Assembly (NCBI GenBank): GCA_017435615.1
Contig: JAFSET010000060.1
Location: 1 to 33,934 of the forward strand
DNA: 33,934 nucleotides
From: Oscillospiraceae bacterium
Lineage (GTDB): Bacteria; Bacillota; Clostridia; Oscillospirales; Oscillospiraceae
Reading direction: 5' to 3'
Part shown: positions 1 through 33,934 of the stretch, piece after piece
How positions within the stretch are numbered: the first letter of the stretch is position 1
Layout: each line of letters begins with the position of its first letter
Notes under the pieces: generated by a model
The model's database searches: none
Told to the model about the DNA's origin: nothing
What the model saw: the letters and a program-made list of their open reading frames with translations, nothing else
Translations under genes and position numbers: made by a program

Positions 1-19
1 ACTATGAACGAAAGCACGC

Positions 20-170
20 CCACGCCTCCCCTGTAGGGGAGGTGGCCGAGCACAGCGAGGTCGGAGGGGTTAGAGGAGTTTGGAAATAACATCAGTAGAT
101 TAATTGTTGGAAACTCTGCAAACCCCTCAGTCACCTGCGGTAACAGCTCCCCTACAAGGGGAGCCTTTGT
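20..170. repeat. MITE-like palindromic intergenic repeat
   Basis: Two hairpins face each other across about 150 bp. The left has arms CCTCCCC/GGGGAGG (25-31 and 36-42) and the right GCTCCCC/GGGGAGC (146-152 and 158-164). The outer roughly 50 bp at each side are imperfect inverted copies: the left side reads through GGTGGCCGAG to GGAGGGGTT and the right side is its diverged reverse complement, ending in AACCCCTCAGTC. This terminal-inverted-repeat layout without a gene fits a non-autonomous MITE or REP-type element, of a style I associate with clostridial intergenic DNA. That association is from memory and not checked. It marks the downstream edge of the locus. Confidence 0.65.
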
Positions 171-294
171 CTCTTTCATAACAATGACATTACTGGCAGG
201 TTTTCTCATTTTTACCGGTCAACGGTCCGCAATTGCCAACTTCTTAAACTGCATTGTATCACTTCGATGAAAAAAAGTCAATTTATCCTTATAA

Positions 295-341
295 AATATT
301 GAAAAGAAACACAGAGGGACAAAACCTCTCTGTGTTTCTTT
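295..341 (-). terminator. Rho-independent terminator of the T7SS substrate operon
   Basis: A 14-bp perfect inverted repeat (303-316 with 328-341) surrounds an 11-nt loop. Read on the minus strand the stem is followed by a T-rich run (TTTCTTTTCAATATTTT). It lies about 50 nt beyond the stop codon of the last minus-strand gene (stop at 391), where the operon transcript should end. Bases 171-294 between it and the repeat hold nothing I recognise. Confidence 0.75.
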
Positions 342-390
342 CTATAAAGACAGGAGCTGATCATAATAAATTGGGAGTCCTCTGCAGGGA

Positions 391-936
391 TCAGTCCGCT
401 GGGGCCAGCAGGGCCAACACTTCCTGCCCTCCTTCCAGCTGGACCAGCAGCACCGGCACTTGCTCAATCCCCTTTTTCAAAAAGAATTGGGCGCAGGCAA
501 AGGGAATTTCCGGGGATATTGTTTCTCCATTGGGAAGAATCACATCCACCCGGGCGCTTTCAACCCCATGGTAATTACCGGTTCTTATTCTCACGCTCTC
601 TGCCTTTGCCACCAAATATCTCCCCCGGCACAAAGCATCCTTTCGCTGGTTTGCTTCCTTTGCCGCGTATTTGACGAATTTGGCAGATGCCATACATATA
701 GTGCCAATAATCAACAGAAGAATTATACCGACAATTTCTTCCGTGCCGCAAGCAAGATTGACCGCACCGATACAAACCAGGAAAATGCCGACATAGCGCA
801 GGAACTTCCCCACACCCAATCCGCGAACTCCCGGCACCGCCATCGGACTCCACATCTGTGCAATCCAGGCTTTTTCCTGTTGGGTAGGCTGCCGCAAACC
901 GGGAATATCAGCTGTTCTGTGCTTCATAGAATTCAC
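391..936 (-). CDS. Two-TM membrane protein, candidate immunity protein
   Basis: The protein has 181 residues and I do not recognise its family. Two hydrophobic segments lie at about residues 46-63 and 68-85, separated by a short acidic turn (GTEE). A basic stretch (KEANQRKD) and a soluble, beta-rich C-terminal half follow. The reading frame opens with GTG at 936, with an ATG four codons in (927); neither has a strong ribosome site. The gene overlaps the end of the DUF4176-like gene by about 29 nt, so translational coupling is likely. As the last gene after an LXG effector whose C-terminus is membrane-like, it sits where T7SS immunity genes normally sit, and membrane immunity proteins are known for pore-forming LXG toxins such as TelE. 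The immunity role is inferred from position and topology only. Confidence 0.6.
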   Translation of the reverse strand: MNSMKHRTADIPGLRQPTQQEKAWIAQMWSPMAVPGVRGLGVGKFLRYVGIFLVCIGAVNLACGTEEIVGIILLLIIGTICMASAKFVKYAAKEANQRKDALCRGRYLVAKAESVRIRTGNYHGVESARVDVILPNGETISPEIPFACAQFFLKKGIEQVPVLLVQLEGGQEVLALLAPAD

Positions 937-1192
937 TCAGCCGATTCACAAAGGCATTTCGCTCCTCTGTCTCATAGCCTACGAAGAGAATCTCCTGGAT
1001 ATCTTTGTGCTCAAATAGGATCTGGGTTTCTGCACCCAAGTTGCCCTCGGGCCACAGCACACCGATATAGTCATAGGTTTCATTACTTTCCTTGTGGGTC
1101 TGGCAAACGCCGAATACCATCAGGCACTTCTGGGCACCATTCAAGCGGATCACGGAACCGATGGGAAGCAGACTCTTTACATTATTGGTCAT
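908..1192 (-). CDS. DUF4176-like LXG accessory protein
   Basis: This 94-residue soluble protein has a start region LLPIGSVIRLNGAQKCLMVFG that matches the pattern I associate with DUF4176 (PIGSVVxLxGxxKxLMIxG). Next come the bulky aromatic segment TYDYIGVLWPEGNLG and a helical C-terminus. DUF4176 proteins recur beside LXG toxin genes in Bacillota T7SS loci and are regarded as accessory or targeting factors for the toxin. Here it sits directly after an LXG effector and before a membrane protein, which is the expected toxin/accessory/immunity order. The ATG at 1192 has an AGGAGTG ribosome site about 7 nt upstream. The family assignment is by eye. Confidence 0.7.
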   Translation of the reverse strand: MTNNVKSLLPIGSVIRLNGAQKCLMVFGVCQTHKESNETYDYIGVLWPEGNLGAETQILFEHKDIQEILFVGYETEERNAFVNRLSEFYEAQNS

Positions 1193-1220
1193 AACTAATC
1201 ACTCCTAATTGATAATTGTT

Positions 1221-2288
1221 TTAACTAAACAGGCCTCCGGCCCAATTACAGACACCGTTCCAGGCTGCGGATGCACCCTCAGCAATTGTATCTGCCGCAT
1301 TACTTACAAAATTCCCAACGGCCTCTACGCCGTCACACACTGCGTTTGCGACCGCTTCGCCAATATTTTCGCCGCCTGTGATCCACTCACAGACTTCATT
1401 CGCTGCCCACACCGCAGCGGCTGCGGTAGCACCCACTAAGATGGCAGGAGCAGTAGCAGGCAGCGCAGCAGCCAGCAGTACACCGGCGCCAATGCTCAGA
1501 CCAATATCCACTGCGGTTTCTACAACAGTCTCGCCCACTGCGCGACCCACGGTCATGTTGGCATCTTCGTTATACTCCTCAATGTTATCCACAACATTGC
1601 CTGCTGCGGTGAGTATGTAACCCCCCCATTTTGCAACGGTTCCGATCTTACCTGCCACAGTAGTCTGCTTGCTCAGATTCATACCGTCCAACCACTTGTT
1701 CCAGGAGTCAGATAAGGAGCCGACTCCCTGCTCTGCAAAGCCAAAGAACTCCATCAGACCCTTAGACCAACTGCCGGAAGCAACCGCCTTGGTAACAGGA
1801 CCGGTCGCTCCGCACAGTGCCTTCAAGCCACTGATTACGCCCGCAGTATTGCCTTGGGAGAAGTTGATAATTCCGGAAACAACACCCAAAGGAGCGCACT
1901 TCTTGCCAAACCAACCGATAATATCCGTCCATTTAGGCGTGTGACTCCAAATCTGCCCCCAAATAGAGTCATCTACTATATTGGTGGTATTGGGCTGAGC
2001 CTGAGCCTGGGTTTTCGGTTCGGTCAGACCCTTCTCGCAGTCTTTATAAAGCTCGGAGATCCAATCCAGCCGGTTGCTGAGCTTTTTTAAATTGTTCTCG
2101 TGGTTACCCACTGCAACAAGACAATCTGCAAGCCTGCTTTGCAAGCCCCAGGAGCCACGCATCTGCAGAACATTTCCAAGCTGGACCTTCGAGAGTCTTT
2201 GCTGAATGTTGTCCATATCCCACTGCAAGCTTTGCAGTTGATCGGCAATCGCGTCAAGCTGCACAGTATTCACTTTGAATTCTGCCAT
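1221..2288 (-). CDS. LXG-type T7SS effector with hydrophobic pore-like C-terminus
   Basis: This 355-residue protein has a helical-hairpin head (about 1-85) like LXG/WXG domains and the T7SS export motif YxxxE at Y81-E85 (YKDCE). A linker rich in Q, T and P (86-105) follows, then a middle part rich in G, S and A. At about 240-300 the sequence VGETVVETAVDIGLSIGAG runs into two long Ala/Gly/Val hydrophobic stretches broken by prolines (about 262-276 and 279-296). The tail is amphipathic with several Trp (WITGG, WNGVCNWAGG). No nuclease, ADP-ribosyltransferase or other enzyme motif is visible. The membrane-active C-terminus resembles glycine-zipper pore-forming LXG toxins such as TelE. The ribosome site GGAGGG lies 7 nt from ATG 2288. 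T7SS substrate is well supported; the toxin role is inferred. Confidence 0.75.
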   Translation of the reverse strand: MAEFKVNTVQLDAIADQLQSLQWDMDNIQQRLSKVQLGNVLQMRGSWGLQSRLADCLVAVGNHENNLKKLSNRLDWISELYKDCEKGLTEPKTQAQAQPNTTNIVDDSIWGQIWSHTPKWTDIIGWFGKKCAPLGVVSGIINFSQGNTAGVISGLKALCGATGPVTKAVASGSWSKGLMEFFGFAEQGVGSLSDSWNKWLDGMNLSKQTTVAGKIGTVAKWGGYILTAAGNVVDNIEEYNEDANMTVGRAVGETVVETAVDIGLSIGAGVLLAAALPATAPAILVGATAAAAVWAANEVCEWITGGENIGEAVANAVCDGVEAVGNFVSNAADTIAEGASAAWNGVCNWAGGLFS

Positions 2289-2311
2289 AATCTTTCCCTC
2301 CGGTTATCGGG

Positions 2312-2343
2312 CTGCCGCAGGCTTTTTGCAAAGTCTGCGGCAG
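2312..2343 (-). promoter_or_regulatory. Intercistronic hairpin between WXG100 and LXG genes
   Basis: Arms CTGCCGCAG and CTGCGGCAG (2312-2320, 2335-2343) are perfectly complementary, and an inner CTTT/AAAG stem with loop TTGC makes the hairpin nearly continuous. It fills the 69-nt gap between the last WXG100 gene and the LXG gene. No U-run follows on either strand. An RNA-processing, 3'-end-protecting or partial-attenuation element therefore fits better than a full terminator, and could allow more WXG100 than LXG protein. The stem is seen; the role is inferred. Confidence 0.5.
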
Positions 2344-2357
2344 ACGATACTTTGTGA

Positions 2358-2672
2358 TTACAGGGTGCTTGCAGGCAGGGAATCGACCCGATTCATTGCC
2401 TGGCTCTCAGCATCCATATAGGTCTGAGCCATTGCTTCCAGATCGGTGGAGTGCTCCACGATCATACGGTTGATGGTGTCCATTGCGGTCTGCAATGCGT
2501 TGAATTTTGCACGGTAAGCCTCGGCAGCGTTGCCTTCCCAGCCGGCGGCAGTAGCGTTGGTTCTCTGGATCATATCATCGTGCAGAGCCTTTACCTGCAG
2601 AGCCATGCTGCGGAAAGTCTGAGATTTTTGCTGAAGAACTTCGGGAGTAACAAGCAGTGTACCTTGAATCAT
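2358..2672 (-). CDS. WXG100 family T7SS protein (copy A)
   Basis: At 104 residues this is a standard-size WXG100 (ESAT-6/EsxA-like) helical hairpin. The turn motif W45-E-G47 lies in TAAGWEGNAAEAY, followed by the usual small-residue helix start, and the C-terminal export signal YxxxE is present (YMDAE). Such proteins form four-helix-bundle dimers, are exported by the EssC ATPase, and often act as partners for larger substrates. It is the last of five WXG100 genes in tandem and lies next to the LXG gene, which makes it a possible targeting partner of the LXG effector. A GGAG ribosome site precedes ATG 2672. Confidence 0.92.
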   Translation of the reverse strand: MIQGTLLVTPEVLQQKSQTFRSMALQVKALHDDMIQRTNATAAGWEGNAAEAYRAKFNALQTAMDTINRMIVEHSTDLEAMAQTYMDAESQAMNRVDSLPASTL

Positions 2673-2726
2673 AATAAATGCTCCTTTTTATTTTAATAGT
2701 AGGTTGATGTGAATGAAGATTTGAGA

Positions 2727-3026
2727 TTAGTAAACTCTGGTGACCGCGGTGGAAGCGTTGTTTTCCTCGGCGGTGGAGTAGGTCTGCACAATGAACTGCA
2801 GAGCCTCTACGTACTGGTCGATGAGAGCGGCGAACTCGTCCCACTTCTCACGGTCGCTTGCCAGTGCGGTGTTGAACTTATCGTTTGCCTCGCCCTGCCA
2901 CATGGTGGCCAGCTCGTTGGCGCAAGTCATCAGGTCGTTGACCCGGGCCCGGAACTGGTTGTTATCCTCGTTCAGGGTGCTGATGGCATTGTTAAGCTCG
3001 GTAGCGGTTACGCTAAATTTAGACAT
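2727..3026 (-). CDS. WXG100 family T7SS protein (copy B)
   Basis: This 99-residue protein is a canonical WXG100 helical hairpin with W43-Q-G45 at the turn (ATMWQGEANDKF) and the export motif YxxxE (YSTAE) near the C-terminus. Its ribosome site is the strongest in the array: AGGAGG lies about 8 nt before ATG 3026 in an A-rich leader, so this copy may be made in the largest amount. It is likely the EsxA-like structural or partner substrate of the system, as a homodimer or heterodimer with a neighbouring copy. Dimer pairing cannot be read from sequence alone. Confidence 0.93.
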   Translation of the reverse strand: MSKFSVTATELNNAISTLNEDNNQFRARVNDLMTCANELATMWQGEANDKFNTALASDREKWDEFAALIDQYVEALQFIVQTYSTAEENNASTAVTRVY

Positions 3027-3084
3027 TTTATTTTCCTCCTGATTTGTTTTTTAATTTTAACCGGTTTTACCGGCAGATTACGGA

Positions 3085-3393
3085 TTAATAGTTTCTGTTG
3101 GTTGCGATCTCCAGAGCCTTCAGCTCCGAATTCCGGAAGATCGCAGCCACCTCACGGATGGTACCGGCGATCTCATACAGCCGGTTGGCTGTTTTCTGAA
3201 TATTGCCTGCCGTCAGGTCCATCTTGTCGATGTAGGCGGCGGCACAGTCACCTTCCCAGGCAGCCTGAAGCTGGGCCTTTACATTGGGCAGGTTTGTGTT
3301 TGAGATCCTGACCATGCTGTCAGCACAGCTTTCCAGCTTGCGCGCCTGTGCAATGGCATTATTGAAGGTAATATCGATCATTTTTCTTGTCAC
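3085..3393 (-). CDS. WXG100 family T7SS protein (copy C), GTG start
   Basis: This 102-residue WXG100 protein has W46-E-G48 (QAAWEGDCAAAY) and the C-terminal signal in the variant form FxxxE (FRNSE), with Phe in place of Tyr. The start is best placed at GTG 3393: AAGGAGG lies 8 nt upstream of it, whereas the in-frame ATG at 3381 would be about 20 nt away. The loss of the export tyrosine is the one visible departure from its neighbours. It may be exported only as the passive half of a heterodimer, which is an inference. Confidence 0.9.
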   Translation of the reverse strand: MTRKMIDITFNNAIAQARKLESCADSMVRISNTNLPNVKAQLQAAWEGDCAAAYIDKMDLTAGNIQKTANRLYEIAGTIREVAAIFRNSELKALEIATNRNY

Positions 3394-3407
3394 AGCAGGA
3401 TCCTCCT

Positions 3408-3722
3408 TTAGAACGAGATATTGGGCAGCTCCTCTGCCGCGGACTGCGCGGTTTGCTCAGCCTCGGAATAAACACCGGCCATGGTGTTCAGATCTCTGAC
3501 GTGCTCGGTATACCGGGCAATGATCTCTTCGGTTTCTTCCACATGCTCCTCATACATGGCCCGGTGGGCATCGCCGGCCTGGCCGACCCAGTAGACCGAA
3601 GATGTGGACATGGTGCTTTTCATTGTCTGAAAGCAGGAGTCCATGGTTCTGATGTATCCGGACAGGGTCGAGGCCGCAGCCTGCATTTCCTCCGGGGATA
3701 CTTTTAATACGCCAATTGCCAT
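3408..3722 (-). CDS. WXG100 family T7SS protein (copy D)
   Basis: This 104-residue WXG100 protein has W45-V-G47 (SSVYWVGQAGDAH) and export motif YxxxE (YSEAE). Only about 14 nt separate its stop from the GTG start of copy C, and the ribosome site of copy C lies inside this gap, so the two are probably co-translated. That arrangement would suit an EsxA/EsxB-type pair of one YxxxE-bearing and one FxxxE-bearing subunit. An AGGAGGGG-type ribosome site precedes ATG 3722. Confidence 0.92.
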   Translation of the reverse strand: MAIGVLKVSPEEMQAAASTLSGYIRTMDSCFQTMKSTMSTSSVYWVGQAGDAHRAMYEEHVEETEEIIARYTEHVRDLNTMAGVYSEAEQTAQSAAEELPNISF

Positions 3723-3736
3723 ATCCTACCCCTCCT

Positions 3737-4045
3737 TTATGTGTCTGACGAAAGCCGCAGGCTGGAGATCTTGTCCCATACGGTATCGTGGCACTTATCG
3801 TACTCTTGCCTTGCATACTGCATACAATCGATCAGATTTTGGATCTCCTTCATCAGGTTGGTCAGCCGATTGCTGTCCACCATAACCTGACGCTGGAATT
3901 GGTAGTGTGCCGGACCTTCCCACATGGTACTCAGTTGCTCCATACAGCTAAACACATTGTCCCGGGCGCTCTGCAACGCCTCAAGCTGCTGGTTCATCGT
4001 ACTGATATCACTGTTAAGCTGCTGCGTGCTGATTTCTATTTGCAT
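3737..4045 (-). CDS. WXG100 family T7SS protein (copy E)
   Basis: This 102-residue WXG100 protein has W42-E-G44 (STMWEGPAHYQF). A YxxxE match (YARQE) lies near the C-terminus, slightly earlier than in the neighbours. The tail carries Cys and Trp residues (YDKCHDTVWDKI) not seen in the other copies. It starts 14 nt before copy D in the same operon. Sequence divergence among the five copies is high, so they are probably not recent duplicates and may serve different partners. Confidence 0.9.
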   Translation of the reverse strand: MQIEISTQQLNSDISTMNQQLEALQSARDNVFSCMEQLSTMWEGPAHYQFQRQVMVDSNRLTNLMKEIQNLIDCMQYARQEYDKCHDTVWDKISSLRLSSDT

Positions 4046-4071
4046 TGCCTTTCCTCCCTTTTTCTTTCAGG

Positions 4072-4434
4072 TCATTCCGGATCCCAGGGATCCCACTGCA
4101 TCGGCGCGATCACGTCTGTCCATTGAAAATTCCAAATGCCTGGCACGATAGACGGCATATTCGGGATCTCCGTTCGATCAAGGATCCGGTCCTCACAGTC
4201 GGTATAGCACTGTGCGATCTGCTCCAACGCAAGTCTCAGCTTTTCCAGATCCATAAGCTGTGCCTCGGTTCGGGCCGCCGCTTGTTGCAGCACCGGCAGG
4301 AAGTCATCTCCGATGCTTTCCCGGCTCAGCGCCTTTGCGATCTGCTGAATTCCGTCGCTGAGCTCACTCATTTTTCTGACCATCGGTTGGAACTGCAACG
4401 TTTGTCTGTATAGCTCATCTGTATTGACTTTCAT
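4072..4434 (-). CDS. Truncated LXG-like head protein with YxxxE motif
   Basis: This 120-residue protein is first in the substrate operon and has no W-x-G. It aligns by eye with the N-terminal head of the LXG effector in this locus (gene ending at 1221). Both share KVNT near the start, a D-x-IQQ helix, and the export motif followed by Cys (YTDCE at 77-81 here, YKDCE in the LXG protein). A downstream WTDV/WTDI segment is also shared. After the motif it ends in a short Trp/Pro/Asp-rich tail (WDPWDPE) in place of an effector domain. It could be a stand-alone targeting partner (Lap-like) or a relic of an LXG gene. Its clean start, ribosome site and promoter argue for a working gene. Confidence 0.75.
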   Translation of the reverse strand: MKVNTDELYRQTLQFQPMVRKMSELSDGIQQIAKALSRESIGDDFLPVLQQAAARTEAQLMDLEKLRLALEQIAQCYTDCEDRILDRTEIPNMPSIVPGIWNFQWTDVIAPMQWDPWDPE

Positions 4435-4456
4435 TTCAGTCCCTCCTTGTGACTAC

Positions 4457-4485
4457 AGCATAGCGCAAACATTTCCATTCGTCAA
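4457..4485 (-). promoter_or_regulatory. Sigma-A-type promoter of the substrate operon
   Basis: On the minus strand TTGACG (4485-4480) and TATGCT (4462-4457) are separated by exactly 17 nt, close to the TTGACA/TATAAT optimum. The predicted start, about 7 nt downstream, lies almost at the ribosome site of the 4434 gene, giving a very short leader. This is the only long gap (107 bp) between yukD and the WXG100 array, so the substrates can be transcribed apart from the secretion core. Confidence 0.65.
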
Positions 4486-4494
4486 TCAAAGTGC

Positions 4495-4525
4495 GACGAA
4501 CAGCAGCTTTGATGGGACGAACGAC
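4495..4525 (-). promoter_or_regulatory. Probable LytTR operator (tandem half-sites, 21-bp spacing)
   Basis: The 7-mer GACGAAC occurs at 4495-4501 and again at 4516-4522, exactly 21 bp apart, or about two helical turns. On the coding strand each half-site reads GTTCGTC, containing the GTTN[AG]T core of LytTR-type sites. The pair lies just upstream of the -35 element, as expected for an activator. The same 31-bp layout recurs at 33400-33430 (24 of 31 bases identical). A LytTR protein is encoded about 1 kb away. Confidence 0.6.
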
Positions 4526-4541
4526 ATTTTTTTGCTGTTTT

Positions 4542-4790
4542 TCAGATGAAAAGCAGCCGTTCTCCTGAGGTAACACCGTTCTGGCTCAGGGTCTTGTTCA
4601 GGTCCAGACGGCACTGCCGCTGCACGCTGTACAGAAAGATGGTTTGTTCACCGGACTGGAAGCTCCGGGAGCAGGTCCGGGCAACCATCCCGGCGATCTC
4701 CTCGGCAATATCCCAGCCATATACATTCTCGTCCAGTTGGAAATCAATGGTCTTTCCCAGCTCCGGACATTCTACATCTACAAGGATCAT
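4542..4790 (-). CDS. YukD/EsaB-like ubiquitin-fold T7SS protein
   Basis: This protein of 82 residues has the size and pattern of YukD/EsaB: an opening beta strand (MILVDVECPELGKTIDFQL), a helix (GWDIAEEIAGMVA), a strand pair ending in LDLNKTL, and the closing GVTSGERLLFI strand typical of ubiquitin-like folds. YukD/EsaB is a small cytosolic core or regulatory component of Bacillota T7SS. I place the start at ATG 4790 because it overlaps the upstream stop as ATGA, which implies coupled translation; a longer in-frame extension to 4826 lies inside the upstream gene. It is the last gene before the promoter gap. Confidence 0.82.
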   Translation of the reverse strand: MILVDVECPELGKTIDFQLDENVYGWDIAEEIAGMVARTCSRSFQSGEQTIFLYSVQRQCRLDLNKTLSQNGVTSGERLLFI

Positions 4791-5467
4791 AATTTGCTTG
4801 CTCCTTCTACAATGCTCCGCAGACATTCATCCAAATGAGCTGCGGTCAAGGTGGTTCGGTTGATCTGCTCGCCGTGGGGCCACTCCAGCCAGGGGATGCA
4901 CTGGTCGTAAACGCCCCGGAGCCAATGTCTGCGCTCCCCGGTATCCGGGTCCGCTACCTCCAGGACAAAAATACCCTTTTGCAGGAGCTGCTCCAAGGTC
5001 CAGGAGGGCAATACCGGCTCCGGCTCCTCTGGCTCTGTCAGCTCCACAACCGGCTCATAAGGCTCCAGCGCCAAATGCTCCAACAGGCTTTGCATCAGCG
5101 TATCCGGATACATCGGCATCAGGGAAAAGCCGCCGTAGGCGGTTATGCTCAGGGCCGTCATAGCCTCCTTATGCTGGTAGTACATCACCGGCCGGATGCG
5201 GCTGTCGGAAGCGTGCAGCGTCAGAACATTCCGGGCAAATACCACCGGCGTCAGCAGCTCATGCCAATCTCTGCGCAAACGGAAGGCCCCGTCGGTTTGG
5301 GTCATGATCCCGTCCGCGACCATACTGCAGCAGGCCGTCCACAGGGCTTGCTCATCCACGGCTGTTTCATTTTCCTGGTTCAGGCAGTATAGCTGTTTTT
5401 TGCCGGCCATGGACATGACCGCGGCAAATTCATTTTGCTTCATATAATAGCTTTCCTGAAGACTCAC
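4787..5467 (-). CDS. Uncharacterised T7SS-locus protein, faint EspG-like pattern
   Basis: The protein has 226 residues and I cannot assign a family with confidence. It lacks a signal peptide and TM segments. The N-terminal half (about 40-95) runs ALWTACCSMVADGI, then a short turn, LRRDWHELLTPVVFARNVLTL. This loosely recalls the opening of mycobacterial EspG substrate chaperones, which have a helix, a 'GLL' turn, then a helix with a conserved 'vla.p...v' strand. A Pro/Glu-rich linker (about 139-152) leads to a C-terminal part with LRGVYDQCIPWLEWPHGEQ. It starts at GTG 5467, overlapping the LytTR stop (GTGA), with an ATG alternative at 5443, and ends in an ATGA overlap with yukD. Its place between regulator and YukD supports a cytosolic T7SS role. 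Chaperone function is a guess. Confidence 0.5.
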   Translation of the reverse strand: MSLQESYYMKQNEFAAVMSMAGKKQLYCLNQENETAVDEQALWTACCSMVADGIMTQTDGAFRLRRDWHELLTPVVFARNVLTLHASDSRIRPVMYYQHKEAMTALSITAYGGFSLMPMYPDTLMQSLLEHLALEPYEPVVELTEPEEPEPVLPSWTLEQLLQKGIFVLEVADPDTGERRHWLRGVYDQCIPWLEWPHGEQINRTTLTAAHLDECLRSIVEGASKL

Positions 5468-6177
5468 GCAAACACCGCCTTTACTTCCGCTTTGTAGCTT
5501 CTGGATATGGGCACCATCATGCCGCCGTCCATCAGAAGCAGATTTTGGCCGTACTGAATTTCCGTGACCCGGGACCGGTTCACCACATAGCTCTTATGCA
5601 CCCGGATAAAGCCCTCCGGAAGCTCCTGATGGAGCTTTTCCAGAGTGCCGTAAAAGGGGATCTCCTGACGCTGAACGTGCAGGAAAAGCTTTTTATCCCG
5701 GGCCTCAAAAAACAAAATATCCTTATAGGAATACCGCTTCACTACACCCCGGACCTCCACCGGGAACAGGTCCTGCTCCTGCGTGTCTGCCTGACCAATG
5801 GGCATTGTGGCGATCACCTCCCACAGCACCTTGCTGGTATCCTCTGCCTGCAACGGCCGCCACAGCAGAGCGGTCGGCAGGATGGTGGGGCGGATGTAGG
5901 TGACCGGGGAAACGGTCCCATCCGCCAAAAGCACCAGCTTCATTTGAGCATTATGCTTCCGCAGCCGTTCCAGCACCGGGATCACACCGTTGGCGGTGAC
6001 ATCGCACACCAAAAGCTGCAAAGCATCCTCACCGTCTGTATAGGTAGCCAGCTTTTCCACCTTTTCCGCAAAAACCGGCAGGCGGTTTTCGCCCTTTTTC
6101 TTCAGCAAAAATCCCACAACACCGGAAAGTGCGGACATTTCTGCCCGTTTTGGTGCCATAATCACATAGGGTCTCAT
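5464..6177 (-). CDS. LytTR-family DNA-binding response regulator-like protein
   Basis: This 237-residue protein has a clear LytTR DNA-binding domain at about 138-237: VEVRGVVKRYSYKDILFFEARDKK, then GFIRVHKSYVVNRSRVTEI, then MVPISRSYKAEV, the classic pattern of AgrA/LytR-type regulators. The first 125 residues look like a receiver domain worn down: LLVCDVTANG places an Asp (D59) at the usual phospho-acceptor position, but the N-terminal acidic pair expected near residues 8-10 is absent. No histidine kinase is in the window, so control by classical phosphorelay is doubtful. Its start lies 2 nt after the essC stop. Tandem LytTR-like sites occur upstream of two promoters in this locus, making it the likely regulator of its own cluster. 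Confidence 0.88.
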   Translation of the reverse strand: MRPYVIMAPKRAEMSALSGVVGFLLKKKGENRLPVFAEKVEKLATYTDGEDALQLLVCDVTANGVIPVLERLRKHNAQMKLVLLADGTVSPVTYIRPTILPTALLWRPLQAEDTSKVLWEVIATMPIGQADTQEQDLFPVEVRGVVKRYSYKDILFFEARDKKLFLHVQRQEIPFYGTLEKLHQELPEGFIRVHKSYVVNRSRVTEIQYGQNLLLMDGGMMVPISRSYKAEVKAVFA

Positions 6178-6179
6178 AG

Positions 6180-9100
6180 TTAAGCTCCCGTCTGTTCGGG
6201 CGCAAGGCCCTTATTCATGGGTATGACGATCTCGTCCACATTCATGTTGTCTTCATTGCTTGCCACGTAGCCGATACCCGGCTTCAGGCTTCTGTTCTGA
6301 TCGGCAAAGGGAATATTCCGGTAGGACAGCAGCTTCTGGGTGCTCAGCTCACCGCCCAAATGCACACCCTGCTTGCCCCGGACAAAGCCGCGGTAGATAG
6401 CCTGCAGGGATACACCTGCCAGCTCCTGGGTGTCCACAGTGCCAAAGAAGAAGATGTTATGCTGGGCGCCCTTGACAATGATATTCTCCACCTGAGCCGC
6501 CATCGAAGGCAATCCGTCACCGGGATTATTACAGGCATTGATGAAGTCCGGCAGATCCGCGATCAGCACAAAGATCTTTTGGTAATCCGCCATCTTTTGG
6601 AAGATTTCTTCCTCCTCCAGGCCCTGCTGGACCAGGTCCTTCAGCCGCACATGCCGGTCGTTCACCGTCAAGATCAGCTCACGCCACATCTCAAACAGAG
6701 CCTTGGGCGTGGTGATATGCTCGGCACCCACCAGATTTGCCGTCCGGATCTCTGTCTGCTGGCCCATTCTGTCCACCAGTAGTACCCGGCTGCCCTGTTG
6801 GGCCGCGGCACAGGCCACGTTGCGCAGAAATACGCTCTTACCGGAACGGCTTCTGCCGGAGATCTGATAGCAATAGGTCTTGCTCAGGTCTACACTGTAC
6901 AAAGAGGCATCCTCACGCAGATAAGCCAGGGGCAGGTATCTTCCCTCTGCAAGCTGCTGACGGTATTCCTCCAACTGGGTAAAGCCGGTCCATACAGGTT
7001 CCTTGGGGATCTGGGGGATCTGCGCTGCACGCTTGCCCTGCCAAAGCTGGGCAATCTTTGCGCACCGCTGGGCGATCTGCTCGCTTCTGGCGTAGTCGTC
7101 GCCGGGGGCTGCCAGCGCCGTCTGATACTCCAAAATACTGTCGGCACACTGGCACAGGCCACGGCCGTGAATACCGCTTTCCGGCAGCACATCAAATTGC
7201 ATGGTCCGCAAACATTCGCCGTAGCTGTACTTGCCGTCCATTTCCAGGCACAGCACCTGGCGGAGCTTATCTCCGATCTTGGCCTGGATCTCGCCGGTAC
7301 CGAAGCCGCCGGCGGAGATGCACAGGAAAATACCTAAGCCTGCGCCGTCACGGGCCAGCTCCAAAATATGGTTTTCATAAGCGTTTTCCGTCTTCTCCCG
7401 GAAGCTTGCGTAGCCGTCGATCATAAAGATCACAGCCGGCACCACATTGCCGTGGGCGCTGATATATTGCAGGAAGGAGCCGCCACGGAACAGAGCCTTA
7501 CGGCTTTGCAGCATCCGGCGCATCATCAAAAACAGCCGGGACAGCTTTTCCGTCTCACCTTCATACACCACGCCGCCGGTATGGGGCAGCTCTTCGAAGG
7601 GGGCAAGCATCTGACTGGAATAGTCCACCGCATAGATATTCAGCATATCCGGCGTGTGGCTTTGGGCCAGGGCGTAGGCAATGGTCTGCATCAGCACGCT
7701 CTTGCCGCTGGAAACCGCACCGCAGATGGCCATATGGCCACCCTGCAGAAAGTCGACGGTCAGGGGGAACTGGGCCTGATTTTGAGGATCGTCCACCATA
7801 CCCACTGTGGCTCTGAGGGTGGTTTTGGCAGGCATACTGTTCCACTGGCTGTCCTGGATCCAAGGCTCTACCTTGCCCTGAAGCTGATCTATCAGCAGCG
7901 TTTCCGGCAGCACCGGCATCCACAGCTTCAGGCCGCAGATATAGCCGCTGTCTTCGGCCACATCCGCCAAATACTCCACCACCGCATCCAACTGGGTCTT
8001 ATCCTTCGGCTCCGGCAGCTTTTTGCCCTGGGACTGTGCATCCCGCAAAATAGCCTCCGCAGCCTCCTGTGCCGGCAGGGCAAGCTGCTTTTTATACTGC
8101 TCCATAAAATCATTGAGCTGGCGGCGGTTAAACACGCTGTCGGCGTAGTCCACGCCCTGCTCACGGAGCATAGCAAAAATTTTCTCCGGCACAAACTCCG
8201 CATCCACGCAGCACTTGACCAGCTTTTGCAGCCACTGCAGCTTCTTATCCTGCAGCTTCCGGGCCCGGGCGCTGCCGCCGATCATCACCGCCTTGCCGCT
8301 GTTTTCCAATTGCACGGCAAAGTTATTTCGGATAAACAGGTCGTCCTCATCGTACACCGCGCCGCTCCAGCCGGACTGGAACAGCTCATAGATCTCGTCG
8401 TTACCCACCTGCAGGTAGCAGCGTCCTGCCTGGGTCAGATAGGCCGCATCCGGCTTGTGCAGCATATCCTTACTGTCCTGCTTGTCCGCCACACGCAGAC
8501 ACAGCCGGAATTTTGTATTGGACCAAATGTTGTCATCCACGGTGCCGGAGGGCTTTTGGGTAGCCAGGATCAAATGCACACCCAGGCTTCGTCCCACCTG
8601 GGCCACAGAGATCAGCTCACGCATAAACTCCGGCTGCTCCCGTTTCAGCTCCGCAAATTCGTCAATGATAATGAACAGGTGCGGCACCGGCAGAGAGGCC
8701 TCGCCGCTTTTCACCAGCTTGGTATAGGCATCGATATGGTTGACGCCGTACTCATTGAAGATCTTCTGTCTGCGGACATTTTCACTCTTAATGGACACCA
8801 TGGCCCGGCGCACCTGGTTGCCGGAAAGGTTGGAGATGGTGCCCAGCATATGGGGAAGCTTGTCAAACAGGTTGGCCATACCGCCGCCCTTAAAGTCGAT
8901 GATGAAGAAGCCTACGTCAAGGGGGCTGTAATTGATGGCCAAAGAGAGAATGTAGGTCTGCAGGGTCTCACTTTTACCGGAGCCGGTGGTGCCGGCGATC
9001 AGGCCGTGAGGACCGTGATGCTTTTCGTGAATATTCAGATAGCAAGGCACACTGCCGGCTTTTACGCCTACCATTGCCTGCATGGTCTGATAGGTACGGT

Positions 9101-11123
9101 TTTTCTTCCAGTTATCCAGGGCATCCAGCTCCTGCACCCGGCTGACCCCCAGCATCTCCAGGAAGGTCAGGGAGTCCGGCAGATCGCTGCCGGCACCGGT
9201 CTCCACCACTCGGATACCGGATATCTTTCTTGCAAGCTGCTCCGCCTGGGCATTGCCCACATAATCAAAGGTGATGCGCTGAGGCTCTCCGCCGTCGGGG
9301 CTCATGGAATACATACCCTTAAAGCCGGGGTTGGACTCGATGATATAGTCACAGCTATTGGGAAGATCCTCAAAGCGCTCGGCCATCAACAGGGTGGTCA
9401 CGCCGATCTTCTCCGGATCGTCGTACAGGTATTTGGTAATGGACTCAGACTCCAGCAGCTCGCAGGACTCCACCATCACCACATACTGCACCGGCAGCAC
9501 TGCCTGCCGGGACGGGCCGGCCTCCGCCTCGTCTTTCCGGGAACGGAAAATTTGGGTCAGCTCATAACAGACGCCGTTGACCTCGGATTTTTTCAGGGCA
9601 ACATAGCGCTGAGAACGTTCGTTGTTCCAGGTGTGGGGCAGCCATTTGACAAAGGACCAGTCCTGTCCGGTGCTGCCGTCACCCAGCATTGCCATCCGCA
9701 CGTCGGTATAGCAGTTGTTGGCTGCGATCTGCACCGCCAAAACCCTGGCAATATCTGCCCGGTCCTTTCCCACGATGCCCACCACTCTGTGGGCAAACAG
9801 GTCCACAGTGATAGGCACCTGCAACAGCGTTGCATAAGTCTGCTTGATCTCCTGAGGACGGGCAGAAAGCTCGTCATGGTGCAAAGAAAAACGCTTTTTC
9901 GGTACAGAAATGGGCATTTGGAAGGGTACATCACCCAGTCCTAACCGGTAGTACATAAAGTCCTTATGGCCACGGTTCCGGTTCCAAAGCTCCTGGGTAT
10001 TCCGCCAATAATCGGCGCAGGCCTGTACATCCGGATACATTTCCAGCATGGCCTGGCGGTTATATTCATATTTACCACGGATCCGCTCAGCGCACTCCAT
10101 CAGATACTGGCCGTACTTCTGAATACGCCAAAGCTCGCCTTCTTTTTCCTCTTTTTTGCTGTGATTTAAGTTGACCGTGGCCCAGGTCACACTGATAATG
10201 GCAGAGGCCACAGCCGTCACCAGGCCCATGTACATAAACACATTGCCGCCGGTTCCGGTCATGGTTCTGGCGATGGCCATAAAGCCAAAGCCCAGCAGCA
10301 TAGGAAGTGCCATGGTCAGGCTGGGTCCGATGATCATCCACATAGGCTTGCGGTTGGTTACCTGCTTCTGGGGCGGACCTTCGATCTCCTCCGGCTCTGT
10401 ATGCAGGGAAAACTGCTTCCGGGGTGACCGGTGAAACAGTTGCTCCTGGGACTCCCGGTCTATGGCGGCGGGGGCAGTTCTCTCCGCCGGCTCTTCCACG
10501 GCATAATTTGCAATATTCTCGCTGAGCCTGGCACCACATTCTGTGGCATTGACTGCCAGCACATCGTGCAAATACACCATTTTCAGGCCGAATACGCTGA
10601 TCACATCACCAAACTGCAAATTGGCGGTGCCACGGATACGCTGGCCGTTCACATAGACGCCGTTGGTGCTGTGATCCTCCAGGGTAGCCACCCGGCCGTT
10701 AAAATTCATGGACAGGTGATGCCTGGAGATCACCTCATGGCAGTGATAGCAGATATCACACTGGGACTCCTTGCCCACACTGATCCGGCCCAGCCGGGAG
10801 GTGCTTAGCTTTTCATAAGCGCCGATCTGGGTGCTTTGCTCCAGCACCAGCAGGGTAAACAACGTATTGTCAAACAGAACAGACAGCACATCTGTGCCGG
10901 AAAAGGGCTTTTCCAGCCAGTCCTCGGAGCCTTTGAACACCGTGTATTTTCCGGTACTTTTCACACGCCATTGGTGATCCAGGATCTCCAGCTCCAGATT
11001 TAAGGGCTTGCGCAGACCAAACTTGGACGCGGACAGGGATACGGTATGGTCCGCATTGTTAATGGCAGGCAGCAGCACTTCCTCGCAGGCTGTTTCTGTA
11101 TAGATTGAAAGCAACAGGCTCAT
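6180..11123 (-). CDS. essC: EssC/YukBA-type T7SS FHA-FtsK/SpoIIIE ATPase
   Basis: This is the motor of the T7SS, a membrane ATPase that recognises and exports WXG100/LXG substrates. It has 1,647 residues, somewhat longer than typical EssC (about 1,480). Residues 1-95 resemble the degenerate first FHA. A canonical FHA at about 108-186 has GRISVG, SRHH (133-136) and STNGVYVNG (152-160). Two TM segments follow at about 262-285 and 293-317. A nucleotide-free-looking module (about 435-640) precedes three FtsK modules. Module 1 has Walker A GTTGSGKS (711-718) and an intact Walker B, IIIDEF (D821-E822). Module 2 has GAVSSGKS (1135-1142) but MIDGY in place of DE. Module 3 has GRSRSGKS (1423-1430) and IADLP. 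So only the first ATPase keeps a catalytic Glu. It overlaps the upstream gene by ATGA. Confidence 0.95.
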   Translation of the reverse strand: MSLLLSIYTETACEEVLLPAINNADHTVSLSASKFGLRKPLNLELEILDHQWRVKSTGKYTVFKGSEDWLEKPFSGTDVLSVLFDNTLFTLLVLEQSTQIGAYEKLSTSRLGRISVGKESQCDICYHCHEVISRHHLSMNFNGRVATLEDHSTNGVYVNGQRIRGTANLQFGDVISVFGLKMVYLHDVLAVNATECGARLSENIANYAVEEPAERTAPAAIDRESQEQLFHRSPRKQFSLHTEPEEIEGPPQKQVTNRKPMWMIIGPSLTMALPMLLGFGFMAIARTMTGTGGNVFMYMGLVTAVASAIISVTWATVNLNHSKKEEKEGELWRIQKYGQYLMECAERIRGKYEYNRQAMLEMYPDVQACADYWRNTQELWNRNRGHKDFMYYRLGLGDVPFQMPISVPKKRFSLHHDELSARPQEIKQTYATLLQVPITVDLFAHRVVGIVGKDRADIARVLAVQIAANNCYTDVRMAMLGDGSTGQDWSFVKWLPHTWNNERSQRYVALKKSEVNGVCYELTQIFRSRKDEAEAGPSRQAVLPVQYVVMVESCELLESESITKYLYDDPEKIGVTTLLMAERFEDLPNSCDYIIESNPGFKGMYSMSPDGGEPQRITFDYVGNAQAEQLARKISGIRVVETGAGSDLPDSLTFLEMLGVSRVQELDALDNWKKNRTYQTMQAMVGVKAGSVPCYLNIHEKHHGPHGLIAGTTGSGKSETLQTYILSLAINYSPLDVGFFIIDFKGGGMANLFDKLPHMLGTISNLSGNQVRRAMVSIKSENVRRQKIFNEYGVNHIDAYTKLVKSGEASLPVPHLFIIIDEFAELKREQPEFMRELISVAQVGRSLGVHLILATQKPSGTVDDNIWSNTKFRLCLRVADKQDSKDMLHKPDAAYLTQAGRCYLQVGNDEIYELFQSGWSGAVYDEDDLFIRNNFAVQLENSGKAVMIGGSARARKLQDKKLQWLQKLVKCCVDAEFVPEKIFAMLREQGVDYADSVFNRRQLNDFMEQYKKQLALPAQEAAEAILRDAQSQGKKLPEPKDKTQLDAVVEYLADVAEDSGYICGLKLWMPVLPETLLIDQLQGKVEPWIQDSQWNSMPAKTTLRATVGMVDDPQNQAQFPLTVDFLQGGHMAICGAVSSGKSVLMQTIAYALAQSHTPDMLNIYAVDYSSQMLAPFEELPHTGGVVYEGETEKLSRLFLMMRRMLQSRKALFRGGSFLQYISAHGNVVPAVIFMIDGYASFREKTENAYENHILELARDGAGLGIFLCISAGGFGTGEIQAKIGDKLRQVLCLEMDGKYSYGECLRTMQFDVLPESGIHGRGLCQCADSILEYQTALAAPGDDYARSEQIAQRCAKIAQLWQGKRAAQIPQIPKEPVWTGFTQLEEYRQQLAEGRYLPLAYLREDASLYSVDLSKTYCYQISGRSRSGKSVFLRNVACAAAQQGSRVLLVDRMGQQTEIRTANLVGAEHITTPKALFEMWRELILTVNDRHVRLKDLVQQGLEEEEIFQKMADYQKIFVLIADLPDFINACNNPGDGLPSMAAQVENIIVKGAQHNIFFFGTVDTQELAGVSLQAIYRGFVRGKQGVHLGGELSTQKLLSYRNIPFADQNRSLKPGIGYVASNEDNMNVDEIVIPMNKGLAPEQTGA

Positions 11124-12109
11124 AACTCTCTCCTCTGAAATTGATGGATATGCACGGTTTTATTGGACTGGTTCTGATGGAAAATAAATTTCGTCTTGGC
11201 AAAAGCCACCCGGTCTCCATCACGGAGCAGCACCATTTTTCTTGGGGGAAGCCGCTCCGAGTTGTAATAGGTGCCATTGGCGGACTCCAGGTCGATCAGG
11301 TAGTACCCATCCTCCCGGCCCACGATCTTGGCGTGTCTGCGGCTGACACCGGGATCCCCGGAAATCGTCTGATGGCACTGAGAGCCATCCCGGCCGATAA
11401 CCACCAGATCGTCATCCAGCACGATTCGCTGACTGCCATCCTCCCTTTCCAGCCAGGCATCCACAAAGCTGGCAGCAGGCCGCACTACGGCCTTCTTTTG
11501 CTGCCGGTTTTTCTTTTCCTCTGCCTTTTGGTTTTGCTCCTTGCGGTTTTGCAGCCAAAAATCCAAAAACTGCTGCAGCATCTCCCGGAAGGCCGGCAGA
11601 TCAAAATGCTCATGCATGGCAAAAAAGTCACAGTACATCTGCACCAGCTTTTTATGCAGGCCGCTGCCGCAGACCGCATCCTGCAAGCCCCGGTAGAAAT
11701 CCTGCATACTGGTCTGCGGTTTTTCCAGCCGCACAATGGGCCAATATACCATATGGATGCTATGATTGACCGTATCCATAAAGATGGTATCCCAGCTCCA
11801 GCTCAGATTTTCCATCCGAAGGCCTAATTTTTCGCAGTCCATGGCGATCTGCATAGTATCCCACAAAATGGCCATCAGCAAACGCTGGCGCATAGGCACG
11901 CTGTAATAGGCAGCCAGAGGGACCGCGTTGGCAAGCTGGGCGTGGACTGTGCACACCCGGCCCTTTTCTGTCACGGTGACCGGGGCAATATGGGCCACCG
12001 CACCGTGATTGAGAATTTTCAATTCTTCCACATGGACCCGTTCAAACTTGCCCAATTGATCTGTCAGCCAAACGCTGTTTTCCAGGTTGACGATTTTCCG
12101 TTTTCCCAT
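11120..12109 (-). CDS. Pseudokinase-like (DUF6382/EssB-like) protein with C-terminal FHA
   Basis: This 329-residue protein has two parts. Residues 1-190 are globular, without kinase catalytic motifs, but with a segment (LLMAILWDTMQIAMDCEKLGL, then SWSWDTIFMD, then MVYWPI and FYRGL) that recalls the inactive kinase fold of EssB/YukC and the DUF6382 domain often fused to FHA. A basic Gln/Lys linker (190-208) follows. The C-terminal FHA (about 225-312) is canonical: GR (239-240), SRRH (256-259), ESANGTYYN (275-283). Unlike EssB it has no clear TM segment. Its stop overlaps the essC start (ATGA), so the two proteins are probably made in equal amounts and interact. It may replace EssB as the EssC partner while reading phosphothreonine. 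FHA is certain; EssB kinship is tentative. Confidence 0.82.
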   Translation of the reverse strand: MGKRKIVNLENSVWLTDQLGKFERVHVEELKILNHGAVAHIAPVTVTEKGRVCTVHAQLANAVPLAAYYSVPMRQRLLMAILWDTMQIAMDCEKLGLRMENLSWSWDTIFMDTVNHSIHMVYWPIVRLEKPQTSMQDFYRGLQDAVCGSGLHKKLVQMYCDFFAMHEHFDLPAFREMLQQFLDFWLQNRKEQNQKAEEKKNRQQKKAVVRPAASFVDAWLEREDGSQRIVLDDDLVVIGRDGSQCHQTISGDPGVSRRHAKIVGREDGYYLIDLESANGTYYNSERLPPRKMVLLRDGDRVAFAKTKFIFHQNQSNKTVHIHQFQRREL

Positions 12110-12144
12110 ATCTTTCTGCCTCTCTAACGTTGCTGTTTATGCGA

Positions 12145-12179
12145 AACGCCCCGACCGGAGTTCATCCAGTCGGGGCGTT
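12145..12179 (-). terminator. Strong intercistronic hairpin, possible terminator/attenuator
   Basis: Arms of 11 bp (12145-12155 and 12169-12179, core CGCCCCGAC/GTCGGGGCG) pair perfectly, with two more G-C pairs inside past one mismatch. On the minus strand the stem is followed only by TTTCGCATAAA, a weak U-tract; on the plus strand a T6 run lies 5 nt beyond the stem. It sits in the 115-nt gap between the degenerate-FHA gene and the FHA/essC gene pair. It probably lowers read-through into the secretion core. No separate promoter is evident in the remaining 35 nt. Confidence 0.5.
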
Positions 12180-12224
12180 CTCCGTTTTTTCATGGCCGTA
12201 TGTTCCGGCCGTTTCAGGTGTGGC

Positions 12225-12653
12225 TTACGGCTCCTCGGATACGACCCGCGTGATCAAAAACACACTTTTTCCCATTTCCAAACGGTCTCCGGGCTTAAAC
12301 TGTGTGGGGAAATCCAACCGTCTTCCGTTGAGGACTGCCGGATTTACCGCGGACATATTATGAACCAGAAGCGTACCGCCCTGATCAAAAATCATACAGT
12401 GCTCACTGCTGACTGTTATATCCGGTTCTGCAGGCACAGGGCCGGAGGCATAGTACAGCAGAGAGGTCCGTCCTACGATCATATGACCGCTGAACTGTAG
12501 CTGGACCACATAGCCGTGGCAAATATTCCAAAGCTCCACATACCAGAGCCCCCGTTTGGGCTGCTCCTTCTCGTTGAACAGTAAAAATACCGCCAAAACA
12601 CCGACTGCGATCAAAATCACGATGATCGCTGCCGAAATTGCTACAATTTCCAC
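12225..12653 (-). CDS. Membrane-anchored protein with degenerate FHA domain
   Basis: This 142-residue protein has an N-terminal TM segment (about 5-26, AISAAIIVILIAVGVLAVFLLF) followed by Lys/Glu residues, so the FHA domain (about 45-138) should lie in the cytosol. The fold signature is present (VGRTS at 60-64, LNGRRL, FKPGDRLEMG), but the phosphothreonine loop reads SSEH where SRH is usual and the NG motif is displaced (SAVNPAVLNG). Phosphopeptide binding may be weak or lost. The start is GTG 12653: GGGGAG lies 6 nt upstream and the ribosome site overlaps the stop of the preceding gene. It is likely a membrane partner in the kinase/FHA network. Confidence 0.8.
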   Translation of the reverse strand: MEIVAISAAIIVILIAVGVLAVFLLFNEKEQPKRGLWYVELWNICHGYVVQLQFSGHMIVGRTSLLYYASGPVPAEPDITVSSEHCMIFDQGGTLLVHNMSAVNPAVLNGRRLDFPTQFKPGDRLEMGKSVFLITRVVSEEP

Positions 12654-12665
12654 AGTTTTCTCCCC

Positions 12666-14225
12666 TTACTTCGGGCCTGCGTGCTCTGTGTTGGCAGGAA
12701 CATTGGTGACGGTCACCTCGCCGTTGACAACACGGCAGACCTGCCAGCCGTTTTCCAGTCCGGCGGGAACGTCCACCACAGAGTGGAGCTCAGAGCCAAC
12801 GTAGATCTTAACCTGAGCCTGGGAGTAGGACATGGTGCCGCTGCCGGTGAAGTCCACCACCACGAATTCGTATGTACCCTCGGTGTCATACAAGGTGGTG
12901 GTCTCCGGGCCGAAGCCGTTGACATCATCCACATCCAGCTCCGCAACCTTGTTGCCCTGGCTGTCGGAAACATACTTGTTGTAGTAGCAGCAGTTGGTGG
13001 AGGTGCCATTGCCGGAAGTGCCCACCAGGTAGCTGTCCAGATCCGTGGGAGAGGCGCTCCAGGTCAGCACAAAACGGATCACATTCTCCGGCATCACAGG
13101 AGAAATGCTGAAGGTCTGATAGTTCTGACCGGTCAGGATGTATGCCTCAAACAGCTCTGTAATGAAGCCCTCCTTGGAGATCTCCAGGGTATACACGCCG
13201 CTCTCTGTCAGCTCCAGAACCAGGTTGCCGGAGCCATCGGTCTTGCCTTCTACCGGGGTGCCGCTGGTGGTGTAGCCTGCATAGGCCTTTACCGTGGCAT
13301 CCGCAACGGACATACCGGTGGTGGCATCCAGCACGGTTACAGACAGATCGCTCTTTTCCACAACCACCAATTCATTGGAAGGCACGATGCTGTTTTGGCT
13401 GGCACTGGTGACCATCTCATTATCGTCGCAGATCACGGTCACATCGCAGTTATTGTACTTAAAGTTGATGGTATTTCCGGTCTTGGTGGCGCCGGTTACG
13501 CCGCTGAGGTTCTTCAGGACGGTGTAGGAGATCTCCTTCACGCCGCCGAACAAAATCATCACATTGTCCAGGCGGATCTCGTTGGGCTGATAGATGTTGT
13601 AGGGCACGCCCTTGGCGGTGTCGATCACCCGGTTGGAGGTGGTATCAAAGAACACCAGGGTTGCAGGCAGACCTTCCAGGCGGATCTGGTATTTTTCAGA
13701 CTCCACGGTGCTGGTCATAGTGCCGTAGCGGATGGTGTAATCACCGTAGGTGGCCATATTGAAAAAGCCCAGCATATCCTCATTCAAAATGGGGTTGTTC
13801 AGCTTTTCTACCTCAGCAGGGGTAGTTTCTGCCGGTGCTGCCTCGGTAGGTGTGGGCTCTTGCTGCTGCGGATCGGCAGGCTGAGTAGCATCTGCCTGCA
13901 TCACGATGGAGTTAAGCAGGCTGCTGTTGGCAGCGGACGCACCGGCTCTGGCATAACGCAGGGCCTCTGCGGCGTTGCCGCTGGTAACATAGGCATTGTA
14001 CATACCGATGTAAGCCTCTTCCCGGGTGCCGTCAATGCTGATCGCTTCCTGGAAAGCTAAGTAGGCGTTGTTAAAATCTCCCTGCTCCAGGTAGCGGTAG
14101 CCCAGAGCAACCTTGTCATCATAGCCGTTTCCGCCCATAAAAATGGCGGCTGCCGCGCCGGCAACGATCACCAGTACCGCGATCAAAGCTACGGCCGCAA
14201 GAATGATCTTCTTATTTTTGTTCAT
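12666..14225 (-). CDS. Membrane-anchored TPR-like protein with CarboxypepD_reg-like and YfaP/DUF2135-like domains
   Basis: This 519-residue protein has an uncleaved-looking N-terminal TM anchor (about 7-30) and is otherwise extracellular. Residues 36-100 form a TPR-like helical repeat (LGYRYLEQGDFNNAYLAFQEA). A Pro/Thr/Glu linker (about 112-140) leads to a beta-rich unit of unknown type (145-285). A segment at about 290-385 (VTVLDATTGMSVADATVKAY, TDGSGNLVLEL, GVYTLEISKEGF) looks like a carboxypeptidase-regulatory beta-sandwich. The C-terminus has LTWSASPTDLDSYL and ELDVDDVNGFGPET, the hallmark of YfaP/DUF2135 domains. It may be an extracellular carbohydrate- or surface-binding module of the system. 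The ribosome site GGAGGGG precedes ATG 14225. The exact role is unknown. Confidence 0.75.
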   Translation of the reverse strand: MNKNKKIILAAVALIAVLVIVAGAAAAIFMGGNGYDDKVALGYRYLEQGDFNNAYLAFQEAISIDGTREEAYIGMYNAYVTSGNAAEALRYARAGASAANSSLLNSIVMQADATQPADPQQQEPTPTEAAPAETTPAEVEKLNNPILNEDMLGFFNMATYGDYTIRYGTMTSTVESEKYQIRLEGLPATLVFFDTTSNRVIDTAKGVPYNIYQPNEIRLDNVMILFGGVKEISYTVLKNLSGVTGATKTGNTINFKYNNCDVTVICDDNEMVTSASQNSIVPSNELVVVEKSDLSVTVLDATTGMSVADATVKAYAGYTTSGTPVEGKTDGSGNLVLELTESGVYTLEISKEGFITELFEAYILTGQNYQTFSISPVMPENVIRFVLTWSASPTDLDSYLVGTSGNGTSTNCCYYNKYVSDSQGNKVAELDVDDVNGFGPETTTLYDTEGTYEFVVVDFTGSGTMSYSQAQVKIYVGSELHSVVDVPAGLENGWQVCRVVNGEVTVTNVPANTEHAGPK

Positions 14226-14271
14226 ACTTTCCCCTCCGTTTATTATATGGGCAGTCCTGAAAGGACGCCTT

Positions 14272-14556
14272 TCATTTCAACACCATAACGATCAGCATCA
14301 GCAGGATCAGCATAAACATCCCGCCTAACAGGATCAGTGCGAAATTTATTTTCATTTCCATAGCGTGGAGCTTTTTCTCTGTTTCGTAGCTATCCACTTT
14401 TCTTCTGCCGGCAGAATAGATCTCGTGACCGGTCACACCGCCGTTTCGGGAAAAATCCTGCATATTCCAGGTGGTGCTCTGGATATACATGGTTCCGCCG
14501 CAATAGGGGCAAACCGGCTGATTGCCGACTTCGCTGTGACATTTGGGACATCTCAT
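14272..14556 (-). CDS. Zinc-ribbon single-TM membrane protein
   Basis: This protein of about 94 residues has an N-terminal zinc ribbon, CPKCH then CPYCG, with two CxxC knuckles spaced 9 residues apart. A polar middle with YSAGRRKVDSYETEKKLHAMEMKIN follows, and a C-terminal TM segment (about 70-92, ALILLGGMFMLILLMLIVMVL) ends at the last residue. The ribbon should face the cytosol as a tail-anchored protein. I prefer ATG 14556 because AAAGG lies 9 nt upstream; the in-frame ATG at 14565 would leave no spacing. Zinc-ribbon proteins are common companions of Ser/Thr kinases and FHA proteins in Clostridia, but no function can be read here. Confidence 0.8.
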   Translation of the reverse strand: MRCPKCHSEVGNQPVCPYCGGTMYIQSTTWNMQDFSRNGGVTGHEIYSAGRRKVDSYETEKKLHAMEMKINFALILLGGMFMLILLMLIVMVLK

Positions 14557-14589
14557 CGTCCTCATCCTTTCTCTGTCACCGATTAGATT

Positions 14590-14709
14590 TTACGCATCTC
14601 GGATGGTTTTCCTGTGCCAGACGCTCAGCAGAAGCTGAGAGATGACCAGCGCCGCCACGCCGAGCACAACCAAGACAATTCCAAGGGTTTGCAATTGAGC
14701 TGCCGTCAT
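14590..14709 (-). CDS. 39-residue single-TM membrane protein
   Basis: This is a short gene found from its ribosome site. AGGAGG sits 5 nt before ATG 14709, and that ribosome site is itself encoded by the last codons (Ile-Gly-Gly) of the upstream kinase, whose TAA lies 1 nt before this ATG. The peptide starts MTAAQLQTLG, continues with a hydrophobic helix (about 9-30, IVLVVLGVAALVISQLLLSV) and ends in the basic tail WHRKTIRDA, stop TAA 14590-14592. Translational coupling and a well-formed TM helix with positive C-terminus support a real product. It may be a small regulator of the kinase or of secretion. I know no homologue. Confidence 0.7.
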   Translation of the reverse strand: MTAAQLQTLGIVLVVLGVAALVISQLLLSVWHRKTIRDA

Positions 14710-14710
14710 A

Positions 14711-16594
14711 TTATCCTCCTATTCCGTAACGCCGACCCAGCTCCAACAGGTTTTGGATCTGCTCGGAGCTTTCGCTGAGCTTGTCCAGGCCGGTGTAGCT
14801 GCGCCAGGATGTGATCGCGGTGCGGCAGTATTCGGAGGCTTTGGTGCTGTTTTGCAGCTCGTGGTAGACAAAGCACAGCTCCATGGGGATCCTGTAGTTA
14901 TTGGGATCATAGGTCTGTGCCTGCTCCAGCACCTGTATGGCCTGGGAAGGTTCGCCGGCCATTTTCAGAACTGCCGCATAGTTCAGCCGGTCCGCCGTGG
15001 AAGCGTACTGGGACTGGTTCAATTCCTGATACAGGCTTTGGGCCTGCTGCAGGGCTTGGGTCTTTTCGTCGGATGTGGCACCGTTGGCCTTTTCCGCGTA
15101 TGCCGCTGCCAGGCCCCGTTTGACGGACCGGCCCATATCATACGCGCCTGCTCTTTGCAGCCAGGTGATCCGGCTGTCCACGTCCGGTGCAATGGATGCG
15201 GCACAAATTGCCGCCCGGACACAAATGTCCGGCTGTGTGCAGGTTTGCAGAAGCTGCTCCGCCAGCGCAAGACTTCCGGCGGTATCGGACTGTCTTGCCC
15301 GGATCACCACCTCGATCAGCATCAGATCGCTGGCACCCGCATTGTAGCCTCTTGCCAGATCAAGCTGCTGCTGGGCACGCTGCAGATCGCCTGCCTGGGC
15401 ATTGGCAATGGCAGCGTCACGCAGGTATACGGCATAGGCCTGGGGATCCTGAGTATCAGAACAGTCGATGGCGTAGCCATAGTAGGCGGCTGCGCCGGGG
15501 TAGTTTTCGGTGTAGTAAGCAATATCGCCCATGGCATGATAAAGCTGCGCCAGGGACTGGGGATTTTTTTGCAGATACTGCTGCATCTGAGCATCGGCGG
15601 TAATGGTGTCGCAAAGCTGCCGGGCTTGCTCCAAATAGCCGCCGGAGATATAGGTCTGCACTGTCCGCAACTGACTTTGGCAGTCTTCCCGGACCTGCTG
15701 ACCGGCTCCCTGGATCCAGCAATACAGACCGGCGCTGATCATCGTCGCGCAAAGCAAAATACTGGCACAGCGCAATGTCAGGTACTTCACAAAGCTGCCG
15801 TCCATCCGGTCCAAAATATGGGCCAGCTTTTTCGCGCTTTTGATCCGCTTTTCACGGTCATAGTGCAGCAGGCTGTCGATGAGCATCAAAAAGCTGGGAG
15901 TGTAGCCGCTGATGCCTAAGGTATGCAAAGGCTTTGGGGGTCTGTCCGGCACAGGGGCCCGGCCGGTGATCAGTTCATAAAAGGTAGCGCCCAGACTGAA
16001 CAGGTCGGATCTGGGGTCCAGGTTGAAGCCTGCAGCCTGGCCGTAGGACAGCATCCTGGCAAGCTGAAGCTGCTCAGGGGAGGCATACCGCAGGGTCAGA
16101 CCCAGCAAGTTACCCTGATTTTCACCGACGGAGGTGTTGAAATCGATCAGCACCGCATTGCCTTTTCCGTCAATGATGATATTGCCCGGCTTGATATCAG
16201 CGTGGATAACCGCCGGATTTTGGCTGTGCAGATACACCAGTACGTCGGTGATCTGCCGCAGATACTTTTTAAGCTGCTGCTCCGTGAACCGGTAGCCGCC
16301 TTGAATAAAGCTGTCCAGATCGGAGCCGTCCACATAGTCAATGACCGTATACACGGAGCCCTGCTCCTGAATAAAGTCATACACCTGAGGAAGACCCGGA
16401 TGGTGCAGATTTTTCAGAGTATCCACCTCGGTACGCATCAAAAAATCCTGAGGCAGGTGACCCTTTATTTTTTTAATGACCACATATTTCTGCAAACGCA
16501 GATGATACGCAAGATAAACTGAGCTGCTGCCGCCGCTGCCGATGGGCTGCAGGATCTGATAGCAGTCGTTTAAGATTTGGTTATTGAAAAACAT
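14711..16594 (-). CDS. Atypical membrane Ser/Thr protein kinase with extracellular TPR-like domain
   Basis: This 627-residue protein has a Hanks-type kinase domain at about 1-265: Gly-rich loop IGSGGSSSVY, Lys K41 (VVIK), catalytic loop HADIKPGN (131-138) and metal-binding loop DFN (151-153). HRD is therefore HAD and DFG is DFN, and the activation segment is short with SPEQL in place of APE. The catalytic Asp, Lys and Asn remain, so residual or altered activity is possible. A TM segment (about 273-294) is followed by an extracytoplasmic helical-repeat domain (about 300-627) with Ala- and Tyr-rich TPR-like units (AYYGYAIDCSD, LNYAAVLKMAGE). The ribosome site is weak and a strong hairpin lies just upstream, suggesting low or regulated translation. 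Confidence 0.9.
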   Translation of the reverse strand: MFFNNQILNDCYQILQPIGSGGSSSVYLAYHLRLQKYVVIKKIKGHLPQDFLMRTEVDTLKNLHHPGLPQVYDFIQEQGSVYTVIDYVDGSDLDSFIQGGYRFTEQQLKKYLRQITDVLVYLHSQNPAVIHADIKPGNIIIDGKGNAVLIDFNTSVGENQGNLLGLTLRYASPEQLQLARMLSYGQAAGFNLDPRSDLFSLGATFYELITGRAPVPDRPPKPLHTLGISGYTPSFLMLIDSLLHYDREKRIKSAKKLAHILDRMDGSFVKYLTLRCASILLCATMISAGLYCWIQGAGQQVREDCQSQLRTVQTYISGGYLEQARQLCDTITADAQMQQYLQKNPQSLAQLYHAMGDIAYYTENYPGAAAYYGYAIDCSDTQDPQAYAVYLRDAAIANAQAGDLQRAQQQLDLARGYNAGASDLMLIEVVIRARQSDTAGSLALAEQLLQTCTQPDICVRAAICAASIAPDVDSRITWLQRAGAYDMGRSVKRGLAAAYAEKANGATSDEKTQALQQAQSLYQELNQSQYASTADRLNYAAVLKMAGEPSQAIQVLEQAQTYDPNNYRIPMELCFVYHELQNSTKASEYCRTAITSWRSYTGLDKLSESSEQIQNLLELGRRYGIGG

Positions 16595-16607
16595 AGGCTT
16601 ATTCCAG

Positions 16608-16638
16608 TTTGCCCCGGCGGTGTTGGCGCCGGGGCAAA
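16608..16638 (-). promoter_or_regulatory. Hairpin upstream of the atypical kinase gene
   Basis: TTTGCCCCGGC (16608-16618) and GCCGGGGCAAA (16628-16638) form a perfect 11-bp stem with a 9-nt loop, ending 13 nt before ATG 16594. No U-run follows. It lies in the 150-nt gap after the giant surface-protein gene. It may attenuate read-through, protect the 3' end of the long upstream message, or limit ribosome access to the kinase. A second short stem, GCAGCC/GGCTGC, lies at 16703-16718. Confidence 0.5.
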
Positions 16639-16744
16639 GGGTCGTTTCATCAGGAATACCGGGTGTACTCCGTTTGTTCGGACAGCAGCGTGGTGACAGG
16701 CGGCAGCCCGGAGGCTGCGGCCTGCATCCCGCTATCTGATTGGA

Positions 16745-19700
16745 TTATGCTTCTTTCTTTTCCTTCTTCCGGCGAACCAGGACTACGATCACAACGATGA
16801 GCACTGCCAGGCCCAGAACACTGCCAACCACCAGCCAGGTGTTGTTGATGAACAGGAAGAACAGGTTCTCAGTAACCTGAACATTCTTGATCTCGTGCTC
16901 GGTGGGGTTGCCTGCCGCGTCGATAACCACAACTCTGATATCCCGTCCGAAGTTGTCTTCCTTCAGGTTCAGGGTGTAGCTGCTGTTTTCTTCATCGTAG
17001 GTCAGCCAGTCGTTGGAGTTCACCAGCTTCTGAGGATCGTCCTCACGGGTCACCAGCACATCGTCGATGTAAACCTCGATGGTGTGAGGTGTGTTGTCGG
17101 AAACGTCGATCTGGACAGTCTTGTTGCTGGCGTTGAACTGAGAGCCGTCCTCAATGCCGATCACGGAAACCACAGGCGTATGGCTGTCCAGCACGAAGTT
17201 GATGGCACCGCTGGGGTTGCCGTCCTTGTCGACCTGGATGCTGCTGCCCTCGTTGGCCTCGTTGGTATTCTTGTTGCCGGCTGCGTCCTCGCTGTAGAAC
17301 AGGATCTCATACTTACCGTTGATCAGCTCGCCGTTGTCATCCTTGAAGTTGCCGGCGTAGATGGTGTAGGTGTACTCATACCACTTATGACCGGTGGAGT
17401 TACCCTTCTGCTCGGTCTTGACCTCGTAGTCCGCACCGTTGACCAGCACCTTGCTGACGCCGTTGGCGGATACGGTGATCAGAGAGCCATTGCCATCGCC
17501 CTGGCTGCCCTGCTTGACCTCGTTGGGGTTGATCTCCTTGATGACCAGGTCGCCCTCTACCTTGTTGTGATAGACGGTGCCGGCTTCGTTATTCAGGAAG
17601 CTCTTGGTGAATTCGTCCTCGGCGGTAAAGGTAGAACCGAAGCGGTTCAGGCTGAAGACCAGGTCGGAAGCCAGGGTCACCTGGTGGCCCGCGTAGTCAG
17701 AGGTCTTCACACGCAGGGTGTAGATGCCGTCGTTGGACTTGATCTTCTCAATGTTGGTGAAGTCGATCGCATAGGTGGTGCGGTCCACAGTTTCGGATAC
17801 GGTGTAGTATGCTACGCCGTCAACCTTCTTCTGCTGGAAGTCTGTGCCGATGTAGATCAGCTCGACCTCAGGCTCACCCTTCAGGTTGCCCTCAGCATCA
17901 TTGACGGTCAGGCCCAGAACCAGATCATCCTGAACGATTTTCAGCTCGCCCAAGGTTGCCTCACCTGTGGTGATCTCAATGGTGGGTGCCTTGTCGTCCA
18001 CGGTGAAGGTCTCGCTGACCACGCTCTTGGCAGGGTTACCGGCCAGGTCTGTGTAGTTCAGCTCAACATTGTACTCGTTGCCGGGGGTAAAGGTGGTATA
18101 AGCGGTGTGGATATTGCCGTTGGAGGTCCATCTGCCCAGAGAGTTCTTTTCGCCCATCTGTGCCACGACCTCTTCGCCCTTGAAGTTAACTTCCGTGATG
18201 GAAACCGTCAGGGTGCGGTCGGTATCGAAGTGATAGACATTCTTCTCGTCCTGATCCTTGGCATCGGCAGGATTGAAGCTGATGCTGATCACAGGAGCGG
18301 TCTTATCCACGGTAAATGCATCATAAGCGACATTTGTGCCGCCGTTGGTCAGATCGATCTCAGCCTGATTATTGGCCCTGTCGAAACACTCCATTGCGAA
18401 GGTGTAGTCACCGTCCACATTGTAGGTACGGGTAGTGGTGTGTACAATGCCGCTACTGGACCAGCCCGGATCTGCCACTTCCGTGGTGATGGGGGTGGTA
18501 TCGGCATTGAAGTTAATGTCTTCCACAGTAACAGTGACCAAACGGTCAGCCTTAAAATACTTACTGTTCAGTGCGGTGTTATTGTCATAGGACACGGTGA
18601 CGCGGGGAGCCTCGTTATCAATGGCAAATTCATACGTCGCTTTATTAACGTTTCCGGCGTTATCAGTAGCAATAACCACCAGTTTTGCCTTGTTGCTTTC
18701 ACCAATACCATTGACCTCAACGGGGATGGTCAGGTCCTTGGTATAGGTGCCGGCTTTATAGGTAAACTCGGTTTCATTGGTTTTGACAAATCCTGTATCG
18801 GAACCGTCAACAAAGTACCAGCGAACCTTAGCAAGGCCAGCATTGAGATTATTCTTGCCCATACCGTCGGCAATGGTTACCTTGAAGTTGAACTCCTTGC
18901 TATAAAGCTCTCTGCCGTTGTTGGATGTAATGGTGCTCTTCTTGGCAGGCTCAATTTCAATAACCGGTGCCTCGCCATTATCCACACTGGACGGTCTGCG
19001 GCGGTCTACAGCCAATACTGCATCAAACATGCCATCTTCCAGGGTGATTTGATCTTTGATTTCCTGAGCTTCCTTGCCGTTTAGGGTAAGCTGAATGTTT
19101 TCCATCGGCACGGTGTTGCCGGCCAGGTCAGTTACCATCAGGCAGAAGGGCAGAATTTCCACAGTATTTTCGGAAACCGTGACGCTCTTCTCGAATTTTA
19201 CAGTGGAGTTCTTGTTTCTCTTGGGTGCGCCGGACCAGGTCAGGCCATCCGTTTCTTCCATATCGTTATAGACACGGAAATCGTTGTCCTCCACCAGGGT
19301 CAGGTTATCATCGGTGGCAGTGACGGTCATTGTGAGTGTGACATCCTTCTGATTGTTCAGCTTGCCACTTTCATCAAAGTCGGTGATTTTGTTGGTCAGC
19401 TTGATATAGGCCACACCGGACTCATTGATGTAATAGTTCTTCACATCGTCGCCAATCACATCGATATTGATCTTGACCTTGGGAGTTGTGGCGTCCACCA
19501 AAACATCGTTGCCCACATAGCTGCAGCCGTCAAATTTGGTCAGGCCGCTCTTATCCTTGCTATCGACCACTTCAGCAGCGTTACGTGCGTTGTCGATAAC
19601 TTTCACGGTCATATCCGTAAGAATCTTGCCATCCTCAACATCAAAGGAATAGGTATACTGATCCTTACCCTTTACTTCTTCCTTGCTCCAACCGCCCTCA

Positions 19701-22700
19701 GCTGCCGGCAGAACGATGCTCTTTTGCTTCTGACCGTCAAGCTTGTAGGTCAGGATCAGGGTCTGCACCTGATTTGCGGCATTGGTCAGGTTAGTATCGG
19801 TAACAACGAACTTATAGGTAACCTTGCCGTCGTAGTAATCCGTATCCTGACCCTCACCGGTGTGGTTGTAGGTCTGGACAAACTTGCTGCCCTTCTCCAC
19901 AGTCTTGTAGACCTTGACAACAGGATCGGTCATATCCACGCAGACAGGGTTGCCGTTGTAGCTGCAACCGTCAAACTTGGTCAGGGCATTTCCGTCCTGA
20001 TCCTTGTCTTGATCGTCGATTGTCACAGCCGTAGTCTGATTATCGGCATTATCTTTCACACTGATTGCGAACGCTTCCAAAACTTGGCCGTCATTCAATG
20101 TGAACTCGCAGGTATATGCATCTTCATTATGGGAGAGAATACTGGGCTGGGTAACTGCCTTGTCGAACAGGTTCAGGGAGTATACCGTTTTATCACCTTC
20201 CACCTTGTATGTAACCACAGCCTGGCTGCCGGAACCGGATACCAGGAACTGATCTGTCACATCGACAGTATAGGTAACCTTGCCGTTGTAGAAGTCCACA
20301 TCTTTGCCTTCCTCTACAGCAATGGTCTGAACATGCTCATAGCCGTCTTCTACGGTCTTGGTGATGGTTACTTCAGGTGCCTTTGTATCGACTGCTACCC
20401 AGTTTTTATTGTAAACCAGGTATTCTCTTGTCTCAGGCTCGATAACCTCAGACTCAGTGGTTTCAGGCTCCGTGATCTCGGGCTCGGTAGTTTCGGGCTC
20501 AGTGGTCTCAGGCTCAGAAACCTCAGGCTCAGAAACCTCAGGCTCGGAGACCTCGGGTTCAGTGGTTTCGGGTTCCGTAGTCTCAGGCTCAGTAACTTCA
20601 ATCTCTTCTGTAACCGTCTCCAGCTTAAATCCAGTTTTGCTGTCCTCGTCGGCAACTTCCACCTGCTTGGATACATTGCCCGCATTGTCCTCAACGCTGA
20701 TCTGCAAAGAGGTTAGAACATCGCCATTATCCAGGACAATCAGATACTCGTACTCATCCACATTGTTGGACAATACGCTGGGCATATTATTTGCATCCTT
20801 AACGCAGTCAAAGAGATTAACCGCTTCGGTACCCTTGCCTTCCACGGAGTAAATCAGCTTGGCAAAGCCGATCTGATCTGCCGCGACGGCATTCAGGAAG
20901 CAATCCTGTACGTTGACAGTATACGTCACTTGACCATCGTACAGATCAACGGTTTGTCCATTCTCTGTAACATCCCGAACAAACTTGCCGTCTTTCACAG
21001 TCTTGGTGACGGTTACCACAGGAGCAGACTTGTCAACGGCCAGATCATAGCCCTGGTAAATGTGATGATTATTCACTTCGTTGAGTGCAAAAGCATCACT
21101 GTGATCACACTCATCGCCACTGTGTGTCAGTTCCTTCGTGACATTTCCGGCGTTATCGCATACATAAATTTCCAGATTTGTCAGAACATCTCCGTCATCA
21201 ATAGTCAGTTCCCGTGTATATACATCGTCATTCTTGGAGAAGACGCTTGCAGAACCGTCATTACCTTCAAACAGATTGATGTAGCGCCAATCGGTGTCGC
21301 CCTCAAGCATATATGCCACATAGGCGTCAGCTCTGTTACCGGATGCCAGGAACTGATCCTTAACGGTAACCGTATAGGTCACTTTTCCGTCGTACAGATC
21401 GATGCTCTCTTCACCCTCGGTGACGGTCTGGACATATCCATGACCTTCCTCAACTTCCTTGGTAATTGTTACCACAGGAGCAGTCTTATCCACAGCTACC
21501 AGGTTACCGCTGTAAGCGCAGCCGTCGAAGGGTGTCAGGGTATCCTCGGAGGTGACGCTCTCGGTCACCTGCAAAGTATTGTCCTTTGCATAGACTTCGA
21601 ACGCAGTCAGGACCTGGCCGTCCTTCAAGGTGAAGGATGCTTCATACGCATCCTCATTATTGGACAGGATGCTGGGGTCCTCAATCTTATATTTATCGTC
21701 GAACAGGTTCACAGTGATCCACTGGTCATCGCCCTCTACCTTGTAGCGCAGGTATGCTTCAGCGCTGTTGCCGGAAACCAGGAAACGATCCTTTACATTG
21801 ACCGTGTAAGTTACCTCACCGTCGTACAGGTCGATGGCACTGTTGTCCTCGGCGATGGTCTGGACATACTTGTGGTCCTTTTCCACTTCCTTGGTAACCG
21901 TGATCTCAGGAGCAGTCATATCCACAGCCACCAGATTGCCGCTGTATTTGCAGCCATCAAAGGTGGTCTTGCTGTCGCTGTCGTTGATTGCGGTAATGGC
22001 CTGGGACTGGTTGTTGGCATTGTCCTTGACCTCGACACTCAGTGCAGTCAGAACATCACCATCTTCCAGAGTAATGGGATACTCATACACGTCCATATCG
22101 TTGGAGAAGATGCTGGGCTGGCCAACATTCTTTTCCAGCAGATCGATCGTGGTGGTACCCTTGCCCTCTACGGTATAGACCAACTGGGCAATGCTGTTCT
22201 GACCGGAGATCAGGAATTCATCCTCCACCTTTACGGTGTAGGTCACCTTGCCGTCATACAGGTCGATGGCATTGTTACCCTCGGTAATGGTCTGTACGAA
22301 GCCGCCTTGTTCGACGCTCTTGCTGACCGTGATCTCGGGAGCAGAGCTGTCCACTGCCACCCAGGCACCACTGTAGGTGCAGCCGTCAAACTTGGTCAGG
22401 GTATCGCCCTGTCCGGCCACCTGTACCTTGTCAGATACATTGCCGCACTGATCCTTGGCAGAGATGCTCCAGGACTGCAGCACCTGGCCGTCGATGACCT
22501 TCAGCTCGGTGGTGTAAACATCACCGTTCTTCTGCCATTTTTCCATGCCGACAACGGTCTGCTGGCCGTCCTCGAACTGGTAGGTCAGCGCGCAGTCAGC
22601 CAAATTGATATCGGTGACAGAGATCTGATAGGTTACGTCACTGTTAAACAGATCCAGCTTATTGTTGCCCTCTGCAAAGGATGCCTGGCAGACACCGTTG

Positions 22701-25700
22701 GTGCGCTGCACCTGGATCCGGGGAGCCTGGGTATCCACGGCAAATTCCTTGGCATAGGTGATCTTGTTGTCCACATTATCCAGCACGGTGATATTCAGAG
22801 TGCAGTCATTGCTCTCACCGGGGACGTTGGGGTTGGCAATATTTACAGGGATCTCAAAGGGCTGATCGTCAAAGCTTGTGAATTCGCCGCTGGCAGCCTT
22901 CACGAAGTTCTTTGCATCCTCTACGGACCACACGATCTTTTTCAGGCCGGAGTTGCCAGCCTCTGCGGTGCCATCCTGGACACTAAAGCTGTAGGTAAAG
23001 GCACCCTTGTACAGATCCTTACCGTTGTTGGAGGTGAAGACCTCTGCTGCATCGGAGTCAACGGTGATGGAGGGAACACCGTTTTCGCCGTAGCTGCTGG
23101 CCGGGCTCTGACGGTCCAAAATGACCTGGCCGCCAAACACGCCGTCTTCCGGCTGCAGGTCCTCTTCAAATTCGGGAGCAGCAGTGTTGTTGATCTTGTC
23201 AAGGGTCACCAGCTCCACAGGGTGGCCAGCCATATCCTTGACCTGCAGGCTGAACTCCAGCACGCCGGTGCTGTCCGGCTTGACGGTGATCTGCTGGGTG
23301 TAGGTCAGGGTATTACCCTCGGCCTTCCATTCGCCGTCTCCGGCTTCATTGGTCACGATATAATTGCCCTCGGTCAGGCTCAGGTTGGGGTCCTCCACCG
23401 TTACAGTCAGGGTAACGGTCTCGTCTGTGCCCTGGGTAGCCTTGCCGCTTTCTGCCATATTGGGGTTGTTCAGCTTCACATAGATCTTGCCGGTTCTGGT
23501 ATTTTCATAGAAATAGTCAGCCAGATCACCGGTGATCGCCACATGGGCGGTAGGTGCGGTTTTGTCCAGCACCAGGCTGTAGCCCTCGGACTTCAGTACG
23601 CCGTTTTCATCCACCACGAAGCTGGTGATCTGCTCTTTATCACTGACCTCGGCGCCCTGTGCCTTGCGGTTGGCATCGTCACAGGTTGCAACCGATACAC
23701 CGGTAACCGTCTCGCCGTCCTCGATATCCAGCAGACCGGACCAGGAGTCGTTACCCAGGAGGGTATTGTCGTCATCGGTGGACATGTTCACATTTTTCGT
23801 GCTGCCGTCAGCAAAGTACACCGTCACCACAGGGGAGGAGGTCATAAACTGATCGATGACAAAAACCTCATAGATCAGGTTCTCATCATAGTAGTGCACA
23901 TTGCCCACGCTGTTTGTCTTTTCGCCGGACTTAATTACAATGACATAGGGATCATCGGTATCCACTGCAGCAGCATTGCCGTTCCAGGTGCAGCCGTCAA
24001 AGGCAGTCTTACCCTGTTCATCATGCACGGTGACCTGCTCAGCAGCGTTGCCTGCGTTATCGACAGCTTCCACGGAAATGGAATTTAACACCTGTCCGTT
24101 GTTAACCTTGATCTCAAAAGTATAGGTATTACCCTCTACGCTCCAGCCACCCTCGACTGCAGGCAGGGGACGCGTTTCCTGGCTACTGCCCTCAAACTGA
24201 TAGGTCAGCGCCAGCTTCTGGGGCTGGTTAGGCTCGTCGGCATTGGTCAAATTTGCGTCGGTCACAGTAACCTTGTAGGTCACTTCGCCGTCGTAGTAAT
24301 CCACGCCGTCGTTTAAGGTGTTGACCTTGACGCCCTCAGCCACGGTCTTGGTGACAGTGACCACGGGCTTTTCGGTATCCACGCAGACGGTATCGACACA
24401 GCTGCCCATGACGTTGTGGCCGACAGTATCTGTGATCAAATAGCTCAGATTGCTGAAGGTCTCACCGTTCTTGACATGGAAGGTGTAGACCTTTCCATCC
24501 AGGGTGCCTTCCACTTCTTCGCCGTTGATCATTGCGGAGAGAGAGCTGTTTTCTGCGTCGAAGTTTTCATCCGTCACGGTAACGGTAACGGTCTGATCTT
24601 CATTAAAGTAAACAACCTCGCCTACCTTGTTGGTGCCCTTGGGGACGCTTACTTCCACACGGGGTACCTCAGTATCAATGGTAACGGTGTACTCGGCAAC
24701 ATTCTGGTTATTCAGCTTGTCGGTAGCCACCACATACAGGGTGACCTGCTTCTCACCTGTGGTACCCAGGTCAAAGAAGTATTCGCCGTTTTCCAGACGT
24801 GCGGTCTTGGAGTCGCCGCCGTCTACCTGATATTCCACAGTCTTGACACCAACACCGTTACCGTCTGTAACGGTGGCGTGGAAGGTCAGTTTATTTTGGT
24901 CATAAACCACGCTTTCGGAGATGGCGTTGCCATCTTTATCCTTGATCGCGATATCCATATCACCCTCGGCGGAGTAGGGTCTCTGCAGATCAACATAAAT
25001 GGTGCTATCCAGCTTGCCATCGGTCAGTTCGATGTAGTAGGTGTTCTCACCAAAGGTGAAGGAAACCTTCTGGGCAGGGTTGCCTGCCTTATCCACAAAC
25101 ATAGCTGCCAGGTCGAAATTGCTCACTTCGTCAGCCTGGGCATCGATGGAGGGTGCGTAATCGGTCTGAACAGGGTTGGCATCGCTGATGCTGGCAGTCA
25201 GGGTGAACTTGACATTGCTCTGATCAGGATCGGTGATACCCATGTACAGCTTGTTGTTTTCAAGCTGAGCCATAGCGGCTTCCTTGGCTACAGACTCTTC
25301 ACCCTCAGCGGGAATGGTCTGTGCGGACACGCTGAAGCTCACCACAGGAGCTGTGGTGTCGTACACATAGGTGCCATCCAGCTTGCAGGAGGCGGTACGG
25401 CCCATGGCATCCACTACCTGCAGCTCCACAGCGGAAAGCTTTGCGTCTGCGCCGGTGTAGGTAAAGGTGCCGGACTCTTTTTCATATGCAAAAGCATCGG
25501 ACTTTACGCCGTTAACATTCAGGTAGGCGTCTACAATGGCGTAGTCGTTCTTGTCCGTGCCCTTGGTGTGCATGGTGAACACCAGGGGGGTCTTTGCGCT
25601 GTAGTAGTGAATAGTATTCTCGCTTGCAACCTCAGTGGAGGGAACCAGATCCACTTCCAGCTTGGGCTGCACTTCCTGGGTCTTTACTACCTGATGGCCG

Positions 25701-26824
25701 GCCTTATCGTCCAAAACCACCTTGACCTGGGAAGCAGCATCCACGGTAACATCCAGGACGTTTTCCGCGATCTGATCGGTATAGTCCTTGTCATTGATCA
25801 CAAGGCTCTTAACACCGCTGAACTGAGCATTGACCTTTACGGTCACGTGCACCTTGTCATCACTGCCCACATAGGCCTTCAGGTCGGTGATCTCCGGCTC
25901 GGTGGTGTCGTGGTTGAACATCACATAGTCAGAGCCGATGCTCAGCTTCTGGCTGGTGCCGGAAACCTTGACTTCGCAGGTCCAGGGGGCATCGGTCGTA
26001 CCCTCGCCGGTCCACTGCACGCTCTGAGCGTTTTCGTCGATATATACGCTGGGCAGGTACTTGCTGTCAGCCAGCTCACCGTCAACCACCTTGACGGTCA
26101 CGGTCTGCTCGTCATCATACCATACATTTTCAGCCAGCTTCTCTTCGCCGATCATAAACTGGACGTTATCCAGCTCCGCGACGCCGGCGTCAGCAGCATA
26201 CTGCACCTGAGCCAGCACATCATTGCCGCACTTCCAAGTACGGGTCAGCAACACATAGTCCTTCGGGTTTTGGGGCATTGCGGTCAGGACATAGTGATCC
26301 CCGGCCTGCTCCACATTTTCGCCCAGCTCCTCGGTCACGCTCACAGCCAAAACGCCGTCAGCCAAAGTGTCCACAGGAGATGCAAAGGGCACACCGACCT
26401 GCACCTGCTTATTGGCCCAATCTTCGTGGGTCACAGCAAAAGCGGCGGTGTTTTCGTTTGCATTTTCATAGGCCACCAGCATCTGCACACCCTCATAGGT
26501 GAACAGGGCAGTTGCCTGCTCCTCAGCACTTAAGAATTCTGTGCCGGTCTGGGTAGACTCAAAGGCCTCAGTCTGCACACCCTCTGTCCACAGAATATCT
26601 GTATCGTTTACCATGACCACTTGGTCATTCTTGTAAACTCTCAGAATATAGGTGTATGCATCCTCTGCTTCCTGTACGCGCTCCACGGTTGCGGACAGTG
26701 TCACAACAGCTTCGGAGCCAGGCAGAGTCACAGCAAGCGCACTGCCGGGGATGTTGCTCAGCACCATGATCAGGGCCAGCAGCATCGCCATCAGGCGTTT
26801 GCCAAAGGTAGTACCTCTTTCCAT
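16745..26824 (-). CDS. Giant secreted, membrane-anchored Ig-like repeat protein (3,359 aa)
   Basis: A Sec signal peptide (1-31, ending GSALA) starts the protein. The C-terminus has a TM helix (about 3330-3351) and a basic tail RRKKEKKEA, with no LPXTG, so it is held by the membrane and not by sortase. Between them lie more than 20 Ig-like beta-sandwich units marked by AVDxTAPEITVTK, LYDGKVTYTV and DGQVLTAFEV. The best-conserved units are about 145 residues long and lie around residues 1390-2450. A Glu/Pro/Thr/Ser linker (TEPETTEPEVSEPE, about 2075-2135) interrupts the array. Fully stretched it could cross the wall and reach other cells or host surfaces. It is likely an adhesin or contact scaffold co-expressed with the T7SS. 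The ribosome site GGAGG is 7 nt before ATG 26824. Confidence 0.9.
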   Translation of the reverse strand: MERGTTFGKRLMAMLLALIMVLSNIPGSALAVTLPGSEAVVTLSATVERVQEAEDAYTYILRVYKNDQVVMVNDTDILWTEGVQTEAFESTQTGTEFLSAEEQATALFTYEGVQMLVAYENANENTAAFAVTHEDWANKQVQVGVPFASPVDTLADGVLAVSVTEELGENVEQAGDHYVLTAMPQNPKDYVLLTRTWKCGNDVLAQVQYAADAGVAELDNVQFMIGEEKLAENVWYDDEQTVTVKVVDGELADSKYLPSVYIDENAQSVQWTGEGTTDAPWTCEVKVSGTSQKLSIGSDYVMFNHDTTEPEITDLKAYVGSDDKVHVTVKVNAQFSGVKSLVINDKDYTDQIAENVLDVTVDAASQVKVVLDDKAGHQVVKTQEVQPKLEVDLVPSTEVASENTIHYYSAKTPLVFTMHTKGTDKNDYAIVDAYLNVNGVKSDAFAYEKESGTFTYTGADAKLSAVELQVVDAMGRTASCKLDGTYVYDTTAPVVSFSVSAQTIPAEGEESVAKEAAMAQLENNKLYMGITDPDQSNVKFTLTASISDANPVQTDYAPSIDAQADEVSNFDLAAMFVDKAGNPAQKVSFTFGENTYYIELTDGKLDSTIYVDLQRPYSAEGDMDIAIKDKDGNAISESVVYDQNKLTFHATVTDGNGVGVKTVEYQVDGGDSKTARLENGEYFFDLGTTGEKQVTLYVVATDKLNNQNVAEYTVTIDTEVPRVEVSVPKGTNKVGEVVYFNEDQTVTVTVTDENFDAENSSLSAMINGEEVEGTLDGKVYTFHVKNGETFSNLSYLITDTVGHNVMGSCVDTVCVDTEKPVVTVTKTVAEGVKVNTLNDGVDYYDGEVTYKVTVTDANLTNADEPNQPQKLALTYQFEGSSQETRPLPAVEGGWSVEGNTYTFEIKVNNGQVLNSISVEAVDNAGNAAEQVTVHDEQGKTAFDGCTWNGNAAAVDTDDPYVIVIKSGEKTNSVGNVHYYDENLIYEVFVIDQFMTSSPVVTVYFADGSTKNVNMSTDDDNTLLGNDSWSGLLDIEDGETVTGVSVATCDDANRKAQGAEVSDKEQITSFVVDENGVLKSEGYSLVLDKTAPTAHVAITGDLADYFYENTRTGKIYVKLNNPNMAESGKATQGTDETVTLTVTVEDPNLSLTEGNYIVTNEAGDGEWKAEGNTLTYTQQITVKPDSTGVLEFSLQVKDMAGHPVELVTLDKINNTAAPEFEEDLQPEDGVFGGQVILDRQSPASSYGENGVPSITVDSDAAEVFTSNNGKDLYKGAFTYSFSVQDGTAEAGNSGLKKIVWSVEDAKNFVKAASGEFTSFDDQPFEIPVNIANPNVPGESNDCTLNITVLDNVDNKITYAKEFAVDTQAPRIQVQRTNGVCQASFAEGNNKLDLFNSDVTYQISVTDINLADCALTYQFEDGQQTVVGMEKWQKNGDVYTTELKVIDGQVLQSWSISAKDQCGNVSDKVQVAGQGDTLTKFDGCTYSGAWVAVDSSAPEITVSKSVEQGGFVQTITEGNNAIDLYDGKVTYTVKVEDEFLISGQNSIAQLVYTVEGKGTTTIDLLEKNVGQPSIFSNDMDVYEYPITLEDGDVLTALSVEVKDNANNQSQAITAINDSDSKTTFDGCKYSGNLVAVDMTAPEITVTKEVEKDHKYVQTIAEDNSAIDLYDGEVTYTVNVKDRFLVSGNSAEAYLRYKVEGDDQWITVNLFDDKYKIEDPSILSNNEDAYEASFTLKDGQVLTAFEVYAKDNTLQVTESVTSEDTLTPFDGCAYSGNLVAVDKTAPVVTITKEVEEGHGYVQTVTEGEESIDLYDGKVTYTVTVKDQFLASGNRADAYVAYMLEGDTDWRYINLFEGNDGSASVFSKNDDVYTRELTIDDGDVLTNLEIYVCDNAGNVTKELTHSGDECDHSDAFALNEVNNHHIYQGYDLAVDKSAPVVTVTKTVKDGKFVRDVTENGQTVDLYDGQVTYTVNVQDCFLNAVAADQIGFAKLIYSVEGKGTEAVNLFDCVKDANNMPSVLSNNVDEYEYLIVLDNGDVLTSLQISVEDNAGNVSKQVEVADEDSKTGFKLETVTEEIEVTEPETTEPETTEPEVSEPEVSEPEVSEPETTEPETTEPEITEPETTESEVIEPETREYLVYNKNWVAVDTKAPEVTITKTVEDGYEHVQTIAVEEGKDVDFYNGKVTYTVDVTDQFLVSGSGSQAVVTYKVEGDKTVYSLNLFDKAVTQPSILSHNEDAYTCEFTLNDGQVLEAFAISVKDNADNQTTAVTIDDQDKDQDGNALTKFDGCSYNGNPVCVDMTDPVVKVYKTVEKGSKFVQTYNHTGEGQDTDYYDGKVTYKFVVTDTNLTNAANQVQTLILTYKLDGQKQKSIVLPAAEGGWSKEEVKGKDQYTYSFDVEDGKILTDMTVKVIDNARNAAEVVDSKDKSGLTKFDGCSYVGNDVLVDATTPKVKINIDVIGDDVKNYYINESGVAYIKLTNKITDFDESGKLNNQKDVTLTMTVTATDDNLTLVEDNDFRVYNDMEETDGLTWSGAPKRNKNSTVKFEKSVTVSENTVEILPFCLMVTDLAGNTVPMENIQLTLNGKEAQEIKDQITLEDGMFDAVLAVDRRRPSSVDNGEAPVIEIEPAKKSTITSNNGRELYSKEFNFKVTIADGMGKNNLNAGLAKVRWYFVDGSDTGFVKTNETEFTYKAGTYTKDLTIPVEVNGIGESNKAKLVVIATDNAGNVNKATYEFAIDNEAPRVTVSYDNNTALNSKYFKADRLVTVTVEDINFNADTTPITTEVADPGWSSSGIVHTTTRTYNVDGDYTFAMECFDRANNQAEIDLTNGGTNVAYDAFTVDKTAPVISISFNPADAKDQDEKNVYHFDTDRTLTVSITEVNFKGEEVVAQMGEKNSLGRWTSNGNIHTAYTTFTPGNEYNVELNYTDLAGNPAKSVVSETFTVDDKAPTIEITTGEATLGELKIVQDDLVLGLTVNDAEGNLKGEPEVELIYIGTDFQQKKVDGVAYYTVSETVDRTTYAIDFTNIEKIKSNDGIYTLRVKTSDYAGHQVTLASDLVFSLNRFGSTFTAEDEFTKSFLNNEAGTVYHNKVEGDLVIKEINPNEVKQGSQGDGNGSLITVSANGVSKVLVNGADYEVKTEQKGNSTGHKWYEYTYTIYAGNFKDDNGELINGKYEILFYSEDAAGNKNTNEANEGSSIQVDKDGNPSGAINFVLDSHTPVVSVIGIEDGSQFNASNKTVQIDVSDNTPHTIEVYIDDVLVTREDDPQKLVNSNDWLTYDEENSSYTLNLKEDNFGRDIRVVVIDAAGNPTEHEIKNVQVTENLFFLFINNTWLVVGSVLGLAVLIVVIVVLVRRKKEKKEA
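19490..22660 (-). repeat. Tandem ~145-aa Ig-like repeat array inside the giant gene
   Basis: The phrase encoding YDGKVTYTV recurs at about 22625, 22240, 21810, 21370, 20920, 20275 and 19810, a spacing of roughly 430-460 bp. The exception is 20275-20920, where the Glu/Pro/Thr insert adds about 190 bp. Most units contain a FDGCxYxGN segment followed by VAVD. Copies have diverged at the DNA level, which points to old duplication plus selection on the protein. Confidence 0.75.
20425..20600 (-). repeat. Low-complexity TEPE/SEPE-coding tract
   Basis: Short units encoding TEPET and SEPEV repeat about a dozen times in tandem within the giant protein gene, giving an acidic, extended, proline-rich spacer between two Ig-like units. 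Such tracts commonly change length by slippage. It probably acts as a flexible hinge or a stalk. Confidence 0.8.
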
Positions 26825-26877
26825 ATTGTTACCTCCATTTTATGTGTATACCGGTGATCTTACCGCCGGATACTATA

Positions 26878-27501
26878 CTAAATCTGTTCGTTGGTGTGGA
26901 TCACCATGGTGTTTTCCACCACATCAAAGCGGATGGTGACCTTGCGTGCCTGCAGCACCGAGGTCGCGCCTGTGTCATCCCCGGCGCTGAGCACTGAAGT
27001 GGCACCGGCTTCCCCGTTACTGAGTACCGAGGTTTCCGCCATATCCCCACGCAGCACAGTGGTCTGCTGCATATCATCCTTCAGCACAGAGGTTTCCACG
27101 GTCTGTACCGGGGCGGCGGCAGGCTGGCCGTAGCCGCTGAAGCTTTCCGTATGCACGGCAGAGGGGTGCTGGACCGCCGGGTTCAGATCGCCGGTGGTCA
27201 CACCCAGCTTGCCGGAATGACCCAGCTTACCGCTGCGGCCCAATTTACCGCTGCGGCCTAACTTGCCGGAATGGCCCAAGTCACCGCTTTCGTGATGAAA
27301 GCGAAGCTTGCCGGTACGGGAATTTTGCTCCGCCATCCGCTCAATGGTCTCCCGTTTGGCCTTGCCGGTCAAAAAGGCGTGGATGGTCGGAATATCAAAA
27401 TAGAAGAAGAAAAATACGCCCAGACCCAGGCTCAGTGCCGTCAGGCCCAAAGATACATAAAACAGCGTATTATACAGAGAAATCAGTTGAATTGCTTCCA
27501 T
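26878..27501 (-). CDS. Membrane-anchored scaffold with SGKL repeats and five TxVL phosphosite-like motifs
   Basis: This 207-residue protein is not a family I know. One TM helix (about 13-36) is followed by basic residues (TGKAKRETIER), so the rest should be cytosolic. Residues 63-106 carry seven [ST]G[KD]L units, four of them perfect hexapeptides (GRSGKL or GHSGKL). Residues 135-183 carry five motifs every 10-12 residues: ETSVL (136-140), TTVL (147-150), ETSVL (156-160), ATSVL (167-171), ATSVL (179-183). The FHA-regulator phosphosites of GarA/OdhI are of the form ETTSVF, so these look like kinase targets that dock FHA domains. A short beta-rich tail (VTIRFDVVENTMVIHT) ends it. Its ATG overlaps the upstream kinase stop (TAATG), tying it to that kinase. 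Confidence 0.82.
   Translation of the reverse strand: MEAIQLISLYNTLFYVSLGLTALSLGLGVFFFFYFDIPTIHAFLTGKAKRETIERMAEQNSRTGKLRFHHESGDLGHSGKLGRSGKLGRSGKLGHSGKLGVTTGDLNPAVQHPSAVHTESFSGYGQPAAAPVQTVETSVLKDDMQQTTVLRGDMAETSVLSNGEAGATSVLSAGDDTGATSVLQARKVTIRFDVVENTMVIHTNEQI
26953..27099 (-). repeat. Five-fold TxVL motif array
   Basis: This stretch encodes five copies of (E/A)T(S/T)VL or TTVL at 10-12-residue intervals in the scaffold gene ending at 26878, separated by variable acidic/glycine spacers. Core conservation with changing spacers argues for selection on the motif and against simple DNA slippage. Confidence 0.8.
27202..27276 (-). repeat. 18-bp tandem repeat encoding GxSGKL hexapeptides
   Basis: Four consecutive 18-bp units encode G-(H/R)-S-G-K-L. 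The flanking units RTGKL, ESGDL and TTGDL are diverged copies. The repeat is in frame and gives a Ser/Lys/Gly-rich cytosolic segment just after the membrane anchor. Confidence 0.85.
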
Positions 27502-29249
27502 TACGCAGCACCTCCACCCAGAGCGGACAGCTTCATACGGGCGCTGGAAATATTCGTCCGTGCATCCTGGATCAACGACGCATAACGGCCTTGCTCTGTT
27601 TCCGTCAAGCCGGCCTCTGCCGTATTGATCTCTGTTTCAATCTTGGTCAGCAGCTCTTCCATTTCCGCAACGGAAATGCCGGACTTGCTGAAGTTGTCGT
27701 AATCACCGCCCAGAAGGGAGGCAACACGGGAATACAGGGCAATGCCATAGGACTTCAGGCCCATACTGTCAATGCGGTTATCGGCCTGAAGCTGCTTCAG
27801 ATCATTCCAAAGATCCTTATAGTCGTAATCCGGCTCATCAAAGAGACTTTCCTGCTTGCTTCTGTTGGCAATATAATCGCCGATGGCAGACAGTGCCTGG
27901 GCAAGCTTGGCTTTGCTTTGGGTCTCCGGATCCGTGGACTGGACCATTGCATCCACACCCAGGGCTCTGTCAAAATACTTGGCTGCCTGCGAAAGCTGAT
28001 TATCCTCGCCGCTGGACAGCAGGAACATCAGCCGTCCAATTCGGAACTGGATATCCGCGTACTGCAGCGGATCTGCCTGCCGCAACAGGTTCTCGTTACT
28101 GTCCGACTGGCCCTCCGGGCGGTTTTGCAGACACTGCTTAATGGGATCCCACTCCGTTTGCTCGTCATAACGGCCGTCGCTTTCAATTCTTTGCAGCAGC
28201 ACATCATAAGCCTCGTAGCGGCTGGGGTCGACCTCCAAAGCACTTTGAACATGGCCGACAAACTGGCTGAATTCATCCACGCTTGTCATCTGCGCCTGAT
28301 CCAGATAAGCATCATAGGTGGCGGACTCGGCGCTGTTTTTCGCCAATTGGAAGCCGATCATACCGGTAACGCCTACGGCACACAGCACCACACTGGCCAC
28401 AAAGGCGGTCCACTTCATCCGGCGGGAGCGCTGGGTGGAGTAGTCCATATCGCTGACGTGCTCCAGATCATACATCAGCTCCGCGCAGTTCTGATACCGG
28501 GCCTCCGGGTCCTGCTGGCAGCACTTATTGATGATCATTTCCAGGCCGGAGCCTGCAAAGGCCGGATCCCAATAGCTCAAAGGCTTAATTTCATAGGGAG
28601 GCTCCGCAGGGCTGTGGCCGGTGATCAGGTGATACAGGGTTGCGCCTAAGCAGTAAATATCGGTACGGGCATCGGTCTGACCTCTGCCGCCGAACTGCTC
28701 CGGTGCGGCGTAGCCACGGGTACCCAAACAGGTGGTATCCTCCACCATGGAACGGTTTTTAAACTCACGGGCTGTACCGAAGTCGATCAGGGTGATGTTG
28801 CCGTCAGGCTTAAGCATCACGTTGGCCGGCTTCATATCACGGTAAATGATGGCCGGCTCCCGGCTGTGCAGGTAGCCCAGCACGTCGCAAAGCTGCTTGC
28901 CCCACTCGATGACCAGGTCCGTGGATTGGGCGCCGCCGTGCTTCAGCACGCTTTGCAGGCTCTTACCTTCGATGTAGTCCATTACGATCAGGAAGGAGTC
29001 TTCCGTATCGATCACGTCGATGATACTGGGCAGATGGGAGTGGTTGAGCTTTTTCAGCATATCGGTCTCCACGACCAGGCCCTGCTTCACCGCTTCAAAA
29101 TCACAAACGCCGTCCTTGCGGATCTCTTTAACCGCCCAGGTCTTGTTGGCACGCTCGTTAATAGCCAGGTAGACCACGCTCATACCGCCGTGGCCGACCT
29201 CACTCAGAATTTTATATTTATTGTCTACCAGAGAACCTATTTGTAGCAT
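27501..29249 (-). CDS. Membrane Ser/Thr protein kinase with extracellular helical domain
   Basis: The protein has 582 residues from the ATG at 29249, chosen because GGAGGAG lies 7 nt upstream; an extension to 29303 would overlap the preceding gene. The kinase domain (about 10-265) is complete: VGHGGMSVVY, K41 in AVKE, YRDMKPAN (136-143), DFG (156-158), and APEQF with Thr residues in the activation loop (EDTTCLGT). A TM helix (about 281-301) is followed by a roughly 280-residue extracytoplasmic helical domain with repeats such as LLRQADPLQYADIQFRIGRL, probably a sensor. The kinase half is a close paralogue of the next-door kinase (29272-30591), with every key residue at the same number. It probably phosphorylates the TxVL scaffold whose gene overlaps its stop. 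Confidence 0.95.
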   Translation of the reverse strand: MLQIGSLVDNKYKILSEVGHGGMSVVYLAINERANKTWAVKEIRKDGVCDFEAVKQGLVVETDMLKKLNHSHLPSIIDVIDTEDSFLIVMDYIEGKSLQSVLKHGGAQSTDLVIEWGKQLCDVLGYLHSREPAIIYRDMKPANVMLKPDGNITLIDFGTAREFKNRSMVEDTTCLGTRGYAAPEQFGGRGQTDARTDIYCLGATLYHLITGHSPAEPPYEIKPLSYWDPAFAGSGLEMIINKCCQQDPEARYQNCAELMYDLEHVSDMDYSTQRSRRMKWTAFVASVVLCAVGVTGMIGFQLAKNSAESATYDAYLDQAQMTSVDEFSQFVGHVQSALEVDPSRYEAYDVLLQRIESDGRYDEQTEWDPIKQCLQNRPEGQSDSNENLLRQADPLQYADIQFRIGRLMFLLSSGEDNQLSQAAKYFDRALGVDAMVQSTDPETQSKAKLAQALSAIGDYIANRSKQESLFDEPDYDYKDLWNDLKQLQADNRIDSMGLKSYGIALYSRVASLLGGDYDNFSKSGISVAEMEELLTKIETEINTAEAGLTETEQGRYASLIQDARTNISSARMKLSALGGGAA

Positions 29250-29271
29250 CTTTATACTCCTCCGTGCAGCT

Positions 29272-30591
29272 CTATGGCCGTTTCGACAGCACCGCGCCCA
29301 CAACTGCCAGGGCTGCGCCGCCTAAGGCGATCACTAAGAAAATCACGGCTGCAATGATTTGACTGATCAGGGCCATCAATACCGCAAAGATCACCGCAGC
29401 CGCCGCGATCACCGCCGCGATCAGCATCATCTTGCGCCATGTCTGGCTTTGTCTGGACAGTCTCGTGGTATAGGCAGCCTCGGAAACCATTTCCGGCGTG
29501 TATGCCGGTGCAGCCGGAACGGTATTGGCTGTCTGCCAGCCGCCCTGCCGGGGAGCCGGCTGAGGCATCGGCTGCTGGGGAACCGGCTGGGGAACCGCCT
29601 GCGCCATCGGCTGCGGCGGTGCCTGCACTGCCGTTGCGCCTTTTTGGTGGAGAGAACCGGAGGTTCCGGTCTTTCCCCGCTGCAGCAGGCCGGACAGGCC
29701 ACCTGCGATCACGCCGGTGCCCTTCAGCTCCTGCTTCTGCCACTCAGCACCCTTTCCACGGCCCTTTTTCGTCAAGGAGAAGGTACCTGCCCTTGCCTGG
29801 CGCAGATCCTCATAAAGCTCTGCCGCAGATTGGTAACGCTCGTCGGGGTCATTTCTTGTACATTTATATATAATGTAGCTTAAAGGGGTACCTGCCAAAC
29901 TGGGGTTCCACTGCTCCAGGGGCAAAATGCCCTGAGGCCGGTCACAGGGGCTGTGACCGGTGATCATATTATATAAGGTAGCACCCAGGCAGAAGATATC
30001 TGTCTTGGCGGTGCTTTGGCCGATGCCGCCAAACTGCTCCGGCGCGGCAAAGCCTGCTGTGCCGATACAAATGGTGTCAGCCTGCATGGACACGCCCACC
30101 TTTTCGGTTCTGGCAGTGCCGAAGTCGATCATCATCAAATGACCGTTTGGCTGCAGGATTACATTGGCCGGCTTCATATCCCGGTAGATCACCGGCGGTG
30201 TCTGATTATGTAAATAGTCGAAAACCTCGCAGATCTGCATGCCCCAATCCAGGACACGGTCCATAGGCTGGGCGCCCTCCCGCTTGATCACGATATCCAG
30301 GCTTTCGCCCTCGATAAAGTCCATCACAAGCTTGAAGTTGCTGGCATCCTCAATGATATCATAAATTCGGGGCAGATGGGGGTTTCTGAGCTGCATGAGC
30401 ATTCTGCCCTCCGCAGCCAGGCTCTCTTCCACCACCTGATTGGTATCTCCGCCGGAACGTCTGACATCCTTAACGGCCAATAAATTCCCGTTGCTCAGAT
30501 CTCGCGCTTGGTACACTGTGCTCATGCCGCCGTGACCGATCACCTTGATGATCTCATAGCGGCCCTGAAGCACCATCCCTGCGTGCATCAT
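29272..30591 (-). CDS. Membrane Ser/Thr protein kinase with Pro/Gln linker and C-terminal TM pair
   Basis: The protein has 439 residues. The kinase domain (about 11-270) has IGHGGMSTVY, K41, YRDMKPAN (136-143), DFG (156-158) and an activation loop ADTICIGTAGFAAPEQF, and looks fully active. A basic segment (KKGRGKGAEWQKQELKG) and a linker of Pro, Gln, Met and Ala (about 325-365) lead to two or more hydrophobic helices near the C-terminus (about 386-436), ending SKRP. Unlike the other two kinases it has no extracellular sensor, so it probably responds to membrane partners or to autophosphorylation. The AAGGAG site is 8 nt from ATG 30591; the phosphatase gene lies 20 nt upstream, giving a phosphatase/kinase/kinase operon. 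Confidence 0.95.
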   Translation of the reverse strand: MMHAGMVLQGRYEIIKVIGHGGMSTVYQARDLSNGNLLAVKDVRRSGGDTNQVVEESLAAEGRMLMQLRNPHLPRIYDIIEDASNFKLVMDFIEGESLDIVIKREGAQPMDRVLDWGMQICEVFDYLHNQTPPVIYRDMKPANVILQPNGHLMMIDFGTARTEKVGVSMQADTICIGTAGFAAPEQFGGIGQSTAKTDIFCLGATLYNMITGHSPCDRPQGILPLEQWNPSLAGTPLSYIIYKCTRNDPDERYQSAAELYEDLRQARAGTFSLTKKGRGKGAEWQKQELKGTGVIAGGLSGLLQRGKTGTSGSLHQKGATAVQAPPQPMAQAVPQPVPQQPMPQPAPRQGGWQTANTVPAAPAYTPEMVSEAAYTTRLSRQSQTWRKMMLIAAVIAAAAVIFAVLMALISQIIAAVIFLVIALGGAALAVVGAVLSKRP

Positions 30592-30611
30592 AGTCCTCTC
30601 TCCTTGGCCTG

Positions 30612-31379
30612 TTAATAGGTACGGATCAAAATTGCCGAAATATTGTCCGTTTCCAGACGCTGCTTATTCAGCTCTGTCAGGTATACCAAATTCTGCTTCA
30701 TGACAGCAGGGTCATTGGATACGCCCGGGTTGAGATACTGGAAGAACTCACTGGGGTCGATCACATGACGGAAGCCGTCGCAGCAAAGCATATAACACTG
30801 ATTTATATCAATATCACCCATAAAGAAATCAGGCTCGATCACAGAGCTGGCACCTACGCACTGCAGCAGCACATTTCTCTGGGGGTCCTGCATGGCCTGC
30901 TCGTAGGTCATGTGGCCCAGGTCCATCTCACGCTGCACATAGGTCTGATCCTTTGTAAGCTGATATATATTGTCCGAAATTAAGTAAATACGGCTGTCGC
31001 CGATATTCATAATATAATAGGTCTTATCAACGACCAAAAGCGCCACGCAGGTTGTACCCATGCTGACGCCGGTCTTATCAGAGTAATCTCCGATTTTTCT
31101 GTTCACAGTGTAAACCAGGTTCTCCCAGCTTGCACGCAGTGCCTCCGGCTGAAAGCCTTCGCTGAGCATCACCGGCAGTTCGACGCAAAACCAGTTGGAG
31201 AAGCTCTTGATCATCATTGCGCTGGCAACCTCGCCCTTGGCCAGGCCACCCATACCGTCACAAACAACGGCCAGCAGCACATTTCCAACATCACTTTGCG
31301 CCTGGTGGATCAGAATAGAATCCTGATTGGTTTGTTTTTTAATTCCCACATCGGTGTGGTATGCCGTTAAGAAATTCAT
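30612..31379 (-). CDS. PP2C-family Ser/Thr protein phosphatase (PrpC/Stp-like)
   Basis: This 255-residue protein is a typical bacterial PP2C (PPM) without extra domains. The metal-binding motifs are present: TNQDS (17-21), VCDGMGG (39-45), GTTCVALLV, MNIGDSRIYLI, LCCDGF (LCSDGL in most relatives) and the closing DNIS. It should act in the cytosol with Mg2+/Mn2+ and remove phosphate from substrates of the neighbouring kinases. Pairing a PP2C gene directly upstream of a Hanks kinase is common in Bacillota (PrpC-PrkC). The GGAGG site is 5 nt from ATG 31379, immediately next to a strong hairpin. Confidence 0.95.
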   Translation of the reverse strand: MNFLTAYHTDVGIKKQTNQDSILIHQAQSDVGNVLLAVVCDGMGGLAKGEVASAMMIKSFSNWFCVELPVMLSEGFQPEALRASWENLVYTVNRKIGDYSDKTGVSMGTTCVALLVVDKTYYIMNIGDSRIYLISDNIYQLTKDQTYVQREMDLGHMTYEQAMQDPQRNVLLQCVGASSVIEPDFFMGDIDINQCYMLCCDGFRHVIDPSEFFQYLNPGVSNDPAVMKQNLVYLTELNKQRLETDNISAILIRTY

Positions 31380-31394
31380 ACTTTCCTCCGGATG

Positions 31395-31423
31395 ACTGCC
31401 GGCCCGGCTTGCGGGCCGGCAGT
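31395..31423 (-). promoter_or_regulatory. GC-rich hairpin between protease and phosphatase genes
   Basis: A perfect 12-bp stem (31395-31406 with 31412-31423, core CTGCCGGCCCG/CGGGCCGGCAG) closes on a 5-nt loop. No U-run follows; the ribosome site of the phosphatase gene begins a few nt after it. It is too stable to be chance in a 96-nt gap and probably sets the ratio of protease to phosphatase message by processing or partial termination. Confidence 0.55.
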
Positions 31424-31475
31424 GATCGATACTAAATTGCGTTCATTCAGTCATTGCGACTGTATGGGTTTGTGA

Positions 31476-33017
31476 TCAGATCTTGTACTCCAGATCTTCG
31501 TCAGCCAGGGTGATCTTGTCGCCGTTCTTCAGGGCGATCTCCTGACGGGGCATAGCCTTGACGCCGTTGACGAAGGTGCCGTTGGCAGCGCCCATGTCGG
31601 TCAGGTAGGTAACACCGTTGCGGACCTCCAGCTTCACGTGGGTACGGCTGATGGAGGAGTTGTCGCTGATGCAGTAGTTGACGCTCTTGCGCTCACGGCC
31701 GATGACGAACTGCTCGGCGCTGATCTTGATGACCTCGCCGTTACGCTTACGGGTCAGTGTACCGCCGTTGACGTTCTTGGACAGCACGGTGGTCTCACCG
31801 GCACCCTGGTTCAGCACGGTAGTCTCACCGGCGCCGGAGATGGGAGCGGTGGGAGCCTGAGGAGCGGGAGGCACGAAGCCGCCGGGCACAGGTGCGGAAA
31901 CAGGACGGGGAGGCATGCTGCTCACTGCGGGAGGAACAGTTTCCTTGCTGCCCTTGGAAACGACCACGATCACAACTACGACCACGATCACAACAACAAC
32001 AGCAACAGCAATGATGATGATCAGGCCGATGTTGGGGCCGGCGGTAGGAGCAGGCTGCTGCACAGGAACGGTGGGCAGGGGATCGGTTGCGGGAGCCTCA
32101 GTTGCAGGAGCCTCAGTTGCAGGAGCTTCGGTAGCAGGAGCTTCGGTTGCGGGAGCTTCGGTGGCAGGAGCCTCGGTGGTCTCAGGTGCAGAAGGAGCAT
32201 CGCTGGCCTTCTCGTAAACCACGCCCAGAGCATCCAGAACTTCGGTGACCTGGTCGATGGCCACAGCATAGTAGAAATCAGTGGGCATATCGCCGCCGCT
32301 GTTCCAAACAGCCTGGGAAATACCGATAACGTTGCCGTTCTCGTCGATCATGGGACCGCCGGAGTTGCCGTTGTCCAGGTCGCAGCTTGTCATAATGTAG
32401 TTGGTGTTGGCACCGGAGTGGGCGTTGACACCGATGGAGATCTTGTTGACCACACCGCTGGTGATGGTGGCATCATCGCTGGTGTAGGTGTTGTAGCTCT
32501 GCTGCAGAGCAGGCAGGGTGGGGAAGCCGATAGCGTAAACCGTCTCGGTCTGCTCAACAGTGCTGCTGGAACGGATCTTCAGAGGGCTGCGGCCCTGCAG
32601 GCTGTTGGAAAGACGCATGACAGCAAAGTCCATCTCAAAGCTTTCGGTGAAGATGGAAGCGGGGATGGTCACGTCACGGGAAACGGTGACAGACCAGGAC
32701 AGACGGTTGCGGACCTCCGCAACGCTCTTGCCGACCTCAAGGGCCAGGGCATCGATCTCCGCGTCAGACAGGCTGACACAGTGATGGCAGGTGATCAGGG
32801 TGTTGTCGTTGACCAGGAAGCCGGTGCCGCCGTTAACGGTACGGGTCACGTTCTCATCCTTGTAGATCATGTTGACCTGCAGGACGCCGGATCTGGCATC
32901 GTTAACTTCCTTGTTTGCAGCCAGGGCTCCCATAGGCAGCAGGCAGCATGCCAGCAGACATACGACCATAGCCACAGTCAGAACTCTCGCCAGGTTGGTT
33001 CTTGTGGTGTTCTTCAT
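31476..33017 (-). CDS. Trypsin-like (HtrA-type) protease with TM helix and cytosolic FHA domain
   Basis: The 513-residue protein starts with a signal peptide (1-33, ALA). A chymotrypsin-fold protease domain (about 40-265) has H79 (TCHHC), D130 (EMDFAVM) and S219 (GNSGGP), so the triad is intact. A spacer of six TEAPA units (281-310) leads to a Val/Ile-rich TM helix (about 330-354) with a basic residue after it, which places the remainder in the cytosol. Two ETTVL motifs (398-402, 408-412) come just before a canonical FHA domain (about 430-505; GR 440-441, SISRTH 455-460, NGTFVNG 479-485). ETTxV directly before FHA is the GarA/OdhI arrangement, in which phosphorylation causes self-docking. It lacks a PDZ domain. 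The ribosome site AGGAGAG precedes ATG 33017. It is first in the cluster. Confidence 0.92.
   Translation of the reverse strand: MKNTTRTNLARVLTVAMVVCLLACCLLPMGALAANKEVNDARSGVLQVNMIYKDENVTRTVNGGTGFLVNDNTLITCHHCVSLSDAEIDALALEVGKSVAEVRNRLSWSVTVSRDVTIPASIFTESFEMDFAVMRLSNSLQGRSPLKIRSSSTVEQTETVYAIGFPTLPALQQSYNTYTSDDATITSGVVNKISIGVNAHSGANTNYIMTSCDLDNGNSGGPMIDENGNVIGISQAVWNSGGDMPTDFYYAVAIDQVTEVLDALGVVYEKASDAPSAPETTEAPATEAPATEAPATEAPATEAPATEAPATDPLPTVPVQQPAPTAGPNIGLIIIIAVAVVVVIVVVVVIVVVSKGSKETVPPAVSSMPPRPVSAPVPGGFVPPAPQAPTAPISGAGETTVLNQGAGETTVLSKNVNGGTLTRKRNGEVIKISAEQFVIGRERKSVNYCISDNSSISRTHVKLEVRNGVTYLTDMGAANGTFVNGVKAMPRQEIALKNGDKITLADEDLEYKI
32088..32177 (-). repeat. 15-bp tandem repeat encoding TEAPA x6
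   Basis: Six in-frame 15-bp units encode the pentapeptide TEAPA in the extracellular spacer of the protease gene. The units differ at wobble positions, so the repeat is somewhat old. It is a flexible, wall-crossing type of linker and likely to vary in length between strains. Confidence 0.85.
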
Positions 33018-33208
33018 TTTGCTCTCTCCTGTCTAAAATTAATGATTGACCATCTCATTGGATGTGTCATTTATATATATCAAAGATCTGGTGATCTATT
33101 GATACCGCAAGGGGATCCGTCACGCCCGGTGCCGTGTTTACCCAAGGCCATTTCTGCCGCATGCACAGGAATTGGCGGTGCGTGGATGACAATAGGTCAT
33201 TATGGTGG

Positions 33209-33249
33209 AGTCTTCGCCGTAGGCGAAGACTGGGGGGGTACCCCCCCAG
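33209..33249. repeat. Two abutting perfect palindromes in the 5' leader
   Basis: AGTCTTCGCC-GTA-GGCGAAGACT (33209-33231) is a perfect 10-bp stem with a 3-nt loop. It shares its last two bases with a 20-bp perfect palindrome at 33230-33249 made of seven G, TA and seven C flanked by CT/AG. An A5T7 run follows (33252-33263). They lie in the roughly 340-nt transcribed leader between the putative promoter near 33365 and ATG 33017. They may be a repeat insertion or an attenuator. The rest of 33018-33360 holds no gene I can support. Confidence 0.55.
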
Positions 33250-33362
33250 ACAAAAATTTTTTTGCCGGTCCCCTCATTGGTAAGGGGAAAGGGTCGTACC
33301 TCTTATTATTAATGTATACGGGCAGTATAAGGATCGCCTGGTTTGGGTTGCCTTGTGTCCAT

Positions 33363-33430
33363 ACCATAGCATAGAATTGTTGATTTGTGTCGATTTTACG
33401 ACAAACAGCACTTTTTACAGGACAAACGAC
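33363..33430 (-). promoter_or_regulatory. Putative promoter with LytTR-type tandem operator for the signalling block
   Basis: GACAAAC occurs at 33400-33406 and 33421-33427, 21 bp apart, in the same 31-bp layout as the operator at 4495-4525. Downstream on the minus strand are -10-like boxes TATGCT (33373-33368) and TATGGT (33368-33363). The latter lies 31 nt from the operator, against 32 nt at the substrate promoter. No good -35 is visible (best TCGACA, 19-nt spacer), which suits an activator-dependent promoter. It would drive the protease gene (start 33017) and the genes after it. Confidence 0.5.
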
Positions 33431-33770
33431 CGAAAAACCGGTATTACGCTTATTTTTACGAAAAAACACGTCCGCGCCGCAACAGGCATACTTACACTTA
33501 TACCTATTCTACTATACATATTTTTACATATGGATTATAGCGGCAAGGTCCGCAAAAATCAAGAGTAATTCGACAAAAAATATCGATAAGCGAAAATTTT
33601 TTTCGCCGCAAAACACCCCAAAGGGAAAAAACGCAAAAACATAAGGCCGGACAACGGTTTTCCAACGACCCTGGATGAGTATATGTGCTTCTTTTGTCCA
33701 TCATGCCCCCACAGGCAATTCCTGAAATTCCGATTTATCGAGCTGTTCGAATTTTGCAAAAACCTACCGA
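33431..33770. other. AT-rich non-coding region
   Basis: No open frame with a credible ribosome site or protein family was found. One AT-rich stem, GCGAAAA-TTT-TTTTCGC (33590-33606), is present and could be a weak terminator for a gene entering from the right. Otherwise I see nothing here. Confidence 0.6.
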
Positions 33771-33773
33771 TGT

Positions 33774-33812
33774 GTCATTGCGAGCCAGTGCTCACACTGG
33801 CGTGGCAATCTC
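33774..33812. repeat. REP-like palindromic repeat (GTCATTGCGAG...GGCAATCTC)
   Basis: Inner arms GCCAGTG/CACTGGC (33784-33790, 33795-33801) and outer arms ATTGC/GCAAT (33777-33781, 33805-33809) form a two-part hairpin. The window ends in GAGATTGCC (33926-33934), the exact reverse complement of this element's end, so a second, inverted copy begins there. Paired inverted copies about 115 bp apart are typical of REP-type dispersed repeats. It marks the upstream edge of the locus. Confidence 0.7.
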
Positions 33813-33934
33813 AAAATGCAAGGCGATGTATTGTGCATCCTAAAGGACCCGTGCCAGCCAAAAAATATTTATTATTTAAGGTTCCCAATATCCTTTGGTA
33901 ATCTGAATGAATAAAGTTCCCCTTTGAGATTGCC

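Follow-up and report, generated by a model that had tools for sequence, protein, structure and literature searches.

Paired 21-bp direct repeats at two promoters of an Oscillospiraceae type VII secretion cluster are probable operators of the cluster's own LytTR regulator

Introduction

The closest described counterpart of the locus reported here is the T7SSi of Vallitalea, a type VII secretion system (T7SS) whose cluster contains the gene of a LytR-like regulator, TsiN, together with an ATPase that carries FHA domains. In the available text of that study, TsiN is suggested to control its cluster and is reported as unique to T7SSi, with no operator or target given (Garrett et al. 2024, PMC11217815). 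The T7SSe and T7SSj systems of the same source combine an FHA-bearing ATPase, a YukD-like protein, WXG100 proteins, a kinase, a PPM phosphatase, an FHA protein and a very large envelope protein, and the component lists in its available text hold no regulator (PMC11217815). The cluster analysed here lies in a stretch of 33,934 nucleotides from an Oscillospiraceae bacterium, which we call the window. It shares these T7SSe/T7SSj parts and the FHA-bearing ATPase of T7SSi, and goes beyond the T7SSe and T7SSj described there in having a trypsin-FHA protein and three kinases. It differs from T7SSi in that its LytTR gene stands between EssC and the YukD-like gene of a cluster resembling T7SSe and T7SSj, and in that operators can be defined for it by prediction.

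AgrA of Staphylococcus aureus is a quorum-sensing regulator fed by AgrC, and to our knowledge it is not encoded in any T7SS cluster. It resembles the regulator considered here in having a LytTR domain, in acting through direct repeats immediately upstream of the promoters that it activates, and in driving its own operon (PMC4227749), and Agr is one part of the circuit that acts on the S. aureus T7SSb (PMC10765036). LytTR regulators mostly bind upstream of the -35 element and activate (PMC11347149); in published systems most of their 9-bp repeats are separated by 12 bp, and a position 10 bp before the -35 is strongly favoured (PMC6193735). HdrRM and BrsRM share the LytTR regulator, such repeats near the -35 and positive autoregulation, and have as partner a membrane inhibitor from their own operon (PMC6193735), whereas the neighbour of the window's regulator is a 226-aa protein that matched no family and the regulator itself has a receiver-like N-terminus.

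No description of an operator or a LytTR gene in this type of cluster was found in the literature searched, which consisted mainly of titles and abstracts, with supplements and most subscription papers outside it. In the available part of PMC9239048, a LytTR gene and T7SS genes appear in separate table rows. As far as these searches go, the placement of the regulator gene, its spread and the definition of its operator are new, and the parts are of known kinds.

The T7SS cluster

The genes described here, between positions 33017 and 391, are all encoded by the minus strand. Read in that direction, they encode a trypsin-FHA protein, a PP2C phosphatase, two kinases, a 207-aa protein, a 3359-aa protein, a kinase-TPR protein, a 97-aa protein, a TPR protein, two FHA proteins (the first of them small), EssC, the LytTR regulator, a 226-aa protein and a YukD-like protein; past an intergenic element described below as operator 1 follow a WXG-like protein, five WXG100 proteins, a 355-aa protein, a DUF4176 protein and a 181-aa protein. 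Gene order and strand suggest that the machinery genes at 11120..33017 (minus strand, assigned with Pfam), from the trypsin-FHA gene to the FHA gene next to EssC, belong to one operon.

The ATPase EssC/TsxC (6180..11123, minus strand, 1647 aa) has an N-terminal FHA domain and matches TIGR03928 (1048.6 bits against a cut-off of 778.4), PF01580 and PF00498; together with the PF06013 WXG100 proteins this marks the system as a T7SS of the EssC type. The only other match to the EssC search in the genome (contig C71, residues 703-900, E 2.5e-25) is probably FtsK. The five WXG100 genes (2358..4045, minus strand; 3737-4045, 3408-3722, 3085-3393, 2727-3026 and 2358-2672) are the only ones in the genome to match PF06013, four of them over the cut-off. 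They are headed by the first gene past operator 1, that of the 120-aa WXG-like protein (4072..4434, minus strand), which gave a weak match to a WXG profile (E 6.1e-5) and none in the Pfam scan. Further downstream on the same strand, the 355-aa protein (1221-2288) is a candidate substrate by its position and matched nothing in Pfam or NCBIfam, and the next gene (908-1192) encodes a DUF4176 protein (PF13780, E 2.9e-25). The YukD/EsaB-like protein (TsxB; 4542..4826, minus strand) was assigned by position and by reading its sequence; Pfam and NCBIfam scans gave no match to it, and it matches the proteins at the same position in relatives.

EssA, EssB and EsaA are components of T7SSb. None of the three was matched in a Pfam scan that covered 20 cluster proteins, one of the five WXG100 proteins among them. 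Set against the T7SSe list (TseA, A2, B, C, D, F, H, I, J and K), the cluster has A-, B-, C-, D- and F-like genes, a TseJ-like protein recognised through its FHA domain (DUF6382 at 20.6 bits, below the cut-off of 26.7), and a TseI-like protein whose likeness is one of size only. The 3359-aa protein (16745-26824), which has no match in Pfam or NCBIfam, resembles in this way the TsdI/TseI envelope component; over its C-terminal 650 residues it matches proteins of comparable size next to the T7SS loci L106 and L108.

The 226-aa protein (4787..5467, minus strand) lies between the LytTR and YukD-like genes, a position kept by its homologues in relatives. It had no match in Pfam or NCBIfam, and a direct search of 394 genomes with it returned only itself. 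The best structure match of its family profile was 7ue2 (named RPB_PLP3_R6, E 2.4e-7), replication-terminator matches followed at E 0.03, and one of 50 homologues weakly matches DUF5081. An identity as EspG was considered and set aside, as neither an EspG family nor an EspG structure was detected by sequence in the protein and 49 homologues. Of the two features compared with T7SSi, the window has the LytR-like regulator, and EspG was not detected in the 226-aa protein at this level.

The LytTR regulator

The gene at 5464..6177 (minus strand), which had been read as that of a LytTR protein from the sequence by eye, encodes a 237-aa regulator with a receiver-like, degenerate N-terminus and a LytTR domain at residues 149-235 (PF04397, E 5.7e-23, 81.4 bits against a cut-off of 22.6). 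All 54 aligned homologues match the LytTR domain at E 0.01 or better, and by sequence search the DNA-binding domain is homologous to that of AgrA (structure 3bs1). The profile of the 54-row family aligns to full-length ComE (4cbv) over residues 6-235.

Canonical receivers have an acid pair, a phosphoacceptor Asp and a switch Lys. In the homologues the phosphoacceptor position, that of the conserved Asp59, is Asp in 48 of 54 and Glu in 4, the acid pair is lost or not conserved, and the switch Lys position is Arg in 40 and Lys in 9; Pfam Response_reg is reached at E 0.01 or better by a single member of the 54. By these residues the receiver domain is degenerate and falls outside the canonical response regulators. 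No histidine kinase family was found among the 20 cluster proteins scanned.

Among 59 relatives, of which 36 belong to the same genus, direct protein search found no close relative of the regulator (best E 4.9e-9). A profile search of 400 genomes of the family matched 147 at 1e-15, of which 14, the genome's own included, lie below 1e-46; the next are a truncated copy in G499 at 2.8e-29 and the rest from 4.8e-28.

Paired elements in the window

An earlier note, made by reading the letters of the window, had described two similar 31-bp elements at 4495-4525 and 33400-33430, each with two half-sites 21 bp apart. Both pairs were verified in the sequence, with the core GACGAAC starting at 4495 and 4516 and GACAAAC at 33400 and 33421, and a count by hand on the letters bore out the 24 of 31 identical bases. 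The genes concerned are all on the minus strand, so the orientation of the operator is GTTYGTC-N14-GTTYGTC; across the family the unit that repeats extends beyond 7 bp, to about TGYCGTTCRTCMG. Operator 1 (4493..4527, minus strand) has the half-sites ATGTCGTTCGTCCC (4514-4527) and CTGCTGTTCGTCGC (4493-4506), and operator 2 (33398..33432, minus strand) the half-sites CGGTCGTTTGTCCT (33419-33432) and GTGCTGTTTGTCGT (33398-33411), both with a period of 21 bp. On the minus strand they read TGTCGTTCGTCC-N9-GCTGTTCGTCGC, 5' of the gene at 4434, and GGTCGTTTGTCC-N9-GCTGTTTGTCGT, 5' of the gene at 33017. With the matrix learned from relatives (below) operator 1 scores 35.2 bits, the window being part of the training set, and operator 2, which was used only as starting seed, 29.1 bits.

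The pattern GACRAAC-N14-GACRAAC occurs twice in the window without mismatch and in none of 100 dinucleotide shuffles; when up to 2 mismatches are allowed, the same two sites are found and 17 of 100 shuffles also reach two. The earlier note had named wide occurrence at unrelated loci as the outcome that would speak against it. A scan of the genome (2,273,506 bp in 98 contigs, exact pattern only) returned two matches, operators 1 and 2, both in the cluster and none at unrelated loci, and the reversed control pattern had no match in the same sequence. Since the genome is 76.6% complete, extra copies may lie in the missing part.

Operator 1 lies between the YukD-like gene (4542-4826) and the WXG-like gene (4072-4434) and marks an internal promoter of the cluster. 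Operator 2 lies 381 bp upstream of the trypsin-FHA gene (31476-33017), and the gene that follows it is thus one of the machinery and not of a substrate. Gene context and genome scan together place one exact operator before the machinery and one before the substrates of the sole T7SS detected in this genome.

Two further features of the non-coding DNA are recorded here. Between operator 2 and the trypsin-FHA gene, the 381-bp leader contains two palindromes at 33205-33265, GTCTTCGCC..GGCGAAGAC and CTGGGGGGGTACCCCCCCAG, which are possibly an attenuator; the 86-bp stretch that holds them occurs once in the genome, with no second copy. At the contig end (33770-33812), TGTCATTGCGAGCCAGTGCTCACACTGGCGTGGCAATC has the look of a dispersed repeat.

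Conservation in relatives

Comparable loci were gathered through EssC from 200 genomes of the family and 391 of the class, the genome's own included, and by a further EssC search of genome contigs that matched 295 relatives, of which the best 80 were kept. Among these best 80, 68 have a matching LytTR gene, 10 do not, and 2 end too early for its presence to be judged. The order EssC-LytTR-x-YukD-WXG100 is conserved in the relatives that have LytTR, and clusters with LytTR between EssC and YukD are found in many Lachnospiraceae and Oscillospiraceae records; in the 10 loci without it, EssC is followed directly by YukD. The 79 loci with LytTR were reduced to 76 by dropping L092 (on the same contig as L150) and the near copies L173 and L192, and to 75 for the matrix scan by removing one region of fewer than 120 bases. 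L105 has an operator and stands outside the 75, its YukD being fused in the gene call. In Clostridium sp. chh4-2, two near-identical copies of the T7SS region lie on two scaffolds (L188 and L192).

A scan that presupposes no motif took the best 10-mer self-match at spacings of 10-39 from -30 bp to +300 bp of the YukD stop. At 21 bp, 26 of the 76 loci with LytTR reach at least 9 of 10 matching positions, and the 29 other spacings 0-5 loci each; 9 loci reach 10 of 10, and other spacings 0 or 1. None of the 10 loci without LytTR has such a 21-bp repeat behind YukD. The matrix learned from these regions has the consensus ATGCCGTTCGTCAG and at 21 bp exceeds 10 bits in 58 of the 75 loci with LytTR (17 score 10 bits or less), against 1-20 loci for each other spacing between 15 and 35; one of the 10 LytTR-less loci passes, with 10.3 bits. 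A matrix made from the window's four half-sites alone found an operator in 51 of the 74 other loci with LytTR, in none of the 10 without it and in 22 of 1480 shuffles, and 5-fold cross-validation of the operator matrix recovered 54 of 74. The association of operator and LytTR gene has a Fisher p of 3e-5, in which kinship is ignored. The conservation of operator 1 that the earlier note had asked about therefore holds across dozens of species, at the same gene junction, in most loci with LytTR, and the site is absent in nearly all of the 10 without. In the nearest relative (L149, EssC 72% identical), GTCGTTCGTC occurs twice, 21 bp apart.

The half-sites of one element had also been said to match each other where the two elements differ. 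This proved general, as half-sites agree at 8.29 of 14 positions within an element and at 7.38 (sd 0.21) between loci, and none of 5000 permutations reached the observed value. L174, among the low scorers, keeps a diverged 21-bp self-repeat. There ATTTCGGGGA occurs twice, and in L097 TTTCATTACA occurs twice. Both are direct repeats of 21 bp whose half-site is a different one, as though the two halves had changed specificity together.

Scanning 2.19 Mb of these loci (near copies included) with the matrix gave 77 pairs above 19 bits, compared with 1 in the same DNA shuffled in 200-bp blocks. The 25 pairs listed off the canonical position include operator 2, the canonical site of L105 and the near-copy pair of L188 and L192. 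Ten of the 25 precede a gene that matches the WXG profile (L094, L105, L107, L151, L154, L160, L162, L166, L225 and L266, with L105 and L107 near copies) and one a DUF4176-like gene (L151 24702). A few others stand before genes of machinery type or without assignment (L166 9194, L188 8102, L160 1740, L153 7457, L212 20483 and L094 15503), so that sites of the operator 2 kind are seen in few other loci (L166 9194, L188 8102); the contig of L149 extends about 18.5 kb upstream of EssC, compared with the roughly 22 kb needed to reach the position of operator 2. Four of the 25 lie inside other genes (L153 16851, two in L155, and L216) and look like chance matches.

In seven loci a second operator lies within the WXG100 array (L151 18111, L154 9646, L162 18077, L166 18187, L225 11434, L105 3321 and L107 6408). 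As it stands ahead of a later WXG100 gene, it suggests a pair with a promoter of its own.

Whether a locus has the LytTR gene is scattered on a quick EssC tree, where its absence takes 10 changes for 10 rows, at least 8 of them forced. Across 8 independent LytTR differences the operator differs in the same way in 4.9 on average, in the opposite way in 0.3 and not at all in 2.8, and the median p of this 8-pair test is 0.06. In a partial Mantel test over 54 loci, co-evolution of the LytTR DNA-binding domain with the half-sites did not reach significance once EssC divergence was accounted for (192 of 2000 permutations), and it reached it weakly with the LytTR N-terminus as covariate (47 of 2000). 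For the link between LytTR and operator these tests are suggestive only, and they limit, without contradicting it, the claim that the cluster's own LytTR reads the sites. The gap between YukD and the WXG gene is also shorter in loci without LytTR (median 31 bp, n=9, versus 108, n=71), so the association could be with having any promoter there.

Promoter geometry

Among the 58 operators above 10 bits, 55 have a -10 element with at least 4 of 6 consensus positions within the tested 26-32 nt after half-site 2; all 55 of these elements lie at 26-30 nt and 47 at 28 or 29, and control windows gave 7-23 of 58. The aligned promoters of the 58 operators show TGnTATAAT, and a -35 signal is not seen. A -10 at a fixed distance with no conserved -35 is what activator-like promoters look like. 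The operators are two direct repeats with a period of 21 bp upstream of the -35 region, within the 21-22 bp of LytTR-type operators, and by arithmetic, with a 17-bp spacer assumed, the -35 position falls some 8-9 bp past the second 9-mer. Period and distance agree with the published LytTR architecture (PMC6193735).

In the window, the -10 of the machinery operon (33363..33368, minus strand) is TATGGT preceded by TGC, 29 nt after half-site 2 of operator 2, a distance that agrees with the family position. The promoter of the WXG100 operon (4457..4485, minus strand) consists of TTGACG (4480-4485), a 17-bp spacer and TATGCT (4457-4462), with 30 nt from half-site 2 of operator 1 to the -10, close to the 28-29 of the family. 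It departs from the family in having a fair -35 and no TGn (extended -10), so that the case for activation is weaker here than for the family as a whole.

Discussion

The earlier note had proposed a T7SS regulon under LytTR control, and the uniqueness of the two elements in the genome together with the recurrence of operator 1 in relatives that have LytTR supports it. We consider it highly probable that both elements are operators for the cluster's own LytTR protein and that this protein activates the machinery and substrate operons through them; the whole is very probably a regulon dedicated to the type VII system. A LytTR dimer would bind the two direct half-sites, whose centres lie 21 bp apart on the same face of the DNA, and would bring RNA polymerase to a promoter of the sigma-70 type with its -10 at 28-30 nt downstream. 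Operator 2 would drive the machinery operon, and since this contains the LytTR gene, positive feedback would follow; operator 1 would drive the WXG100/substrate operon. Both gene runs are treated here as presumptive single operons.

Chance or a mobile-repeat remnant has almost no probability as the origin of the repeats. The 17 of 100 shuffles that reach two matches at 2 mismatches would allow it, against none without mismatch, and two copies only, in the same cluster, as well as conservation in relatives by the motif-free scan and the window-only matrix, contradict it. If the repeats are true operators, another DNA-binding protein encoded elsewhere might read them and the LytTR gene be a mere neighbour, for which the non-significant Mantel result against EssC divergence and the 17 of 75 loci with LytTR but no recognisable site could be cited. 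We judge this very unlikely. Each half-site of the window fits 7 of the 9 positions of a LytTR consensus that we take as the reference, and the sites are missing in 10 of 10 LytTR-less loci by the window matrix, or 9 of 10 by the trained one. The 21-bp period and the distance to the promoter are moreover those published for LytTR regulators (PMC6193735, PMC11347149), and LytTR is most likely the protein that binds.

That LytTR would bind as a repressor is quite unlikely. The fair -35 of the operator 1 promoter and the precedent of CoxC, a LytTR repressor with an operator overlapping the -35 (PMC11347149), fit repression, whereas a place upstream of the -35 position, a fixed spacing to the -10 and the lack of a conserved -35 in the family fit activation; an activator is the role that we infer. 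A separate matter, compatible with the operator reading, is whether LytTR is a classical response regulator served by a histidine kinase elsewhere in the genome. The Asp at the phosphoacceptor position in 48 of 54 homologues, with Glu in 4, and the alignment to full-length ComE speak for it, and the near-absence of Response_reg matches, the unconserved acid pair, the usual Arg in place of the switch Lys and the lack of a histidine kinase among the 20 cluster proteins against it, so that we hold it to be unlikely. With LytTR as the activator, the degenerate receiver and the lack of a histidine kinase family among the cluster proteins scanned suggest that the signal enters by a route other than the classical phosphorelay. 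Tentatively, a large group of T7SS of gut Clostridia may have a built-in switch independent of histidine kinases, in which the pseudo-receiver LytTR between the ATPase and the YukD subunit would sense the state of assembly or secretion, perhaps through the adjacent 226-aa protein or the Ser/Thr kinases of the cluster, and, through positive feedback, turn on both machine and WXG100 substrates.

In laboratory culture T7SSb machines are often weakly active or inactive (PMC10765036), and the study of their function is hampered by this. A dedicated activator with a defined operator, if the reading is true, would provide a reporter readout for the related group, make substrate genes findable through their promoters and open the switch-on signal to inquiry. 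That several relatives have operators within the WXG100 array suggests a use of the motif in nominating substrates, and from the similar sites before the substrate genes of many relatives, these export systems probably carry their own on-switch.
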